Virus record (IMG/VR): IMGVR_UViG_3300028558_000027
Coordinates: 1-64,000 of that record
Length of the DNA: 64,000 bases
Reading direction: 5' to 3' (one strand)
From: a virus
This document shows positions 1 through 64,000 of this stretch, in pieces; positions within the stretch are counted from its first letter, which is position 1; every line of letters begins with the position of its first letter. Position numbers and translations under genes: made by a program. The notes under the pieces are model-generated. The model ran no database searches, was not told where the DNA came from, and saw only the letters and a list, made by a program, of their open reading frames with translations.

Positions 1-677
1 CACTCCGCTTCGCTGAGCGCTCCCGGCTTGATGTCCTGCAGCTTACGCCCGCCGACGACGACGTCGACCATGACCAGCTCCACCGAGTCAACCGCGTCCA
101 AGAACTTGCCGACGCGCTTGATGTTGAACCAGACACCCTGATCGGGCTCGATCGGGTCGAGGTTGTACTGCGCCTGGACGTCCTTGATTTTCAGATCCAG
201 GACCTTCTTCGTCTTGTGCGAGATCTTGAAGAACCCAACCTCTCCCGTCGGGATGAGCACGTTCATGTAGTGCTTTCGGTCGACGTTGTGGTCCTTCAGC
301 CACGTCTTGAGGCCCGCCAGCTTGGTCGCGATGACGTCCTTGGGCGTCCCAGCCGCAACCAGCGCTGCCTCTTCGGCATCCAGCTTGGCCTTGTAAGCCT
401 CGACCTCGTCACACGCAGGGCACTCCTGCTCGACGATCCCGTTGCGCTGCTTCTTCTGGATGCACTTGAAGGGGCGATTGCGCGTCTTCGTCTTGTCCTT
501 GCTGTCGACGCCGTGGTAACCGAAATGGATTCCATGGTACGCGGACCACTTGCCGGACTCGGCGAGCGAGTGCATCGGCGGTGCGATGCGAATGTGATTG
601 TCACCTTCCTTGGGCCCCCACTGATTGCCCCAACCTTCACCGCCGTACTTGACCTTGCCGAAACCGCTAGTTGCCAT
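1..677 (-). CDS. Single-stranded DNA-binding protein, gp32-like (3' end outside window)
   Basis: Translating down from the ATG at 677 gives an uninterrupted frame of 225 codons that leaves the window, so the C-terminus is missing. The N-terminus is rich in Gly and Trp, followed by a DNHIRIAPP segment and a Cys-containing patch with C72 and C86-P-A-C89, with several His nearby (H48, H51, H55). This resembles the zinc-binding core of T4 gp32-type SSBs, which coat single-stranded DNA at forks. A good Shine-Dalgarno (AAAGGA) lies before the ATG, and a motif A copy sits 67 bases upstream inside the end of the neighbouring gene. The gene leads the replication block, which fits the role. The family call rests on pattern only. 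Confidence 0.6.
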   Translation of the reverse strand, partial: MATSGFGKVKYGGEGWGNQWGPKEGDNHIRIAPPMHSLAESGKWSAYHGIHFGYHGVDSKDKTKTRNRPFKCIQKKQRNGIVEQECPACDEVEAYKAKLDAEEAALVAAGTPKDVIATKLAGLKTWLKDHNVDRKHYMNVLIPTGEVGFFKISHKTKKVLDLKIKDVQAQYNLDPIEPDQGVWFNIKRVGKFLDAVDSVELVMVDVVVGGRKLQDIKPGALSEAE

Positions 678-714
678 GAAATCCTTTCGTTGTAAGTAAA
701 TCGAGGAGCGCGTG

Positions 715-1461
715 TTACGCTTTGACCTTCGAACTGAGAGTGTTAGTAGCGAAACTTTCGTTGACGACCGTCTCTGGAGTCAGAGCGACGGACGAACGAA
801 GCCGGAAGAGAGGGGCGAGGAATTTGATCTCGTCCATAGTTGCGTTGATGATCACGACCTTGGCCGGCACCTTCGAATAACGAGCGTCCAGAGCGCGATC
901 CGACAGGACCTTGGTAACAAAGGTACCGAGGAGACTGTCTCCGACTGCCTCACGGACCAGGCCGCGCACGAACGCAACAATCTCGTCGTGCGTCTTGAGG
1001 GCGATGTGGGCTTGGAATTTCGGAGCGTTCATGTAGCCCGTCATCCCCAATTCGTTGGCGACGTCTCTCAGCTCGACGGTCAGAACGGCCATCTGAGTGG
1101 CGGTGAATTCCCGCGAAGCACCAATCGTGCTTTCTACCCGTGTCGCCAGGCGGTCATAGAGAGCCTCGGCGTCAACCGACACCGCCTCGGTCCCGACTTT
1201 GGAGGCGAACTCGGTCGTCTTGTCCTTCGGGCCATTCACAAAATAGGCGTGCGCGTTGCCAAAGAGCTTGGTCTGGTATTCCGACCGCAGAGTCTTCAGC
1301 GTCTCCTTAGCTTGACGAATGGCGATCTCGAAGCCGGCACGGACGTGGAACGGCTTCAGCTCAAGGGGCGTCGCCGCCAATTCTTCGTTTGCGATGAAGT
1401 CACGAACGATGTGCTCCAGGGTTCGGACAGGAGTCTTCATTGAGGTCACTGCGGTCTTCAT
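715..1461 (-). CDS. Hypothetical protein, 248 aa
   Basis: I do not recognise this protein. It is soluble and mixed in composition, with no membrane segment or Cys pair. Its ATG overlaps the TGA of the polymerase gene as ATGA, and its ribosome site (AAAGGA) lies inside the last polymerase codons, so it is probably translated by coupling. A second ATG eight codons in is an alternative start. It lies between the polymerase and the SSB, which suggests a replication-associated role, but this is context only. Its last codons contain a motif A copy reading toward the SSB gene. Confidence 0.85.
   Translation of the reverse strand: MKTAVTSMKTPVRTLEHIVRDFIANEELAATPLELKPFHVRAGFEIAIRQAKETLKTLRSEYQTKLFGNAHAYFVNGPKDKTTEFASKVGTEAVSVDAEALYDRLATRVESTIGASREFTATQMAVLTVELRDVANELGMTGYMNAPKFQAHIALKTHDEIVAFVRGLVREAVGDSLLGTFVTKVLSDRALDARYSKVPAKVVIINATMDEIKFLAPLFRLRSSVALTPETVVNESFATNTLSSKVKA
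744..756 (-). promoter_or_regulatory. Motif A promoter for the SSB gene
   Basis: AGTTTCGCTACTA on the minus strand, embedded in the 3' end of the 248-aa gene. The SSB start is 67 bases downstream and has its own ribosome site. This placement separates the motif from ribosome binding and argues that it acts in transcription. Confidence 0.6.
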
Positions 1462-4400
1462 GTGCTTTCCTTTTTGCTCATATCAATAGCGGGTTGTAGA
1501 ACCTCGATGTCGTCGATCGAGAAGGGTCGGTCGTTTTTGAATTTCACCATGGTCACGATAGATACGCTGCCTTCGAGAGGCTGCTTGAACGCAGCAGCTA
1601 GCCTTCCGTCTTTGCCCGGCCACTTCACCAGCTCAAAGCGTCCCCCGTCGATGTCCAACATGAGCTTGCAGGCAGTCTTTCGCTCTTCTCCGTACGTAAA
1701 TGTCTTGGCTGACTCAATATACGCCGCGACACTCACGTAAAGCTTGCTGCCGGGTTCGAGTAGTTCGGTGTTGACCTCCTCGAACTCTTGGCACGAAAGA
1801 ACACGCAGAGACGTCTCGTAGTCAGTGCCCGAAGGCGTCCATACATAGATCGGAACCAAGTGCGTGGAGAGGTTGCCTTGCTGGTTGAAACAGTCGCGCT
1901 CTTCCATCGTGACGCGAGGGCTGACCTTTGCTAGCAACGGGATGAGATTCTCCGCATACGCCGGCAAGATTGCCTTCCGCATCTGGAAGCGAGCCAGGGG
2001 TGTGATCTGGGTGTACTGGGGATCGACAGGCTCAGTAGAGACGGGCTTCTTCACGCCCTTCTTCGGGTTGGGCTTGAACTCCGTTTTGATCTCGGCGATG
2101 GCCTCCTCGTACATGCGGAGCTGGTCCGAGACGGTAACGTCAAAGGTGTTGCCTGCAATGTCTGTTGCCGTCTTCGGGAACAAAGACTCCATCGCGCCTG
2201 ACAAAATCAACGTGTAGACGATCTTGCGGTTGAGAGCGGAGTGCCCTCTCTTCAGCTCGGTTACGGTCTCTTCGATTTCCTGTGGGACCTTCTTCTTGCC
2301 ACCGGCCGGGTCAGGCACTTTGATCGTCTTTTTCTTGGTCTTGGTGACCTTCGTTCCCGTGTCGATGCAGTGCTGTTCCTGCTTACGGACGAAGTCTTTG
2401 ATGTCCGTGTAGGGCCTATATCGATGAAGCTGAGCATGGGCCACCTCGCCGACACCTTGAAGGAGAGATAGAGGAGCCTGGATACGCTCACCTTGGATCT
2501 CGAAGCCCGACCCCGAGCGCACGACGTCCGGAAGGTCGATGAGGTGACCGCAGTGACGCCAGAACTTCTCATTGATTTCGTTCTTGTCGGCGTTCTTCAG
2601 AACCGATGTCCACCACTCCAGAGGATAGTGGTGCTTCAAGAAGGCGCAGGCGTAGCCGATGGTGGCGTAGCAAACTGCGTGCGATTTATTGAATCCGTAC
2701 TGAGCCCACGTCTTGAAGAACTGCCAAGCGTCTTCGGCATTCTTCTTGCCGATCTTGGCTCCGGCGTGCTCGATGAAGCCGGGGTAAGCGGCGTCGACCT
2801 TTTCCTTCTTCTTCTTGGCGACGTTGGTGCGGAACTCCTCTGCCTCAGGTCCGGTGCAGCCGGTGAGCTGCTGGTAGACTCTCTGAAGCTGCTCTTGGTA
2901 GCAGTTATGAACGACACTTCCGCCAACAACGAAAGAATGAACCTCGTCCACTACTAGATCATAGACTTCTATAGGAGTGTCGGATTTGACCGACAAAACC
3001 TTTCCCCAAATGCCACCATCCACCACGGCACCGTATCGTTCAAGACGCTTCGCGCTCGATCGTCCCAAGAATGGACGCCTTAGTAGCTGGCGGTCGTTAT
3101 CTGACCTAGGAACCGTGCAGAGTGGGGTAGGAACAAAATCCACTACATCAGGCCTGCCTGATTTCTTTATGCGAAGAGGCAGCGGACCTCGCACGGACAC
3201 TGTCCAAACTCCAGGTTCATCTTCATAAAACGCCGAATGGATACGCGCTCGTTGAAGACCAACAAAAATGTCGTGGGCGAGGGCTTTGTTACAGATCCGA
3301 ATTCGCTTGTTTAGTGTGGAACCGTCGCCCTCAAAGAAGCCTGCTAACATCGCCTTTGATATTCTGTTAGGCAATCGCTTCGTGTAGCAAGTCGCTCCCC
3401 GCAATCCAAGTGCCGTTAGGTATCTAGTCAGGGGATTCGGAGTGGTGCCGGACGCCTTGCGATGTCTAAGGGCTACGTACCAACATCGTCCCGCCTTATA
3501 TGAGTGAGAGTCTAATCCGAACGCCGCATTCGCTATGGGCACCAAACGGTCGGCAAAATCCTTGGAAGAACAAGCAATATTAGGAGTACACGCGCAGATG
3601 TCTCCATCTGCCAAAAGTAACCCGATCAGCCAATCTCGATCATCCCCTTCTTCGATCGGTTCGTCAGATACCCAGAATTGCTTCACGATGTCGGTTTTTG
3701 TCAGCTTTCCAGCTTCAATCCACCCACGCGCAGTCAAGATCTGATGGTCGCTTGTCGTCCTAAGCTCTTCGCCATTAGTCATACGAATACGGACCGTGTC
3801 TTTGATTCCCTGCTGTAGAACCTCTAGGACTGGATGGAATTCTCCGGTCTCAGTCTGTACAAGAGACCCAGACCTAACGTCTTCGATAGGTACCAATCCG
3901 GACCCAGTGCGAACCACGGATCCTTTAGCAATGCACATTACGCCGTATGTTTCTGGAACCAGTTCATCAAAAATCTCTAAAACCTCCGAGCTACCAGTAG
4001 CTCCACGGGCTCGACGTGCGTACTCGACCAACATGTTGTGACGGCTGCGTCCATCGCCGTCTGGGTCGAGAACAAGAATGTCGAGAGGGCCTGGGCGATC
4101 GAGCGCCGTGAATGCCGCCATGGAGGCGACAGAATCAATCGGGTAGCTCCCGTCCTCACGCTGTGTAGAGAAGTGACTTAGCCACTGCTTCGCGGCCGGC
4201 GTGTTGAACTGGAAGACGGTTTCCGTTTTGCCAGTGGCGACATCGGCGAAGACGCCTGCGTCCTCGGGCAGATCCCAGATGTCGTAGAGCTTGCCGTTCA
4301 ACGGAACCAAACGATGTCCAGGCACCCGCTTGCCACCGATGGTGGTCGAAGCCGGAATCTCCATGCCTGACCTCGACTGAATCAGCTTGATGGCATCGCC

Positions 4401-6560
4401 CAGATCGTTGAGAGAGTTGACTGTGAGGAAGTCCATCTTGAGTCCCCCGACCGCCTCCACCGAAGCCGAGGTGTAGGACGTGACAGGCATCTCACTGACC
4501 GTCGTCATCGGGATGAATTCAGAGATCGGTTTGTTGGCTATGACCACCGCGCAGGCGTGCCGCCCCTTGGACCGAGCGAGACCGAGGCACTTCTGAACGA
4601 TTTTCCAATCCTCCGGATACCTCTTTACGTACTCCTGAAGGGCGACGTCGGTGTCTTTGTGACCGGACTCGATGGACCCCTTCTGGTAGCCTTCGTCATT
4701 GTCCTTCCCCATGACGAAGTCGTAGTCGTCGACACCCTGAGGCGGCATGACGAACTTGCGTGTCCACGCCTCGATGTCAGGAGGGACTTCCTTGTGGAGG
4801 AATCGAGCGGTGTCCTTGACCGCCATGCGCAACTTCAGGGTGATGTCGACGGAGAGCTGAGCTTGGTGATCGCCGAAACGCTCCTGCAACCAGGTGTTCA
4901 ACAGCTCGCGCTGTGGCAAATCCTGGTCTATGTCCGGGAGCTTGCCAGACCGAACACGGTCCAAAGTAAGGAACCGATCCATCGACAGGTTGTATTTCAG
5001 AGGATCGACGTGAGTGATCCCGAGCAGGTAAGTCAAAAGGAGACCAGCGGCAGAACCTCGACCAGGACCAGTCAGCAAGCCCTTCGACTCGTAAAGCGAA
5101 CAGCACTCCTCGCCAATAAAGAAGTAGGGCAAGAGATCGATAGTTCCGTTGTTGTGCAGCAGCTCGATTTCGGCCTGAAGACGCTCGACATACGCCTTGT
5201 TCTTCCAGTCCATTCGGCCGTGCTTCTTGATCAGCTCCATCGTGAACATTAACGAATGGTCTCGCTCGGGAATCTTTGGGTTCTTATGCCACGCATGATC
5301 GCAGTAGGCAGGCTCGTAGAATTTCGTCGGTAGAGATACCGTCGAGTCGAACTTGAAATCCTTGAATCGATCAGCCCACTCGTGGCTGTTTTCCACCCAC
5401 GACTCGAACGTCGCCGCCGAGACCCCTAGCGTCGTCTTGAAGTGCTCGAACGACTCTTCCGAGGACTGGCGATGGTAGCTGTTGGAGAAACGCCAATTCC
5501 CGGACTGAGCCAGGCGCACGTCCTGAACGACCTTCTCCGCGGGAGTGGCGAAGTGACTGTCGTCGGCGACCAAGATCTTGTCGCCGTACTTCTTGGCGAA
5601 CATCATCATCACCCGGTTCAGGCCCTTCTGGACATCACCGTCGACTGCCCAAGGGCGACATTCGTTCTTCATGAAGTCTTCGATGTGACGCACGCCAACC
5701 AACTCCCGTGGTGGCAGGTCTTCCCATACACGGCTGTTACAGACGCCGATGAGAGTGGTGTGGCCGCCGTTGTCCTTTCTGGCAAATGCTTCAGCAAGCT
5801 CTTCGGCAGACAACTCGCCAACATTCGTACGGAGACGCTTGCCGGCGTAGTATTTCTGCTTCTTGCCTCCTTCGAGGTCCAGGAAGACGCCCGACACCCA
5901 GTTCATATCGCACTTGTGTGGAAACACCTCGACGAAGAAATTGCCGGGCTTCACCAGGCCGCGCAGGCGCTCATAGTACGCTGTGGCCAGCTCCAGGTTG
6001 TCGTGGTCCAAGAGATGTCGCTGAACCGCCCCGATGAGACAGCCGGTCGTCATCGTTGTGTTGTAGCCGCCCAGCTCCTCCAGGTCGCTCCAAGAGAACA
6101 AAGGCTTACGTTCGCTACCGTGCCGTTCTGCTCTGCCGTCTGCCTTCGAGAGCAGTCGCACCATGCAGGCGTACGCCTCGTAGTCCAAGGCGTGCATCGT
6201 GACGTGGTGGTACTTGATGTACTCTTTGAACGTCCCGTTCGGATAGAGAGCGTATTCCTTGGCTTCTTCGGTCGGGCTGTAGTGACGCTTGGGAATGCCT
6301 GCGGCTTTCAGAATGCTGCAGTCGTCGTCACGCAGATACGCTTCAAGGCCCAGGATCGGGATTATCTTCTGACCCTTTGTGGCCTTCTTGTCGTGCGCGA
6401 GGTCGTAAACCTTGCGACACGCACCTAGGGTTCCGTGATCGGTGGTGACCAGAGCACCGGTTCCAAGCTCCAGTTCCCGATCGAGAAAGGCATCGGGAGT
6501 ACTAGCGGAGTCTAGAGACTGCTGATGAACGTGGCAGGAAACGTAGTTACGAAAGGGCAC
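1458..6560 (-). CDS. dnaE: DNA polymerase III alpha subunit (DnaE type) containing an intein
   Basis: This is the replicative polymerase. The 1700-residue precursor starts at a GTG whose first base is exactly the predicted +1 of the motif A copy just upstream. An N-terminal PHP domain shows CHVHQQS and TTDHG (about residues 8-45). The palm carries PDIDQD near residue 544, the KMDFL segment near 710 and ALDRPGPLD before the intein. After the intein come CYQEQLQRV, the YGFNKSHAVCYA finger segment, a helix-hairpin-helix-like GVGEVA and a C-terminal OB-like region. Removing the 344-residue intein leaves about 1356 residues, longer than E. coli DnaE, partly from a Lys-rich insertion (TKTKKK) near the C-terminal third. 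No sliding clamp or clamp loader is visible in the window. Confidence 0.95.
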   Translation of the reverse strand: MPFRNYVSCHVHQQSLDSASTPDAFLDRELELGTGALVTTDHGTLGACRKVYDLAHDKKATKGQKIIPILGLEAYLRDDDCSILKAAGIPKRHYSPTEEAKEYALYPNGTFKEYIKYHHVTMHALDYEAYACMVRLLSKADGRAERHGSERKPLFSWSDLEELGGYNTTMTTGCLIGAVQRHLLDHDNLELATAYYERLRGLVKPGNFFVEVFPHKCDMNWVSGVFLDLEGGKKQKYYAGKRLRTNVGELSAEELAEAFARKDNGGHTTLIGVCNSRVWEDLPPRELVGVRHIEDFMKNECRPWAVDGDVQKGLNRVMMMFAKKYGDKILVADDSHFATPAEKVVQDVRLAQSGNWRFSNSYHRQSSEESFEHFKTTLGVSAATFESWVENSHEWADRFKDFKFDSTVSLPTKFYEPAYCDHAWHKNPKIPERDHSLMFTMELIKKHGRMDWKNKAYVERLQAEIELLHNNGTIDLLPYFFIGEECCSLYESKGLLTGPGRGSAAGLLLTYLLGITHVDPLKYNLSMDRFLTLDRVRSGKLPDIDQDLPQRELLNTWLQERFGDHQAQLSVDITLKLRMAVKDTARFLHKEVPPDIEAWTRKFVMPPQGVDDYDFVMGKDNDEGYQKGSIESGHKDTDVALQEYVKRYPEDWKIVQKCLGLARSKGRHACAVVIANKPISEFIPMTTVSEMPVTSYTSASVEAVGGLKMDFLTVNSLNDLGDAIKLIQSRSGMEIPASTTIGGKRVPGHRLVPLNGKLYDIWDLPEDAGVFADVATGKTETVFQFNTPAAKQWLSHFSTQREDGSYPIDSVASMAAFTALDRPGPLDILVLDPDGDGRSRHNMLVEYARRARGATGSSEVLEIFDELVPETYGVMCIAKGSVVRTGSGLVPIEDVRSGSLVQTETGEFHPVLEVLQQGIKDTVRIRMTNGEELRTTSDHQILTARGWIEAGKLTKTDIVKQFWVSDEPIEEGDDRDWLIGLLLADGDICACTPNIACSSKDFADRLVPIANAAFGLDSHSYKAGRCWYVALRHRKASGTTPNPLTRYLTALGLRGATCYTKRLPNRISKAMLAGFFEGDGSTLNKRIRICNKALAHDIFVGLQRARIHSAFYEDEPGVWTVSVRGPLPLRIKKSGRPDVVDFVPTPLCTVPRSDNDRQLLRRPFLGRSSAKRLERYGAVVDGGIWGKVLSVKSDTPIEVYDLVVDEVHSFVVGGSVVHNCYQEQLQRVYQQLTGCTGPEAEEFRTNVAKKKKEKVDAAYPGFIEHAGAKIGKKNAEDAWQFFKTWAQYGFNKSHAVCYATIGYACAFLKHHYPLEWWTSVLKNADKNEINEKFWRHCGHLIDLPDVVRSGSGFEIQGERIQAPLSLLQGVGEVAHAQLHRYRPYTDIKDFVRKQEQHCIDTGTKVTKTKKKTIKVPDPAGGKKKVPQEIEETVTELKRGHSALNRKIVYTLILSGAMESLFPKTATDIAGNTFDVTVSDQLRMYEEAIAEIKTEFKPNPKKGVKKPVSTEPVDPQYTQITPLARFQMRKAILPAYAENLIPLLAKVSPRVTMEERDCFNQQGNLSTHLVPIYVWTPSGTDYETSLRVLSCQEFEEVNTELLEPGSKLYVSVAAYIESAKTFTYGEERKTACKLMLDIDGGRFELVKWPGKDGRLAAAFKQPLEGSVSIVTMVKFKNDRPFSIDDIEVLQPAIDMSKKEST
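2904..3935 (-). other. Intein with LAGLIDADG homing endonuclease inside dnaE
   Basis: The 344 residues from Cys (precursor residue 876) to Asn (1219) interrupt the conserved GVM-YQEQ site of DnaE. The first block CIAKGSVVRTGSG, a later TSDHQILTARGW block, and the terminal SFVVGGSVVHN followed by a +1 Cys are the splicing motifs. Two dodecapeptide-like motifs, WLIGLLLADGD and AMLAGFFEGDG, show a LAGLIDADG endonuclease. The reading frame is continuous through both junctions, so this is protein splicing and not an intron. The +1 residue is Cys, as required for standard class 1 splicing. The position in a catalytic segment means the polymerase is presumably inactive until splicing. Confidence 0.93.
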
Positions 6561-6561
6561 A

Positions 6562-6786
6562 TCAGTCTAGTAGCGAAACTCCCATGAGAGTTCGAAGACG
6601 CAACACCACACGCTCATATTCCTGCTGGGCCGTGCCTTCGGGCAGCATCAACGCCGCCTCAATTACTTTATTTGGGCAACCGTCTGGGTAGCGTTCTAGC
6701 AACGCAGCCAGGCTGAACCCAACCCGCTTGATCGCGACAAAATCAGGCTCGTGAGCAACCTTGGAGCGCATCTCTGCCTCGTCCAT
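6562..6786 (-). CDS. Hypothetical protein, 74 aa
   Basis: A small acidic helical protein that I do not recognise. Its stop TGA lies one base before the polymerase GTG. The last codons (GVSLLD) are written in a motif A copy, so the end of this gene doubles as the polymerase promoter. The gap to the upstream 129-aa gene is nine bases and no strong ribosome site is seen. Confidence 0.7.
   Translation of the reverse strand: MDEAEMRSKVAHEPDFVAIKRVGFSLAALLERYPDGCPNKVIEAALMLPEGTAQQEYERVVLRLRTLMGVSLLD
6568..6580 (-). promoter_or_regulatory. Motif A promoter for dnaE (predicted leaderless)
   Basis: AGTTTCGCTACTA on the minus strand. Taking TACTAG as the -10 hexamer, six bases separate it from the GTG of dnaE, so +1 would be the G of the start codon. 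No Shine-Dalgarno can be transcribed from such a start. Confidence 0.65.
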
Positions 6787-6795
6787 TTATGCAAC

Positions 6796-7185
6796 TCACG
6801 GGAACTTGATGACCTGTACGTACGCAGCGAGGGAAACCCGAATAGCGGCCACGCGCGTGTTCGCGTCGGTTGCAAAGGCGTCGACCTTCGCTAGCTTCGA
6901 GTAAGCGTTGGCCAGCTCAGCGCGTGCGTTGTCGAGCGTAACCTTAGTCAGGTCGCGGGTAGACCGAGACACTTTAAATTCCTCCAAGTCAACCACATCG
7001 GCTGATTTAGACTTCATATGCGTAACATTGGAGGAGTGGTGCTTGTATGCGTTCTCGTCCGCCTCTACGCGCTCTTCCAATACGGCAATCGCGCTCTTAC
7101 AGAGCCTACGCTGGCCTTCGGCGCGCTCAAGAGCCCGTGTCAGATCGCACAGCTCGCTCTCCAGTTCGACTCGGGGAGAGGGCAT
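6796..7185 (-). CDS. Hypothetical coiled-coil protein, 129 aa
   Basis: Alternating charged and hydrophobic residues over almost the whole length suggest long helices or a coiled coil. No catalytic motif is recognised. The ATG follows directly after the TAA of the endonuclease gene upstream, so both sit on one transcript. Confidence 0.7.
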   Translation of the reverse strand: MPSPRVELESELCDLTRALERAEGQRRLCKSAIAVLEERVEADENAYKHHSSNVTHMKSKSADVVDLEEFKVSRSTRDLTKVTLDNARAELANAYSKLAKVDAFATDANTRVAAIRVSLAAYVQVIKFP

Positions 7186-7704
7186 TTATTTAGAAACTCC
7201 CTTAAGCTTACTGAGAGATAAACGTAGATATGAGGCTGCTGCGTCGAGCAGATCTGGCCTATCCCAGAAGTGTCCTATGCCTTTGTTACACGGATCGCAC
7301 AGAAGACCCCTAATAATACCGGTAGTGTGACAATGATCTACAGACAGGTTCTTGTGATCCCTGCGCCCAGAATCTGCACGCAAACAGATTGCGCATTTGC
7401 CGTCTTGATCACGCAACAAAGAGTCGAAGTCATCGAGCGTGATACCGAATTTATTACGTAGCTGTATATTCCTTGCGTATTCAGCGTATCGTCCCGCGTT
7501 CCGCATTTTATGCCCAGCCGAATTCGCTCTCCATTCTGCGCGCAGCTCTTCTGGTTGCGCAGCTCTTCTTGCGCGATAGCGTAGTTTGGTGTGTTCGTTG
7601 TGACAAAACTTGCACCAGCTGCTAAGTCCGTCCTTCATGTTTACATGTCGAGGGAAGGCGTCTCGTTCTTTCTCCTCCCGGCATTTTGTGCAGCGTTTAA
7701 TCAT
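7186..7704 (-). CDS. HNH homing endonuclease, endonuclease VII type
   Basis: A 172-residue protein with two N-terminal Cys pairs (CTKC, CKFC) and a C-terminal nuclease core: CAIC, then LSVDHCHTTG, GLLCDPCN and GIGHF. This is the pattern of recombination endonuclease VII/HNH enzymes that make homing cuts in phages. It is more AT-rich than its neighbours and is a sister of the gene at 24468-25091 (same CAIC, SVDHCH and GLLCGNCN order). It probably arrived by homing between the phosphoesterase and the coiled-coil gene. Confidence 0.88.
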   Translation of the reverse strand: MIKRCTKCREEKERDAFPRHVNMKDGLSSWCKFCHNEHTKLRYRARRAAQPEELRAEWRANSAGHKMRNAGRYAEYARNIQLRNKFGITLDDFDSLLRDQDGKCAICLRADSGRRDHKNLSVDHCHTTGIIRGLLCDPCNKGIGHFWDRPDLLDAAASYLRLSLSKLKGVSK

Positions 7705-7713
7705 CGCGGCGTT

Positions 7714-8484
7714 TCAACTATAGTTACGACGCAGAAAGCCTAGAGACACGAACATAGGATCGAAGGTCCCGCCTTCGACTTCGTTGAACATCCAAATGCC
7801 GCGCTTCGTGTTGTTACCTTGAGGCGTTAGATACGCCTCGTCGTGCAGGTACGAAATCCCAGAGAAAAGCGCAATGTTCTGCGTGCTGGGGTGAATTGCG
7901 ATGTCGACACGCTGGACATGCCCCATGACGGCAGAACATTGACGAGTACGAAGAAGAGCTGCCGCAGAAGATACCGGTCTGCCCATTGAACCACTCACGA
8001 AGAAGTGGCTGTACTCGATGCCGTCGATCTTCACGACCTTGAGAAAGTCGTGGACCTTCCAACCGGCTGCCTTGAAACCGAGATCGTCGACCGAAATGGT
8101 TCCCAAGAGCTTCGGATTCGACTCAGCCTCGCGGGTGATGCGATATTCGTGATTACCGAGCGTCAGGTGGCGGTCCGGCTTGTACTTGTTACGTCGGCCT
8201 CGGTTGTAGCTTCTCATGGGGCTAAGAAGCTTGCCCATCGACTCCTTGCAGTTGGCGATGTCGTCGGCGTAGCGCTTTCCCTCGGACTCAGCCTTCCCTA
8301 CCGCGTAGGAGTTGAGAGAGATCAAGTCGCAAAAGTCGCCGATCTGAACGATGACATCGGGTTGCTTTTCAACGATGTAGTTTCCGATCCACGACAGCTG
8401 ACTGGTATCAACGTCAGGACGGCACTGAACGTCGGAAATCACCATGTGCGTACGACCGAGCTTCTTCGACTGAGACTTCGCCAA
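7714..8484 (-). CDS. Calcineurin-like metallophosphoesterase
   Basis: The metal-binding motifs are in order: SDVQCRP (about residue 17), QIGDFCD, LGNHEY, YSHFF and MGHVQRVD. These define the two-metal phosphoesterase fold acting on phosphodiesters or nucleotides; the substrate cannot be read from sequence. The frame begins at a TTG preceded by an AGGA ribosome site; an ATG 14 codons in is an alternative. The gene has a motif B copy about 80 bases upstream, suggesting late expression, unlike most genes of this block. Confidence 0.85.
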   Translation of the reverse strand: MAKSQSKKLGRTHMVISDVQCRPDVDTSQLSWIGNYIVEKQPDVIVQIGDFCDLISLNSYAVGKAESEGKRYADDIANCKESMGKLLSPMRSYNRGRRNKYKPDRHLTLGNHEYRITREAESNPKLLGTISVDDLGFKAAGWKVHDFLKVVKIDGIEYSHFFVSGSMGRPVSSAAALLRTRQCSAVMGHVQRVDIAIHPSTQNIALFSGISYLHDEAYLTPQGNNTKRGIWMFNEVEGGTFDPMFVSLGFLRRNYS

Positions 8485-8565
8485 GAGAGTCCTAACCTCG
8501 GTTACAAAGCCACCGAGTAGGGCGTTGGTCTCGGCTCAACAGGCGCCGAGCTGCCTTAGATTAGG

Positions 8566-8574
8566 AAGATTGCG
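8566..8574 (-). promoter_or_regulatory. Motif B promoter for the phosphoesterase gene
   Basis: Exact CGCAATCTT on the minus strand in the 97-base gap between two genes. The predicted leader is about 76 bases and contains a possible CTCGG/CCGAG stem. Confidence 0.5.
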
Positions 8575-8581
8575 ACCCGAA

Positions 8582-9172
8582 CTAGTTGAGAGCGGCCTGG
8601 ACCTCTTCTGCGACTGCCTCGGGAGCAGTCTCCACAGCGGCCTGGGCTTCGGGAGCCGGCGCCGGCTTGTCGGTAAGGACGTAGACCTCTGCGATCTCGA
8701 ACGTCCCACCGGTCTCCGTCGGGAACGAGAATCCCGTCGACTTGCCGAGCAGCTGCTCCTTGAATTCCGGCTTCAGCTGCTGGAAGGGAATCTGGAAGCG
8801 CTTCGAGATCTCTGCCCCCTCAGCATTCACCGTCTTCTCGTACCCAACGAGCAGCGCCTTGTCGTTCACCTCGGAAACAGCCACCACGCGACCATCAGCG
8901 ATCATCGCATTGAGGGTATTGAGTGCGTTCTCCTGCTCCTGACGCTCCTCTTCCTCCTGAATCGCCTGACGAGCGGTCTGGACCTCTGCCTGGCCAACGA
9001 CGTGAATGACCGCAATCAAGCTGCGCTCGATATCGGCGAAGCGCTTATCGATCTGGGCGAAACCCTCGTTCACTCCCGTCACCGCCTCAGAGAGAGAATT
9101 CTGGAGACCTTTGACGCGCTCCAGAATCGACAGCTGTTGACCTTGAACCCTCTTGATCGCTCCGCTTCCCAT
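8582..9172 (-). CDS. Hypothetical coiled-coil protein, 196 aa
   Basis: The first 100 residues are strongly heptad-like and Gln/Glu rich, followed by a compact region and an Ala/Pro/Glu-rich tail. I do not recognise it. The start has a strong ribosome site (AAAAGGAAGCACATG), the same arrangement as two other genes in the window (near 1461 and 55790). It follows the AT-hook protein gene by 36 bases. Confidence 0.75.
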   Translation of the reverse strand: MGSGAIKRVQGQQLSILERVKGLQNSLSEAVTGVNEGFAQIDKRFADIERSLIAVIHVVGQAEVQTARQAIQEEEERQEQENALNTLNAMIADGRVVAVSEVNDKALLVGYEKTVNAEGAEISKRFQIPFQQLKPEFKEQLLGKSTGFSFPTETGGTFEIAEVYVLTDKPAPAPEAQAAVETAPEAVAEEVQAALN

Positions 9173-9208
9173 GTGCTTCCTTTTCTATGCTTTGTGAGTT
9201 GGGTGTGA

Positions 9209-10063
9209 CTATTTCTGAAGTGTTGTTCGTGCGTTCTTTTCGATCTTGGCGGCCTGTTGAGCCGAAAGTGTGTGCGTAGCTGCTGTCATTGCCTCCGGAG
9301 AATCCGGAAACGGAACCATGCCGGCAGGGCGCTGGATTCTTTGGGCGGTAGTGATCACCTTAGTTCCGTCCGACTTCATGACGACCTTCTTCTGTTCCAT
9401 CTGGACCGCCACGGGCGGTCGCCCCGGCTTCTTTTTCGCCGGTGCAGACGGCCTCTGCTGTGCTGCCCGTGGCGCTGGCGCTGCGGTGACTGCAGCCTGC
9501 GGCGTTACAGCTTGACGGACACGCTGCACGGCCGGTGCAGGTCGCGCGGGCTGCTTGACCGGCGGCGCAGCAGGTGGGGGAGTAGGGGCCCGACGAGGAG
9601 CCGTGACAGGCGGCGGCGCGTCCGGGATCATGCCCTTCTGTCGCATGGACGCGATCAGAATCTTGATTGCTGCGACCTCTACGTCCGAGAACTGACTGAC
9701 GGGGGCGGCCACGGGAGGGGCTTCAGGGCGGATGCTGAGAAGCTCTTCGAGGCGACCGCGAATGAACTTGCGATGTTCGCGCTCTACAATCCGAGCGGCA
9801 GGAGTCGACTGCGTAAAAAGAGAAGTACGGCACAGCTCGCGGTAATAGCCCGCAACCTCCAGGCGCTGGTCGACATCCAGCATATAGTCAGTCGACTGCT
9901 CTTCGTCTGCCGCCTCTTGAACCTCTGGCGTCACCAGGCTCTCGACAAACTCGTCTCCCGACGTCTCCTCTGTTACTGGTTCATTGTCGAATTCATCCTG
10001 ATTAAAAATACCAGACTCGTCGGAGTCCTGGTCTTCGTCATCGCCGTTAAAGAGTGTGTCCAT
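9209..10063 (-). CDS. Acidic, Pro/Ala-rich protein with AT-hook-like motif
   Basis: The N-terminal 60 residues are very acidic, the centre is a low-complexity Pro/Ala/Arg stretch, and KKKPGRPPVAV near residue 225 is an AT-hook-like minor-groove binding motif. A DNA-organising role is a guess. The frame is open from a GTG at 10078, but that codon overlaps the motif A copy, upstream of the predicted transcript start. I therefore place the start at the ATG at 10063, giving 284 residues and an eight-base leader without a ribosome site. Confidence 0.7.
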   Translation of the reverse strand: MDTLFNGDDEDQDSDESGIFNQDEFDNEPVTEETSGDEFVESLVTPEVQEAADEEQSTDYMLDVDQRLEVAGYYRELCRTSLFTQSTPAARIVEREHRKFIRGRLEELLSIRPEAPPVAAPVSQFSDVEVAAIKILIASMRQKGMIPDAPPPVTAPRRAPTPPPAAPPVKQPARPAPAVQRVRQAVTPQAAVTAAPAPRAAQQRPSAPAKKKPGRPPVAVQMEQKKVVMKSDGTKVITTAQRIQRPAGMVPFPDSPEAMTAATHTLSAQQAAKIEKNARTTLQK

Positions 10064-10078
10064 GAGAGGTACAGACAC

Positions 10079-10091
10079 ATGTAGCGAAACT
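10079..10091 (-). promoter_or_regulatory. Motif A promoter for the AT-hook protein gene
   Basis: AGTTTCGCTACAT lies two bases after the stop of the reductase gene. The predicted +1 is eight bases before the ATG at 10063. Confidence 0.6.
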
Positions 10092-10092
10092 T

Positions 10093-11832
10093 CTAGATTT
10101 CACAGACTCCAGAACGACAACGACCTTCACTTGCTGCTTCAATCGCGCCCGCTTTGACGTAAGCAACCGCCTCTTCGAGGGAGATCGGGGTCAACGGTTG
10201 ATTTTCTCGGCTGCCGTCTGGATAGACAGTCAGGCCTTTCAGCTCGGGCAGAAATTCCATATACAGTTCGCTCAACTCGTCAGCAGACGTGCCCTCGGGC
10301 AAATTAATCGTCTTGCTACACGCGTTGTCGAGGTGTCGCTGTGCCGTTCGCTGCATTTCGCAGTGAGCCCGCAACGACAGTTCATGAGCCCCTTGGAAGT
10401 GCTTCACACTGCGTCCAGCAGCAAGGAATTGGCTAAAAAGTGGGTGGACGACAATTTCTTCCTTCAGCTCGTCTCCGTCTCGGAAGCGGCGACGGTAGGC
10501 AGGAGCGAACATCGGCTCGATGCCCGACGTCACACCCTGAACCATGCTGGTGGTCCCGGTTGGTGCGATGGTAAGAATGGCGCAGTTCCGGATCCCGAAC
10601 TCGCGAATCTTGGAACGGAGAGAAGGCTTCAAGGTCTTCGCGAAACCAGAGCGCAGGAACAGTTCCGCGTTGAATCGAGGGAAGCCCCCCTTCTCCTTGG
10701 CGAGGTTGATCGAAGCCTCGTAAGCCTGGTTCTTGATGAAGCCCATCACCTTGTCGACGGTCTCCAACGCAGTGTCTGTCGAGTACTTCATGCCCAACAT
10801 CAGGAGCATGTCGTGCAGGCCCATGACACCCAGTCCAATGCGACGGAGCGCGGAGCATTGGTCCTTGATCTCGGGAAGAGGGTAGGTGTTGACCGACAGG
10901 ACGTCGTCCAGAAACCTGACCGCGGTGTGGATCGCCGCCTTCAGTGCGTCGAAGTCGATGCCCTGTGAACCGACGAATCGAGGGAGGACGAGGGCGCCGA
11001 GGCAGCAGCAGTCGTAAGCGGAGAGCCAGATCTCGCCGCAAGGATTGGTGCAGATGAGTTTATCGCTGTACCAGACATTGTTCATCCGGTTAGCGAGGTA
11101 GCCGTTGAGAATGCCCGGCTCGCCACCCCTCAGCGCGTTCTTGACGATCTTGTCCCAAATCTCTTTGGCAGAGACCTCTTTGACGACGCGACCTCCGAAG
11201 ACGAGAGGGTAGGTGGAGTCCTTCTTGACCGCCTCGAAGAAGTCCTCGGGGTCCTTGTCGAAAATCACCGAGACGTTCGCGTTGTTGAGCTGGCCCAGGT
11301 CGAGCTTGGCATCCAGGAATTCGATGACGTCGGGGTGGTCGTGCTCCAGAGCGCTCATCAGCGCCGTGCGACGTCCTCCTCCGGCCTTGATCTCTTCTCC
11401 TGCGCCGTTCTGGATGCGCATGAGACTGACGGAGCCGGTAGCGATTCCTCCGGTGCCACGAATTGGCGTCCCGCGAGGTCTGATCGAAGAGAAATTGGTA
11501 CCGATTCCGCCGCCGGTTCCGCTGACGACGATCGTGTCCGATGCATGGCGGCCCCAAGCTTCACGACTGTCGCCTGTCGGGATCACGAAGCAGTTGAGGA
11601 GTTGGCCGCGAGGGCGACCGGAGCCGTACATGATGCGACCGCCGGGTGCGAAGAGTCCGTCGTAGAGGAGCTGAGCGAACTCCGCCCCGTACTTAGAGAT
11701 GTCAGCGCCGGTCTCGGCGGTGGCGACAAAGTTACCAGCCCGCGTACAAGCTTCTCGCCAAGTCTCGTCAGGGTGGATTGCGTAGCGCTTCTGAAAAATC
11801 TCTAGACCTAGTCCTGTGGGCTCAAACGACAT
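10093..11832 (-). CDS. nrdJ: Ribonucleotide reductase, class II (B12-dependent) type
   Basis: Converts ribonucleotides to deoxyribonucleotides to feed phage DNA synthesis. Visible motifs are LLNCFVIP (first redox Cys), SGTGGGIGTNFS, the ICTNPCGEI active-site Cys block near residue 263, GLGVMGLHD, APTGTTSMVQG and ACSKTINLP. The C-terminal CRSGVC supplies the reducing thiols. The single-gene arrangement without a small subunit, and the ACSKTINLP ending, fit the adenosylcobalamin class. I use the ATG at 11832, which overlaps the resolvase stop as TAATG; an in-frame ATG 11 codons upstream lies inside that gene. The product is 579 residues. Confidence 0.93.
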   Translation of the reverse strand: MSFEPTGLGLEIFQKRYAIHPDETWREACTRAGNFVATAETGADISKYGAEFAQLLYDGLFAPGGRIMYGSGRPRGQLLNCFVIPTGDSREAWGRHASDTIVVSGTGGGIGTNFSSIRPRGTPIRGTGGIATGSVSLMRIQNGAGEEIKAGGGRRTALMSALEHDHPDVIEFLDAKLDLGQLNNANVSVIFDKDPEDFFEAVKKDSTYPLVFGGRVVKEVSAKEIWDKIVKNALRGGEPGILNGYLANRMNNVWYSDKLICTNPCGEIWLSAYDCCCLGALVLPRFVGSQGIDFDALKAAIHTAVRFLDDVLSVNTYPLPEIKDQCSALRRIGLGVMGLHDMLLMLGMKYSTDTALETVDKVMGFIKNQAYEASINLAKEKGGFPRFNAELFLRSGFAKTLKPSLRSKIREFGIRNCAILTIAPTGTTSMVQGVTSGIEPMFAPAYRRRFRDGDELKEEIVVHPLFSQFLAAGRSVKHFQGAHELSLRAHCEMQRTAQRHLDNACSKTINLPEGTSADELSELYMEFLPELKGLTVYPDGSRENQPLTPISLEEAVAYVKAGAIEAASEGRCRSGVCEI

Positions 11833-12407
11833 TAGGTAGCGGTCACTTTCTGCTGAGCTATACAAAAACCGAGACCCAGCAGAATCGCGTCGGCACGGTC
11901 GTTGTCTTTGAGTTTAAGTCCTAGGTTGTACTTCTCGTTCACCATGTTGACGCTAAGATGTTTCTTCCCAATGCGACCGCGTTTCTTACCGGCGCTAACA
12001 TCACGATTGTTTTTCTTCTGCTCGGCACTGAGACGCATGTCAACGACCTTGCGCCATTCGGAAGGATCCATGTACGAAAGCGCAACACGTGGACGCAACG
12101 CGATCAAAACCGCCGAGTGAATGAACTCCAAACAGCGCTGGGTGTTGCGATTGCGGCCCTTGACGGTGTTCTCGATGACAACACGATCGGGAGCGTGCTC
12201 GTCTAGTAACGCGAGCGCTTGCGCAGCGACTTCGGCTGCTGCGTCGATGATATTGAACGGATACTTGGGTGAGCGATTAGGTTCAGCGTTGACGTTGAAG
12301 TCGTCGACAAAGACCTTCTCGGTACCACCGGATGTTATGTAAACACCGTCGTCGAATACGGCCCATCCAGTTTTGGTAGACAGATCTAGAGCAAGTACTC
12401 GGGGCAT
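11832..12407 (-). CDS. RuvC-like Holliday junction resolvase
   Basis: An RNase H-fold protein with LALDLSTKTGWAVF (first Asp), RVVIENTVKG (Glu) and DRADAILLGLG (last Asp), the acidic triad of RuvC-like resolvases. It likely cuts branched replication or recombination intermediates before packaging. A TTG at 12419 would extend it by four codons, but that codon lies inside the motif B copy, so the ATG at 12407 is preferred. It is the first gene of a unit with the reductase. Motif B upstream suggests late expression, as for T4 endonuclease VII. Confidence 0.85.
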   Translation of the reverse strand: MPRVLALDLSTKTGWAVFDDGVYITSGGTEKVFVDDFNVNAEPNRSPKYPFNIIDAAAEVAAQALALLDEHAPDRVVIENTVKGRNRNTQRCLEFIHSAVLIALRPRVALSYMDPSEWRKVVDMRLSAEQKKNNRDVSAGKKRGRIGKKHLSVNMVNEKYNLGLKLKDNDRADAILLGLGFCIAQQKVTAT

Positions 12408-12417
12408 CGTGAAACCC

Positions 12418-12426
12418 AAGATTGCG
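12418..12426 (-). promoter_or_regulatory. Motif B promoter for the resolvase-reductase unit
   Basis: Exact CGCAATCTT on the minus strand. The predicted +1 at 12412 leaves a five-base leader before the resolvase ATG. Confidence 0.55.
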
Positions 12427-12447
12427 TTTCACGATGCAGATCCGTCT

Positions 12448-12648
12448 CTACCGAGCCGACTTCACCTCAGCGTAAATAACCTCGTTCTTCTTGAAGGCCT
12501 GAACCGGCTTGCCTCCCAGAATCTGAATGTAAGCAATCGAAGGATCGGCATTAGAGCCGCTCTTGATCACTTGGCCGGGGATGTCGAGAATGTCGACGAT
12601 CTGTCCACGCTTGTTACGCACGATTTCGAGCGCGATGTACGACTTCAT
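12448..12648 (-). CDS. Hypothetical protein, 66 aa
   Basis: A small, beta-rich, basic protein that I do not recognise. It directly follows the AT-hook gene (adjacent stop and start) and shares its promoter. Confidence 0.65.
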   Translation of the reverse strand: MKSYIALEIVRNKRGQIVDILDIPGQVIKSGSNADPSIAYIQILGGKPVQAFKKNEVIYAEVKSAR

Positions 12649-12945
12649 TTACTCCGCGTCCCCAGTCTCCTTGCCCTTGTCGCCGAGAACGCGACGAGCG
12701 AACGCAATCAGCGTCTTGTTCCGCTTCGTGCCCTCGCGGTAGATCGCGCCCGCTTCCTTCGCGGCTTCCTTCTTCTCCTTGAGATCTTGGTCCTGCTCCT
12801 TCAGCTCCATCAGAGCTGCCTGATCGAGCGAGACCTTCGCGATACGATCGCGAATCTGCGTCTCGTTCATGCCGGCGATTGCCGACTTCTCGTCCTCGTC
12901 AAGAATATCGAAAGGGTCCTTCTTCGGGCGACCGCGTCCTGCCAT
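12649..12945 (-). CDS. Small helical protein with N-terminal AT-hook
   Basis: The N-terminus MAGRGRPKKDP is a typical AT-hook (GRP core with flanking Lys/Arg), followed by a charged helical region to residue 98. This predicts non-specific binding to AT-rich DNA. It has a clear ribosome site (AAAGGAGA) and a motif A copy about 40 bases upstream. Confidence 0.75.
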   Translation of the reverse strand: MAGRGRPKKDPFDILDEDEKSAIAGMNETQIRDRIAKVSLDQAALMELKEQDQDLKEKKEAAKEAGAIYREGTKRNKTLIAFARRVLGDKGKETGDAE

Positions 12946-12985
12946 GTGAATCTCCTTTGAATGAATTGTCGAACTAGCAATGATC

Positions 12986-12998
12986 TAGTAGCGAAACT
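12986..12998 (-). promoter_or_regulatory. Motif A promoter for the small AT-hook protein gene
   Basis: AGTTTCGCTACTA overlaps the TGA of the upstream gene. A leader of about 30 bases with a good Shine-Dalgarno follows, so here the motif is clearly separate from the ribosome site. Confidence 0.65.
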
Positions 12999-13261
12999 CA
13001 ATCATCGAAGATGCTGGTGAAGGACTGGACGAAGAGAGAATCCTTCTCGAAGACGGAATTAAGCAGGTCTACGTTCACGAGGTCCGGATTTAGGGCACGC
13101 AACGTCAACACGCACGCATCTAGGCGAGCTAGCGTAATCTTTTCCCCCTCGGTCAAGTCACGGTCCATACCTGCGAGCCGAAAGCGAAGAGGTTGGTCGT
13201 TGTAGGCGGAGATCGTGCGGTCACGGAACTCGGTAATGAGGGCTAACGTCAACTTCGGCAT
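12998..13261 (-). CDS. Hypothetical protein, 87 aa
   Basis: A small soluble protein, unrecognised. A GTG at 13273 overlaps the stop of the SbcC-like gene and would add four codons. The ATG at 13261 sits four bases after an AAAGGA ribosome site and is preferred. Confidence 0.7.
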   Translation of the reverse strand: MPKLTLALITEFRDRTISAYNDQPLRFRLAGMDRDLTEGEKITLARLDACVLTLRALNPDLVNVDLLNSVFEKDSLFVQSFTSIFDD

Positions 13262-13269
13262 AGGTCCTT

Positions 13270-15387
13270 TCACACGATCCTGGAGATACCGTTGGAGAAC
13301 TCGATATTCACTCGATGGGGAATGAGGCCCTTGAATTCGCTGCTGTGATCAACCACGAGCACGAGTCGATCATGGGCGTACTCAGAGAGGATCTCGAAGC
13401 ACGCCTCCTTGGATACGGAGTCCAATCCCTCGAAGCACTCATCTAGAATCAGCCACCCAGGACAAGCCCCCTCTCGGCGGCTGATGACGGCACCCACGGC
13501 CAGATCGACAGCCAGTTCAACCGCTGACTGCATACCTCCAGAGAGACCGGCTTCGAACGGTGCTTCAAAATCCCCGACTGTGATGACGGGAACGATTTTC
13601 TTCTGCACGGAGCCCTTCTGGGTGACCGACTCCGATGCAAACCGAAGTGTGCAGTGCCTGGTGTTGGCGACCGCCCCCAAGATCTTGTTCGTCTCATCCG
13701 AAATCTCCGCCAAGACCTCGTCAAAAATGGCGCCCAGAAATCCCTCGCGCCCGATCATGGCCAAGAAGTCTTTCTCGGCAGACAAGGACGCTGTCGATTC
13801 GTTGAGTTCAGCTTGAAACTTGGCAAGTAACGCTATGGCGCCGTCACGAGCCTTGTACTGGCTCTCTAGACGGGTCACTTCCTGACGACAGGCCGAGACA
13901 TTCAGGGCCAACTCCTCAGTGTCGATGCCATGAAACTCGGCAGTGATTGGATTCAGTATCTGAAGCGTGACCTGCTGAGCGTCCCGGACAGCCTGCAGTT
14001 GCTTCTTCTCCAATTCCGTGACGGCACTCTGCAGTTGTGCCTTCTTGGCGGTGTATTCGGCACGCGCAACCGACTTGAGTGAGGTAAGGCGTTGACGTTC
14101 TGCTGCCACTTGGTCACGCAACTGGGCATGAACGGGCTCCAACTTCGCGATCATAGGATTGGGCACGAACGCTGGTGCTGCCGCTAACGCGTCCGAAAGA
14201 CGCTTGATCTCAACCTCGATGTCGTAGATCGCGGTCAGTTTCGCTTCTACGTCGATGATCTGGCGTTCGATGGCCTTGAGCTGTGAGGACGCCTTATCCC
14301 AGGGACGGTTACAGGTTGAGCAAAGCTCTTGCTCCAGTACGGCAAAATCTACACGAAGTCGATCGGTCTCCGCGACGAGTCCCGCCTTCGCCCCTGCTTT
14401 GGCCTTCAGCCCCTGGATGATTCGGTTCTGCTGTGCCTTCCAGGAGTCGAGCTGCTGGCGCTTGGTCGCGTCCGCATCCAAGAGCTTCTCGATGCGGTCC
14501 TTGGCGCCGGCCGCGAGCACCAGGAGACGCTCAATCTCGGTCTCATCATCACCAATTTCAGTCAGCGTAACTCCCGCGAGTTCTTCACGAGCTGCCTGTA
14601 GAGCAGGGGCGAACGAAGCGGCGGCCTCCTTTTCTTCGAAGGCCCGAGTCTTTCTGAAAGCGTCAATATTTGCTTTCAGTTCGGACTTCAGGACGCGTGC
14701 CTGGGCCAGGTCGGCTTCCGACGTCACCAGCAGCTCCTTCGCGACCTCCAGGGAAGCCAGGCCGACATACCCCTCGACGTCAGAGCGCAGGCGATCGACG
14801 CCGGTCCTGACGGCTGTCGTCTTGCCTTCGAGAACCGACACCTTGGTCTTCCCGTCTTCAAGGGCCAACTCGAATTTATCCAGCCCCAAGAGCTGCATCA
14901 GAAATTCCTTCTTCTGAGCGTCACTCTTGGACATGAACAAGCCAGGTTTCTTTTGGCCGCGGTAAGTCAACATTGCCAGCATCTCGGGCTTCAGACCGAT
15001 AATGCGCTGCAGCTCCTCCTCGATCTGAGCAGAAGACCCTTTGAAGGGTGTGCCGGCGACCGTCAAGGTGGTCTTCTTGCCGCGCTGAATTACGACGAGA
15101 CCTTTGTCGGTATCAAACTCCAGCGAGTGGGCGCCGCCTTTCGGCGCCTGCCAAGACACAAGGTCAACAGCAGAGAAAGGCGCGATCCCGAGGGCACTGG
15201 CAATCGCTAGTAAAAACGATGACTTACCACTGCCGCTGCTTCCGCCAGTGTCCTTGTTCGTACCCGATACGAGCAAAAGACCGGACCGAGGAAACTCGTA
15301 GGAGACGGGCTCGACGAACGAGCGGAGCCCTTGTATTGAGATCTTACGGAGTGCGGTAGTCCCATTCCTGGGCATGGGGAGTGACAT
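13270..15387 (-). CDS. SbcC/Rad50-like recombination ATPase (T4 gp46-like)
   Basis: A 705-residue SMC-type protein. The Walker A is GGSSGSGKSS near residue 50. Long coiled coils flank a zinc-hook CSTC near residue 350, then come the GLSGGMQSAVEL signature and the Walker B WLILDECFEGLD. It should pair with the SbcD/Mre11-like nuclease at 25088-26056 to process DNA ends during recombination-dependent replication. The two subunits lie on opposite strands, about 10 kb apart. The ATG is two bases after the predicted +1 of the motif A copy. Confidence 0.9.
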   Translation of the reverse strand: MSLPMPRNGTTALRKISIQGLRSFVEPVSYEFPRSGLLLVSGTNKDTGGSSGSGKSSFLLAIASALGIAPFSAVDLVSWQAPKGGAHSLEFDTDKGLVVIQRGKKTTLTVAGTPFKGSSAQIEEELQRIIGLKPEMLAMLTYRGQKKPGLFMSKSDAQKKEFLMQLLGLDKFELALEDGKTKVSVLEGKTTAVRTGVDRLRSDVEGYVGLASLEVAKELLVTSEADLAQARVLKSELKANIDAFRKTRAFEEKEAAASFAPALQAAREELAGVTLTEIGDDETEIERLLVLAAGAKDRIEKLLDADATKRQQLDSWKAQQNRIIQGLKAKAGAKAGLVAETDRLRVDFAVLEQELCSTCNRPWDKASSQLKAIERQIIDVEAKLTAIYDIEVEIKRLSDALAAAPAFVPNPMIAKLEPVHAQLRDQVAAERQRLTSLKSVARAEYTAKKAQLQSAVTELEKKQLQAVRDAQQVTLQILNPITAEFHGIDTEELALNVSACRQEVTRLESQYKARDGAIALLAKFQAELNESTASLSAEKDFLAMIGREGFLGAIFDEVLAEISDETNKILGAVANTRHCTLRFASESVTQKGSVQKKIVPVITVGDFEAPFEAGLSGGMQSAVELAVDLAVGAVISRREGACPGWLILDECFEGLDSVSKEACFEILSEYAHDRLVLVVDHSSEFKGLIPHRVNIEFSNGISRIV

Positions 15388-15547
15388 TTATAGAACTAGT
15401 AGCGAAACTAGTAGAAGCGCAGGCATTGCATCTTACTGCGTCACAATATCCGCAGTCGCAGATGTACGACCACACGTGGAGACCGTGTTGCGTACCGGAG
15501 CAGCCTTCAGATTGGCTTGTTTCGGGGGTCGTTTGCGACTCGGTCAC
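15344..15547 (-). CDS. Cys-rich small protein overlapping the SbcC start
   Basis: A 67-residue frame with CDCGYCDAVRCNAC, a likely zinc site. It begins at a GTG after an AGGAG ribosome site inside the previous gene, and its last 44 bases overlap the SbcC-like gene in another frame. The codons for SFATS are the motif A promoter of the SbcC-like gene. The overlap lowers confidence, but the Cys spacing and the ribosome site support it. Confidence 0.55.
   Translation of the reverse strand: MTESQTTPETSQSEGCSGTQHGLHVWSYICDCGYCDAVRCNACASTSFATSSINVTPHAQEWDYRTP
15397..15409 (-). promoter_or_regulatory. Motif A promoter for the SbcC-like gene
   Basis: AGTTTCGCTACTA within a coding region. The predicted +1 is two bases before the ATG at 15387. 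Confidence 0.6.
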
Positions 15548-15755
15548 GGTTCAGCTCCTCAGCATCAGAAAATCGTTCAACTGCGCGTGTCATTGCCCCG
15601 TTGTCGAGGGTCTCTTTGAGATGGGCGGAGGGGCCCTTGGGGTCTCGACGAAGTTTGCGCCCGCACGTACAGGTCTGCTTCTCGGCTAGTGCAGCATCAA
15701 GCACACGCCGAACGCGTTCCTTGCAGCCGCTGCACTTGAAATAAAAGACCGGCAT
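15507..15755 (-). CDS. Zinc-ribbon protein, FmdB-like
   Basis: An 82-residue protein beginning MPVFYFKCSGCKERV, with a second Cys cluster CTCGRK, the pattern of small FmdB-type zinc-ribbon proteins. The C-terminal half is charged and helical. The role is unknown; such proteins are often called regulators without direct proof. It is adjacent to the membrane protein gene upstream. Confidence 0.7.
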   Translation of the reverse strand: MPVFYFKCSGCKERVRRVLDAALAEKQTCTCGRKLRRDPKGPSAHLKETLDNGAMTRAVERFSDAEELNRDRVANDPRNKPI

Positions 15756-15758
15756 CGA

Positions 15759-15959
15759 TTACAGACAGAGACTGCAATTAGGACCACACGAAGAGGAGTC
15801 CTCTTCGTGTGGCAGCGGAGGAGCCGAAAGGAGAGTCTCAGGCTCTAGGTCGGGGACATTGTCCAGGCGGCGAGTCTTGGCCACATGAACCACTGCGAAT
15901 CCGCCAACAAGGGCGATGGCGAAGCAGAAAAAGAACAAAAACGGGACAAGAAAATCCAT
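15759..15959 (-). CDS. Small membrane protein, one transmembrane helix
   Basis: The ATG at 15959 has an AAGGAG ribosome site eight bases upstream. A hydrophobic stretch (LVPFLFFFCFAIALVGGFAVV) forms one membrane span close to the N-terminus, and the tail is acidic with a CGPNCSLC cluster at the end. It could be a membrane-remodelling or lysis accessory protein. I cannot assign it. Confidence 0.65.
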   Translation of the reverse strand: MDFLVPFLFFFCFAIALVGGFAVVHVAKTRRLDNVPDLEPETLLSAPPLPHEEDSSSCGPNCSLCL

Positions 15960-15970
15960 CTCAGAACTCC

Positions 15971-16882
15971 TTACCAAGGAAATGTTGTAAAGTCGGCGTC
16001 GGTGGAAGGGTCCGACAGGAAGACGTCGAAACCGACGAGAGTATTTAGTGCCTTGGACGCTGCATTGGGATCGAGCGAGTCGTCTTCCGGCAAAACATCC
16101 GTGTAAATAGCCGCAGTCAAAATGGCCCTGCGCCCGCCGAGATCCTCGCTCGCCAGGTTAACCTGAGACAAACCAGCGCTTCCGTACTTCCAGATGCCAC
16201 GTCTTTCCATGTCATTTAGAAAAGCCGCCCATCTAGCTAGATAGACCGTTGGTATATGTCCAGACGGTGACACGGGGACTTTTAGGTGTGCTACGCGAAG
16301 AACCGCCACGTGCGTAGCGTCGACGACGTGAAACGCAGACGAAAGACGGCGCTGAAGAAGTGCCTTCGCAGGTACAGAGAGCGCCCTTGAGACGAACGAC
16401 TCTAGCGTGACAACCCGGGTGCTGGGAAATACGCGAAACCAAAGGCGTCGTGAGATCGTGACTGCACGGGCAATGAATACGAGAAGTGCCAGATATAGGC
16501 GCGTCGCCAGACGTTGACGTGCTATGACCTTGTTCGTCTCGTATTGGTGGGGGACGCTGTCTCTGACGTTATTCTGCCGATTCGACGCGCACTCTATAGC
16601 TAGAGCGAGTCCGTTACTAGTGAACGGCTCCTTATTAGCATTGTCGAAAAAGCCCGACGTTCTGAGAGAAGCGGCGGCGAGAGATGGATCTGGCTTTGGT
16701 GCCAGAACCTTAGATCTGTGCCGACCGGTCTGCGGATCGATAGCAACTGGCAGACCATTTTCTAAAAAGAGGGGCGTACCGTCGTCCTTGGCGGCTTGAT
16801 AAACGAAGGCGCCATTTTTAAGGATTGTAAGAATGACCGGAACGCCGTTGACAAGTGCCGGCGTCGCTCGTGTTAGCTCCAT
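15971..16882 (-). CDS. Hypothetical protein, 303 aa
   Basis: Unrecognised. The N-terminal 60 residues are beta-rich, and the centre has a hydrophobic stretch around LYLALLVFIARAV that may be membrane-associated. Its start has a GAAAGG ribosome site and lies 19 bases after the chaperonin gene, so it is in the same unit. Codon use is less GC-biased than in the chaperonin. Confidence 0.65.
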   Translation of the reverse strand: MELTRATPALVNGVPVILTILKNGAFVYQAAKDDGTPLFLENGLPVAIDPQTGRHRSKVLAPKPDPSLAAASLRTSGFFDNANKEPFTSNGLALAIECASNRQNNVRDSVPHQYETNKVIARQRLATRLYLALLVFIARAVTISRRLWFRVFPSTRVVTLESFVSRALSVPAKALLQRRLSSAFHVVDATHVAVLRVAHLKVPVSPSGHIPTVYLARWAAFLNDMERRGIWKYGSAGLSQVNLASEDLGGRRAILTAAIYTDVLPEDDSLDPNAASKALNTLVGFDVFLSDPSTDADFTTFPW

Positions 16883-16900
16883 TATGAAAGACCTTTCTGA

Positions 16901-18670
16901 CTACGGGCGCTCGTCTGCAGGGTTATAGTTCTCGTCTCGGAGATAGCTGGCCGTCGCCCTCGCCTCCGAACGCTCCAGTTCAAGATCGCGCTGGAAAACA
17001 ACGATGCCGCCGCACGTGCCGAGCTGGGAGGCAATCGAGATCGAGTTTCGAATAGCCTCCAGGACCGCCGGAGTCGAATCCAACAAACCGCCGTCGTAGG
17101 CGTCGACGTGGCGCTGCTCCAGGAAGTCGTAGACGACAGTCTTACCTGCCGCAATGCCAAGCAAAATCTGCTCGAAGATCGAGTCGGTTTCAGCCTCGTC
17201 GACGATCCCGCAGTTCGACACAAGGCGACCGTAGGGCGTACGAAGGGCCGGCTTGATGATCTCGTTGCAGACCTCGTCGTCAGGCAGAAGAGTACAGAGC
17301 TTCAGAAGGGTCCAACCACCGCCCGGCAGGACGCCGTGCTTGAGGGCCCCTCGCACAGCGCAGACCGCGTCTTCGGCTCGGTCGCGTTTCTCCTTGCACT
17401 CGCCGTTCGAAGAGCCGATGACTGTCAACTTGGCGATGCCGTAGGCCAGCTTCGCTTTGCGCTCCTTGATGAGCATGCCGTCGAGAGTGGACTCGGGATT
17501 GTCCAACATCGCGTTCAGCTCGTCGATGCGGGCCAAAAGAAGGTCTTCGTCCGCGTAGCCGATCACGTTCGACCGGAAGCGCGAAGCCTCGAACAGCTCG
17601 ACGCCGGGACCTACAACATCGAGGTCGGCACGCTCGGCCGGGTTGGAGAGCGGATTCAGAATTTCCGCTCCCGTGACGGCGGACAGATCTTGGAGAAACT
17701 GCAGCTGACCGTTGCTCTGTTGCGACAGAGGGGCGAGAAGAGGAAAGACGTTGATGGAGCCGTCAGTCTGGAAGTTTAGAGCCAGGCTCGCCAGAACCGT
17801 CTCGCTGAAGCCGGTGGCCACCAAGACCACGTTATGGTGGTCGAAGTGTTGGCTTTTATCGGACCAAGCGTTTGCGATTCTCTCCAGGAGAAGCTGGACA
17901 GCCCCGATCTCCGAAATACTACCGTGATACAGGACGAAGACGGGGTTCTCGAGGACGCAGCGCTGGGTGCCAGGATCATTCACGAAGGCGGAATAGAATT
18001 TGAGACAGGACTGGTCGTAGCCGCTACCGATCGCAAACCCCTGGATAGGATCCACTGCGTAGCCGCTGGCGCCGTTTCGCTCGACGATGGTAACGTTTCC
18101 TTCGTCTCCGGTGATGGCGAAGCACTTCATCACCGCATCGGCCAGCGCGCGATCGCCGTTGGCCGAAACGCGCGCCACCGAATGAAGAAGCTTCTTGCCC
18201 TTCTTGGTATCGAGCTTGACGTTGCGAGTCAGCTTCTTAACACCAGGCTCGATGACGTCACGAAAGAGTTCTTCCAGCCGACGGACAACTCGCTGCGGCG
18301 ACACCTTAGGGTGCGACTCGCAGTAGGCGTTCAGGTAGCGCCCGAACGCTTCCGACAGAATCGTCGCGGTGGTGGTTCCGTCTCCAGCTTCGGTAGCTGT
18401 TCGTACAGAGGCGTCGCGGTACATCTCCATCACGCACTGCTGGGCAGGATCGGTAAATCCCAAGGAACGAAAGACCGTGACTCCGTCCTTCGTGATGTTC
18501 GGGATGAGCCCCTCTTCCTGACGCTCGATCAGGACCGGCTGGCCGCCTGGTCCAAGAGTGGCCCCGACGATGTCCGACACGACCCTCATCGTGTCGAGGA
18601 TCAACCGCTTGAGAGCGGGGCCCTTAACGTGAATCTTCTTCGAAACCGACTGCACTTTCTGGTACGCCAT
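16901..18670 (-). CDS. groL: GroEL-type chaperonin (Cpn60)
   Basis: A phage-encoded Cpn60 subunit of 589 residues, a little longer than bacterial GroEL (about 545). Conserved pieces are GATLGPGGQPVLIER, NITKDGVTV, the ATP-site EAGDGTTTATIL near residue 90 and, in the second equatorial half, DRAEDAVCAVRGALKHGVLPGGG. The apical middle region is divergent. It is expected to form an ATP-driven folding cage for phage proteins. A GTG one codon upstream would be just before the predicted transcript start, so the ATG at 18670 is used. The probable lid protein is encoded separately at 24187-24465. Confidence 0.92.
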   Translation of the reverse strand: MAYQKVQSVSKKIHVKGPALKRLILDTMRVVSDIVGATLGPGGQPVLIERQEEGLIPNITKDGVTVFRSLGFTDPAQQCVMEMYRDASVRTATEAGDGTTTATILSEAFGRYLNAYCESHPKVSPQRVVRRLEELFRDVIEPGVKKLTRNVKLDTKKGKKLLHSVARVSANGDRALADAVMKCFAITGDEGNVTIVERNGASGYAVDPIQGFAIGSGYDQSCLKFYSAFVNDPGTQRCVLENPVFVLYHGSISEIGAVQLLLERIANAWSDKSQHFDHHNVVLVATGFSETVLASLALNFQTDGSINVFPLLAPLSQQSNGQLQFLQDLSAVTGAEILNPLSNPAERADLDVVGPGVELFEASRFRSNVIGYADEDLLLARIDELNAMLDNPESTLDGMLIKERKAKLAYGIAKLTVIGSSNGECKEKRDRAEDAVCAVRGALKHGVLPGGGWTLLKLCTLLPDDEVCNEIIKPALRTPYGRLVSNCGIVDEAETDSIFEQILLGIAAGKTVVYDFLEQRHVDAYDGGLLDSTPAVLEAIRNSISIASQLGTCGGIVVFQRDLELERSEARATASYLRDENYNPADERP

Positions 18671-18679
18671 CACAGATGC

Positions 18680-18692
18680 ATGTAGCGAAACT
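18680..18692 (-). promoter_or_regulatory. Motif A promoter for the chaperonin gene
   Basis: AGTTTCGCTACAT follows the helicase stop within three bases. The predicted +1 is two bases before the ATG. Confidence 0.6.
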
Positions 18693-18694
18693 TC

Positions 18695-20188
18695 TCAAAC
18701 CTTGGTGGGCAGAGCACCAAGAGATCCGTGTTTCGCCCAAAAAGGCCTCTTCACAGGTTCCCAGTGCGTGCCTCCCGAGACGAAGCGCCCGAGAGCGTAA
18801 TTGTTGCCGTAGGTCCCGATGGTCTGGTCGAAGGGGCAGATGGCGGCGTAGCGAATACGATCGCCCTCAAGACGAGTCTTGCGAACCGCAACGTATGTCG
18901 CTCGCGTCGATTTCGACATTCCCTTGTTCTCCGTCGCTCCGTTGTCGGTCCACCGAATATCTTCGGCAGGTCCAAGAACAATTGCTGTCGTGCAGATCTT
19001 GACGAGATCAGACGATCCATGAAAATCCTCCAGCGTCGGCAGGAGCGGCTGATACTTTCCTTTCTCGGACTTTCGAAGGTGAGCGACGACAAGAATCGGC
19101 TTGCCGTAGTTCAAGGCGAGGTCTCGCAATTTTTTGACGGTCTTCTTCATTTCGGCGTTTTCGTTGTCGCTGTCGCCGGTGTCGATATAGTGAATGTGGT
19201 CAAGGATAATCAGGTCGGAGTCTTCCGCGACCTTCGAAATCTCTCTCTCCAACGTCTCGACGGTGAAGTCTCCGTGGGTGCGGTAATAGGTCCGCAGCCC
19301 TTCGAGACCTTTCATGTACCGATCAGCGTCGTCGCTGTACTGACCGAGGACGTATTGCAGGCGATTCTGCCTCCAAAGGCCGTACTCGATGTGCACGTTC
19401 CCTGGATGGCCCTGAGCAAAATAGGCGCGAGAAATCAGAGAGTATTTCATGCGCATCTCTATCTCGCGGTCCTCTGCTTCCAGGGCAAAGAAGGCCACCC
19501 GCTTTTGACCCTCAGCCACACGGCGAGCAATGTTCGTGACGAGCTGTGTCTTACCCGCTCCGCTCTTGCTACCGATGAGGATAACGTCTCGACGCATCAT
19601 GCAGCCCAGAGCGTCGTCTAGAAACTTGATGCCGTATGGAATCGTGTGCTTGGCGTCCTCAATCCGGTTTGCTTCCTCCGACAGGACGCGTATCGCACTG
19701 GACTCAAACCGGTTCGTAGTCTGGCCAATCTGCTCTATCCGATTGAGGTCAAGATCGAGCTTGCCGATGATTTGCTTCGAGAGCTGGATATCACCCCTCT
19801 TAAACGCCGGCTGCAGCTCGGTCATGATGCCGGACATAATCGTGCGGCCGGTCGCCCACAGCTTGAGATCCGAGGCTAGGCCGTCTTGCCCAAGCTTTGT
19901 CGCAAAATCCAAAGCCACCGACAGTGTCTGTTCGATGCGTTTTGACGTCTGGGTGTCCTCTCCCGCCGTCGCTGCCCCCTGAACCTCGTACGACGTGGGC
20001 TGGCGACTATGACGAACGGAGAAGACAGCTAGAGCATCCCAGAGCTTCTGATTGAAAGGATCAAGGAACCAGCTCGTCTTCACCCCCCAGACGTTGCACT
20101 GCGCAAGAAAATACTTGTCTTGGATCGCGTGACCGAGGACTGCCGCTTGCTTCTGTAGGGATTGCGTGATCGCTTCGAAGTTCTCCAA
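18695..20188 (-). CDS. dnaB: Replicative DNA helicase, DnaB type
   Basis: A hexameric fork helicase of 497 residues. The RecA-like domain carries Walker A IGSKSGAGKTQLV near residue 205, the AFFALEAEDREIEMR helix and Walker B DLIILDHIHYID, followed by LVVAHLRK (H4-like). The N-terminal region is helical as in DnaB. It begins at a TTG preceded by AAAGGA that overlaps the stop of the upstream gene, which suggests coupled translation with the loader-like protein. Confidence 0.9.
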   Translation of the reverse strand: MENFEAITQSLQKQAAVLGHAIQDKYFLAQCNVWGVKTSWFLDPFNQKLWDALAVFSVRHSRQPTSYEVQGAATAGEDTQTSKRIEQTLSVALDFATKLGQDGLASDLKLWATGRTIMSGIMTELQPAFKRGDIQLSKQIIGKLDLDLNRIEQIGQTTNRFESSAIRVLSEEANRIEDAKHTIPYGIKFLDDALGCMMRRDVILIGSKSGAGKTQLVTNIARRVAEGQKRVAFFALEAEDREIEMRMKYSLISRAYFAQGHPGNVHIEYGLWRQNRLQYVLGQYSDDADRYMKGLEGLRTYYRTHGDFTVETLEREISKVAEDSDLIILDHIHYIDTGDSDNENAEMKKTVKKLRDLALNYGKPILVVAHLRKSEKGKYQPLLPTLEDFHGSSDLVKICTTAIVLGPAEDIRWTDNGATENKGMSKSTRATYVAVRKTRLEGDRIRYAAICPFDQTIGTYGNNYALGRFVSGGTHWEPVKRPFWAKHGSLGALPTKV

Positions 20189-20195
20189 TGGTCCT

Positions 20196-20948
20196 TTATT
20201 TCTGATCCTCTGCCGGAACGTATTTCTTAAGCCATGCTGCCAATTCGGGCTCGCCTTCGGCCAAGGCCATCACCTCTCGTCGTGTCTGGCGACACTCAGC
20301 TTCGATGTCGCCAATGCCGTATGTATCGAAAAGATAGCGTTCCCGCTCAGCCTCGGTCGCGGGGGCATAGACCGTCTCGTAAATATGGGTGGGGATCGCG
20401 ATGTCGTATCCTGGTAAGGCCGTGTACCCACGAGAGGCCTCGCTTCCTGCTTCAGCGTAATCCCTCCACTGACGCAGGAATTTAATCGCGGCGAAGGTCA
20501 TGGTACTGTCGCCGACGCGCTTCTTGTACACACCGACAGCCGACATCAAGTTACGAAAATCCTCCTCGGTCTTGATGTCCTGGTCGAAGAGGGCTTTGGT
20601 CTGATCCTTGGGAGAGAAATTGTTGGCGGGATACACGCGCCAAAAGGTGTCAAACCAAGAAGGTGCCGGCGGTTTTGGGATAGGCGTAGATTGCTTCTTG
20701 GGTTGAAGAGCTGGAGCCGGCGTCGGAATGTCAGAAGACAAGCCTTCGGTTAGGATGTCAGCAGGCGCCGGAGGTATGTGAGTCACCGGAGCAGGGGCCT
20801 GGGCCGTAGTTCTCCACTCTCCTGCCGCGAGGGCCAACCAGTGGTCCTCTGGGGTGTTGGCGTCAGCCCACCGGAGATAGAGGTTTTTGTCCTCCGGACT
20901 CAGTCTGTTGAATCTGTTCAGGGCTCTCGTCTCCATCTTCGTCTTCAT
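20196..20948 (-). CDS. Putative replication initiator or helicase loader
   Basis: A 250-residue protein with a helical N-terminus, a Pro-rich linker (about residues 50-95) and a C-terminal domain containing WFDTFWRVYPANNFSPKDQTK, a pattern seen in phage replication proteins that work with DnaB. It lies directly upstream of the helicase. Its start overlaps the preceding gene by 86 bases, more than any neighbour. The function is inferred from context and a weak motif. Confidence 0.55.
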   Translation of the reverse strand: MKTKMETRALNRFNRLSPEDKNLYLRWADANTPEDHWLALAAGEWRTTAQAPAPVTHIPPAPADILTEGLSSDIPTPAPALQPKKQSTPIPKPPAPSWFDTFWRVYPANNFSPKDQTKALFDQDIKTEEDFRNLMSAVGVYKKRVGDSTMTFAAIKFLRQWRDYAEAGSEASRGYTALPGYDIAIPTHIYETVYAPATEAERERYLFDTYGIGDIEAECRQTRREVMALAEGEPELAAWLKKYVPAEDQK

Positions 20949-21279
20949 CGTATTTTATTTTCTCCACCTCTTCGATCAGCGCTTCTACGTCCAGGATTTC
21001 AGGGCACCATTTGCCCGCAAGCTTCGTTCTTCGACGCGCCTTCCTGGCAAAGCAGCTGTCGATTAATTTTTTCTTAGTGTCGAAGACCGTGCTTGGGTTA
21101 CAGGCAGCTAAAACCGCCAGACCTTCGAGCCTAAATGGAATGCAGTGTCCTCCAGCGATCCCAGTCGCCGGTTTCTGGCTAAGAGCTAAAATCACGACTG
21201 TGCGCTGAGCAGGACTGAAGCCATTTTCCTTCAGGAGCTTCGTTAAACGGTAATCGATAAATACAAGCGTCTTTGCCAT
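20863..21279 (-). CDS. Putative DNA-binding replication protein, 138 aa
   Basis: The first gene left of the divergent control region. The N-terminal 90 residues look like a winged-helix fold (KLLKENGFSPAQRTVVILALS, NPSTVFDTKKKLIDSCFARK), and the tail is very acidic. Its position beside the palindrome array makes it a candidate for the protein that binds those repeats. The start has a motif A copy 20 bases upstream but no clear ribosome site. Confidence 0.6.
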   Translation of the reverse strand: MAKTLVFIDYRLTKLLKENGFSPAQRTVVILALSQKPATGIAGGHCIPFRLEGLAVLAACNPSTVFDTKKKLIDSCFARKARRRTKLAGKWCPEILDVEALIEEVEKIKYDEDEDGDESPEQIQQTESGGQKPLSPVG

Positions 21280-21299
21280 GGTAGTAAGCTGTCGTTTCT

Positions 21300-21312
21300 A
21301 AGTAGCGAAACT
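21300..21312 (-). promoter_or_regulatory. Motif A promoter for the leftward replication unit
   Basis: AGTTTCGCTACTT on the minus strand, facing left out of the control region. The first palindrome begins only seven bases upstream of it, so a protein bound there could control the promoter. Confidence 0.6.
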
Positions 21313-21318
21313 TTCGCG

Positions 21319-21439
21319 TTCACTTCGGCCATTCCGAAGTGAAAACGTCACAAGCTCACTTCGGCCATTCCGAAGTGAGAAATACGTCTCACTTCGGCCA
21401 TTCCGTAGTGAAAGCCAATCTCACTTCGGAATGGCCGGC
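21319..21439. repeat. Four phased 25-bp palindromes (candidate origin or operator)
   Basis: Copies at 21319-21343, 21355-21379 and 21388-21412 have arms T[TC]CACTTCGG and CCGAAGTGA[AG] around a CCATT centre. The first two are perfect inverted repeats and the third has one mismatch. A fourth at 21420-21439 and just beyond keeps the left arm but has the centre inverted (AATGG) and the right arm degraded. Centres are 36, 33 and 32 bases apart, about three helical turns. The array lies between two divergent transcription units. Confidence 0.85.
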
Positions 21440-21448
21440 AACAGTATG

Positions 21449-21477
21449 CATTGATCCGGAATTCATTGATCCGGAAT
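21449..21477. repeat. 14-bp tandem direct repeat
   Basis: CATTGATCCGGAAT occurs at 21449-21462 and again at 21464-21477 with one base between. Each copy contains the palindrome TCCGGA. It lies directly right of the palindrome array and may be a second protein-binding site. Confidence 0.8.
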
Positions 21478-21648
21478 ATACATTGTAGGCCGCGAGGTGC
21501 CTCCGGCTCCTCTCCCCGGATTCGGACCGGAGCCTGCGGCTTCGCCTTCGGCCGGAGGGATGCATCGAGATTCGGTCTTGAGTCAGTCCGATGTATCCGA
21601 ATCGCATCTGAGCAAACTATTGCGTCTAACCCCTCCGGGCTTGAGTGG
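21478..21648. other. Non-coding GC-rich part of the control region
   Basis: About 170 bases without a convincing gene. It contains an imperfect GGCTCC/GGAGCC inverted repeat, two GATTCGG copies and one inverted CCGAATC. It may be part of an origin or a regulatory leader; nothing more specific can be read. Confidence 0.5.
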
Positions 21649-21661
21649 AGTTTCGCTACAT
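21649..21661 (+). promoter_or_regulatory. Motif A promoter for the rightward helicase-sigma unit
   Basis: AGTTTCGCTACAT on the plus strand. The predicted +1 is 21669, three bases before the ATG at 21672. Earlier in-frame starts at 21645 and 21660 overlap the motif and are rejected. Confidence 0.6.
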
Positions 21662-21671
21662 GCATTCCTAC

Positions 21672-23126
21672 ATGTTGCGTGTCTCGACTCCTACTCAGCT
21701 GCATTTAATCGGCTACGACAAACGTAAGTCCGAACTGCTGAAGCAGTTGTCGTACGTTGACAACAAAATCGACTACCAGCTTCGGAAGTTCAAGTCAGGT
21801 GCCTCTTGGTTCATTCGAAGGAACGGACAAGAGGCATACGAACTTCGAGTAAATGAATTACTTGCTGAGAGAACAAAGAGTCTCTTGTTCGAAGACGACT
21901 CTGGACTCTGGACCTATAGCGGACTGGCTACTCAGCTAGCAGAGAGTATGGACGACCGAATCCAAGCAGGACCTGCCCGTCCTTCTCCGAAGGCGATTCC
22001 CTGGGCTACTGCCCCTGCCTACCCGAACCGCTACTACCAGGACAAGGCGGAGGAGAAGCTCCTGGAGGCAGGTCATGCTGGTGTTGAGATCGGAACTGGG
22101 CTTGGAAAAAGCACCATCATCCGAAATCTTCTGAAGGCCATTGGGCTCCAGGCAGTGATCATGGCTCCGTCCGTGAACATCGCCCTCCAGCTCTATGACG
22201 ACCTGGTGTTGCACTTCGGAAAGGCAAAGGTCGGCCAGTTCTTCGACGGCAAGAAGCAGTTCGACAAGCTGTTCACAGTGGCCGTCGCCCAGTCGTTGAC
22301 CAAGGTCGCGGTCGATTCCCCTATCTGGAAGAAGCTGTCCCAGGCTGCGGTGTTCATCGCGGACGAGAGTCACCAGTGTCCGGCTGCGACTCTTGCCAGG
22401 GTGTGCTTCGGGCTGGTGAAGAATGCACCGTACCGATTTTTCTTTTCAGGCACCCAGGTCAGGAACGACGGCCTGGGAATGCTTTTGGACGCGATCACTG
22501 GCCCTATCGTTTACCGCATGACGGTCCAGGAGGGTGTTGACCAAGGCTTCTTGGCTCGTCCTGTGTTCCGCATGGTCCGGATGAAGTCCACGGTGACTGA
22601 CGACCGAGGTCAGCTGTTCGACTCCAACGACGTGAACGAGCTGACTCGCGCTCACGTCTACTACAATCCACAGGTTGTAGCCGCCGCCGCCCAGATGGCC
22701 AATAAAGCAGTGTCTCTCATGGGGAGACAGACTCTGATTCTGGTCGACGAACTTGAGCAGTGGGAGCACCTTGCACCGCTTCTTCGTTACGAGGCGAAAT
22801 TTGCCAACGGCGGTCCAAAGTCTGACCCGAAGGAGTTGGTAGCTCGTTTCAATGCCGGCGAGTTTCCGATTCTTGTTGGAACCAGCTGCGTAGCTACCGG
22901 CACAGACTTCAAAACCGTCCAGTGCATTATCTACCTCCGCGGCGGCAAGTCGGAGATCGAGATCAAACAGGGGGTCGGCCGGGGTACCCGACTGGTCCCG
23001 GGCAAGGCTGACTGCATCGTGATTGATTTTGCGATCGATAACGTCGAGCAGCTGGCTCGACATGCCAAGGCCAGGAAGGCTCTCTACTCGGAAATCTACC
23101 CTAGCTACTCGGAAGTGACCATTTGA
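21672..23126 (+). CDS. Superfamily 2 DNA helicase (UvsW-like)
   Basis: A 484-residue SF2 helicase. Motifs are YYQDKAEEKLL (Q-like), EIGTGLGKST (Walker A), ADESHQ (DExH), FSGTQ (motif III) and KQGVGRGTR (motif VI). It probably remodels branched DNA during recombination-dependent replication, as UvsW does in T4. A 120-residue N-terminal extension lacks recognised motifs. Its stop overlaps the next gene's TTG start as TTGA, so the helicase and the sigma-like factor are coupled. Confidence 0.87.
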   Translation: MLRVSTPTQLHLIGYDKRKSELLKQLSYVDNKIDYQLRKFKSGASWFIRRNGQEAYELRVNELLAERTKSLLFEDDSGLWTYSGLATQLAESMDDRIQAGPARPSPKAIPWATAPAYPNRYYQDKAEEKLLEAGHAGVEIGTGLGKSTIIRNLLKAIGLQAVIMAPSVNIALQLYDDLVLHFGKAKVGQFFDGKKQFDKLFTVAVAQSLTKVAVDSPIWKKLSQAAVFIADESHQCPAATLARVCFGLVKNAPYRFFFSGTQVRNDGLGMLLDAITGPIVYRMTVQEGVDQGFLARPVFRMVRMKSTVTDDRGQLFDSNDVNELTRAHVYYNPQVVAAAAQMANKAVSLMGRQTLILVDELEQWEHLAPLLRYEAKFANGGPKSDPKELVARFNAGEFPILVGTSCVATGTDFKTVQCIIYLRGGKSEIEIKQGVGRGTRLVPGKADCIVIDFAIDNVEQLARHAKARKALYSEIYPSYSEVTI

Positions 23127-24160
23127 TTACCAAGGACGACCACTTTGCGGAATTTGCCGGTGTACTGGAGCGCGAGATCGCCCGTACATCTGTCGGGGAA
23201 CCTGATATCTCGTTCTACGAGCAGCAGAAAGGGCAGGTTGAAGAGCTGATTGCCCGAGAATCCGCTTTTCGTGAGGCGCTGATCGCCCACCCTCGTGGGG
23301 TCGACGTGTATCACGCGTTCATTCGTCACATCTGCGACAACCGAAAGAATATTTTGGCCGCACGGCCGTATTTTCGTGTTCGCCAAGAGACCTTCACCGC
23401 GTCGATCTCGCCTGCTCTCAAGGGACGGAACCCAGAGGGCATGTTCCCGTTCGCGTTCAACTACCTGTTCGTTGTGTTCGCGATGTCACAGCCCTGGACG
23501 GAGGCAGCCGCTGATCGAGAGCTGGTACGAATGGCTCACGTTATCACCGCCGTGAGGACCCAGCTCATTGTTCGCAACATGCCTCTCGCGATCAGCCGAG
23601 CCAGGATTTTTTGGTCACGCACTCCCGAGAGCCATCTGAGCTACATGGACTTCGTCCAGATCTCGTGTGATGGACTAATGTCTGGCATCGACAAGTTCGT
23701 GCCGCCCTTCGGGAAGGTGTTTCGGGACGTGGTCATTGGTCGAATCGTCGGCAATTTCATCGAGCAATATTCAGAGACGATGTTGCACTTCTTTCCCGCC
23801 GACAAGCGGAGGATCTACCGCGCCCACAAACATATCGGTCGTCAGCCGGACGGAGTCGACTACGACGAAGTAGCTGAGGCGGTCAACACCGATGTGGCAG
23901 TAGAGAAAAAGACAAATGCGTCTGAGATTTCAGAATTGGTCTCGGCTGCCTCGTGTGTGAGTCTAGACCTGGGAGCGACGACAAACTCGGAGCACGGATA
24001 CGAGGGTATGTTGCCGTCGCAATTGGCCGTGGCTCCCGATGACACGAGGCCAGACGTACGGGCGGAGACACGAAGCTCGACACAGAAATTGGTCAGGGCG
24101 ATGAACTCGCTGACTCTGGTTGAGAGAAAATTGTTGCGCCTGAGCGGTCTAGACCTCTGA
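23123..24160 (+). CDS. Sigma-70-family factor truncated in region 4 (T4 gp55-like candidate)
   Basis: Residues 147-235 match sigma region 2 in order: VRNMPLAISRARIFW (2.1), YMDFVQISCDGLMSGIDKF (2.2, like the DLIQEGxxGLxxAVxKF signature), PPFGKVFRDVVIGRIVGNFI (2.3-2.4) and RRIYRAHK. The protein ends with NSLTLVERKLLRLSGLDL, which looks like the start of region 4.1 and then stops, so the helix-turn-helix that reads -35 boxes is absent. This would suit promoters that have only a -10-like element. About 145 N-terminal residues are unassigned. It starts at TTG, overlapping the helicase stop. I infer that it directs RNA polymerase to motif B (late) promoters. Confidence 0.75.
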   Translation: MITKDDHFAEFAGVLEREIARTSVGEPDISFYEQQKGQVEELIARESAFREALIAHPRGVDVYHAFIRHICDNRKNILAARPYFRVRQETFTASISPALKGRNPEGMFPFAFNYLFVVFAMSQPWTEAAADRELVRMAHVITAVRTQLIVRNMPLAISRARIFWSRTPESHLSYMDFVQISCDGLMSGIDKFVPPFGKVFRDVVIGRIVGNFIEQYSETMLHFFPADKRRIYRAHKHIGRQPDGVDYDEVAEAVNTDVAVEKKTNASEISELVSAASCVSLDLGATTNSEHGYEGMLPSQLAVAPDDTRPDVRAETRSSTQKLVRAMNSLTLVERKLLRLSGLDL

Positions 24161-24162
24161 AG

Positions 24163-24175
24163 AGTTTCGCTACTA
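24163..24175 (+). promoter_or_regulatory. Motif A promoter for the GroES-like gene
   Basis: AGTTTCGCTACTA starts two bases after the sigma gene stop. The predicted leader is four bases. Confidence 0.6.
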
Positions 24176-24186
24176 GCTAACTCGTA

Positions 24187-24465
24187 ATGATCACGACTAA
24201 CAGACTCATTGGGTGCTCGCCTTTTGCCACCAAAGCTGTCAAGGCTGAGGTGAAGAACGGTCTAGCGTTGGTTCAGCAAAAGACGACGCTGACGCCTCTC
24301 ACGGTTCTCTTTGCTGACGACCTGGCGACAGTGAAGGTGGGCGAGACAATTTACGTTCGTGGAGACACGGTTGCTCTGCAGTGGGCGAAGCACGAGTACG
24401 AGATCGATGGTGTGAAGTTCGTGCTCGTCCCCATCAGCGACATTCTTCTGATTAAGGGGGGTTAG
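24187..24465 (+). CDS. GroES-like co-chaperonin
   Basis: 92 residues, close to GroES (97). The C-terminal half follows the GroES pattern: TVKVGETIYVRGD, then KHEYEIDGVKFVLVPISDILLI, matching the KVGDxV...SESDILAI layout. A possible mobile loop lies near the middle. It would cap the phage Cpn60 encoded at 16901-18670, although the genes are on opposite strands. No other GroES candidate is seen. The similarity is read by eye and is moderate. Confidence 0.6.
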   Translation: MITTNRLIGCSPFATKAVKAEVKNGLALVQQKTTLTPLTVLFADDLATVKVGETIYVRGDTVALQWAKHEYEIDGVKFVLVPISDILLIKGG

Positions 24466-24467
24466 GA

Positions 24468-25091
24468 ATGATGAGTGACGGGCTGCATCTAAAACGATGT
24501 AAGTCGACCTTCTGCACGGAACAACCGGTCGGAGAGTTCTATAAGAAGGCTGATTCTAAAGACGGATATACATCAAAGTGTAAGACGTGTATCCGTCTCC
24601 GCAGTAAGAAGTGGCGAGATGCGAATTTAGAGCGTGCCAATAAGGTTCACGCTGAGTGGTATGCGGCGAATGGAGAGATTGCGAAGGCGTCCCGAGTTCG
24701 TTGGGCCAAGGCGAATCCTGAAAAGGTACGTGAGGCGGTTAGAAAGTGGAACGATTCTAACCCGGACGTACTGTTGAGGATCGGTCGGAGGTGGGAGAAG
24801 GCTAATAAGCTCCAAAGGCAGGTCTCGGGACGGGCGTTTAAGCTAAAGAAATATAACCTTACGCCATCTCAATATGACGCGCTACTCGACGCACAGGATG
24901 GGCGTTGTGCGATTTGTGGAAGTGATAGTCCTGGGAGGGGACATGCGCATTTTAGTGTTGACCACTGTCACAAGAGTGGGCGAGTAAGAGGTTTGTTGTG
25001 TGGTAATTGTAACGTTGGAATCGGATTGTTGGGCGACTGTGCGGAGAGGGTGACGGCTGCCGTCCGGTACCTTGAGGGCGTGAAACTATGA
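24468..25091 (+). CDS. HNH homing endonuclease, endonuclease VII type
   Basis: A 207-residue nuclease with an N-terminal Cys-rich piece (KRCKSTFC, CKTC), a basic helical linker and the core CAICG, FSVDHCHKSG, GLLCGNCN and GIGLLGD. The same family and order is seen at 7186-7704. It separates the GroES-like gene from the SbcD-like gene and its stop overlaps the SbcD start as ATGA. It is AT-richer than its neighbours, consistent with recent homing. Confidence 0.88.
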   Translation: MMSDGLHLKRCKSTFCTEQPVGEFYKKADSKDGYTSKCKTCIRLRSKKWRDANLERANKVHAEWYAANGEIAKASRVRWAKANPEKVREAVRKWNDSNPDVLLRIGRRWEKANKLQRQVSGRAFKLKKYNLTPSQYDALLDAQDGRCAICGSDSPGRGHAHFSVDHCHKSGRVRGLLCGNCNVGIGLLGDCAERVTAAVRYLEGVKL

Positions 25092-26056
25092 GAATAGTGT
25101 TGGTTGGTGATTGCCACGCTGTACCGGAGGAGCTGGACGACTGCCGGGCGTTAATGCGATTGGTCGAGAAGGTTGCGTCAGACAACGAAGCCGAGGTCCT
25201 GTTCCTAGGAGACCAGTTTCATACTCACGCTGTGATTCGAAGTGAGGTCATGTGGTTCTGGCGAGAGAGTTTTTCCAAACTGCTGGCTAACGGGATCAAA
25301 ATCACAGCCCTGGTAGGCAATCACGATTTTAGCGGCGCTTACTCGCAGATCCATGCGATGGCGTCATGCGCTGACTTGGTCAGTGTGGTTGATCGACCGG
25401 TTGAGAGGGGTGGAGTGTTACTGCTGCCGTATACCGACGACCATGAAGTATTCGTAAAGGAGGCTCGCAAGTCAGAGAAGACCACTCTTATTTGTCATCA
25501 AACCTTCACTGGTTCGAAGTACGAAAACGGTATGTACGCTCCAGACGGACTCGATCCGGAGCTGATTCCTCAGACGACAATTATATCTGGGCATATTCAT
25601 AGCCCGCAGGTATTTGGGAAAGTGGTTTATATTGGTGCGCCTCGATGGCGTACCCTGTCGGACGCTAACGTCGAGCGCGCGATCTGGCTCTACGACTTCA
25701 ACGATGACGGTTCTGTGTTGTCGAAGCGGTCGTTCGATACAGGTACGGCCTGTCGCAAGATCAGTTACCTCGTAGACACGCAGGAGAATCCGATTCCGGT
25801 GGATGACCTCGATTGGACGATGGATCATCGTATCGACATCCGCGGCGATTCCGCGTGGGTTGAGGCCAGGAAGGCGTTGTTCAGTCGGCCAGGGGTGAAG
25901 GTGCGGGTCTTCCGAAACGACGCTCCTACGTCAGCTGTGCGCGAATCAGAAGGCGTTGCCGTGGCGTTCTCTCGTTACGTGAAGACGTACACGCCTCGTT
26001 TCGGGACGGCGACTGAAACTCTCGAAGCAATGGCCAAGGAGAGGCTCTATGTCTGA
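25088..26056 (+). CDS. SbcD/Mre11-like nuclease (T4 gp47-like)
   Basis: A 322-residue metallophosphoesterase with GDCHAVP, FLGDQFH, LVGNHDF, ICHQTF and ISGHIHSP in the order expected for Mre11/SbcD. It should form the end-processing complex with the SbcC-like ATPase at 13270-15387. The next gene starts inside its last codons. Confidence 0.87.
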   Translation: MRIVLVGDCHAVPEELDDCRALMRLVEKVASDNEAEVLFLGDQFHTHAVIRSEVMWFWRESFSKLLANGIKITALVGNHDFSGAYSQIHAMASCADLVSVVDRPVERGGVLLLPYTDDHEVFVKEARKSEKTTLICHQTFTGSKYENGMYAPDGLDPELIPQTTIISGHIHSPQVFGKVVYIGAPRWRTLSDANVERAIWLYDFNDDGSVLSKRSFDTGTACRKISYLVDTQENPIPVDDLDWTMDHRIDIRGDSAWVEARKALFSRPGVKVRVFRNDAPTSAVRESEGVAVAFSRYVKTYTPRFGTATETLEAMAKERLYV

Positions 26057-26456
26057 TGCAGCAGAGAAATGGGCCCAACTGCTCGCTCTCAGGTCTTTGA
26101 CGAAGACCATCGGGGCGCTTCACGAAGCCCAGCTCCTCCAGTTGCGCTATTGGCCCAGGCTGGCTCTTCCCCACTCGACGGCGTGCGAGGCGAGGGTGGA
26201 CCTGCCCGGCAAGACCGTCACCTTCATCGCGACCTTGGGCAAAAGCAAGCCTCCTGCCGACCTGGTTGCCCGGCTGGAGGGGTTGAATAGGTCGGTCAAG
26301 GACCTCTTAGACCCAGAATTTGCGGTGATTGTCGAAACCAAGGACGGGAAGACAATCTTCGACAGTGGCGGACTCTCGGATGGGACCAAACCTACCGTCG
26401 TCGTAACGCCAAAGCCGAAGCGAAAGAAGAAGAAAGCAAAGCGTGCCCGCAGGTAG
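26049..26456 (+). CDS. Hypothetical protein, 135 aa, very basic tail
   Basis: Unrecognised. The body is mixed alpha/beta and the last 20 residues are almost all Lys/Arg (PKRKKKKAKRARR), suggesting nucleic-acid contact. It overlaps the genes on both sides, so it is part of the nuclease-terminase unit. Confidence 0.7.
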   Translation: MSDAAEKWAQLLALRSLTKTIGALHEAQLLQLRYWPRLALPHSTACEARVDLPGKTVTFIATLGKSKPPADLVARLEGLNRSVKDLLDPEFAVIVETKDGKTIFDSGGLSDGTKPTVVVTPKPKRKKKKAKRARR

Positions 26457-27051
26457 AGAGCTGACCGTTGAAGAGTCGGCGTTAGCTAAAATCCTGTCCT
26501 CCCTCTCCGATAGAGAGGCTGGGGCATATCGCTATTTTCTGCGTGCCAAGCAGCCAGAGCTGGCTGCGGAACTGTCTGACGAGCTATTCGTGCTCTTTTG
26601 TCAGGGGCGCGACTGCGACGAGATCCGAAAGGTCAAGCCAGGTCTTGGCCTGGGCCCTATCGTACACGCTCGAATCAGGGACAAGTGGGACGAGAGGCTG
26701 GCGGAATATCAGCGCGGCCTGGTCCAGAAGGTTCCTGTGTTGGTTCAACAGACGCAGCTGGAATCGGCCGAGTTTCTGACCAGTGTAATGGCTGCGGGTC
26801 ACATGTTGGTGCAGAAGCAGATTGACGACTTCATGGCTACCGGCAACAAGGACCATCTGAAGGGCACGTTTCTGGAGAACATGACGCTCGGGCAATATCA
26901 AAAAGTGCTGGAGATGCTCATGAAAGTCACCGGGCAGGACAGCAAGAAAACGATCAATCACACGGGCGGAATCACGATTGCACCAGCGAAGCGCGTGAGC
27001 GGGGCTGATGCTGCGGCAATCCTTGATGCGTTGGAGTTGCCGGCGAAGTGA
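26443..27051 (+). CDS. Putative terminase small subunit
   Basis: A 202-residue helical protein beginning at GTG, with a possible DNA-binding helix-turn-helix near residues 45-75. It lies directly upstream of the large terminase, with a GTGA overlap, the usual place for the DNA-recognition subunit. The assignment is by position and size, not by a clear motif. Confidence 0.55.
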   Translation: MPAGRELTVEESALAKILSSLSDREAGAYRYFLRAKQPELAAELSDELFVLFCQGRDCDEIRKVKPGLGLGPIVHARIRDKWDERLAEYQRGLVQKVPVLVQQTQLESAEFLTSVMAAGHMLVQKQIDDFMATGNKDHLKGTFLENMTLGQYQKVLEMLMKVTGQDSKKTINHTGGITIAPAKRVSGADAAAILDALELPAK

Positions 27052-28946
27052 CAGTCGAAGAGCCCCAGCAATCTGACGACGACCTGAAGCGAAGCGTACT
27101 GTTCGTCCCCTGCACGAGCAAGCGACATCTCCATAGGTGGATCGAGATGTTTTTGGGGCTCGACATTCCGGATTGCATCGTGGATCCGGAGTCGACGTCA
27201 TCGCCGATGGACATGATTTACGAGATCTACTCCAAGGCCCTCGCCAATGACGACGAGACCTTCAGCCGGGTGCTCTACTACGCGGCACGAGATTCGTTCA
27301 AGACTATCGCGGCTTCGATCATCGAGGTGCTGAGCGTTCTCCACTTGGGGCGCTCCGTCGCGCACATGGCGGCTATCGAGATTCAGAGCCAGAAGTGCGC
27401 TCAGTACGTCAAGGATTGGCTCGGCAAACCGTTCATCAGAGAGTACCTCGTTGGCAACAACAAGGAAATTATCTGGGTGGTCCGGTATGAACATAAAGAG
27501 ACCGGCCAGAACATCAACCTGGACACCTTCCAGAAGCTGAGCGAGTCCGACAAGAACCAGTACAAAGAGATCAAGCACTACATCACGATCGTCGTCTGTA
27601 CGATGGCGGGCGCCAACGGTGCTCACACGCCTCTGTTCGTCGTCGACGAGGTTGACGTCGTAAGGGATCCGAAAGCCTACGAAGAGTCGAAGTTTATCCC
27701 GGCTCCGTACGAAGGCAAAATGCCGATTACCGTCCTTACCTCCAGTCGAAAGTTCGCTATTGGGCTGGTTCAGAAGGAGATCGACAAAGCGGCCACGTCT
27801 GGCCTCCACATCCGGCACTGGAACATCATCGACGTAACGGCTGCGTGCCCTCCGTCCAGACACCTGCCGCTTGCTGACAAGATCCCTATCTACGTCAATG
27901 ACGACGAGATTAGCGCGATCAGCGAGGAAGCCTTCGCCAAGCTTGGATCTGAAGAGCAACAGAAGTACGTCAAGACTGAGGGGTATGGAGGCTGCCTCAA
28001 GAACTGCCAGCTGTTCGCCAGCTGCAAGGGCAATCTGGCCACCAGGCAGCTCTCTAAGTCGAGCCTGCTGAGGCCTATTTCTCACACGACCAACCAGTTC
28101 AAGACGGCGTCTCTGCCATCGGCGATAGCTCAGCTTCTCTGTCGGAAACCGTCTACCGAGGGGATGATTTATCCGAATTTCAGCCGTGAGGTTCACATGC
28201 TCACGCCGGCTGAAATGGCGGAGAGAATCACCGGCGACCCCCATGATGAAAATCTGACGAAGGAACAGCTCATTCAGATCATGAAGGGCTTGGACCTGAA
28301 GTGGAACTCGGGCATGGATTTCGGGTACACGCACAATTTTGCTGTCGTGACGGGGGCGAACGATGGCTACCGCCTCTTCGTGGTGAACGTGATTGAGAAG
28401 CCTGGCCTGGAGCCGTCTGACATCGTCGATGAGTGCGAAAAAAATCTCAGAGACCTGGCTCCTAACATTTTTGGCGATCCCGAGAATCCTCAGATGGTCA
28501 AGGTACTCCACAAGCATGGGTTCAACATGCGGAAGTGGAAGAAGACGCCTGGCTCGGTTGTCGGTGGTATCGACACTGTTCGAATGAAATTGCGCCCCAC
28601 GATGGGCGAGCCTCAGATTTTCATCCTCAAGGGTGACGAGATGTGTGAGGTCCTGGCCACGCGGTTGGCGAATTACCACTGGAAGCTCGATGCGGCCGGA
28701 AATCTCACGAATGTTCCGGACGAGGAAGAGGACGACCTCTGCGACGCGATCCGCTACCTGGTAATGAACGTGTTCGGCATCAAGGGGAAGATCTCAGTTC
28801 CCAAGGAGACCGACGCTAAGCAGGCTCAGCCAAAGGGATATACGTTCGAAAATTGGATGGCCAAGACCATCCAGGAGCATGTCGGAGATGCGGTAGCCCA
28901 AACCCCTTTGAAGGGGAAGTCCGGCAACTTCAAATTCGACATGTAG
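27048..28946 (+). CDS. Terminase large subunit
   Basis: The packaging motor ATPase and nuclease, 632 residues. An unusual Walker A-like ARDSFKT near residue 80 replaces the usual Gly-rich loop. Walker B is PLFVVDEVD near residue 200, and LTSS follows as the coupling motif. The nuclease half has GMDFGYTHNFAVV near residue 423 and EEEDDLCDAIRYL near residue 560 as RNase H-like acidic sites. A Cys cluster (CLKNCQLFASC) near residue 315 is an extra feature. Confidence 0.85.
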   Translation: MTVEEPQQSDDDLKRSVLFVPCTSKRHLHRWIEMFLGLDIPDCIVDPESTSSPMDMIYEIYSKALANDDETFSRVLYYAARDSFKTIAASIIEVLSVLHLGRSVAHMAAIEIQSQKCAQYVKDWLGKPFIREYLVGNNKEIIWVVRYEHKETGQNINLDTFQKLSESDKNQYKEIKHYITIVVCTMAGANGAHTPLFVVDEVDVVRDPKAYEESKFIPAPYEGKMPITVLTSSRKFAIGLVQKEIDKAATSGLHIRHWNIIDVTAACPPSRHLPLADKIPIYVNDDEISAISEEAFAKLGSEEQQKYVKTEGYGGCLKNCQLFASCKGNLATRQLSKSSLLRPISHTTNQFKTASLPSAIAQLLCRKPSTEGMIYPNFSREVHMLTPAEMAERITGDPHDENLTKEQLIQIMKGLDLKWNSGMDFGYTHNFAVVTGANDGYRLFVVNVIEKPGLEPSDIVDECEKNLRDLAPNIFGDPENPQMVKVLHKHGFNMRKWKKTPGSVVGGIDTVRMKLRPTMGEPQIFILKGDEMCEVLATRLANYHWKLDAAGNLTNVPDEEEDDLCDAIRYLVMNVFGIKGKISVPKETDAKQAQPKGYTFENWMAKTIQEHVGDAVAQTPLKGKSGNFKFDM

Positions 28947-28947
28947 C

Positions 28948-28956
28948 CGCAATCTT
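28948..28956 (+). promoter_or_regulatory. Motif B promoter for the first virion gene
   Basis: Exact CGCAATCTT just after the terminase stop. The predicted +1 is two bases before the ATG at 28964. Confidence 0.6.
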
Positions 28957-28963
28957 AGAGGCG

Positions 28964-29944
28964 ATGTCCACCCTTACCGTCATTTCGTCTGCTGTAGCCT
29001 ATAACGACGACGCAGCTAGCAGCAACCCTACCCAGTTGCCAATTAATTGGCGGCGCACGAACGTCGGTGTGCCGGTAGATGTGCCCGAGACGACACCCTT
29101 CAGAGTCGTTCCTCTTGGAACAGCTACTCTGATTAACGGTAGCAGGACGACGACGATCGATGGAACGACGGCGTTTAGCGTGGCCACTAGTGCTCTCGAA
29201 TCCACGCGCTATCGGATCACGGCGACCGGAGGCACAGCACCGGGCTTTCGCACGAACCGCAACCTGGCTTGCAACAATATTGCCCTGACCCTGACCGTCA
29301 ACTCGAACCTGTCGATGTCGGTCGCAGCGGGAACGGGCACTCCCTTCAGCGCCGTCCAGGTCGGTGATGTCGTATTCATTCCCGGTACATCTACCGGTGA
29401 TCCGGCGAGCCCGTTCAACCCGCTGAACGAGGGGTATTGGACAGTGTTGTCCTCCGGAAGCGCCTTGATGACTCTGGCAAGGGACCCGTCGGTGGTATTC
29501 GCCGGTGCATCTCAGGTGGTTACCCCTTCCGGGAACTCTTTCATTCAGGCGTTCTCTTCGGACGGCGTCCAGGTCGGAGACACGGTGGAGATCGCGTCTG
29601 GATTCGCTGCCCCGGCACTTCATTCGTATGGAGTCGTGGCGGTCAATCCTCTGTGGGTTGAGTTCGAGAGTACTTCCCCACTGGGAAGCCAGACGGGAAT
29701 CACCCCCGGCGCCTCTGGCTTGCTTTTTTACACAGCCTCGAAGCGGTGGCTGCGTATCGAGGCTGACCAAGAGTGCGTGCTTCGCCTGAATGGTGACTCG
29801 GGTAACAGCGTTCGTCTCGAACCCATCATCGCCGGTGACAGGGCGAACGTTGGATGGTTCGAAATCTTCGGATCGGTGTGGCAATTGGTTGTCGTTAACC
29901 GTTCCACAGGGGTTCTGAACGTCACGATGTTGGCGGCCGAGTAA
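28964..29944 (+). CDS. Putative virion structural protein, 326 aa
   Basis: Rich in Thr, Ser, Gly and Val with short beta-like segments, such as QVGDVVFIPG and QVGDTVEIASG, typical of phage structural proteins. No family recognised. The first ATG after motif B is used. Its stop overlaps the portal ATG as TAATG. Confidence 0.65.
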   Translation: MSTLTVISSAVAYNDDAASSNPTQLPINWRRTNVGVPVDVPETTPFRVVPLGTATLINGSRTTTIDGTTAFSVATSALESTRYRITATGGTAPGFRTNRNLACNNIALTLTVNSNLSMSVAAGTGTPFSAVQVGDVVFIPGTSTGDPASPFNPLNEGYWTVLSSGSALMTLARDPSVVFAGASQVVTPSGNSFIQAFSSDGVQVGDTVEIASGFAAPALHSYGVVAVNPLWVEFESTSPLGSQTGITPGASGLLFYTASKRWLRIEADQECVLRLNGDSGNSVRLEPIIAGDRANVGWFEIFGSVWQLVVVNRSTGVLNVTMLAAE

Positions 29945-32124
29945 TGGCGACGCCCAAGGTCATCAATATGAAGCCGGCGCCTCTGGCGAAGACCGCCAGG
30001 GATCTGGTTGTGTCCAAATATGCGAGTGACGATGTGCCGCGGAACCGTCGGCAGGTCATCTTTATCGCGGACGAGGTAGAGAAGCAGGAGCCGGAAGAGA
30101 CCGTCAAGCAAGAAAGTACGGAGATTTCGAGCCTTTCGAAGTCGATTATTAATCACCTGAACGGCCCCAAGGGTTCCATCGAGCGATTGGCGTTTGAGGT
30201 CGATCCTACTGATAGTAAATTTGCCTGCCTCTATGAGCAGAAGCTGAGGCTTCTCCCGGACGACGTTCTAAAGAGGGTGGCGATCCAGGATGATTTGGTG
30301 GCCAGCATCGCCATGGTGCGGTCGAATCAGACCTCCGCTCATGGAGAGCCTAGGGCAGAGCGTTTTGCGACCGGCTTCGTCCTCGAACCGAATCCTGGTG
30401 TAGTGGACCGTCTGACGCCGGCAGAAAAGGCGGAGCTGGACACTCAGATCGCAAAGGCCGTCAAAAAGTTTGCGACCTGCGGTTCGACGAAAGGATGGGA
30501 CGACGAGGACAAATGCTCTCTCGCGACCTGGCTTTCGATGTCTACGCGAAACGCGATCATCAACGGCAAGATCGCGACCGAAATTATTTGGGCTCAAGAT
30601 GCCGCCGGGAACGACGTGTTTCACTCATTCCGGGCCATCGACGCCGGCACTATTTACAGAGCCGCTAAGCAACAGGCTCAGGCAGAGTCGGTTCGTGAGA
30701 CCGCCCTGAGACTGCTTGAGCAGATCAAGAATAAAGAGCTTGAACCAGAAAAATACAAGCAGGACCAGTACTCCTGGGTTCAGGTTATCAACGGGACTCC
30801 GAGACAGGCCTTCACGTCGAAGGAATGCGTTGTCTACAACTTCTATCCCGTAACCGACGTCGAGCTGAACGGATATCCGGTCACGCCGATCGATACGATG
30901 ATGAGTGCGGTCACGACGCACATCAACATCACGGCCCATAACCGAGTGTATTTCCAGACGGGCCGGGCGACCCGCGGGATGCTCGTCATCCAGAGCGACG
31001 ACGTCGATGAGTCGGTGATCGGGCGCATCAAGCAGCAGTTCAACGCGTCCATCAACAGCGTCCAGAACGCGTGGCGCATGCCGGTGTTTGGGGTCGGTAA
31101 AGAAGACTCCGTCTCGTGGTCCTCGATCGATAGCGGCGCGAGAGACATGGAGTTTCAGTACCTAACCGATATGAACGCACGCGTTATCTTTTCTGCGTTC
31201 CAGATGTCCCCCGAAGAGGTGCCCGGATGGGCATATCTTTCGAAGGGTACAAACAACCAGGCCCTGTCGGAGTCGAATAACGAGTACAAACTTGAGGCGG
31301 CTCGTGACGTTGGTATCCGTCCTCTTCTTACGAAGTTCCAGGATTTTCTCAACAGCTCCATTTTCCCGCTGATCGACGCCAAGCTGGCGGAGGTGTGTAA
31401 GTTCAAGTTCGTCGGATTAGACGCAGACACGCCTGAGAAAGAGTCCGTCCGTCTGCAACAAGATATACCCGTTCACATGACCTACGACCAGGTCATGCGA
31501 AAGGTCGAGAAACAGCCAATCGGTAAGGAATTCGGCGGAGAGTTTCCTCTTCAGCCCCAGATCGGCGCTATCCTGGACGCTCATTTCACCGTTGGGGAAA
31601 TCGAGGAACATTTCATGGGTAGAGTGGGGGCGTCCCAAGACCCGGCTCTCGCCTACCGACGAGATCAGTTCTGGTTCTCGTTTCAACAGCTTCAGCAGCA
31701 AGCACAGCAGGCGCAAATGCAGCAACAGCAGGCTGCTCAGCAGGCTCAGCAAGGGGGAGGGGACCCGAATTCGTCTCAGACTGAGCCGGCAGGCGTGTCG
31801 GATGAGCAGTCGCCTGGCGGCGCGGCCCCAGGTGGAGATGACAAGACGAAGCAGCAGCAGTCCGACCAGGCTGTTCAGGCGAACGCCGAAGGTAAGGGAA
31901 ACGTCGACGGGACGGACACTACGGATCTGACTCGTTCGCTCGATCAGGCGATTGGAGTGTTGACGAAGTCTGAGGACCAGTTGCCTCCGTCGAAACGCCG
32001 GATTTTAGCTCATCACAAGATGACCATTAAGCAGGCATTGGACGGCTGGGAGACTGACCTGATGGCGACGACCAAGGAGATCTTGGCAATCGCTGAACAC
32101 CACTCTCCCGCTAAGGGGAAGTAA
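29944..32124 (+). CDS. Portal protein
   Basis: 726 residues. The size, the position after the terminase and before a MuF-type protein, and the central region (TTHINITAHNRVYFQTGRATRG, then FQMSPEEVPGW and LSESNNEYKLEA) fit the DUF-type portals of large phages. It forms the dodecameric DNA channel at one capsid vertex. The C-terminal part has a Gln-rich stretch (about residues 580-605) and a Gly/Pro/Gln linker. VLTKSEDQL near residue 678 matches the recurring KSE motif discussed in the findings. Confidence 0.85.
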   Translation: MATPKVINMKPAPLAKTARDLVVSKYASDDVPRNRRQVIFIADEVEKQEPEETVKQESTEISSLSKSIINHLNGPKGSIERLAFEVDPTDSKFACLYEQKLRLLPDDVLKRVAIQDDLVASIAMVRSNQTSAHGEPRAERFATGFVLEPNPGVVDRLTPAEKAELDTQIAKAVKKFATCGSTKGWDDEDKCSLATWLSMSTRNAIINGKIATEIIWAQDAAGNDVFHSFRAIDAGTIYRAAKQQAQAESVRETALRLLEQIKNKELEPEKYKQDQYSWVQVINGTPRQAFTSKECVVYNFYPVTDVELNGYPVTPIDTMMSAVTTHINITAHNRVYFQTGRATRGMLVIQSDDVDESVIGRIKQQFNASINSVQNAWRMPVFGVGKEDSVSWSSIDSGARDMEFQYLTDMNARVIFSAFQMSPEEVPGWAYLSKGTNNQALSESNNEYKLEAARDVGIRPLLTKFQDFLNSSIFPLIDAKLAEVCKFKFVGLDADTPEKESVRLQQDIPVHMTYDQVMRKVEKQPIGKEFGGEFPLQPQIGAILDAHFTVGEIEEHFMGRVGASQDPALAYRRDQFWFSFQQLQQQAQQAQMQQQQAAQQAQQGGGDPNSSQTEPAGVSDEQSPGGAAPGGDDKTKQQQSDQAVQANAEGKGNVDGTDTTDLTRSLDQAIGVLTKSEDQLPPSKRRILAHHKMTIKQALDGWETDLMATTKEILAIAEHHSPAKGK

Positions 32125-32898
32125 GTGGGTGCTATCATCCTGGGCCAGAAAGCCAGGAAAGCGATTGGCCTGGCGGTGGATAAATTATTTGACCGTGTGA
32201 AGGCGCGCTATCTTGGTCCGTCGTCTATCCAAGGGCGTAGCGACAAGCAGATCAAGATCGGCTATGTCCCCCAACTCACTCTCCAGGGGCTCTATGAGAC
32301 TGCCGCGCGCGAGGAGTATACGAGGCCGGATCCACAGTCGGTGCAGCACCTAGCGGACATGGCGAGCGGGTATCTAGACCTGGCTCGTGACAAGGCGAAG
32401 CTGAAAGCCGTCCACGCTGTTGAGTCGTGTCTTCGCGATGCCGACGCTTCTGGCGTCAAAACAGACCTTGAGACGGTTCTTGGCGGTCACCTGGCTGACG
32501 TATGGGCTTCTGCGGCGACCGAGGTGAAGAAGATCGTAGACACCGAAGCTACGAAGGCGAGAAACCTCGGGACCCTTGAGGGGATCACAAAGGTGAACGC
32601 GGCGAGCGGCATCGAGGACCCCGTCGTTTTCTTTGTGACCGTGAGAGACAGTGATCGGTGCGAGGAATGCACCAAGATCCACTTGCTCCCGGACGAGGTT
32701 ACGCCGAGGGTGTGGTACCTGAGCGAGGTCCAGGCCGGCTACCACGAGCGCGGAGTCGACAAGCCGTGTCTCGGAGGGCTGCATCCTAGCTGCCGCTGTA
32801 GCCTCGTGACGCTCATGCCTGGGTACGGGTTCGACAAGGCCGGTCTCGTGACCTACCGTGGGCAGGGGCACAACGAGATGGCGGCTCAGCGCGGATAA
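32125..32898 (+). CDS. MuF-like minor head protein
   Basis: 257 residues starting at GTG directly after the portal stop. The C-terminal domain has DRCEECTKIH and GLHPSCRCSLVTL, the Cys/His pattern of the Mu gpF family found next to portals. The N-terminal part is helical. It is probably packaged in or on the head during assembly. Confidence 0.85.
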   Translation: MGAIILGQKARKAIGLAVDKLFDRVKARYLGPSSIQGRSDKQIKIGYVPQLTLQGLYETAAREEYTRPDPQSVQHLADMASGYLDLARDKAKLKAVHAVESCLRDADASGVKTDLETVLGGHLADVWASAATEVKKIVDTEATKARNLGTLEGITKVNAASGIEDPVVFFVTVRDSDRCEECTKIHLLPDEVTPRVWYLSEVQAGYHERGVDKPCLGGLHPSCRCSLVTLMPGYGFDKAGLVTYRGQGHNEMAAQRG

Positions 32899-34142
32899 TA
32901 AACCCAGCGAGTCTTGCCGCAGTCCCATATGCGGTCCCAGCCGTTGCGGGACATTATATCCCATTCGGTGTCTTCCGTGGAGCCGCCATATGTCGCCAAC
33001 GCGACATCTCGTCTCCAGTTGAACCTATGTATCCGCCGCGTTTGATCGCCCGGCCTAAAATACCAATAAGTGGGTAGTCCTACTCGGTCTTTCACAAATC
33101 CGGCTGCTTTATACATAGCACCGACACTCCAGCGATTGTCTGAATAGCTGATAACCGCTCTACAGCTAGTCTGTCTCAAGAAGGCGTGGATTAGTCGCGA
33201 TACTCCACCTGCTATTGCAAGCTCCGGAGACACACAGTATCTATTGAGTTCCCAAGTTTCTTCCGGAAGCTCCATTCGTTTGGAACTTCCAACTTTGGTA
33301 AAACTGGCAGCAGCCACCGTTTTGCTGTTGAAGGACAGAGAGTAGGTAACGCCAGGAGGCGCACCCTGTAGGTGATGTTCGGAAATAAAAGACCGACCTT
33401 CATTCGGTACGACAGAACACTCTCTAGCTCCGATGGAGGTCTTTTGACCAAATATGGACGCAAGATACCCCTTTACAGCATCCCGATTACTAACCCATTC
33501 GTCTTCGAAGATTGTAAGAAGTCTGATGCCTGCGCTTTCGCACTCTTTGAATTTGTAGAAAGAGGCCAGTTTGTGTTTTCCTGCCGCCAGAGATTGCTTC
33601 TCTCCGTGCCAGTAGAGGCCATCGAATTCTATTGCTAGACGCTTGTCAGGTATCCAGATATCCAGCTCAAGTGGTGCTATTTGCGTTCGGTCGTGTTGGA
33701 TTACGTCACACTCGGATATTGACGATACGAAGAAGAACAAATCGGTCTGTAGGAATGACTTTGCACATCCACACGAGCGGGTGTTGCCCGAAAGTAAGGC
33801 GCCCGAGGTCACCGTCTTGGAACTTCCGCAGGGAACGCATTCCACATCCCAGCGCGCCTTCCCAGCTGGAGTCGACCCGTTTCGTTTTTCGACCTTAAGA
33901 GCTGTGAAGGTTATTCCCTTTAGGTCGCGAGTTCGTCTATCTGATCTAGAGCGTCGCCCTTCGCATCCGCAAGACACAGTTCTCTTTAAGTTTCCTGCCC
34001 TAACTTCTACGACGGTTTGATTGGGGCAATCGCAGATGCAGATCCAGATCGTATCTCGGCCCTTGCTCTCTCCTCTGTGAAGAACGGTGAGATGTCCGTT
34101 CTTCTGGCCCGTTTTGTCTTTGAGTGGCCGGCCAGTTTTCAT
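32886..34142 (-). CDS. Homing endonuclease, VSR-like (EDxHD-type) with zinc-finger N-terminus
   Basis: 418 residues on the strand opposite to the virion genes. Two N-terminal repeats end in SCGC (near residues 50 and 113), like AP2-type DNA-binding modules. The nuclease core PLELDIWIPDKRLAIEFDGLYWHGE and LLTIFEDEW follows the VSR-like fold of I-Bth0305I-type enzymes. A C-terminal domain has ELNRYCVSPELAIAGGVSRLIHAF and VISYSDNRWSVGAMYKAAGF. The start is the ATG at 34142, 13 bases after the tRNA, because the longer frame would run through the tRNA. It shares the motif B promoter with the tRNA. Confidence 0.85.
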   Translation of the reverse strand: MKTGRPLKDKTGQKNGHLTVLHRGESKGRDTIWICICDCPNQTVVEVRAGNLKRTVSCGCEGRRSRSDRRTRDLKGITFTALKVEKRNGSTPAGKARWDVECVPCGSSKTVTSGALLSGNTRSCGCAKSFLQTDLFFFVSSISECDVIQHDRTQIAPLELDIWIPDKRLAIEFDGLYWHGEKQSLAAGKHKLASFYKFKECESAGIRLLTIFEDEWVSNRDAVKGYLASIFGQKTSIGARECSVVPNEGRSFISEHHLQGAPPGVTYSLSFNSKTVAAASFTKVGSSKRMELPEETWELNRYCVSPELAIAGGVSRLIHAFLRQTSCRAVISYSDNRWSVGAMYKAAGFVKDRVGLPTYWYFRPGDQTRRIHRFNWRRDVALATYGGSTEDTEWDIMSRNGWDRIWDCGKTRWVYYPR

Positions 34143-34154
34143 CGGATATCTATG

Positions 34155-34228
34155 AGCCCTCCGTCGGATTCGAACCGACAACCTACTGAGTACAGGTCAG
34201 TTGCTACCGCCAGTTGAGCTAGAAGGGC
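34155..34228 (-). tRNA. tRNA, anticodon read as TGT (Thr) but with C33
   Basis: 74 bases fold into a cloverleaf. There is a 7-bp acceptor stem GCCCTTC/GGAGGGC with one T-G pair, a D arm with a 3-bp stem and GG in the loop, a perfect anticodon stem ACTGA/TCAGT, a five-base variable loop, and a T arm GTCGG-TTCGAAT-CCGAC. The seven-base anticodon loop CCTGTAC gives anticodon TGT, with C instead of the near-universal T at position 33. G1-C72 and C2-G71 fit Thr, but the discriminator base is T. No CCA is encoded. The motif B promoter predicts transcription starting five bases upstream. Confidence 0.75.
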
Positions 34229-34236
34229 GAGTCTTG

Positions 34237-34626
34237 TCAAGATTGCGTGAACGGCTTCGACGGATCCTCTCCGTCGAGAAACTCTTCGAGAGACAGCATG
34301 AGTGAAGGCGCGGTTTTCTGTCGAGCATAGAAGACGCCGAGGTCCAGACATTTCTCGTCGACCTTCACGATACCGAACGCGTAGGTCTGGTCTCCGTTCA
34401 CCATGTTCTTGATGGCCTGGCGAGCGATGCTCAGTTCGTGTGGTGACACAGTCCAGATCGACGACAGTTTCCAGCCGTTCGAATCGGCCACATCCACGAA
34501 AGGAATCGAGAAAGGGAATGTCTGGAAGAGTGCGTCGACTTCGCTTTCATCGAAAAGCACTATTGGGGAGCCGTCCTGGCGGCCGATCGTGCTGGAATAC
34601 TGCTTGATGACGTCGAGGCTGTGCAT
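34237..34626 (-). CDS. Hypothetical protein, 129 aa
   Basis: The ATG at 34626 has a strong GGAGGAG ribosome site, which lies in the last codons of the small upstream frame. The protein is soluble and mixed alpha/beta and I do not recognise it. Its final codons (FTQS) contain the motif B promoter of the tRNA and endonuclease. Confidence 0.7.
   Translation of the reverse strand: MHSLDVIKQYSSTIGRQDGSPIVLFDESEVDALFQTFPFSIPFVDVADSNGWKLSSIWTVSPHELSIARQAIKNMVNGDQTYAFGIVKVDEKCLDLGVFYARQKTAPSLMLSLEEFLDGEDPSKPFTQS
34239..34247 (-). promoter_or_regulatory. Motif B promoter for the tRNA and homing endonuclease
   Basis: Exact CGCAATCTT on the minus strand in the 3' end of the 129-aa gene. The predicted +1 at 34233 is five bases before the tRNA 5' end. 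Confidence 0.6.
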
Positions 34627-34630
34627 CGTG

Positions 34631-34774
34631 TTACTCCTCCTCGGTGTGATGGTGGTTGCAAGACAGGCGATCGTGGATCCACGACCGGATCTTGAAGACA
34701 AGGATGTGCGCCCACGGGAAGAAGAAGGCCAGGGCGTTCAAGATGGCGTAGAGTTCGTCGGCGCAGAAGTGCAT
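34631..34774 (-). CDS. Small hydrophobic His/Glu-tailed protein, 47 aa
   Basis: A short frame starting MHFCADELYAIL with a hydrophobic middle (ILNALAFFFPWAHILVF) and a C-terminal CNHHHTEEE. It begins right after the TAA of the 98-aa gene, and its end supplies the ribosome site of the next gene, which supports real translation. Phages often carry small proteins of this style with a DEL start and a metal-binding tail; the function is unknown. Confidence 0.6.
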   Translation of the reverse strand: MHFCADELYAILNALAFFFPWAHILVFKIRSWIHDRLSCNHHHTEEE

Positions 34775-35071
34775 TTAATTATCTTGTAGCGAAACTCCCT
34801 GAGCGAGCTGCTCGCACAACCGATGGGCTTCGATGGCGTTGCTGTTGAAGCCCTGGATGTGCGAAAGCGAGGCCAGTTTGTCGGCGAAGGCCTGGACGAT
34901 GGGGTGCTTGTTGACCCAGTCTGTGCCCTTCTTCTGCTCGTGGGCATGCTCCCAAAGCTCGGAGACTACCTTCGAGAAGGAGTGGGCGACACCTGACAGG
35001 TTGCAGGCGTTCTGGACGTCGATCGCTAACTGTGCCAGCTGCTGGATGGTGCGGACGGTGTCGTTTGCCAT
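34775..35071 (-). CDS. Conserved-type phage hypothetical protein, 98 aa
   Basis: A small helical protein with LAIDVQNACNLSGVAHSFSKVV, a pattern I associate with short hypothetical proteins in many large phages. The ATG is exactly the predicted +1 of a host-like promoter, so the message appears leaderless. Its C-terminal GVSLQDN is written in a motif A copy serving the next gene. Confidence 0.75.
   Translation of the reverse strand: MANDTVRTIQQLAQLAIDVQNACNLSGVAHSFSKVVSELWEHAHEQKKGTDWVNKHPIVQAFADKLASLSHIQGFNSNAIEAHRLCEQLAQGVSLQDN
34784..34796 (-). promoter_or_regulatory. Motif A promoter inside the 98-aa gene
   Basis: AGTTTCGCTACAA on the minus strand. The predicted +1 is two bases before the ATG of the 47-aa gene. 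Confidence 0.55.
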
Positions 35072-35077
35072 GGAATG

Positions 35078-35107
35078 ATACTATCAAAAATGTAAAAGAG
35101 TCGTCAA
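35078..35107 (-). promoter_or_regulatory. Host-type sigma-70 promoter (early) for the 98-aa gene
   Basis: TTGACG (35102-35107), an 18-base spacer ending in TG at the -14/-15 side, and TAGTAT (35078-35083) on the minus strand. Six bases separate the -10 from the ATG. The -35 box nearly touches the divergent motif B promoter. Confidence 0.7.
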
Positions 35108-35108
35108 G

Positions 35109-35117
35109 CGCAATCTT
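35109..35117 (+). promoter_or_regulatory. Motif B promoter for the protease/GGDEF polyprotein
   Basis: Exact CGCAATCTT. The predicted +1 is 35123, the first base of the GTG start. Confidence 0.6.
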
Positions 35118-35122
35118 AAGGC

Positions 35123-38100
35123 GTGTCTTCTACAGGAATGCTGCTGGACGGAATTTTTGCGTCAGAAGCCTGCGATACGTCTGGTGAGCGAATCATCATC
35201 AAAGGTCTTGATATCACTGAGCTTGAGGAAGGTCGCGGAATCGCGAACTACGAGCACAAGGGTGAAGACAAAGGCAATGGTGAGGAGATTGTCGGCCGAA
35301 TCGTCTACGCCAAGAAAATATTCGGTGAAGACGACTGTGAGACCGAACGCCAGTTGGACTGCTGGAAGAAAACCAAGCTCCCTCTGCTCTATGGCGTGGT
35401 GCGTCTCTACGACGGTGCCGGTCACGAAGGAGCCAAGGCTTTGGCCGCCGCGATCCGCGACCACGTGGCCAACGACGAGAAAATCCTGCTCCGCTACTCG
35501 ATTGAGGGCAGCACGCTGAACAAAGAAGGCAACGAGCTGCGTGAGTGCGTGGCTCGTCGAGTGGCTCTGACCTGGAAGCCCTGCAATCGGAGCTGCGATA
35601 CCGGTCTTTTGGAGGACCCCAACGCACCTGAGGGTTTCGAAAAGCAGCACGTCACCCGAGACCCTTTGTCTTTCCTCGATTCGAAAAAGTCGGAGTTCGA
35701 AGATCCGCTCTACGCCCGTCTGGGCGGGTCTGTGACGACTGAAGGAAATCCGATTCTGGATGGAACCGACCTCGCTAAGGCTTATACGGCCGGCAGCACT
35801 GCGTCTGCACCCGGGTCATTGGTTGGAACTGCAGCTCTACAGCGCGAAGACAGTGGTCTGAAGAAGAAAAAGGCGGCTGCCCTAGCTGCGATCCGCGATT
35901 ACTCGGGGCTGTTCGATCGCGACAAATTCAAGACGTTCGCAAAAATGCGGATGCCCGAGGCTTCTGACGAGTTCTTGGATCACTTCGCGAATCTTGCCGA
36001 GGACTACCACGTCAAGCGCAAGCAGTTGGCGAAGAAGGAAAGTCCGACTGTTGCGCCGAAGGCCAAGGTAAAGAAGCCGGCAGCGAAGACGCCTGCTAAA
36101 GCTGCCTCCAAGCCGGCAAAAGCTGCTCCACCGAAGGAAAAGCAGACTGTCATCGCCGGCACCGAGCCCTCTGAGAAGGCGACGATCCGTGGAGTTCCGA
36201 TCGAGCCGAACCCGACCGTCAAGAACCCTGTGTTCGACGAGGACAAGGGGATTCTGCACACGTCGTTTGGGTCCTTCCCTCTGCATAGGCCAGAAGCCGA
36301 GCACTTCAACAAGATCCTTTCGGACCCGAAGGTTGAACAGGTCCACAACCAGGCGATGGCCGGTTGGGTGAAGGTTCACAAACTCCTCAAGGAAGGTCGC
36401 CTTCCTCCTGAGGTCGTGATGCATGCAGCGTTGTTCGCTAATTTGAGCCCAAATACGCCCGTTCCGATGCAGGAGCTGATGTATGGGCACCTTGTCGATT
36501 CCATGCGCCACACTGGAGCGGACGCGCGGGAGCCTGGGTTCTCCGACAAGACCAAAGCCGATTGGGTTAGTCGAGACGGCGGTAAGAGCTATCCGGAGAA
36601 CACGCGCGAGTTCTTCACCAACCATCCCGGTATTCACTTGAAGAACGCTAGTAAGCTCACCGGTAGGTCGGCCGGCGAAGTGGGCGGGTTCATGTTGGCA
36701 AACAACAAAATGACCAACATGGATCATTATCACGAAAACCACCACCACTTGATGGAGTTGGTCAACAGGAACCGCGAGAACGTGCGGGCGTCTGCCAACG
36801 AGCTGATGCAGCACAAATACAAGGCTGCACTCTGGGACAATCGTCGCCAGACAGCGATTTCGAAGGACAAGCCAGATATCGGCCCATACGCTGGTCCCGC
36901 GGTCCCTGGCCTCGCTCCTAAGACGACCCGCTACATGATGGGTATGATCGGTGGCGGCAACGTGTTCGTTCCCGATACGCACATGGTTCGTCACCTAGCC
37001 GGCCTAGAGCAGGGCAAAGATCCTCAGACCAATGACGACGTCAAGAACCTGATGTGGGACGAGAGAAACAGCCACATTCTCGACGGCATCGATCGCTGGT
37101 ACGCGAAGAATCATCCGGCGGTTCAGCACATGCTGCAGCATCCGACCTGGGGTAAGCATTTCGAGAAGCCCGAGGATGCGATTTTCCCGGCCTTCTGGAA
37201 GCACTGGATCGGCATCGCTCCTGACGAGCGATCGCGTGGGATGAGAAACACCAACGCAACAGAGGGCACGACTCACGAACCCTTCTGGAATGCGATTGAT
37301 CCGTTCGTTGAGGGTGAAATCAACAAAGCGGAGGTCGATGAGACCCTGCCTCAGCGTACAGCGCGAATCCACGCTCAGTACATCCGTGACTACGGTGAAG
37401 TGCCGGCGTCGATGTTGTATCACGCCTACTTGCTTCCCCACCTGCTGGATGCCGCGGAACAGAGGGCCAAGCGCGGCTCCACGTTGACCTTCATGGCGAA
37501 GTCGGACGCGCTCGACATCTCGTTGAGGAAGGCGATCGCCGAGTTCGAGAGTCATCCGACGTTGTTGGAGCCCGAGATGCCGTCGGTCCACAAGGTCCAT
37601 ATGAAGATCAAGGGCCAGCACCACCCCGCTGGGCGTTACATGATCATCGGAAACAATCTCCGTCACTTGGAGGACTACCACGGGTTGATGGACAAGTTCT
37701 TGCCCGAGGGACCGGTCACGGAGCAGACGATTTCTAGAATCCACGGTTTGAAGATGTCGCCCCACCTCTCCATCGAGGAGGACCCGATCCCAACGCAGCC
37801 GGAGCCCGACACAAACAACGCCCATCCGATCGTCCTACCCTCGGCTCCGCCCGCTCCTAGGAAGCCCTCGGTGTTTCATTACACACGTGTGGGTCACGAC
37901 CGTCCTCATACGCTGGAGGTCCAGAACGGCGCCTATACGCTCGACGGTAAGCGTATGTCTTACCCAGAAGTTCAAACTGTCGTCGCCAACGTGAGGTCAG
38001 GCGCAGGAAAGATTCGCTACAAGACTAGTGAGGTAGCTAACCAAATAAAAAAGATGGAAGACCTCTTCGAAACATACCTGGGCAAGGCGGAAGAAGAAGA

Positions 38101-38833
38101 GAACGCCATGGATTTCGCCACGATGCTGGCCCATATGCGGGCGGCAGAGGCCGCGGGCCACCTTCCCAAGGGAACTAGCGCTGCTGCAACGCGCCACGGT
38201 TACGAAGACTCCATGATCCCGGGCATGGGCAACAAGGCTGCTTGGAACGACTTTCATGCTCAGAAGAAGCCTGGCGTCTATGTCGGTCTAGACGGTACAG
38301 ATTTCTCGGCGATCAATAACTCGCATGGCCACGCTGTAGGAGATCAGGCCATCAAGGCGTTTGGGGGCGCTGTCAAGGCGGCGGCGGAAGAGGCTGCGCC
38401 GGGAGCCTACAAGAGCTTTCGTCCAGGCGGCGACGAAATCAATGTGCACCTCCCCTCACATGAACACGCAGCTCGCTTCGCGCGTGCTCTGCATCAGAGA
38501 CTGGAGGCCATGCCGGCAATCGGCGGCGTCCACAAGCTGGCAATGGGTATGGGATTTGGGACCACACCTGAAGAGGCCGACAAGGCGCTCTACAAAGCAA
38601 AGGACCAGAAGTATCTGCCTGGTCAAGATCGTATCCCACAGCGAGAGCGCAAGAGAGCGTTCCCGATCGGTCAAGCGCCCAACATGGCCCATAGCCTGGT
38701 TCCGGGACACGAAGGCGCTATTCCTTTACCAAGCGCTAATTCAGCGGCGGTTCACCAGTTGAAGACACCGGAACCGAACGGAGCTATGCCTGAGGCTCCG
38801 AAGTTGCCGCACTTGCCTGCAGCGGCTGCTTAA
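35123..38833 (+). CDS. Large virion polyprotein: protease-like, HhH-GPD-like and GGDEF-like domains
   Basis: 1236 residues. Residues 1-190 (FASEACDTSGERIIIKG, YEHKGED, LLYGVVRLYDGAGHEGAKAL, YSIEGSTL) resemble XkdF-type prohead proteases. An Ala/Lys linker follows near residues 300-345. Residues 380-740 include LAPKTTRYMMGMIGGG and VPDTHMVRHLAGL near 596-625, the pattern of HhH-GPD DNA glycosylases (GxxKTA ... DTH). Residues 1049-1170 form a GGDEF-like domain: YVGLDGTDFSAINNSHGHAVGD, RPGGDEI near 1100, then MGFGTTPEEADKALYKAKDQK. Position before the scaffold and capsid genes fits the protease role. GTG at 35123 may be leaderless; an ATG at 35138 is an alternative. Confidence 0.8.
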   Translation: MSSTGMLLDGIFASEACDTSGERIIIKGLDITELEEGRGIANYEHKGEDKGNGEEIVGRIVYAKKIFGEDDCETERQLDCWKKTKLPLLYGVVRLYDGAGHEGAKALAAAIRDHVANDEKILLRYSIEGSTLNKEGNELRECVARRVALTWKPCNRSCDTGLLEDPNAPEGFEKQHVTRDPLSFLDSKKSEFEDPLYARLGGSVTTEGNPILDGTDLAKAYTAGSTASAPGSLVGTAALQREDSGLKKKKAAALAAIRDYSGLFDRDKFKTFAKMRMPEASDEFLDHFANLAEDYHVKRKQLAKKESPTVAPKAKVKKPAAKTPAKAASKPAKAAPPKEKQTVIAGTEPSEKATIRGVPIEPNPTVKNPVFDEDKGILHTSFGSFPLHRPEAEHFNKILSDPKVEQVHNQAMAGWVKVHKLLKEGRLPPEVVMHAALFANLSPNTPVPMQELMYGHLVDSMRHTGADAREPGFSDKTKADWVSRDGGKSYPENTREFFTNHPGIHLKNASKLTGRSAGEVGGFMLANNKMTNMDHYHENHHHLMELVNRNRENVRASANELMQHKYKAALWDNRRQTAISKDKPDIGPYAGPAVPGLAPKTTRYMMGMIGGGNVFVPDTHMVRHLAGLEQGKDPQTNDDVKNLMWDERNSHILDGIDRWYAKNHPAVQHMLQHPTWGKHFEKPEDAIFPAFWKHWIGIAPDERSRGMRNTNATEGTTHEPFWNAIDPFVEGEINKAEVDETLPQRTARIHAQYIRDYGEVPASMLYHAYLLPHLLDAAEQRAKRGSTLTFMAKSDALDISLRKAIAEFESHPTLLEPEMPSVHKVHMKIKGQHHPAGRYMIIGNNLRHLEDYHGLMDKFLPEGPVTEQTISRIHGLKMSPHLSIEEDPIPTQPEPDTNNAHPIVLPSAPPAPRKPSVFHYTRVGHDRPHTLEVQNGAYTLDGKRMSYPEVQTVVANVRSGAGKIRYKTSEVANQIKKMEDLFETYLGKAEEEENAMDFATMLAHMRAAEAAGHLPKGTSAAATRHGYEDSMIPGMGNKAAWNDFHAQKKPGVYVGLDGTDFSAINNSHGHAVGDQAIKAFGGAVKAAAEEAAPGAYKSFRPGGDEINVHLPSHEHAARFARALHQRLEAMPAIGGVHKLAMGMGFGTTPEEADKALYKAKDQKYLPGQDRIPQRERKRAFPIGQAPNMAHSLVPGHEGAIPLPSANSAAVHQLKTPEPNGAMPEAPKLPHLPAAAA

Positions 38834-39143
38834 GTTTTCTACACTTAATGCATATCTTTTTGTTGCCGTAAAAGGCAACGAACAACGGCAGTAGTTCGCC
38901 GCATGTGCCAATGCACGTGCGAAGCCCGGACTCCTCGTTGCATTTGACACACACCTTGTTTGTATCAAGGCGCCTGTGACGTAGGCATTGGGCGCAGATT
39001 GTGTCGGGGAAGAGCCTCTCAAACCGAGCCTCTGAACGACACGTCTTGCACCGCGACGTTATTTGCCGTGGCCGGTCCGTGGCAAACGCCTGGTGGAAGT
39101 CGTTGGCGTCTTTGTTGTCGTTGCATTTCGAGCAGGTGGGCAC
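38784..39143 (-). CDS. Multi-zinc-ribbon protein, 119 aa
   Basis: Five Cys-x2/3-Cys pairs (CSKC, CKTC, CAQC, CVKC, CIGTC, CIKC) run through the protein, suggesting several zinc sites. The first two resemble the N-terminal finger of the HNH enzymes in this window, so it may be a homing endonuclease that lost its nuclease core. I use the GTG at 39143, two bases after the predicted +1 of a motif B-like copy. Its last 50 bases overlap the end of the polyprotein gene on the other strand. Confidence 0.6.
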   Translation of the reverse strand: MPTCSKCNDNKDANDFHQAFATDRPRQITSRCKTCRSEARFERLFPDTICAQCLRHRRLDTNKVCVKCNEESGLRTCIGTCGELLPLFVAFYGNKKICIKCRKLKQPLQASAATSEPQA

Positions 39144-39150
39144 TGAACCC

Positions 39151-39159
39151 AAGATTAGG
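39151..39159 (-). promoter_or_regulatory. Motif B-like promoter for the zinc-ribbon gene
   Basis: CCTAATCTT followed by GGGTTCA on the minus strand, very like the resolvase promoter (CGCAATCTTGGGTTTCA). The predicted leader is two bases. Confidence 0.45.
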
Positions 39160-39190
39160 GTTATTGCCCAAAAGTTGTTCCGTACTAAAT

Positions 39191-39199
39191 CGCAATCTT
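39191..39199 (+). promoter_or_regulatory. Motif B promoter for the capsid gene cluster
   Basis: Exact CGCAATCTT preceded by CTAAAT. Unlike most motif B sites it is followed by a leader of about 97 bases. Confidence 0.6.
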
Positions 39200-39218
39200 C
39201 TGAATTGCAAAGAGAACT

Positions 39219-39274
39219 GCCCCGCAAGGGGACATTGAAATGGTGAGCACCTGAGTGCTCCCGTTACGTAACGG
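39219..39274 (+). promoter_or_regulatory. Structured leader with three hairpins
   Basis: Three short stems follow one another: CCCC-GCAA-GGGG, GAGCAC-CTGA-GTGCTC and the self-complementary CCGTTACGTAACGG. None is followed by a T run, so they are not terminators. They lie in the leader of the capsid-cluster transcript and could stabilise it or be a processing site. Confidence 0.6.
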
Positions 39275-39301
39275 CACGAAACACACAGGAGATTTCAATA
39301 A

Positions 39302-39754
39302 ATGTCTACATCGTATAAAGCACTGGCCCTCAGCGCAACGCTCGCGGACGAGCTGCGCAAGCGCCTCTCGGCTACTCTGTCGGCGACCCTCGTTGAGGGG
39401 TTCGACACCAATGGTAATCCGACGATCGCGATCGGCACCGGCAGCCCCGGCGCCAAGAACGCGTTCATCCGCACGCAGCCGATTTCGTGGCCGCTGGCGA
39501 AGGACATCGTTGGCAACACCTCGCAGGTGTATGCCCCGAGCGTCATTCAGCTCGCAACCGAGACGGATTCCGGCTCGGACATCCTGACTCCCGTCGAGCT
39601 GCTTGCGATCCTTAGCGCGATCCAGCTGAAGGGCGCGAAGATCGAGTGGTACCAGTCGACCAACGGCACCGCCCCGGTCGTCGCCACCATCACCGGCACC
39701 CCGGTCGCGACGTTCGACGCCGACCTCTACTGGAACATGCAGGCGTCGTCGTAA
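39302..39754 (+). CDS. Putative capsid-associated protein, 150 aa
   Basis: A small protein rich in Thr, Ala and Ser with a helical start and a beta-rich C-terminal half (VVATITGTPVATFDADLYW). A good ribosome site (ACAGGAGA) precedes the ATG. It is the first gene after the structured leader and stands before the scaffold and capsid genes, so a head-decoration role is possible. No family recognised. Confidence 0.6.
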   Translation: MSTSYKALALSATLADELRKRLSATLSATLVEGFDTNGNPTIAIGTGSPGAKNAFIRTQPISWPLAKDIVGNTSQVYAPSVIQLATETDSGSDILTPVELLAILSAIQLKGAKIEWYQSTNGTAPVVATITGTPVATFDADLYWNMQASS

Positions 39755-39790
39755 TCGACCCCTCAAAGGTCGAGAAGAAAGGACGCAGTC

Positions 39791-40681
39791 ATGAAGAAAA
39801 CCTACAAAGACAGTGAGCTTCAGGATCTCCTGAAGGCTGTTGAGACCGGCATTGCCGATCTCGTGAAGACCGAGCAAGAAGCTCTGGCAAAGGCCAACCC
39901 CGGCGAGGAAACGTCGGATGAGGCTCCTGCAGACGATTCGGCAACGTCCGATGCTCCTGCAGACGGTGGCGATTCCGAGAGCGCTCCTCCGGCTTCGGAT
40001 GGTCCTCCGGCTGCTGCTGCCTCGGCGCCCCCGGCGACCGATGCTCCTGCAGCAGCACCTCCGGCTGACGCAGCGGCGTCGGCGGACCCGGCTGCTGACC
40101 AAAGCGCGGATCCCGCTGCTTTGCAGGCTGAGTACGCTCAGCTTCCTCCCGAGGACCTGAAGGCTCACTACATCGCGTGCAAGGCAGCTCTGTTTGCTGT
40201 CATGGGCGCGGGCGCCGGTGACCCTGGCATGGACCCCGGCATGGATGCAGGGGCACCCCCGGCACCTGCTGCAGCTCCTCCGGCACCCCCGGCTGCTTCT
40301 CCCTCGGCTCCTCCCACCCTCAAGGGCGAGAAGAGCGCAGAGATCGGTCCTCCGAACGGTGAGAACCCCCTGAACAAGGCTCAGGCCGAAATCGTCGTGC
40401 TCAAGGAGCAGGTCGAGAAGGCAAACAAAGGGATGAGCGATCTGATGACCGTTGTTGAGACGGTTCTTGGGAAGCCCCGTCGCAAGGCAATTACCGGTCT
40501 CGGTGCTGCCGTTGCAAAGAGTGAGCAGAAGACGGTTCTCACGCGAGAGCAGGTCAAGGCGAAGCTGAAGACGCTCGTGTCGTCCAAGCCGCTCAATAAA
40601 TCGGACCGCGAACTCGTTTGCAGATTCGACCTCGGAACAGTCAGCGTTGAGCAGGTTGCCCACTTGCTCACGGATAAGTAA
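39791..40681 (+). CDS. Putative scaffolding protein
   Basis: 296 residues. The centre (about 40-180) is low-complexity Ala/Pro/Asp, flanked by a helical N-terminus and a C-terminal coiled coil (NKAQAEIVVLKEQVEKANKG). VAKSEQKTVL near residue 240 and LVKTEQEAL near residue 23 match the recurring KSE-type motif. Position immediately before the major capsid gene and the composition suggest an assembly core that is digested during maturation. Confidence 0.65.
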   Translation: MKKTYKDSELQDLLKAVETGIADLVKTEQEALAKANPGEETSDEAPADDSATSDAPADGGDSESAPPASDGPPAAAASAPPATDAPAAAPPADAAASADPAADQSADPAALQAEYAQLPPEDLKAHYIACKAALFAVMGAGAGDPGMDPGMDAGAPPAPAAAPPAPPAASPSAPPTLKGEKSAEIGPPNGENPLNKAQAEIVVLKEQVEKANKGMSDLMTVVETVLGKPRRKAITGLGAAVAKSEQKTVLTREQVKAKLKTLVSSKPLNKSDRELVCRFDLGTVSVEQVAHLLTDK

Positions 40682-40744
40682 CTCGGGCAACCAACGGTTT
40701 CGGCAATTTCAGTAACGAAGAAAAGAACTTAGGAGAATTTACCA

Positions 40745-42166
40745 ATGAACGACGCACTCGAACGAATCAATGACCTGATCAAGGCGATGGAAGGTGGCTC
40801 GTATAACGCAGCCCCCGGCCAGCTGGTTCAGGGTGGGGCCCTTCAAACAGAGGACCTGAGCAACACGATGCACACTGTGACCTTCTCGGAAGAGCACATC
40901 AAGCTGCAGAAGATGCTCAAGGTCGAGACCTGCAAGTCGACTCTCGCGCAGTTCGACCGCCAGCTCAGCTACGGTGAGTTTGGTGGTTCGGCTCAGCTGG
41001 AGGGGCATATCGGTCAGGAAGAGACCTCGGACTTCGTCCGTGTGGTCGTTCCGATGTGCTTCTACTCGCACGTTCGTCGGGTGACGATCGTTGCGAACCT
41101 GGTGGACACCGTCGACGGCGTGAAGGCCGAAGAGCGGGCTGCCTCGGACGCGGCGCTCAAGCTCGCTGGCGACATCGAGTTCGACTGCTTCCGCGGTCTC
41201 TCGGACTTCAGCAACGCTGGCGTGTTCGATGGTAACCCGAACACCACCCCTGCGCTGCCGAACATGCACGGTCTGGGCCTCCAGATCCGTCAGTCGGACA
41301 CGCAGTACCAGGCGAAGGACCTCATGTTCTCCGAGTTCGGCTCGGACGACACGGTCGTTCTCTCGGCTGGTGGCAACCTGGCCCAGGAGATGCTGGAGGA
41401 CGCAGCCCTTCGCAGCTCGCTGAACTTCGGTTCGGCGGACCGCCTCATTGTCGACCCGACTGTCAAGTCGGCGTACAACAAGCTGGCTTACGGCAAGGAG
41501 CGCATCATCCTGGCCGGCAGCCCGCAGGAGTCGACCGGCGCGGACCTGCGTAAGCAGTTCGTGTCGACCGGCACCGTGACGGTGGAGTCGAGCCAGTTCC
41601 TCCGTGGCAAGAGCAAAGCCGCTCGCGCCCGCAGCAACGGCCCCCTGGCCCCGACGTCGATCGCGACTTCGGTCCCCAACACGTCGACAACCGACGCAGC
41701 GGCACCGACGGCGTTCCTCGCCAATCAGGTCTACATCTACGCGGTGACGACCTGCAACGAGGTCGGCGAGAGCCCGAAGACGAACACCTACTCGGTGACC
41801 ATCGCGACGTCTGCCGACAAGGTGGCTCTGACCATCACCCACGCAGCGACGACCAACCGCTACTTCAATGTTTACCGCACGGCTCCTGGTGGCGCTGCGG
41901 GTACCGAGAAGTTCATCGGTCGCGTCAAAGCGTCGACTCCCGGTTCGGGCACCACGGTGTTCACCGACCTCGGCAACAAGTTGCCGGGCTTCGTCACCGG
42001 CTACCTCCTGGACAAGGGCGAGAACCTGGCGCTCAAGGAGCTGGCTCCGTACAGCCGCCTGAAGCTGGCGGTCACCGAGCTGTCGCAGCCCGAAGCTTTC
42101 TACAGGTTTGTCAGCCTCGCGGTCAAGGAGCCGCGCAAGCTGGTCCTCGTCGACAACCTGATCTAA
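40745..42166 (+). CDS. Major capsid protein with Ig/FnIII-like insertion
   Basis: 473 residues. The order scaffold, capsid, terminator, the strong ribosome site (TTAGGAGA) and the high codon bias point to the most expressed head gene. Residues about 320-400 (YIYAVTTCNEVGESPKTNTYSVTI, YFNVYRTAPGG, KFIGRV) look like an Ig or fibronectin III-type domain inserted before the last capsid segment, likely exposed on the capsid surface. The final KEPRKLVLVDNLI resembles the C-terminus of phage capsid subunits. An efficient terminator follows. Confidence 0.8.
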   Translation: MNDALERINDLIKAMEGGSYNAAPGQLVQGGALQTEDLSNTMHTVTFSEEHIKLQKMLKVETCKSTLAQFDRQLSYGEFGGSAQLEGHIGQEETSDFVRVVVPMCFYSHVRRVTIVANLVDTVDGVKAEERAASDAALKLAGDIEFDCFRGLSDFSNAGVFDGNPNTTPALPNMHGLGLQIRQSDTQYQAKDLMFSEFGSDDTVVLSAGGNLAQEMLEDAALRSSLNFGSADRLIVDPTVKSAYNKLAYGKERIILAGSPQESTGADLRKQFVSTGTVTVESSQFLRGKSKAARARSNGPLAPTSIATSVPNTSTTDAAAPTAFLANQVYIYAVTTCNEVGESPKTNTYSVTIATSADKVALTITHAATTNRYFNVYRTAPGGAAGTEKFIGRVKASTPGSGTTVFTDLGNKLPGFVTGYLLDKGENLALKELAPYSRLKLAVTELSQPEAFYRFVSLAVKEPRKLVLVDNLI

Positions 42167-42191
42167 GCATCAGCGGTTAGATAGTATCAAA

Positions 42192-42236
42192 AACAGCCCA
42201 CCCTGACTTCGGTCTCGGTGGGCTGTTTGCGTTTTT
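42192..42236 (+). terminator. Terminator after the major capsid gene
   Basis: An 11-bp stem AACAGCCCACC/GGTGGGCTGTT with a 14-base loop, followed by TTGCGTTTTT. The final T run is also the start of a motif A-like promoter, so termination and re-initiation overlap. Confidence 0.85.
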
Positions 42237-42245
42237 CGCTACATA
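42233..42245 (+). promoter_or_regulatory. Motif A variant promoter for the HNH gene
   Basis: TTTTCGCTACATA (one change from GTTTCGCTAC). The predicted +1 is 42252, the G of the GTG start. Confidence 0.55.
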
Positions 42246-42251
42246 AATATC

Positions 42252-42818
42252 GTGAAGACCTGTTCAAAGTGTGAGACTCCCAAAGAAGTAGGTGAATTTA
42301 ACAAGCGGGCCGCTAGTCCCGATGGGCGTCAACCAATATGTAGGCAATGTCAGAGAGCAAAAGATACGGTCTACTCACGAGATAATAGTGAAAAGAAGTC
42401 GGCGCGTGCCACTGCTTGGATTAAGGAAAATCCCGAGCGCTTTCGCGCCACCCGCAAGGCATATCAGAAAAGGAAGACGCAGACGGACCCGAACTATCGT
42501 CTAGCTAGGCTCCTTCGTTCCCGCCTATACAACGCACTGCAGGGTAGATTCAAAGCCGGCTCCGCTGTTGACTCACTTGGCTGCACTGTCCCCGAGCTTC
42601 GGGACCATCTTGAGAAACAATTCCAGCCCGGCATGACCTGGGAGAACTATGGCAAGTGGCACATCGACCACGCCAAGGCGTTGGTCACGTTCGATCTAAC
42701 GGATGCTGGCCAATTCGCCCAAGCCTGCCACTACACCAACCTGCGCCCGCTGTGGGCCACAGAAAACATCGTCCTGGGAGGAAAGCTGCGGCATTTCAAA
42801 CGAGTTGTCCCGTCCTAA
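42252..42818 (+). CDS. HNH endonuclease with N-terminal zinc finger
   Basis: 188 residues. The N-terminus has CSKC and CRQC, then a basic helical part, and the C-terminal nuclease shows WHIDHAKAL and NLRPLWATENI, an HNH pattern different from the endonuclease VII-type pair. It separates the major capsid gene from the head-fibre gene. It is more AT-rich than both and has its own promoter, so it is a free-standing homing element. The GTG start is predicted to be leaderless. Confidence 0.83.
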   Translation: MKTCSKCETPKEVGEFNKRAASPDGRQPICRQCQRAKDTVYSRDNSEKKSARATAWIKENPERFRATRKAYQKRKTQTDPNYRLARLLRSRLYNALQGRFKAGSAVDSLGCTVPELRDHLEKQFQPGMTWENYGKWHIDHAKALVTFDLTDAGQFAQACHYTNLRPLWATENIVLGGKLRHFKRVVPS

Positions 42819-42820
42819 AT

Positions 42821-42829
42821 CCCAATCTT
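42821..42829 (+). promoter_or_regulatory. Motif B-like promoter for the head-fibre gene
   Basis: CCCAATCTT preceded by CTAAAT, as at 39191. It restarts late transcription after the HNH element. The leader is about 39 bases with an AAAGGA ribosome site. Confidence 0.5.
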
Positions 42830-42873
42830 CAAGAGCAACCAGCTACCTCAACCACTCTTGAAAGGAACCGACT

Positions 42874-43596
42874 ATGTCCACTGAAATTATCTCCAACGGC
42901 CAGAATTTTCTCGTCAAGCGCCTCGACCGTAAGTTCGGTGGAAAGCGTTCGGATGCCTTCAAGATTGACGGTACCACCGGCGCGGTTACTGTCGGTACGG
43001 TTGACGTCCCCTCGTCGCTGACCATCAACGGAACGACCAACTTCGGTGCAAGCACTCTGGCCTCCCTCTCGGTGGCTGGCGCTTCGTCTCTGAAGGCTCT
43101 GACGGTTACCACGCTCGCGACGACTGGCAAGAGCACCTTCACTCCTGCAGCTCAGACCGCGCGAACGGCTTCGACCGAGGTTGTGAACTTCGACGTCGCC
43201 AACTCGGCCACGCAGCAGTGGGCCACCGGTGCCCTCACCACGCAACGCGAGACTTTCGTCCGCAAGCCGACGTATGCGTTCGTCGGCGCGAGCACCATCA
43301 CCTCGGCGGCGACCTTCGCCATCGAGGGCGCTCCCGTCGCCGGCACCAACGCGACCATCACCAACGCCTACGCCCTGTGGGTGCAAGCTGGCGCGACCCG
43401 TTTCGACGGGAACTTCGGCCTCAACAAGACTCCCGTTGCTCAGCAGACTGCGCTTGGTACCACGACCGGCTTCACCGCCGCGACCGGCACCGCGGTCCTG
43501 GCTGGTTCGACTTTCACGGGTGGCACCGGCGCATCCGCCTACACGATCGGCGATCTCGTCCTGGCTCTGAAGAACTTCGGAATGCTCGCCGCGTAA
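42874..43596 (+). CDS. Head fibre-like protein, 240 aa
   Basis: Very rich in Thr, Ala, Ser and Gly. Repeated short beta segments near the N-terminus (TTGAVTVGTVDVPSSLTINGTT is one region) suggest a fibrous shaft. The C-terminal part, with GATRFDGNFGLNKTP and AYTIGDLVLALKNFGMLA, resembles trimeric phage head or tail fibre ends. A strong terminator follows, so it closes the head operon. Confidence 0.65.
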   Translation: MSTEIISNGQNFLVKRLDRKFGGKRSDAFKIDGTTGAVTVGTVDVPSSLTINGTTNFGASTLASLSVAGASSLKALTVTTLATTGKSTFTPAAQTARTASTEVVNFDVANSATQQWATGALTTQRETFVRKPTYAFVGASTITSAATFAIEGAPVAGTNATITNAYALWVQAGATRFDGNFGLNKTPVAQQTALGTTTGFTAATGTAVLAGSTFTGGTGASAYTIGDLVLALKNFGMLAA

Positions 43597-43621
43597 TTCA
43601 AAAACCTTAGCTTACCTATTT

Positions 43622-43658
43622 AAACGCCCACCCCGGTTGCTGCCGGCGGTGGGCGTTT
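43622..43658 (+). terminator. Terminator after the head-fibre gene
   Basis: An 11-bp stem AAACGCCCACC/GGTGGGCGTTT with a 15-base loop. The 3' arm's GTTT is also the first bases of a motif A promoter, a second terminator-promoter fusion. Confidence 0.8.
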
Positions 43659-43667
43659 CGCTACATA
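43655..43667 (+). promoter_or_regulatory. Motif A promoter fused to the terminator
   Basis: GTTTCGCTACATA. The predicted +1 is 43674, the first base of the GTG of the next gene. Confidence 0.6.
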
Positions 43668-43673
43668 CAGTAT

Positions 43674-43955
43674 GTGAGCGATCCAGTTATATCGGAACAT
43701 GGCGTCAAGCTAATACTAGACGCAGCAAATGCGCTATTGACGCAAGCGCCCGTGCTTGTCGAAGGTAACGTTCACTATGCGATCGGTGCCCTGAGCATAG
43801 CCCTGGGCACCGCCGCTGCGATGGCCGGAATGTCTTATGACGAGCTGATAAAAATGCTCTCCCAGCACTATGAGCAGCAGCTCTTGAAGGAAATCGGAGA
43901 CAGCCTCAAGGAGACAACCGCAGAGATTCTGTTGCCGAAGAAGGGGACCCATTGA
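43674..43955 (+). CDS. Hypothetical protein with hydrophobic helix, 93 aa
   Basis: The middle section (YAIGALSIALGTAAAMAGM) is hydrophobic and small-residue rich and may insert in a membrane; the rest is helical and charged. Unrecognised. A holin-like role is possible but not supported by more than the hydrophobic stretch. The GTG start is predicted to be leaderless. Confidence 0.65.
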   Translation: MSDPVISEHGVKLILDAANALLTQAPVLVEGNVHYAIGALSIALGTAAAMAGMSYDELIKMLSQHYEQQLLKEIGDSLKETTAEILLPKKGTH

Positions 43956-44278
43956 AAACTCCAGTGGAGCCTGCGGCGTTTCACGTCGTCAAGGTCGCTC
44001 CTAACATAATGGCTGCTTGGAAGGGGAGGGCCACGATCAAGCTGGCGCTGCAGGAATCATTTCCTGTCGGAACGCGCGTTCTCTTTGTGGAGTGGGCTGG
44101 CCAGCAAACTGGGCGGGCTGATCTGTGTCACGTACTTCAGAAGGATGAAGCGACTACTCTAGCTCGTAGCTGGTGCTGGCACTCGGACAAGATCGATTGC
44201 GACTTGTCATTCTTGAGTCTGACGGCTCTGCCTGCCGAGCATCCTATGATTACAGATGTTTCGCTACTAGATGTCTAA
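43952..44278 (+). CDS. Hypothetical protein, 108 aa
   Basis: Starts at a TTG overlapping the previous stop (TTGA), the same arrangement as the sigma-like gene. Beta-rich with VGTRVLFVEWAG and no recognised family. Its last codons (DVSLLDV) hold a motif A copy for the next gene. Confidence 0.65.
   Translation: MKTPVEPAAFHVVKVAPNIMAAWKGRATIKLALQESFPVGTRVLFVEWAGQQTGRADLCHVLQKDEATTLARSWCWHSDKIDCDLSFLSLTALPAEHPMITDVSLLDV
44258..44270 (+). promoter_or_regulatory. Motif A promoter inside the 108-aa gene
   Basis: GTTTCGCTACTAG. The predicted leader of the next gene is about 16 bases and contains an AAAGGT ribosome site. Confidence 0.55.
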
Positions 44279-44292
44279 AGGTAACGAAACCA

Positions 44293-44469
44293 ATGACCAC
44301 TTCAGCATCTAAGAAACGTCTAGACGAAATCGCAGCAGCTATCAAAGCAGGAGCACGTCCAGAGTCCTTCAAAGCAGAACTCGATCGTCTGCTTGGTACA
44401 GTACTTTCGGAGCGAGACGAAGAGATCGAGATAGCTTGGGAATCGAACTACAGGGGTAAGGATGTCTAA
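44293..44469 (+). CDS. Small acidic helical protein, 58 aa
   Basis: Begins MTTSASKKRLDEIAAAIKAG, with charged helices to the end. The ATG at 44293 follows the ribosome site; longer upstream extensions would run through the motif A promoter. It overlaps the next gene by eight bases. Unrecognised. Confidence 0.6.
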   Translation: MTTSASKKRLDEIAAAIKAGARPESFKAELDRLLGTVLSERDEEIEIAWESNYRGKDV

Positions 44470-44788
44470 GGCGCCTCCTACCAGCCTGTCTGACGTTCAC
44501 GATCTTGTCGTCGAGATGTACCGCAAGGGCGAGATCAATGCGGACATCTACTACCGAACCACGCTTTCTGTGGCGAGCGAGATGGCACTGACAAGTATGG
44601 AGGACGCTCTGTTTTTGTTACGCTCGGTGTCTGCCGAGTACATCAGAGGCATCTTGCCGGCTCACATGGCTGGTGACGAGTTCTTCTCGACTGTGGTTCA
44701 CCGGTTTGCGGAGAGCCTTGTTGCAGCTGGACAAGCGGTTCCTCTTAATGAAGAGGCGTTCTGGTTTCTCAGGCCTGGTCTTGCCTAG
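44462..44788 (+). CDS. Hypothetical protein, 108 aa
   Basis: A helical soluble protein, unrecognised. The ATG lies in the last codons of the 58-aa gene. Its 3' end overlaps the end of the minus-strand regulator gene by 20 bases (convergent). Confidence 0.65.
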   Translation: MSKAPPTSLSDVHDLVVEMYRKGEINADIYYRTTLSVASEMALTSMEDALFLLRSVSAEYIRGILPAHMAGDEFFSTVVHRFAESLVAAGQAVPLNEEAFWFLRPGLA

Positions 44789-45155
44789 CAAGGGTGAAGC
44801 TGGGGCTACCATCGGCTAAAATTTCGATTTTGGAAATTCCGGCCTCTTTCATCTTGGCCGCCACATCAGTCAACCACGCTAGGTCCGTTTTGGGCTCTGG
44901 GCTCTGGGCAGAAAGGGTGGGCAAAGGTTGTTCAGGGTTGGCTCTCGTACGAAGACCTACGGCTTGGATGGCGTTCCTTTCCTCTCCGATAAGTCTGTTC
45001 ATGGCGCCTGCGTTCATCGTCTCGCCGAAATGCTCGCGAAGCTGTTCTCGGTACGTAGCTGTGGTCGCGAATGGATCTTTTCGTACGAGAGCTTTCAAGA
45101 ACTCCCTCTTGTCGTCGGTAGCCACTTTCGGTCCCCCTGGTTCGATATCTTCCAT
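44769..45155 (-). CDS. Putative small DNA-binding regulator, 128 aa
   Basis: The N-terminal half (FLKALVRKDPFATTATYREQLREHFGETMNAGAMNRLIGEERN) looks like a helix-turn-helix, then a Pro-rich linker and a short C-terminal unit LAWLTDVAAKMKEAGISKIEIL. The gene at 56913-57275 has the same two-part plan. It has the clearest host-type promoter in the window and a 17-base leader, so it is likely an early gene and may act as a transcriptional regulator. Confidence 0.6.
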   Translation of the reverse strand: MEDIEPGGPKVATDDKREFLKALVRKDPFATTATYREQLREHFGETMNAGAMNRLIGEERNAIQAVGLRTRANPEQPLPTLSAQSPEPKTDLAWLTDVAAKMKEAGISKIEILADGSPSFTLARQDQA

Positions 45156-45178
45156 GGCGCTGGTTCAGTACGGACCAA

Positions 45179-45207
45179 AGTGTAGGTCTTTGTACCTGGC
45201 ACGTCAA
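45179..45207 (-). promoter_or_regulatory. Host-type sigma-70 promoter (early) for the 128-aa regulator
   Basis: TTGACG (45202-45207), a 17-base spacer and TACACT (45179-45184) on the minus strand. Confidence 0.75.
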
Positions 45208-45294
45208 CGGAAGTTTTGCAACTTTTCTTGTATCGGACTTAACGTGAAAAACCTACTGAACAGTCGGACAGTGAATAATCGCGACAAGGACCAA

Positions 45295-45303
45295 CGCAAT
45301 CTT
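45295..45303 (+). promoter_or_regulatory. Motif B promoter for the neck gene cluster
   Basis: Exact CGCAATCTT. The predicted ten-base leader contains GGAGG before the ATG at 45319. Confidence 0.6.
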
Positions 45304-45318
45304 GGGTGGGAGGTCTAA

Positions 45319-45720
45319 ATGCTCCTATCCGTTCGGTTCCTGACAGATGTCCAAAATGTTAACAGCTGGGAGGAGGTCTCTGCTGTTGAGATCTATTCTG
45401 GCGACGCGCAGACCATTTATTTTCGTCTAATTGACGCCAGCTTGGATCGAAGTAATCAGGGCTACTCTCCAGCTGGTCGTCGATACATGGCTCCTGCCAC
45501 TTCGACTCTGTCGGTGACGCTGGTCAACATAGACGACGCCAAACAGGTGGTGCGGTCGGCCACACAGCCTTTCAGCCAGGACCCGTCGATCTGGAGCATT
45601 CCGATTCTAGCTAGCGACCCGATTGTCGGCTCGGTGGCGATGAACTTCGTTTTAACGCAGCCCGGACCGGTTGTGTTGAACGCTCGCTTCGCTCCTGGCG
45701 TTCTTTTGAGGGTGAAGTAA
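45319..45720 (+). CDS. Putative virion structural protein, 133 aa
   Basis: A beta-rich protein (AQTIYFRLIDASL, STLSVTLVNID, VVLNARFAPGVLLRV) without recognised family. Restarts the late operon after the inverted regulator gene and is contiguous with the 283-aa neck-like gene. Confidence 0.6.
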   Translation: MLLSVRFLTDVQNVNSWEEVSAVEIYSGDAQTIYFRLIDASLDRSNQGYSPAGRRYMAPATSTLSVTLVNIDDAKQVVRSATQPFSQDPSIWSIPILASDPIVGSVAMNFVLTQPGPVVLNARFAPGVLLRVK

Positions 45721-46572
45721 GTGAGCGATTATACGATCAGTAAGCCAGGAATGGGGGCGCAGTTTCCCGCTGGAGCCGTAGCTTCGTCATGGGGACGTCT
45801 GGAGCCACTGATAACGCCTGAGCAGTTGGTGAATCGACAGCTGTTTGGGATTCCTTTGGTGTCGGGTACGAAGGACCCCGATACGGGCGTGGCTGATCGT
45901 TTGACCCAGGACATGCTTCAAGACGAGATTGACCGAGCCGTTTCTGAGGTCGAGCTGATGACTCACACGGATCTGATGCCGACTCAGATTCAGGAGAGGC
46001 ACCCTTGGGACCCGCAAGAAATGAAGAGTCTGGGGTACCTGCGCCTGAGACATCGTCCAGTCGCCAGCATTGAGTCGGTTGCGATTGCTACCACAGACGG
46101 AACGCCCATTTTCACATTCGATTTGAACTGGATCGAAACAGGTAACTTGGATCAGGGGCAGTTGAACATCATGCCTCTACTTCTGATGCTTGGGCAAAAT
46201 GGCGGAACAACCGCTATTGCTGGTACGGCTGCTACGTCCGCTTATTTGAGTTTGTTCGGGGGAAATAGTCGTTGGGCAGCTGCTCTCTTGACGATCGTTT
46301 ACACCGTTGGCTTCGAGGACGGGTTGTTGCCCAAGGTATTAAATGATCTGGTCGGAATTACCGCTGCGATGGCTATTCTTAGCTTTCTGGCTCCTACGTA
46401 CGGCAAGTCGAATAGCTCGTCTCTCTCTCTTGACGGTATGTCGCAGAGCATCTCGGGGAACGGCCCAGAGATCTTTACGAAGAGAATGGCCGATCTAGAG
46501 AAGATGCAGGCGATGTTGGTGAAGAAGATCAAGGCGAAGGCCGGTCAATCGATCTTCACTGGCAACGTCTAA
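45721..46572 (+). CDS. Putative neck or head-tail adaptor protein, 283 aa
   Basis: GTG start directly after the preceding stop. The region DEIDRAVSEVELMTHTDLMPTQIQERHPWD and later GITAAMAILSFLAPTYG resembles adaptor proteins that follow capsid genes. A Gly/Thr/Ala-rich loop lies in the centre. Function by position and overall look only. Confidence 0.55.
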   Translation: MSDYTISKPGMGAQFPAGAVASSWGRLEPLITPEQLVNRQLFGIPLVSGTKDPDTGVADRLTQDMLQDEIDRAVSEVELMTHTDLMPTQIQERHPWDPQEMKSLGYLRLRHRPVASIESVAIATTDGTPIFTFDLNWIETGNLDQGQLNIMPLLLMLGQNGGTTAIAGTAATSAYLSLFGGNSRWAAALLTIVYTVGFEDGLLPKVLNDLVGITAAMAILSFLAPTYGKSNSSSLSLDGMSQSISGNGPEIFTKRMADLEKMQAMLVKKIKAKAGQSIFTGNV

Positions 46573-46584
46573 AGTCCAAAGCTG

Positions 46585-49500
46585 ATGCCCAAAGCAGTCT
46601 CACTCGTCATGTGCTACAACGCCGCGGGAGAACTCCTGCTCGGCAAGCGCAAGGACACTGGCGAGTACACTCTTCCGGGCGGACACGCCAACGACGACGA
46701 GTCTCCCGAAGACTGCGCTCGTCGTGAGCTGATGGAGGAGGCCGGCATCGAGGCCCAGTCACTCAGTCCCCTCACAACGGTAGAGACGCCGCACGCGACA
46801 CTGTCCTTCTTTACAGCGTATTGCGGGAACGAGCCTGTGGTTCACTCAGAGAATGATCCTGACCAAGAGGTCGAGTCTGACGACTGGCAGTGGGTTTCCG
46901 TTAAGGACGGTCTCCCCAAGCGCTTCTACGATCATCTCGCGGGGCCCGACGATGACAAGAACATCGTTCGGCAGATCTTCGACATGGAGAAGAGCGAGGA
47001 GCCGCTTGTAAAAGCCCCTCCCTTCAATCCAGCCGATGTACCGGCTAATGAGAAACATCTGATTAGACGCTGGCAAGGCGCTCCTGGTCGTAAAGCCGAT
47101 CGAGACAAGCTTCCGCGAATGGAAGGAGCTGCGCGGCTTCGCGCCTTGAGCTGGATCTCAAAGAACACCCAGCATCGAATGAACCCGACTACGAACCAGC
47201 GTGAATACTTGTTGCATCGTGGGATCGGACCGAAGGAACGTAAGGCGATCGGCTCGGGCAATTCTGTCACACACGAGAAGTCCTCTTCCTGGACGCCCTT
47301 TGCGCATGTAGCAGAACGATTCGGTTCAAAAGATAGACATAGGGGAGGAACTCTTTCGGCGTGGGTTTCGGAGAACGCAATCCATACCGTGCCTCATCAG
47401 TTTGGCGATGTTTGGGGTGGTGGAGAAAGACAAGGACCGAATGCGTTTGCGAATGAAGGGGAGGTGGTAGTGGCTCCCCATACGTCAACTTTGGCCACAC
47501 CGCCTTCGAGTCCTCGTGTCGCCAAATCCGAAGACGAAGTCTCCACGCTCCTTCAACATCCGAACCCCGCCGAACGCCTCATGGCTCTCCGTCTCGATTC
47601 CGTGAATCCCGTCCATCTCCAGACAGCCTCTCTCGATCCCGACCCCACCGTTCACGAGGCAGCCATCGAGCATCCGTCCTTTGGTTCCGCCCAGGGCATG
47701 CACCTGCTTGAAGCGACCGCCGATGCTTCGGGGAAGCCTCCTACGGCGCAGCAGCTGGCGTTTCTGTCGCACGTTGACCGAGTGCAGCCTGGACACCTGG
47801 ACACAGCTCAGAGGCTCTCCCAGGGCCGTCTAGACGATACCCTGGCTAAGCATCCGGGAATGAATCCCGATCTCATTCGGCAGATGTTCCAGGACCCTCA
47901 CGTGTCTTTGAGACACCGTATGGACCTGCTCCGCCACCCGCAGGCTCCCGCGGACCTCCTCGGAGAGGTCGTGAAGGCCCAAATGCTGGTTCCTTCGGTG
48001 GATTCCTCGAAGCTCGCGGAGACGGCCTTGGCTCATCCTAAAATGTCGCACGACATTCTGGCCCAGCTAATCCACGCTGGCGCCGATCCGATGGTCCAGC
48101 CGCATCTCCACGTCCTCGCGATGCATGCCCTGCAGAACTCTTCGGTGCCGCATGATTTGATCGACGAGCTGTTCGATCAGGGAGCTTATCGGGCGACGGG
48201 TGGGCACGCAGCTCTGCGCTACTCGGCTGCTTCCGGTCCCTCCGCTACCCCCGAGCACATCGAGAGCGCCCTCAATGACCGCGATCCCTTGGTGTGGAAG
48301 AATCTTGGACAAGCCAAGAACCTCCAGCCACGTCACGTAGGAGTCATTCTCCAGCGCCTGATGGCGGAGAACCCCCGAGACCAAGCAGCGATGCAGGCGC
48401 TGTCGGGTTCCAAGGCCTTCAACATGGGCCATTTGAATCAGATGCTCGGCCAGCCGATAATGAAGAGCGAGCTGTCCAAGGCCATCAAGCCGGAGCATCT
48501 CTCATCGATCGCCAAGGCTGTCGACAAGAACGCCTATAAGGTGGTCGACCACACTCCGGATCTCACGGCCCACCCAGCTGTCAACGGGGCTCACGTGGAG
48601 GCCTATCGCCAGCAGGTTTTGAACTCTCCCAACGAGATCAAGAAGAAGACGGGCGGTGCGGCGAGTCGAAGCGCCGGCATAACGCGTAAGGTCGTGTTTC
48701 AAGCACAGGTGCCGGGTGAAGAGGGTGTATCAAAATTTATGGTGAAGCCGTATCACGAAAGGGTTATACGGCGCGTCAGCGGCTGGCAGAAGCACCCTCA
48801 TCAAGGGTGGGCAGAAATGACGAACCAAGCCCTTTATCATGCAGCTGGGATTGGGCATCTTCATCAGAATGTGTCAGTATCAGAACATGACATGGGGCCC
48901 GGTCATGAGAAAGAGCCAGCACTAGTGATTCATATCAAACCCGGTATGAAGAACCAAGCCGACGCAGGGACTCTTCCTGGTGATCCGTTTTCTCAGGAGT
49001 CTGGTCCCCATCAGGATGCGCGCAAGATAGCCGTCATGGATATGCTCTCAAATAATCTTGATCGACACTACGGCAATCTCCTTCAAGGACAGGACTCTAG
49101 TGGCAAGCCGACGCTGCTTGCCGTCGATCACTCCAGGTCTTTTCAGTACATCGCTCCCCACGATGGGTTGCGTTCTCCCAAGAAGCATGGCGAACTTGAG
49201 GATACGTTTGGATCTTATCATCAAGATTCTGCCGTCGACGGAGCTAGCCCGGCCATCCCGGAAATCCCTCACTCAGACTGGAAAAAACAGAGCAACAGAA
49301 TCAATTTGGCTTACGCCGCTCAAATGAAGACTCTCGAATCGTACCAACCGGTCATCAACGACTGGTGGAGTGAAGTGGGGCCAAAGGTCCGTCAAGAGTT
49401 TCATTCGAGACTAGACCAAATCAAAGACCCACAGATTCGTGCACACCTGAAACGTAATTTTGATGCACGAGCCGACTGGCTGGATGAGAGAGCAGAGCAT

Positions 49501-49617
49501 GGCATCGAGAACTACGGTGTAACCGATTGGCACAAGGATCCGATTCCCATGTTCCGTCCTGGTGAGCTGACGGACAAAGAGAAGGAAGAGAAGGAAGAGA
49601 AGGAGCGCTCCAAGTGA
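46585..49617 (+). CDS. Giant virion protein: Nudix, ADP-ribosyltransferase-like, helical repeats, kinase-like
   Basis: 1010 residues. The N-terminus is a complete Nudix domain: its box is G-H-x4-E-x7-R-E-L-M-E-E-A-G-I at about residues 33-55, able to hydrolyse nucleoside diphosphates linked to another group. Residues about 205-295 look like an ADP-ribosyltransferase: LLHRGIG (Arg), SSSWTPFAHVAERF (Ser motif) and NEGEVVV (Glu). Residues about 320-620 are short helical repeats (HPNPAERLMALRL, DPTVHEAAIEHPSF). The C-terminal 300 residues resemble HipA/PI3K-like kinases: FMVKP near 717, NNLDRHYGNLL near 820, LLAVDHSRSF near 846. Linkers carry the recurring KSE-type motif. None of this is needed for capsid building, so an injected effector is possible. 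Confidence 0.75.
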   Translation: MPKAVSLVMCYNAAGELLLGKRKDTGEYTLPGGHANDDESPEDCARRELMEEAGIEAQSLSPLTTVETPHATLSFFTAYCGNEPVVHSENDPDQEVESDDWQWVSVKDGLPKRFYDHLAGPDDDKNIVRQIFDMEKSEEPLVKAPPFNPADVPANEKHLIRRWQGAPGRKADRDKLPRMEGAARLRALSWISKNTQHRMNPTTNQREYLLHRGIGPKERKAIGSGNSVTHEKSSSWTPFAHVAERFGSKDRHRGGTLSAWVSENAIHTVPHQFGDVWGGGERQGPNAFANEGEVVVAPHTSTLATPPSSPRVAKSEDEVSTLLQHPNPAERLMALRLDSVNPVHLQTASLDPDPTVHEAAIEHPSFGSAQGMHLLEATADASGKPPTAQQLAFLSHVDRVQPGHLDTAQRLSQGRLDDTLAKHPGMNPDLIRQMFQDPHVSLRHRMDLLRHPQAPADLLGEVVKAQMLVPSVDSSKLAETALAHPKMSHDILAQLIHAGADPMVQPHLHVLAMHALQNSSVPHDLIDELFDQGAYRATGGHAALRYSAASGPSATPEHIESALNDRDPLVWKNLGQAKNLQPRHVGVILQRLMAENPRDQAAMQALSGSKAFNMGHLNQMLGQPIMKSELSKAIKPEHLSSIAKAVDKNAYKVVDHTPDLTAHPAVNGAHVEAYRQQVLNSPNEIKKKTGGAASRSAGITRKVVFQAQVPGEEGVSKFMVKPYHERVIRRVSGWQKHPHQGWAEMTNQALYHAAGIGHLHQNVSVSEHDMGPGHEKEPALVIHIKPGMKNQADAGTLPGDPFSQESGPHQDARKIAVMDMLSNNLDRHYGNLLQGQDSSGKPTLLAVDHSRSFQYIAPHDGLRSPKKHGELEDTFGSYHQDSAVDGASPAIPEIPHSDWKKQSNRINLAYAAQMKTLESYQPVINDWWSEVGPKVRQEFHSRLDQIKDPQIRAHLKRNFDARADWLDERAEHGIENYGVTDWHKDPIPMFRPGELTDKEKEEKEEKERSK

Positions 49618-50960
49618 AGGTCTACGTAACCAACATCCAGGACGACTCCGAGCGCCTCTTCGAAGGCACCGACGCTGAGATCGAGCGTCAGCTTCTCTTC
49701 GCCTACCCCTGGCTTCGTTCCAAAGATATCTCCGATCGTGGAGACCTTGAAGGCACGTTGGAGCATCTCGACACCACTCAGATGTATTCCGTGAGCACGG
49801 ACGACGGCTCCTCTCCGCTCAACAAATCAGAAGAAGGTCCACCCAATCCCGACTCCGAAAATGTTCGCGACCAGCTCGGATACAGGCCACACCTCGATGC
49901 AGCCTTTCGCGCGGCTCGATTCCTCTCTGGTCGTCCCGAGGTCTCTCCCGAGGCCGTTCGAGCCGCTCTCTGGGAGAACGACGGTGACCCGAGCGCGACG
50001 GCGCTGCTGGTCTACGGCCTTGAGGTCTCGCCGGAGAACCTGAAGGCCTTGAAGGCTGTTCAGGCGATGGAGGGGATGAAGAAGGCGGAGTCCGTGACTT
50101 TGCCGATCCCGGACATCGCCGCTGCCCACTCTGAAGGCAATGATGTCGCCGATGAGGTACGTCGGGCGTTCAACGACCACTTCGTATTCGAGGTCACGCT
50201 CTCGGGCAAGCACTCCGATGGGACACTGCTGGCTCACGATGAGAAGACCGGTCACGCCTGGTTGCTTAAGCCAGGTTCCGGAGGGCAGTCGTCCGCGGCT
50301 GGTGCGAATGAGGATCCGTCTACCCAAGCAGCTCGCGAGGCTCTCTTCTATCACGTGGCGAAGACTTGGGGCCTCTACGACTCGTTCCCACGCGCGGAGC
50401 TACTGCTCCTCAACGGCAAGCAGTTCGCTGCCCTGAGGTTCCTCGGCCAAGACTTCAAGACCCTTGGCAAGCTCGAAGATACCGACCCGAGCGCCGGCCG
50501 TCGCGTGTTCGCACCGTATCTAAATGACGGGCGACTGCATGAGTGGGCGGTCTTGTATTTTATTCTCGGGGAAACGGACGCGCACGCCCAGAATTGCCTT
50601 GTAAATGCCGACGGTCTCGTCCAGTTCATTGACCACGGCGCCGCGATCGCAGGGTCTGACTTCGACCCGGCCAACGACCACAAGTCGTTTGTACCTTGTT
50701 TTTTGCGTGCCTGGGGCTCCAAGAACTTCAACAATCTGCCGGTGGAGAAGAAATTGGCCTCGATGCCTACGGTAAGCAAGCAGGTTGGTACGCAGCTGAC
50801 TGCTTGGCTGAATTCCATCCACGCTGACGAGCTGGAAGCAATTCTTTATCGCTACGGGTCGAACCCGGCGGCGTGCCTGGACCGCCTGGCGAAGGTCAAG
50901 ACGGTCGCTGCAGAGATCGGCGTCGACGCCGGCATTAACCGGCTCTGGGTCACGGTCTAA
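49614..50960 (+). CDS. Virion protein with second HipA/PI3K-like kinase domain
   Basis: 448 residues, starting at a GTG that overlaps the previous stop (GTGA). Residues about 190-400 repeat the kinase pattern: HAWLLKPGSG near 215 (nucleotide-binding Lys), ILGETDAHAQNCLV near 316 (Asp-x-His-x2-Asn catalytic loop) and FIDHGAAIAG near 338 (metal-binding Asp). The N-terminal 150 residues hold LNKSEEG and MKKAESV, matching the KSE-type motif. It is probably a divergent relative of the last domain of the upstream protein. Confidence 0.7.
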   Translation: MKVYVTNIQDDSERLFEGTDAEIERQLLFAYPWLRSKDISDRGDLEGTLEHLDTTQMYSVSTDDGSSPLNKSEEGPPNPDSENVRDQLGYRPHLDAAFRAARFLSGRPEVSPEAVRAALWENDGDPSATALLVYGLEVSPENLKALKAVQAMEGMKKAESVTLPIPDIAAAHSEGNDVADEVRRAFNDHFVFEVTLSGKHSDGTLLAHDEKTGHAWLLKPGSGGQSSAAGANEDPSTQAAREALFYHVAKTWGLYDSFPRAELLLLNGKQFAALRFLGQDFKTLGKLEDTDPSAGRRVFAPYLNDGRLHEWAVLYFILGETDAHAQNCLVNADGLVQFIDHGAAIAGSDFDPANDHKSFVPCFLRAWGSKNFNNLPVEKKLASMPTVSKQVGTQLTAWLNSIHADELEAILYRYGSNPAACLDRLAKVKTVAAEIGVDAGINRLWVTV

Positions 50961-51211
50961 GCGTCGCCCCTAGCTGAGGCTTCGACTCTACTTTTCGCTT
51001 CTTCGAGTGATTCGCATCTGCCTAGCCATTCGCGCTCGGCCCCTAGATTCACGATTTCGTTCCAGGCATACCAGAGCGCGGGCTCCGCTTCGTAGATTTG
51101 ACGCAATTGGACGGAACCTATCAGGCACCATTCTTTACGTTGCCCGACGACGTTTTGTTGCACAAGAAAATAGCTATCGTCAATATGTATCCACTTTAGT
51201 TCGTGAGCCAT
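50957..51211 (-). CDS. Hypothetical protein, 84 aa, early type
   Basis: Begins MAHELKWIHIDDSYFLVQQN, a small soluble Trp-rich protein, unrecognised. The ATG at 51211 is one base after the predicted +1 of a host-type promoter; an earlier in-frame ATG would lie upstream of that promoter's start. It is a one-gene inverted island in the late region. Confidence 0.65.
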   Translation of the reverse strand: MAHELKWIHIDDSYFLVQQNVVGQRKEWCLIGSVQLRQIYEAEPALWYAWNEIVNLGAEREWLGRCESLEEAKSRVEASARGDA

Positions 51212-51218
51212 GAATTTG

Positions 51219-51248
51219 ATACTAGCAGACGCGTCGGTCATGTGGCAA
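51219..51248 (-). promoter_or_regulatory. Host-type sigma-70 promoter (early) for the 84-aa gene
   Basis: TTGCCA (51243-51248), an 18-base spacer and TAGTAT (51219-51224), with TG one base before the -10. The -35 box touches the divergent motif B promoter. Confidence 0.65.
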
Positions 51249-51249
51249 G

Positions 51250-51258
51250 CGCAATCTT
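51250..51258 (+). promoter_or_regulatory. Motif B promoter for the 102-aa gene
   Basis: Exact CGCAATCTT. The predicted +1 is at or one base before the A of the ATG at 51265. Confidence 0.6.
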
Positions 51259-51264
51259 CAATTT

Positions 51265-51573
51265 ATGCAGCTACGTAAGGAAGACATCGAGTCAAAAAAG
51301 ACCGTAGGAACCCTGGACGGGCATGCGGTCATCGAGATTGTGACTACGGGTGGATTAAACATGCTGGTCGTCTCCAAGGGCCAAGGGCGTATGGAAACCC
51401 TCGCCTGCGCTCCTCACCGGGCCGTGGGCCGCTACTTGGCTTCCAAGCGTCACCCCACGATTCGCTTCACCGAGCTGCAGAAGAGTGAGCAGGTGGACCC
51501 GAAGATGTTCCAGCATCTCATCCCGAAGTACGAGGCGCTTACCGTTCGGTGCAACCAGCTCCTGGGACGCTAA
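51265..51573 (+). CDS. Hypothetical late protein, 102 aa
   Basis: A small soluble protein that I do not recognise. It is directly before the 277-aa structural gene (one base gap after the stop). The message is predicted to be leaderless. Confidence 0.65.
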   Translation: MQLRKEDIESKKTVGTLDGHAVIEIVTTGGLNMLVVSKGQGRMETLACAPHRAVGRYLASKRHPTIRFTELQKSEQVDPKMFQHLIPKYEALTVRCNQLLGR

Positions 51574-51574
51574 G

Positions 51575-52408
51575 ATGTCCACGAAGCCTCTGGAGAACGG
51601 CGTACGTCTGGAGTTCCCCAAGGGGCAGGGCGTAGCTTTCGACGCCGATGCTTTCGACGCCGCCATCAGAAGCCAAGGCGTCCAGCTAGTTCACTGGAGA
51701 ACCTTCAGATGTCCTGTCGGTCTCGTCGATCTCTATGACGACCGTCGTGTCCACGACGACCACTCGGGGTGCTCCAACGGCATGATCCACAAAAAGGCCG
51801 GCGTGGTCACCGGTACGTTCATGGCGTCTGGAAGCAAGCTAGACCAGAACGACATCGGTCTTCTTGACGGGAGCACGGTCCAAATCACTACGCCCAGAAC
51901 CTATGACGACCCATCGACTGAGCCCATCCAAATTCTTCCCTTCGACCGACTCTTTCTCCAGGAGGAGGCAATTACGGTCCCTCATTGGCAGTTGGTCGAA
52001 GCTCACGTCACCGGGCGTGACCGTTTAGACTTCCCAGCGGTGAGAGTCTTGGACCTCATGGACTCGACTGGGAAGTCGTACGATTCGTCTGCTTTCACAA
52101 TTCAAGACGGACAGATTGTGTGGAAGCAGGGTGCCGGCCCAGGATTCGATCCTATTTCTGATAAGGGCGTGATCTACTCGGTTCGTTACGAGTACAGGCC
52201 GTATTTTATCATTCAGCGCATCATCCACCAGGTTCGCGTGGCGCAAACCGAGAATATGATCGAGCGCAAGGTCACTCGTATGCCTCAGCAGTTTATCGCC
52301 CAAAGGGAATATGTTTCTATGAAGGAAGCGAAAGACGACCAGGCTCCCGGTGCTGATGGCCAACGTCAGGTGATGGGTCCTCGTAACGGACTATTTGGTC
52401 CACGCTAA
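51575..52408 (+). CDS. Putative virion structural protein, 277 aa
   Basis: The ATG at 51575 follows the previous stop as TAAGATG. The protein is beta-rich (TVQITTPRTYDD, VIYSVRYEYRPYFIIQRIIHQVRV) with a Gly/Asp-rich tail. It probably belongs to the connector or tail. No family recognised. Confidence 0.65.
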   Translation: MSTKPLENGVRLEFPKGQGVAFDADAFDAAIRSQGVQLVHWRTFRCPVGLVDLYDDRRVHDDHSGCSNGMIHKKAGVVTGTFMASGSKLDQNDIGLLDGSTVQITTPRTYDDPSTEPIQILPFDRLFLQEEAITVPHWQLVEAHVTGRDRLDFPAVRVLDLMDSTGKSYDSSAFTIQDGQIVWKQGAGPGFDPISDKGVIYSVRYEYRPYFIIQRIIHQVRVAQTENMIERKVTRMPQQFIAQREYVSMKEAKDDQAPGADGQRQVMGPRNGLFGPR

Positions 52409-52412
52409 CCGA

Positions 52413-52421
52413 CGCAATCTT
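52413..52421 (+). promoter_or_regulatory. Motif B promoter for the 311-aa gene
   Basis: Exact CGCAATCTT. The predicted leader is six bases. Confidence 0.6.
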
Positions 52422-52432
52422 CTGTCTACACA

Positions 52433-53368
52433 ATGAATTCAGAGTCGCTCCAATTTATGGCCTCGGTTCTCGGCGAGGCAGGCGTCCAGGCGCTTAACAA
52501 GGTCGCCGAGCGGTCTCAAGAGATTGGTAACGTTCTGCTTCCCCGGACTATTCTGGCCTGGATTCGCAGTGAGGACGAGTTCGACGGAGAGCTGCCTGGT
52601 GTAGTCGGGTCGTCCATGTCCTTTATGAAGGCTGAAGGCGGTTTCACGGGCAGCGTTGATATCGCTGGGCAACCGTACGCTTTTCAGGATGTGTCGATTT
52701 TCCACCTGGTGGCCGCCACTGCGGTGGCGCTTGGTGAAGAGTCGGCGTCACCCCTTGACCTGCGAGATCTCGACCTAGAACGACTCGGCAAAAATATCGA
52801 CCTTCTCGCACGCACCAAAATGATCGCTCGCGAGATGAAGAAGAACGCCGAGCTGTCGAAGAAGTCAGATGAGTGGATGGGCGATAATCCCGGTGATGAG
52901 AAGCTCTCGGATGAAGAGTTCGCTCGGAAGTACGACTGCGATCGCGAGACAGTCCGCGCACGAATGAAGAAGGACGAGCTGGAGAAGGCCGCCAAAGGGC
53001 CTGGCCAGCCTGCAGCCGCCATCGCCCCGTCGGCTCCTACGGCACCGACAGCCCACGCGCCTGCTCCGACCGCAGCCGCCATGAAGCCACCGAAGGTGAA
53101 GCCGAATGCACCGCTGACGCCAGCCAAGCCTCCCACGGTCAAGCTCACGCGATCAGAAGCCGCTCACGCCTGTTCGCTCTGCGGCTCTACCCAGTTCCGC
53201 CCGATTGCTGGTCCGGGTTCGATGATCGCCTTCCTCGGGTGCCATTGCCTGTCGGAGCTAACTAAGAGCGCTGTGTCCACCGAGGTCGCTGACGGCTATG
53301 TAGTCCAGCTCAAGGGCTGGGACCGTGAGAGCCTGCTTACTTTGCTCGAAGCTGTCGGGCGGGTGTAA
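52433..53368 (+). CDS. Hypothetical late protein with zinc-ribbon C-terminus, 311 aa
   Basis: A helical N-terminal half, then a long Ala/Pro/Lys linker (about residues 190-235) and a C-terminal part with ACSLCGST and GCHCLSEL, a likely zinc site. LSKKSDEWM near residue 143 is one more KSD-type site. Function unknown. The stop overlaps the next ATG as TAATG. Confidence 0.65.
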   Translation: MNSESLQFMASVLGEAGVQALNKVAERSQEIGNVLLPRTILAWIRSEDEFDGELPGVVGSSMSFMKAEGGFTGSVDIAGQPYAFQDVSIFHLVAATAVALGEESASPLDLRDLDLERLGKNIDLLARTKMIAREMKKNAELSKKSDEWMGDNPGDEKLSDEEFARKYDCDRETVRARMKKDELEKAAKGPGQPAAAIAPSAPTAPTAHAPAPTAAAMKPPKVKPNAPLTPAKPPTVKLTRSEAAHACSLCGSTQFRPIAGPGSMIAFLGCHCLSELTKSAVSTEVADGYVVQLKGWDRESLLTLLEAVGRV

Positions 53369-53784
53369 TGGCCAACATTCTTCATAGCTGGTTGGGCAAG
53401 TACCCGATCACCGACCCTGACCACACCGATCATCTAGAGACGTCTGCAGCCTTGCACCAGTTCCATAGCGGAAAACAGCAGCACGAGGCAGAGGAAGCCG
53501 CACACGCCGAGTACCGCAAGGATCAGCTCCACGAAGCTGCGGCCCACCATTTAAATGGAATGAAAGCAGCTCTCGGCGCGGGCGATCACGACGCTGCCGG
53601 CAAGCACGGCGCGATGTACGGAATGATCATGAAAGAGCTTGGTCACCCTATTGTCGGCGAGCCGCCTCCCGAGGTGGTAAACAAAGCCAAGCACATGCCG
53701 AAGTCTGTCTATAATTTCAAGGCGCACAAGGCGGATGCGTTCGCTCTGCCGCCGAAGAAAGAAGAGAAGCCCAGTGAAGAGTAA
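53368..53784 (+). CDS. His-rich late protein, 138 aa
   Basis: Very rich in His, Ala, Glu and Lys, mostly helical (HQFHSGKQQHEAEEAAHAEYRK is one such region). Could bind metal ions. I do not recognise it. It overlaps the genes on both sides. Confidence 0.65.
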   Translation: MANILHSWLGKYPITDPDHTDHLETSAALHQFHSGKQQHEAEEAAHAEYRKDQLHEAAAHHLNGMKAALGAGDHDAAGKHGAMYGMIMKELGHPIVGEPPPEVVNKAKHMPKSVYNFKAHKADAFALPPKKEEKPSEE

Positions 53785-54088
53785 AATCGTGCGCCCAGAT
53801 GGCACCGTCATCGAGATCGAAGGAACGCAGCAAGAGGTCGCGGACCTTCTGCAGAAGCTTGCTCCTGCGCCTTTCACGTGGCCATCATCGGTGACAACCA
53901 CCCCGGTTCCGTGGGCCGAGATCAAGTGGCCAGCCATCACCTACGGACCGTGCCAGCACCGTTATCCCGCGGTGTGGATGTCGGTATCGCCTCCGCAGTG
54001 CGAGATCTGCCATGAGCCGGCGGCTGCGGTTAGCCCTCTCTGGTCTTCGAGCGGCTATTTCTACTATAACAACGTAGCGTCGACCTAA
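53774..54088 (+). CDS. Hypothetical late protein, 104 aa
   Basis: Starts at a GTG overlapping the previous gene by 11 bases. Short N-terminal unit (IVRPDGTVIEIEGTQQEVADLLQKL), then a Pro/Trp-rich piece and a Cys pair (CEICHEP). Unrecognised. It ends in a convergent overlap with the lytic transglycosylase gene. Confidence 0.6.
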   Translation: MKSKIVRPDGTVIEIEGTQQEVADLLQKLAPAPFTWPSSVTTTPVPWAEIKWPAITYGPCQHRYPAVWMSVSPPQCEICHEPAAAVSPLWSSSGYFYYNNVAST

Positions 54089-54579
54089 GACGATGCTGTG
54101 AGCTTGCTCGTCATCAGACGACGCAGCAACGACTGACCAAGCTTCAGATCTTCGGCGACACCACGGCTGTACTTCGATGGGCGGCAACCGTTCGCGGGTC
54201 GATTGTATTTTGTCAGCCAATGCCAAGAGCACTTCTGTTGTTTCTGAGCCATGTAGCTCACGCCGAGGTAAATGTTCAACGAGATGTTTGAGAGCTGCGC
54301 GTTGGTCATCTTGGCGTAGGCTCCTTGTACGGCACCTCCGCGCTTGACCTGCATCAGACCTACTTCACCCTTGGTCCCGATCGCGCGCTTGTTGTAGTTG
54401 CTCTCGTGCCAGATGTCGGCCGCGACCGTGTCTTTGGGAATGCCCGTCCCGACTGTCGCGTTCTCGATGGCGTCAGCGATCTCCACTGCTTCTGCATTGT
54501 TCTCGCAGGACTCCATCGGCATCCCGCGTGGGTCCAGTAGAGACAGGACGCAGGCGAAGAGGACCTCGGCGCCGGTCAT
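54085..54579 (-). CDS. Lytic transglycosylase-like muramidase
   Basis: 164 residues. IWHESNYNKRAIGTKGEVGLMQVKRGG is the SLT-type lysozyme core with catalytic Glu (residue about 57) and the GLMQV motif, followed by NISLNIYLGVSYM. It would cut peptidoglycan, either at lysis or as a virion-linked enzyme. The ATG at 54579 overlaps the ligase stop (ATGA). The first 20 residues are hydrophobic but not a clear signal peptide. Lying with early-type genes, it need not be the main endolysin. Confidence 0.75.
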   Translation of the reverse strand: MTGAEVLFACVLSLLDPRGMPMESCENNAEAVEIADAIENATVGTGIPKDTVAADIWHESNYNKRAIGTKGEVGLMQVKRGGAVQGAYAKMTNAQLSNISLNIYLGVSYMAQKQQKCSWHWLTKYNRPANGCRPSKYSRGVAEDLKLGQSLLRRLMTSKLTASS

Positions 54580-55790
54580 TCGTAGTCCCGAATCGCCTTG
54601 CCGATCGGCAAGTAGAGAGAGCCATCGGCCGTCCAGCGCTTGAAATTCACGGTCAGCTTCTTGCCCCGCCAAAGCTCGGGCTTATCCATCAGCTCGCGAC
54701 GCCGCGCGTAGGTGGCCTTGAGGCGCACGTCGCAGGTCTTGCCGTTGGGCAACTCGACGGTGAAAGTGGCGACGGTGCCTGCATCCTTCCCTCGTCCGTC
54801 ATTGACGCCGAGGATCTTGAACTCAGCGTCGATAAACTCCTTCATCTTCTGCAGGTGCTTCGAGCGTTTGTCGGACTCGTACGTGCCATGGACGTTGCGT
54901 GCCATGCCGCCCTCGTAGCCCCGGTCGAGAGCCTCTTGGTACGAGGTCTTGAGGTGCTCGAAAGTCGAGATCTTATGCGTGTGGACGCGCTTGATTGGCA
55001 TCGACTGGTCGATGTTGACGAATAGTAAATCGACGTACGTGTTGCGGAAGTCGAAGGCGTCCTCCATCGTCCCGTGAGTCTTTCCGCCCGGTAGCTCGTC
55101 CGGACCCCATTGGGGACAGTCGTAGACGTGATACTGCGCGTTCAGGTACTCGCCATCGCCGTCGGGCTCATCGGTGCGCAGGATCGACATCAGGTCTTCG
55201 AAGCGGTCCTTGTAGTCGTGGTTGTACAATTCGCCGTCGATGACTATGCGGTAGTGGCCGGCGAAGGCCTTCTCCAGCGCTGCCACAATGTGCGGCACGA
55301 CGTTGATGCGCTTCCGGGTGCGGCTCCACAGCGTGCACTTGCCGTCTTCGATGATGGCAATGCAGCGCATGCCGTCGAGCTTGGGCTGGAAGTAGCACGG
55401 GAAAACGATCGACTTAACGAGCAGGTCGTCCTTGGGGTACGATTTATTCGGCGCCAGCATTGGCGCCAACCCACCTTCGATGACAGCGTCCACCTCGCCT
55501 GCCTCAGCGGCTTCGACGGAGTCGACATAGCCCTTCTTGAGCTGCTTCGTCCACCGCGCCTTGGCCTCCTTCTCGGCCTGCTCCAGCGGAGTGGTGGCGT
55601 TCTTCTTGCCCGGGTTTTTCCCCTCCTTGATCGTGTCGGATGTGGTCTGGAGCTTCCCGCCGACCTGTCCGTGTTCGGTGACGAGTACGCCCCACACCGT
55701 CGCCGGACCAAGGGCCGAGTCGACGCCGATCGTCCACTGTTGGATCGCGCCTGTCTGGGTTTTCTGAAAAAGTCGGGGAAGGGTCTTCAT
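54576..55790 (-). CDS. ATP-dependent DNA ligase with N-terminal WGR-like domain
   Basis: 404 residues. The N-terminal 100 resemble a WGR-type DNA-binding region (IQQWTIGVD, VWG...GQVGGKLQTT). The catalytic part has motif I PKLDGMRC with the nucleotidyl Lys near residue 139, then VIDGELY (III), EGGMARN (IV) and KHLQKMKEF (V), and an OB-fold C-terminus. It seals nicks during replication and repair. The ribosome site is AAAGGA. It is in one unit with the small membrane gene and the transglycosylase. Confidence 0.9.
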   Translation of the reverse strand: MKTLPRLFQKTQTGAIQQWTIGVDSALGPATVWGVLVTEHGQVGGKLQTTSDTIKEGKNPGKKNATTPLEQAEKEAKARWTKQLKKGYVDSVEAAEAGEVDAVIEGGLAPMLAPNKSYPKDDLLVKSIVFPCYFQPKLDGMRCIAIIEDGKCTLWSRTRKRINVVPHIVAALEKAFAGHYRIVIDGELYNHDYKDRFEDLMSILRTDEPDGDGEYLNAQYHVYDCPQWGPDELPGGKTHGTMEDAFDFRNTYVDLLFVNIDQSMPIKRVHTHKISTFEHLKTSYQEALDRGYEGGMARNVHGTYESDKRSKHLQKMKEFIDAEFKILGVNDGRGKDAGTVATFTVELPNGKTCDVRLKATYARRRELMDKPELWRGKKLTVNFKRWTADGSLYLPIGKAIRDYE

Positions 55791-55798
55791 GTGTTCCT

Positions 55799-56005
55799 TT
55801 ACGAAGTCAGTCCGAAAAGAGTCAGAGCGAGCATCGCCACGACGATTCCGACGGAGAGTGCTTGCGGGATGGTGTTGATGAAGAAGTTCTGTCCAGGGTG
55901 CTGGTTCTTCGTGTCACGTGCCCAGTGGCTACGGGTGTAGAGCACCGACCCAGTCACTGACCGAAGGGGCAGGTGGGGGCACTTCTTATGGCGACAGAGC
56001 TTCAT
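55799..56005 (-). CDS. Small membrane protein, 68 aa
   Basis: A basic, Cys/His-containing N-terminus (MKLCRHKKCPH) and a C-terminal hydrophobic stretch (ALSVGIVVAMLALTLFGL) make a tail-anchored-like protein. The ATG at 56005 is one base from the predicted +1, so the message is nearly leaderless. Function unknown. Confidence 0.65.
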   Translation of the reverse strand: MKLCRHKKCPHLPLRSVTGSVLYTRSHWARDTKNQHPGQNFFINTIPQALSVGIVVAMLALTLFGLTS

Positions 56006-56012
56006 GGGATTG

Positions 56013-56041
56013 ATAGTAGCAAAACTAACGAGCCGACTCAA
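56013..56041 (-). promoter_or_regulatory. Host-type sigma-70 promoter (early) for the ligase unit
   Basis: TTGAGT (56036-56041), a 17-base spacer and TACTAT (56013-56018) with an extended TG. Its -10 region TTTTGCTACTAT is close to motif A, which may show how the two classes are related. Confidence 0.65.
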
Positions 56042-56044
56042 CCG

Positions 56045-56827
56045 CTATCGGAGGCGGTTGTCTCCGTAGCTGTCACGCATCACGCCAGCTACTTTCGCCA
56101 AGAGATCTCCGACCGTCAGGTCGTTGGAGAGAGTACGGGAGTAGAAGTGGGGTGGAATCGAGTCGATCTCCGTCTCACTCTTGTGCCCGTAGAAGCCGGC
56201 TTTCATAAGGTCTTGACGCGTCAGACGAAGAACAACTCCTCCTTCACTTCTGACGTTCAAAATCTCGTTGCGAAATCGAATGTCGGTGATGATCGAGTAG
56301 TCGAAGGCCGCGCCTTCGTCCTTGAATAGGCCGCGAGTCCTGGTGTAGTTCCAACCGCCTTTGAGGAGGGTCTTGCAGGTGAAGATCGCGTCGAGGTTCC
56401 ACATGTCCATCGAGATGTGACGGCCCCACTCGGTCCCCAGAGGTTGGAGCGCCGATCTAGGGGAAAGTTCCTCCCCCAAATCGTGAACCCACGACATCAG
56501 TCTGGTGAGGGCGACATCTTGGCGATGTATGGGAACAACGGATTCAACAAAAGCTTCTCCGAGAGAGAGATTGCTGTCCTCGTGACGCTCGTGGAGACGC
56601 CTGACGGCCTCGACTCGGTTGATCTTACATACGGTGCTGCGCAGCTCGCTGGGGCCCCACAGCTGGTCTTCGTTCCAATCTAGGAGAGCAGCTAGAAAGC
56701 GCTTCATTCGATCGGCCTGACCTACGCACACACCGTTATAGGCTTGGGCCAAAAATGTTCCGACCGTATCCTTCCCGCTACCTGCTTTGCCGGCTATACC
56801 GATGATGGGGGTCGAGGTTACGATCAT
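56045..56827 (-). CDS. Deoxynucleoside monophosphate kinase (T4 gp1-like)
   Basis: 260 residues with an N-terminal P-loop GIAGKAGSGKDTVG, a LID/NMP-binding layout (ADRMKRFLAALL) and DYSIITDIRFRNE, the pattern of phage dNMP kinases that phosphorylate dNMPs to dNDPs. The frame is open further upstream, but that part runs through the terminator and motif A, so the ATG at 56827 is used; it coincides with the predicted +1. Confidence 0.82.
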   Translation of the reverse strand: MIVTSTPIIGIAGKAGSGKDTVGTFLAQAYNGVCVGQADRMKRFLAALLDWNEDQLWGPSELRSTVCKINRVEAVRRLHERHEDSNLSLGEAFVESVVPIHRQDVALTRLMSWVHDLGEELSPRSALQPLGTEWGRHISMDMWNLDAIFTCKTLLKGGWNYTRTRGLFKDEGAAFDYSIITDIRFRNEILNVRSEGGVVLRLTRQDLMKAGFYGHKSETEIDSIPPHFYSRTLSNDLTVGDLLAKVAGVMRDSYGDNRLR

Positions 56828-56834
56828 GCAACGT

Positions 56835-56847
56835 AAGTAGCGAAACT
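56835..56847 (-). promoter_or_regulatory. Motif A promoter for the dNMP kinase gene
   Basis: AGTTTCGCTACTT directly downstream of a terminator. Predicted +1 is the A of the ATG at 56827. Confidence 0.65.
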
Positions 56848-56856
56848 CCATCAAAC

Positions 56857-56896
56857 GCAAAAGGCCCGACCGCCAAAAAGGCAAGCCGGGCCCTTA
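56857..56896 (-). terminator. Terminator after the 120-aa regulator gene
   Basis: On the minus strand, GGCCCG/CGGGCC and GCC/GGC arms form one interrupted hairpin followed by TTTTGCGTTT. As at the two plus-strand terminators, a motif A promoter follows immediately. Confidence 0.75.
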
Positions 56897-56912
56897 TGGA
56901 AAGCGAACTGAT

Positions 56913-57275
56913 TTAGCGTCGGTTGATCATCACTCCGTTGTCTGAGGCGCGGACCACGGCGAGATTCGTGGCCCCTGCTTTCCGCAAAGTCTCGAATGTG
57001 CGGACCAGGAGCATCTCGGGGGTTTCTCCGTTGAAGAAGTAAATCACCTGAGGCAGCTGCTCCTGGCGCTTCCCTGGTCTTCCTGCGCTCACGGTCTTCT
57101 TGGGTGCTCCCCGCACCTCGTGCACGAGCTGGTACAGGCGGTTGGTTCGCAGAGGACTGCCGTACACCTCTTCGAGCTTTCGGTTGATTTTTGCAGCAGA
57201 GAGTTCGGGCTCGTCCTTTAGCAGCTTGGCGGCGTACCGCTCCTTCTCTAGCGACTCTTCGTTCGAGATTTTCAT
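56913..57275 (-). CDS. Putative small DNA-binding regulator, 120 aa
   Basis: Same plan as the protein at 44769-45155. An N-terminal helix-turn-helix-like part (AAKLLKDEPELSAAKINRKLEEVYGSPLRTNRLYQLVHEVRG) is followed by a basic linker (GRPGKRQE) and a C-terminal unit LLVRTFETLRKAGATNLAVV. It has an AAGGAT ribosome site and an extended -10 (TGCTACTGT, -10 at 57320-57325) without a good -35. A transcriptional regulator is likely but not proven. Confidence 0.6.
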   Translation of the reverse strand: MKISNEESLEKERYAAKLLKDEPELSAAKINRKLEEVYGSPLRTNRLYQLVHEVRGAPKKTVSAGRPGKRQEQLPQVIYFFNGETPEMLLVRTFETLRKAGATNLAVVRASDNGVMINRR

Positions 57276-57360
57276 TTAATCCTTGTCGGAGTTAGGTCGG
57301 CGCACACCAGTCTGACGATACAGTAGCAAAAAAGTATGTGAAGCGCTATCAAAATACACC

Positions 57361-57369
57361 CGCAATCTT
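57361..57369 (+). promoter_or_regulatory. Motif B promoter for the cyclase-like polyprotein
   Basis: Exact CGCAATCTT. The predicted +1 is at or one base before the GTG at 57376. Confidence 0.6.
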
Positions 57370-57375
57370 GGGGAG

Positions 57376-59769
57376 GTGATTCTTTACCTATCTTGGGACG
57401 GCGACGGCATAGGAAAACAGGCCGGCCTGGCGCGTTTGAACGACGACCTGGCCGAGGTGCGGCGTGTATCGAACGCCATCGACGCCGGCAACGCCTTGTG
57501 GGTGGCCCTGGCTGAGCGCTCTGGCACCCACTCGATCGAGGCCGGTGGAGACGAGGGAGCGATCGAGCTGCCTGTTGATAAGCTCCCAGAAGTCCCTGGA
57601 ATCGCTAGTCAATATCGCGATGCGGTCGGCGCTACGTGTTCCGTCGGTATCGGCACCAAGCTCAGTGAATCGTCCAAAGCCCTGCTGGTGGCCAAGCTTC
57701 GAGGAAAGGATCGTATCGTCCTCTGGGAGCCTGAGATGCAGTCGGAAATCGACGCCGCCAACGCCCATCCCAAGACCGAAGAGGAGAAACTCGGGGAAGA
57801 GTACCTCGGCAAGCACGGAGGTAACCAAGGCACCCACGCTGGGTTTGCTGGCCACACGACGCCGGGCGAGCCTCACATCGATAAACCCACCTCGGGCCAG
57901 AAAGATCACTCCGCTGCTTCTGTCACAGAACATGTGATCCAGAACGCGAATGATGCTGCCGCGAATGCGCCCCAGCCCCAGCAGCCAGACGACGATTTCG
58001 AATCACAGCTGCACTCAGCTGCCCAGGATCAGGAAAAGCAAGACCGAGACTCGGTCATCGAAGACGACGCAGGCCTCGATCAGCTGAAGAAGCAGCTAGT
58101 GCAAACATTGGCGGGTGTGAAGGCACAAATGCCGATCCTCTCGCAGATGAAAGCCGCAGCCCCGGAGGCCTACCAAACGATCATGAGCCTGGTACAGGGG
58201 CTGATCGCTCTCGGTCGTCAGGTGATGAAGGACCAGCCTGCGGTTTCGGACGAAGATCCGCAGCACATCGATACCGAGGTGAAGAAGAGCGATGACCGAG
58301 ACGACTGCGCTGACTGCGGTGCGTTCCTCGGCGTAAACATCGACTGTCTGACATGCGAAGCGTACGCCGACAAGCACTGGGGGTTGAAGAAGTCTGTCGC
58401 CGGCATCCAGGCAGGCCCCAAGACGTCGGCTGGTGCTTTTGACTATTCACACATTCTCCCGGACGCAGCTAAACAGGCCGGCATCACGATGCACCTGACA
58501 CATGCTCCGGCTAGCCATCCGTCTGGAGAGCACCTCCAGGTCAATTTACACCACAACGGCCAGCCGATCGGCAACACCACCGGCTACGTGCGCTCTGCGA
58601 AGGATTCGAAGGGAATCGAGCCGCATTCGGAGCTGGAGTCGGCTTATCGGGGCGGAGGTCTTGGCCAGGCGATGCACGAAGCGACCTACGCCCACGCGAA
58701 GAATGTGCTGGGGATCGGTCACGTCCAGTTCGGACCTCACTCTGAAGACGCACATAAAATGCTTCAAAGCTTGGCTCGTAAGCACGGCTTCGAGTACCAG
58801 GCTCATAGCGATCCGAAGATGGCTCGATATGGCTACGGATTCACTCCTGGGTCGTACGCCATCAAGAGCGAGGCAGAGGAACCAGAGGAGAGTGGTCCCG
58901 GGTTTGGGTCGGTGTTTATCCGCGAAGACCTCTCCAAGAGCGTCGCCCAAATTCAACCTGGGAAGAGAAGTCTCACCCCGGGTCGTGTGTCGTTCGACTA
59001 CTCGCACGTTCTCTCTCCTGAACACAAGGCGCTTGGTCTCCAGATGCACGTAACACACGTAGCGCCTTCCGGTCCGGTAGGAGAACACACCATCACCACG
59101 CTACAGCACCACGAAGGCGGCAAGCACAAGGTGGTCGGCAGTGTGACCGCCTATATCGACGGCAAAAAGGGCGACAAGAGTATTGAGCCGCATTCGATGC
59201 TGCTTCCTAAATTCCAAGGTAAAGGACTCGGTCAATCGATGTACGAGGCTTCGTACGCACACGCGAAGAACGCGCTCGGGATTTCACGTGTTGAAGGCGG
59301 CATGCACTCAGACCAGGCTCACTCCCTGCATCAGCGACTGGCGGCGAAGCACGGATTTGAGTATTCCTCTACGACTCCGGCCGATCTTGCGGGTACGGAC
59401 TATCCGCACAGCCCCTACTCGTACGCAATCAAGGACGAGATGGCTCCGAACATCGACGATTGCGACATCGTTGGTCCCGGCAAGGGCGTTACGTTCCACC
59501 GCGGCGAGATCGTGAAGGACGAGATGGACGGATCGCCGCCGTCGGACGATGGAGAGCTGGACAAGGCTGGTGGCGGTGGAGGTAGAGAAGCCGGAAGGCA
59601 ACATCTCAAGCTGCCGGTGGGATCGATGGTCGATCAGAAAATCAAGACGACAAGAGCCGATGGTCACGTTGGCTGGACGTCAGTTGCCAGCGGTATGATT
59701 CAAGGGCAGCAAGGCGATCCTCTGGGAAATCCTCACGCGGTGAGTAGCAGAAAGCCCGGCGCGAAATAA
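57376..59769 (+). CDS. Virion polyprotein: cyclase-like palm domain and two GNAT-like domains
   Basis: 797 residues. Residues 1-125 look like a nucleotidyl-cyclase/Cas10-type palm (GGDEF or minimal CRISPR polymerase family): YLSWDGDGIGK with DGD at 8-10, EAGGDEGA with GGDE at 57-60, then ATCSVGIG, LLVAKLRGKDRIV. A linker with a Cys cluster (CADC, CLTC near 313-325) follows. Two repeats at about 348-498 and 538-688 share FDYSH, MH(L/V)THxA, IEPHS, (Y/F)xGxGLGQxMxEAxYAHAKN, HGFEY and SYAIK; the GxGLGQ loop is the acetyl-CoA motif of GNAT folds. KSE/KDE-type sites lie between the domains. Two metal-binding Asp pairs are intact, so cyclase or polymerase activity is possible. Confidence 0.72.
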   Translation: MILYLSWDGDGIGKQAGLARLNDDLAEVRRVSNAIDAGNALWVALAERSGTHSIEAGGDEGAIELPVDKLPEVPGIASQYRDAVGATCSVGIGTKLSESSKALLVAKLRGKDRIVLWEPEMQSEIDAANAHPKTEEEKLGEEYLGKHGGNQGTHAGFAGHTTPGEPHIDKPTSGQKDHSAASVTEHVIQNANDAAANAPQPQQPDDDFESQLHSAAQDQEKQDRDSVIEDDAGLDQLKKQLVQTLAGVKAQMPILSQMKAAAPEAYQTIMSLVQGLIALGRQVMKDQPAVSDEDPQHIDTEVKKSDDRDDCADCGAFLGVNIDCLTCEAYADKHWGLKKSVAGIQAGPKTSAGAFDYSHILPDAAKQAGITMHLTHAPASHPSGEHLQVNLHHNGQPIGNTTGYVRSAKDSKGIEPHSELESAYRGGGLGQAMHEATYAHAKNVLGIGHVQFGPHSEDAHKMLQSLARKHGFEYQAHSDPKMARYGYGFTPGSYAIKSEAEEPEESGPGFGSVFIREDLSKSVAQIQPGKRSLTPGRVSFDYSHVLSPEHKALGLQMHVTHVAPSGPVGEHTITTLQHHEGGKHKVVGSVTAYIDGKKGDKSIEPHSMLLPKFQGKGLGQSMYEASYAHAKNALGISRVEGGMHSDQAHSLHQRLAAKHGFEYSSTTPADLAGTDYPHSPYSYAIKDEMAPNIDDCDIVGPGKGVTFHRGEIVKDEMDGSPPSDDGELDKAGGGGGREAGRQHLKLPVGSMVDQKIKTTRADGHVGWTSVASGMIQGQQGDPLGNPHAVSSRKPGAK

Positions 59770-59794
59770 GGGGCAACAAATTTTCAATATTAAT

Positions 59795-60637
59795 TTGGAC
59801 GTATCGGCGTTGGCCGACTTGACCAACCTCAAGGAGATCGCGCAGAAAGAGGTTCAGAAAGCAGCCGCCGATCTCGCTGCGATGGCCAAGGCGAAGATTC
59901 ACGAGTTGGCGAATCAGAAGCTCCACGCTCGTCGTCAGCTGTACGTTGACCACCTCTCGTACTCGAAGATGTCGGCTGACGTCTACGTCGTAACCCTGGA
60001 GGCTAAGGCGCGTTGGATCGAGGACGGTCAACAGGAACACTCCATGATCGACGACCTGCTTGCGTCACCGAAGGCCAAGACGGCGCGAGACGGTTCAAAA
60101 TATTTAGTCGTCCCCTTTGGCCACGGTCCTGGGAAGGGGTCAGGAAGCAACAGCCCACCTCAGAACGACATCGTAGCCACTCTAAAGAAGGAGTTAAAAA
60201 AGCGTGGTGTTGGGTTTGGGAAAATCGAGAGGAATCCAGACGGAACTCCGAAGACGGGGCGCCTGCACTCATTCGACATCAGCAAGGACCCGTTGAAGAG
60301 CGGGCAGGGGCCTGGTCAGGGTTGGGGACCTGTCGGACAGGTTCGTCAAGGACCGAATCAACGTCAGGTAGTTGGGGGTGGGCCTGGTGGAGGAGGTACT
60401 CCTTTCCTTCATGGGATTTCGATCTACCAGACGCCGGACGACAAGGCCAAGAGCGGAGTGAAGCGCTCGATTACCACCTACCGAATCGTCTCTTCCAAGC
60501 ACGCAAGCCAGGGGCGATGGATGCATCCGGGCCTGGAGGCTGTGAACCTTATGGACCTTGGTTTCGAATGGGCTTTGCAGGAGTGGGAAACAAAGCTCGG
60601 TCCGGAGATCGTCGCGAAGATTACTTCGTCGGTCTAA
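59795..60637 (+). CDS. Putative neck or tail component, 280 aa
   Basis: A helical N-terminus, a Gly/Pro-rich middle and SSKHASQGRWMHPGLEAVNLMDLGFEWALQEW, a C-terminal pattern seen in phage neck or tail proteins. The frame has TTG at 59795, but an in-frame ATT at 59780 stands six bases after an AAGGGG ribosome site, a much better distance than for the TTG. The real start may be the rare ATT, giving IFNINLDVSAL. Confidence 0.6.
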   Translation: MDVSALADLTNLKEIAQKEVQKAAADLAAMAKAKIHELANQKLHARRQLYVDHLSYSKMSADVYVVTLEAKARWIEDGQQEHSMIDDLLASPKAKTARDGSKYLVVPFGHGPGKGSGSNSPPQNDIVATLKKELKKRGVGFGKIERNPDGTPKTGRLHSFDISKDPLKSGQGPGQGWGPVGQVRQGPNQRQVVGGGPGGGGTPFLHGISIYQTPDDKAKSGVKRSITTYRIVSSKHASQGRWMHPGLEAVNLMDLGFEWALQEWETKLGPEIVAKITSSV

Positions 60638-61617
60638 CGGCCGACCACAGTGAACGTCGGGTCGATCGTTGCTCGGTACTGAGTCCAGCCGCGCAGGTTT
60701 CCTGACCATATCCGCGTTGTTGAGCACGAAGGAATGTCGTGGTCCTGGTGACGACACTTGTTCTTCGGCATCGCCTGCGCCACGTGTTCGAAAGGGCTCC
60801 AGTGACCAGCTTTCGACAGGCGATTGGCAAGCGTGACATCCTCTTCCATGTCACGCTTGCCTTCATGTGTGAGGTACGAGACTCGGGCACAGCGACCCGC
60901 TGATACTTTGCAAAGGTACTCGCAGAGCGCTTTGTTGTCTGCTTTTCCATCGACCAGAGCTTGACCAGTGTTCCCGATTGGTTCTGCAAGAACTTCGTCG
61001 TCGAAGTCGATAAGCGGGAGATGCCATTCTCCTGCCACAAGGCACCGCGGCAAGGTACTGTCGTACTGGCGCTTCATCTCCTTGGCGACCCAGCCGATCT
61101 CGGGCTGAGCATCAGGGTGGCAGCGGAGTCGGAACCAGTTGTCGAACTCGGTCGCCGTCAGAATAACCTCGATGAACATCCACGGCTCCAGAATGCGGTT
61201 CGCGATTTGCTTGTGGAAGCCGACCTTGGTCATCAGCCAAGCCATCAGAAGGGCTCCCCAACGGGCCGAAAGCCACAGGCGCTTCACGAGCGCTAGTCGC
61301 CAGCCCGTGAGCTGCTCACGTGACTGCATCCCCGCCTGGTTCTTGCCCCAAAACACCGGGACCGCTGGCTCTCGGCGTATCTGCTCCATCAGCTTCTTGG
61401 TCGGGATCGCACGAGAGGAAGCGCTGTTCTTGCTAAAGAGTCTGTGAGTTAAAAGCTCCGCATGGACGAACCGAGGGTAGCGAAGCAGCCACGTCGTCAG
61501 ACGAACCCTGTTCGGACCGACAGAGTCAGTCAGGATTCTGACCCGGTATCCACGCGGTCCAGGCTCAACGAGAGTGCTCGTTGCGACCCCTCCCTCGTTG
61601 TAGACCGTCTCCATCAC
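60634..61617 (-). CDS. thyX: Flavin-dependent thymidylate synthase
   Basis: Makes dTMP from dUMP using FAD and methylene-tetrahydrofolate. The signature THRLFSKNSASSRAIP (family pattern RHRxxSxNxxSxR) is near residue 57. The remaining parts, AGEWHLPL, SAGRCARVSYLTHEG and HWSPFEHVAQA, are typical of ThyX. It starts at GTG/ATG overlapping the previous stop. With the reductase and dNMP kinase it completes a dNTP supply set. Its end overlaps the tail gene convergently by four bases. Confidence 0.92.
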   Translation of the reverse strand: MMETVYNEGGVATSTLVEPGPRGYRVRILTDSVGPNRVRLTTWLLRYPRFVHAELLTHRLFSKNSASSRAIPTKKLMEQIRREPAVPVFWGKNQAGMQSREQLTGWRLALVKRLWLSARWGALLMAWLMTKVGFHKQIANRILEPWMFIEVILTATEFDNWFRLRCHPDAQPEIGWVAKEMKRQYDSTLPRCLVAGEWHLPLIDFDDEVLAEPIGNTGQALVDGKADNKALCEYLCKVSAGRCARVSYLTHEGKRDMEEDVTLANRLSKAGHWSPFEHVAQAMPKNKCRHQDHDIPSCSTTRIWSGNLRGWTQYRATIDPTFTVVGR

Positions 61618-61919
61618 GCGCTCGCTTTCTTGATCTGCCCGATGGTGGTCGCCAGGATGTCCACGAAGTCGTGCGTGCTGCAGGCGTCCTCGGGATGGGT
61701 CTTGTTGAACTCTCTTGCGATGTCACCCAGCAGGCTGAGCATTCGCTTTGTAGACGCTCGCAGCCACTCCACTCGGTAGTGGTCGGGCTCCGGTCCGTCA
61801 CCGTTCAGAGCCGCCCCGATCTGGGCACGTAGCGCTAAGCCGTTCTTCAGGCGGCGATTTTGATGCGACTGGGCGTCAAGGAGGGTTTTTTGAACAAATG
61901 CAACTCGGTCATCGGCCAT
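61614..61919 (-). CDS. Hypothetical helical protein, 101 aa
   Basis: A charged helical protein that I do not recognise. The ATG is exactly the predicted +1 of the motif A copy, so it seems leaderless. It precedes thyX in a two-gene unit. Confidence 0.7.
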   Translation of the reverse strand: MADDRVAFVQKTLLDAQSHQNRRLKNGLALRAQIGAALNGDGPEPDHYRVEWLRASTKRMLSLLGDIAREFNKTHPEDACSTHDFVDILATTIGQIKKASA

Positions 61920-61926
61920 GAATATC

Positions 61927-61939
61927 TAGTAGCGAAACT
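61927..61939 (-). promoter_or_regulatory. Motif A promoter for the thyX unit
   Basis: AGTTTCGCTACTA. Six bases after the TACTAG hexamer is the ATG at 61919. It is back to back with a motif B-like site for the plus strand. Confidence 0.65.
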
Positions 61940-61944
61940 TCCGA

Positions 61945-61953
61945 GACAATCTT
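61945..61953 (+). promoter_or_regulatory. Motif B-like promoter for the 334-aa gene
   Basis: GACAATCTT, two changes from CGCAATCTT. The predicted +1 is one base before the GTG at 61960. Confidence 0.5.
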
Positions 61954-61959
61954 GCGAGT

Positions 61960-62964
61960 GTGCTGAATTTGCAGACGACCAAGGCCCTCGGGATTCACCA
62001 GTCGGATTTAATTATTCGGACTGCGATCATCGCCGGCATCGCGGACATTCGTAGAAACCCCTGGCTGCTCGATTACTGCTTTGCGTCAATATCGCAAGAC
62101 ACCCTCACCAAGGACGTCTACGGCGCCAAGAGCGCTGAGCAGGCAAAGAAATATTTTCTGTCATCGAATATCCCGGTTTTTATGGACACCAGGGTCGACT
62201 CCGCGAAGCTCCCCGCGATCAGTATCCACCTCCAAAGCTCTGACGAGGCCGAAAACACCACTGCAGACATAAATTACGACGTGTCTGAAGCGACTGAGGC
62301 GCCCTGGACACCTCTTGCGGGCCCCTTCGCCCCCTCGGCTTACGTTGCGTCAACGGGGAAGATGACAATCCCCGCGGCCTCTATCGGAGACCTTGTGCTC
62401 GCCCCCGGCATGTTCGTGATCGACTCGGTGGGGCTGGCGCACGAGATTCAAGATGTACTGGACGACGGCACAGTGCTGGTTCAGCCGGGTACAACGTCGG
62501 ATTTTCGTCGTTCGTACATCAAGGGGTCGCAGCCCCGCCTGATTACCTCGTTGGAGTCGGTGACGTTCAAAGAGACGTACACGCTCGGGGTCCATGTTCA
62601 GGGGGAGGCGAGCTACCTCACTTATTTGCACTCGATTTTGGTCTTCATCCTCCTGCGGTACAAAGAAACTCTGCTGGAGGCCCGTGGATTCGAGCGTTCG
62701 GTGATTTCTTCGTCAGACGTTCGTCCTGATACTTCGACGGAAAAGGAGCTGGCATGGGTTCGGTATATGTCGATCACCGGGTACGTGAAGCAAATCTGGC
62801 CCAAGGCTGTCAGTGAGAGAATTCAGTCAACGGTCACTCAGCCGACCATGGGATTTGCCGGAACACAGGGGCCGGGAGTTACCGACGCTGGTAAATCCGG
62901 CACCGACGACGACTCGTGGCTTGCTGACCAAGACGCCTTGGCGGCAGGATTCCTTACCCGCTAA
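61960..62964 (+). CDS. Putative tail-associated structural protein, 334 aa
   Basis: Begins at GTG (MLNLQTTKALGI). A central beta-rich insert (about 110-190, with TIPAASIGDLVLAPGMFVID) sits between helical parts, and the C-terminus is Gly/Asp-rich. Late region and size suit a tail terminator or sheath-related protein, but no motif confirms it. Confidence 0.6.
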   Translation: MLNLQTTKALGIHQSDLIIRTAIIAGIADIRRNPWLLDYCFASISQDTLTKDVYGAKSAEQAKKYFLSSNIPVFMDTRVDSAKLPAISIHLQSSDEAENTTADINYDVSEATEAPWTPLAGPFAPSAYVASTGKMTIPAASIGDLVLAPGMFVIDSVGLAHEIQDVLDDGTVLVQPGTTSDFRRSYIKGSQPRLITSLESVTFKETYTLGVHVQGEASYLTYLHSILVFILLRYKETLLEARGFERSVISSSDVRPDTSTEKELAWVRYMSITGYVKQIWPKAVSERIQSTVTQPTMGFAGTQGPGVTDAGKSGTDDDSWLADQDALAAGFLTR

Positions 62965-62973
62965 CGCAATCTT
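62965..62973 (+). promoter_or_regulatory. Motif B promoter for the 213-aa gene
   Basis: Exact CGCAATCTT. The predicted +1 is at or one base before the GTG at 62980. Confidence 0.6.
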
Positions 62974-62979
62974 GTGTAG

Positions 62980-63621
62980 GTGCTACGAGTAGCGCCTTTA
63001 CGAAAAGACGAGGATACAGCCCCGCAGGGGAACCTCTATCGTACTCCGCCTGCTCCCGTAGCCGATCATCCGTTGTTCTCAGGTTCCAACTCGGTTGGTC
63101 TCATGACTGCCGAGGCTCCGATGTATCCGGCGAAGGACAGCGGTGGCAACAAAGGCCTAGAGCAAAAGCTAACCACTATGGGTTTGAGGTTTGAGCCCAC
63201 CACGGGCTCTTACGGCGGCGGTCTAGAGCACAGCTACATCATTCATGGTCCGACCAGGGAGCAGATGTACCAGCTGGGTCATGAGCACGGTCAGCATGCC
63301 GTTATATACAGTCAGAACGGCAATCACGAATTACTGATGACCCACGGGCCCGATGCGGGCAAATACCATCCGTCCCTGCCCGTTATTCGTTACTCGAAAG
63401 ACGCTCCGGAAGACTATTACACCGCTCTTCCTGGTCGCGGTCACGTCACGCTTCATTTTGCTCAGGACAAGCTTCTAGACTCGCCTGTCAAGCACACGAT
63501 GCCAGCGCACGCTGGCGGACCTGCAGGGCATCCGGCGCAGCAACAGCTGCAAGCGATGAAGCACGAGATCGCCACCGGCCTACTGGCGATCCTCCGCAAG
63601 GCGCAGAAGGAGCTGAGCTAA
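62980..63621 (+). CDS. Hypothetical late protein, 213 aa
   Basis: A central domain (LEHSYIIHGPTREQMYQLGHEHGQHAVIY, LLMTHGPDAGKY) is flanked by Pro/Gly-rich ends. The same LEH...G...QL...HG...Y layout recurs in the next gene, so the two look like neighbouring paralogues. Function unknown; a DUF3293-like fold is a weak guess. Confidence 0.65.
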   Translation: MLRVAPLRKDEDTAPQGNLYRTPPAPVADHPLFSGSNSVGLMTAEAPMYPAKDSGGNKGLEQKLTTMGLRFEPTTGSYGGGLEHSYIIHGPTREQMYQLGHEHGQHAVIYSQNGNHELLMTHGPDAGKYHPSLPVIRYSKDAPEDYYTALPGRGHVTLHFAQDKLLDSPVKHTMPAHAGGPAGHPAQQQLQAMKHEIATGLLAILRKAQKELS

Positions 63622-64000
63622 ATGGCTTGGGCAGGAGCGTACGCGTACCACGAGTCCAAGCCGCACCACAAGCAGTCGAAGGGGCACGGCGTCCTGTTGA
63701 CGACGAAGCAGTTCATGGACCTCACCGGGCTCGCCAAGAAAGAGGGCGACCCTCCCACGCAGCCGACTCCTCCAGCTCCTCATCCAACGAACGAACAAGC
63801 TGCCGGTGTTGGAGTGTCGACCTACGCCAAGCACGCGGCTCCCTTTGGAACGGTCAACAAAGGCGTTCCTTCGAATCTAGAGCACTACCCGATGAAGGGG
63901 ACCAAAGACAAGGTCAACCAGCTCGTCAAAGACCACGGTTACCAGGTCTATTACATGGGCGGAAAACACGGCAAGCCCGATCTCGCCAACCGCAACTACG
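63622..64000 (+). CDS. Hypothetical late protein, 3' end outside window
   Basis: The ATG directly follows the previous TAA. 126 codons are visible (MAWAGAYAYHESKPHHK onward) and the frame is open to the window end. NLEHYPMKGTKDKVNQLVKDHGYQVYY repeats the layout of the previous gene's central domain. A Pro-rich linker lies near residues 50-60. Confidence 0.75.
   Translation, partial: MAWAGAYAYHESKPHHKQSKGHGVLLTTKQFMDLTGLAKKEGDPPTQPTPPAPHPTNEQAAGVGVSTYAKHAAPFGTVNKGVPSNLEHYPMKGTKDKVNQLVKDHGYQVYYMGGKHGKPDLANRNY

Follow-up and report, generated by a model that had tools for sequence, protein, structure and literature searches.

The N-terminus of a 797-aa protein encoded in the neck gene cluster of a phage is a genuine mCpol domain (minimal CRISPR polymerase), and the use of this domain in phages is real, conserved and apparently undescribed. 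In the available text of PMC12657218 and PMC12657230, mCpol is described as a rare anti-phage defense enzyme of bacteria and archaea whose 2',3'-c-di-AMP product keeps a membrane effector silent. Among the phages sampled here, the domain belongs to a structural gene cluster across a whole lineage and forms a single clade in which the active site was repeatedly lost. Our leading interpretation, held tentatively and at somewhat short of an even chance, is that this neck-cluster cargo protein would be an active cyclic-dinucleotide synthase directed against host nucleotide signaling, probably immunity, that also has a non-catalytic role.

An mCpol palm at the N-terminus

The stretch analyzed here (the window) comprises 64,000 nucleotides of a 67,419-base virus record, and the gene occupies 57376..59769 on its plus strand, encoding an mCpol domain, a linker, a helical bundle, two GNAT-like repeats and a C-terminal motif. 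A sequence-only reading had singled out this ORF as a palm-domain protein on the basis of short motifs, all of which we recovered: DGD at aa 8-10 (57397..57405), GGDE at aa 57-60 (57544..57555), SVGIG at aa 89-93 and AKLRGK at aa 106-111. The start codon is a GTG inside a Shine-Dalgarno-like GGGGAGGTGA (window 57370-57379). This stretch raises the question of start-codon use or of a local sequence error: no canonical start lies between the GTG and the DGD.

The palm domain spans aa 4-115 (57385..57720, plus strand) and matches the Pfam mCpol family PF18182 at 1.6e-10 (41.8 bits versus a cut-off of 26.4), while the NCBIfam mCpol model NF033576 scores 32.7 bits, under its own cut-off of 40, and the Pfam search gave no match to PF00990 (GGDEF) in this ORF. 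PADLOC returned a weak CARF_HEPN_mCpol match only, and PHROGs held no family covering the mCpol part. An AlphaFold2 model built from 11 phage sequences (pLDDT 93.3, pTM 0.84) has a palm fold in which D8 ends strand 1 and GGDE lies in the adjacent hairpin of the next two strands; the non-palm fold that had been named beforehand as a refutation did not appear. Because a plain sequence search of the PDB with the window domain matched the Panoptes enzyme OptS only weakly (E 0.1), we relied on structure comparison. Foldseek placed OptS above every GGDEF structure (rank 1 with E 1.2e-8 and TM to target 0.81; OptS at PDB ranks 1-5 with 9pd0/9mnr at the top, GGDEF from rank 6, and a further OptS, 9nwn, at rank 7), in agreement with the earlier suggestion of a phage relative of mCpol.

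It is extremely improbable that the domain is instead a standard GGDEF diguanylate cyclase, or a piece of Cas10, misread as mCpol. As such a misreading would predict, PF18182 also matches bacterial proteins of Cas10 size, and Cas10 palm2 is weakly matched by some phage members. However, a profile of the phage members finds full-length bacterial mCpols at 1e-9 to 1e-21 and Cas10s at only 1e-2 to 1e-7, and the Pfam search and full-length model of the window ORF contain a single palm and none of the remaining Cas10 parts. A tree of 38 domains places all 23 phage sequences on one side of a branch with support of 99/98, sets Cas10 apart by another branch (100/98) and leaves the six bacterial mCpols outside the phage group; bacterial sampling in this tree is small and may alter it if widened, and its 'bacterial mCpol' and 'Cas10' rows were assigned by protein length and context. 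The phage mCpols are thus one clade, apart from Cas10 and from the bacterial mCpols sampled, and the Foldseek ranking, profile scores and tree rule out GGDEF or Cas10 identity for the window domain.

The record nevertheless encodes a GGDEF domain elsewhere. A whole-record domain search found one mCpol and one GGDEF, bearing out the earlier claim of two palm proteins of different types in one phage. The GGDEF (PF00990, 1.4e-10) covers aa 1040-1163 at the C-terminus of ORF 35123-38833 (38240..38611, plus strand), where it is fused to a prohead-protease-region protein. Myxococcus phage Mx1 has a 'nucleotide cyclase' annotated as a separate gene.

A modular cargo protein of the neck cluster

Phages were gathered by domain search and, independently, by the neighboring gp10-like neck gene. 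Besides the window, the domain-based searches yielded ten records of uncultured viruses, but they partly used GGDE-like patterns and so favor intact copies; the gp10-like gene was used as a probe because pattern-based searches for the domain are circular. In the gp10-like-probe sample, wherever the sequence upstream of the probe gene is available, mCpol adjoins that gene or lies a short way upstream, the single exception being L044/L045, two contigs with identical sequence there. Removal of near-identical contigs left 24 distinct phages, 23 of which carry an mCpol-fold domain in the neck gene cluster, usually immediately upstream of the gp10-like gene; in L044/L045 the neck genes are present but no mCpol domain is detectable. 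A profile made solely from catalytically intact members recovers the degenerate copies at no worse than 1e-24.

The usual order is head-cluster genes, mCpol gene, gp10-like gene, terminator-like gene and sheath, and in two phages (L008 and L012) the mCpol domain is in the cluster but at another spot. Downstream of the mCpol gene, the window encodes an HK97-gp10-like neck/tail-completion protein (59795..60637, plus strand; phrog_16819, with the gp10 match itself weak) and a tail-terminator-like protein (61960..62964, plus strand; weak SP10_terminator match), and a tail sheath follows further downstream in relatives (a weak match in L002, annotated in Mx1). The suggested location among virion genes can accordingly be narrowed to the neck gene cluster. 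Genes on the minus strand also lie within the cluster (window 54085-57275 and 60634-61617); such interrupters include genes for a DNA ligase and a deoxynucleotide monophosphate kinase; inspection by eye alone adds a transglycosylase-like ORF and suggests that the ORF at 60634-61617 is ThyX-like. Further enzyme domains of the head-neck cluster are found at 46585-49617 (Nudix and a weak PI3/PI4-kinase-like match) and 49614-50960, whose relatives in Mx1 and L010 match PI3_PI4_kinase.

Among cultured phages, tblastn found Mx1 only, and only through its GNATs; the mCpol of Mx1, whose active site is dead, was found by position and Pfam. This orthologue, WNM70340.1 (OR576727), is annotated as a hypothetical protein, immediately precedes the gp10-like gene, and has the mCpol fold, the helical bundle and the C-terminal segment, with no GNATs. 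A bacterial genome scan with A1 found no copies, though prophages may still carry some, and a scan from L013 found nothing beyond L013 itself. Among the openly accessible papers searched, we found none on a phage-encoded or structural-cluster mCpol.

Most members share three constant parts, the mCpol domain, a conserved helical bundle at about aa 207-284 (QMPILSQMKAAAPEAYQTIMSLVQGLIALGRQV; 57994..58227, plus strand), identified by full-length alignment and helical in the model, and a C-terminal segment, LPVGSxxDxKIKxxxADG...SSRxPGAK (59578..59766, plus strand). The last is common to the window, L002, L005, L006, L010 and Mx1, whether or not they carry the same middle cargo. In the window the middle holds the tandem GNAT-like repeats that had been noted from their GLGQ motifs, and PF00583 indeed matches two stretches in the C-terminal half of the ORF (2.3e-8). 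Repeat 1 (about aa 350-490; 58423..58845, plus strand) is delimited by PF00583 and by alignment with L005 and shows a/b elements in the low-confidence full-length model. Repeat 2 (about aa 535-690; 58978..59445, plus strand) includes the best PF00583 stretch (583-655) and also matches PF13508 and PF13302. Both retain the acetyl-CoA motif R/Q-x-x-G-x-G/A, as RGGGLG within YRGGGLGQ and QGKGLG within FQGKGLGQ. At pLDDT 55, the AlphaFold model of the whole protein is of low quality and serves for domain borders, not arrangement.

The middle region varies among relatives: it is empty in L002, holds two GNATs in L005 as in the window, and holds DUF5661 in L006 and L007, while in L008 mCpol is fused with Nudix and DUF3293. 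Conversely, homologues of the window GNATs are found in other multidomain proteins, in Mx1 in a virion-region protein with Nudix and ART-PolyVal domains, and in L012 in a different protein with Nudix. The window gene is therefore a modular cargo protein of the neck cluster in which other enzyme domains are inserted or swapped. The Mx1 protein carrying GNAT, ART-PolyVal and Nudix is 1479 aa long (14593-19032). DUF3293, fused to mCpol in L008, forms a separate protein in the window (62980-63621), and in Mx1 a relative of this protein lies inside a protein of 559 aa that precedes the sheath.

Retention and loss of the catalytic site

The catalytic residues of KpOptS are Asp6 and Asp57, according to the available text of PMC12657218. 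In our alignment D8 of the window corresponds to Asp6, D59 to Asp57 and S32 to Ser30, and the catalytic motifs of the window are intact. OptS Asn34, which contacts adenine, is replaced by Asp36, so that the product may differ from 2',3'-c-di-AMP. An alignment of 11 phage homologues, in which the members other than the window share 29-59% identity with it, has 17 invariant columns out of 140, and these include all ten motif positions (D8, G9, D10, G13, G57, G58, D59, E60, K107 and G110), the last two belonging to a basic/Gly palm motif, KLRG, at aa 107-110 (57694..57705, plus strand). The corresponding hypergeometric P of 3e-11 is descriptive only, because the alignment had already been seen when the positions were chosen and GGDE patterns entered into two of the homologue searches. 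For the close pair L002/L025, both with intact motifs, dN/dS of the mCpol domain is 0.09, and the domain is under purifying selection in this pair; dN/dS of the dead clade is saturated.

Both D8 and D59 are kept in 15 of the 23 distinct phages, 14 of which have the full DGD/GGDE/K set, and the other eight (Mx1, L021, L024, L026, L027, L028, L030 and L037) keep the domain and lack the first catalytic Asp, a split that is a count of copies found and not an unbiased frequency. Mx1 and L027 lack both catalytic Asp residues, with the Mx1 site reduced to SID, LGAV and QINGGD. A tree of the gp10-like neighbor, which excludes the trait itself, calls for four or more changes in catalytic state; many of its branches are weak and the counts do not separate gain from loss, with regain of an Asp site unlikely. 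Asp10 is retained in nearly all copies lacking Asp8 (Mx1, which is L009, L021, L026, L027, L028, L030 and L037), and its role may be in folding or ligand binding rather than catalysis.

Loss of the first Asp in eight phages indicates that catalysis is not needed everywhere and argues against a purely catalytic 'producer' reading; the domain probably does more than catalysis. The dead copies require either a second role or tolerance of loss, and a structural explanation is the main rival to our interpretation: the mCpol fold would be chiefly a neck or assembly domain that attaches or dimerizes at the head-tail connector, with catalysis ancestral and optional. We regard this as possible but on balance unlikely. 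It would account for the domain persisting at the same locus without its first catalytic Asp, for the repeated changes of state, and for the preservation in dead copies of D10 and not of catalytic D8. Against it, the 15 phages that keep both Asp residues include many at only 29-59% identity to the window, the domain sits elsewhere in the cluster in L008 and L012, and the neck genes of L044/L045 occur without a detectable mCpol domain, which implies that assembly does not need it.

Candidate roles and comparison with known systems

The sequence-only reading had offered producer, decoy and antagonist as candidate roles. Under our leading interpretation, of an active synthase with a second role, the window mCpol is a predicted active and probably dimeric nucleotidyl cyclase that would make a cyclic dinucleotide. 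Its position in the neck cluster suggests that the protein is expressed late, is probably in or on the virion, and may enter the host with the DNA. The product would then act on host nucleotide-signal immunity, for example by silencing a Panoptes-type effector or by saturating CARF/SAVED/Cap sensors, while the GNATs are putative modifiers of host proteins. A second, non-catalytic function, such as dimerization, virion attachment or ligand binding, could keep the domain in place where the active site is lost. A more specific version, which we consider doubtful, turns the host's guard around: the phage-carried mCpol would make the inhibitory cyclic dinucleotide at DNA entry, so that Panoptes-type effectors stay off even when the phage depletes host signals, and the inactive versions would be structural or ligand-binding pseudo-enzymes.

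Searches for immune partners bear on both versions. An Acb2/Tad1-type sponge gene (PF24729) is present in two of 14 records, only one of which has mCpol, a distribution that shows no co-occurrence supporting an anti-Panoptes link. The two genes lie in the L010 record (G007:C1:40008-40175), where mCpol is intact, and in the L044 record (G824:C1:74605-74733), which has no mCpol. The Cap15-like effector family PF18153 had no match in 12 records, with a control equally silent, and no 2TM, CARF or SAVED effector was recognized among the neighbors scanned for domains. The phage mCpol suggests a Panoptes link only through its domain family, and the sponge and effector searches lent this no support.

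The domain family shared with OptS also invites the idea that the gene is a captured defense gene used for superinfection exclusion, as the phage's own Panoptes-like guard against rival phages. We judge this improbable, given the same effector searches (including Cap15 with its silent control) and a locus made up of late structural genes rather than a defense operon. A signaling enzyme with no immune role is rather unlikely as well, if less so. Such an enzyme would work with the GGDEF protein to reset host cyclic-dinucleotide physiology (motility, envelope or development). The GGDEF protein does co-occur in 11 of the 24 phages, with an unbroken GGDE signature in the window and Mx1, and an Asp at the base-contact position in place of the OptS Asn leaves room for a GTP-derived product. 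However, GGDEF was not detected in L003 and L012, which are long records with intact mCpol, indicating that the two palms need not work together, and the mCpols known from the available text of PMC12657218 belong to conflict systems.

An active phage mCpol would amount to a cyclic-nucleotide synthase delivered by the phage, and would thereby mirror the phage sponges and phosphodiesterases that remove such signals. If it is structural, it would be a clear case of a signaling-polymerase fold recruited as a virion-associated module. Mx1 is a cultured member, and the virion question is thus testable now.

Panoptes OptS (PDB 9MNR, 9PD0 and 9NWN) is the closest comparison, sharing the palm fold, the single small domain and the DGD. 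OptS is encoded in the optSE operon, whereas the window mCpol is in a phage neck gene, belongs to a separate clade and is fused to the helical bundle, GNATs and C-terminal segment; GGDE is whole in the window and only the Asp is present in KpOptS, and it is among phage mCpols that catalytic residues are repeatedly lost. Palm 2 of Cas10 (Csm1/Cmr2) is a related palm with DGD and GGDD, but the window mCpol lacks a second palm and the HD and Zn parts. GGDEF diguanylate cyclases share the palm fold and the GG[DE]E hairpin, and their structures rank under OptS. Mx1 WNM70340.1 has the same locus, mCpol fold, bundle and C-terminal segment, and differs in its dead active site and lack of GNATs. Packaged multidomain phage proteins with GNAT, ART, Nudix and GGDEF domains are established in the accessible text of Iyer et al., 2017 (PMC5512222), and like these late, polyvalent proteins the window protein, itself probably late, combines enzymatic domains of unrelated kinds in a single chain; it differs in that mCpol does not appear as a packaged or structural-cluster domain in that text or in the literature searched.
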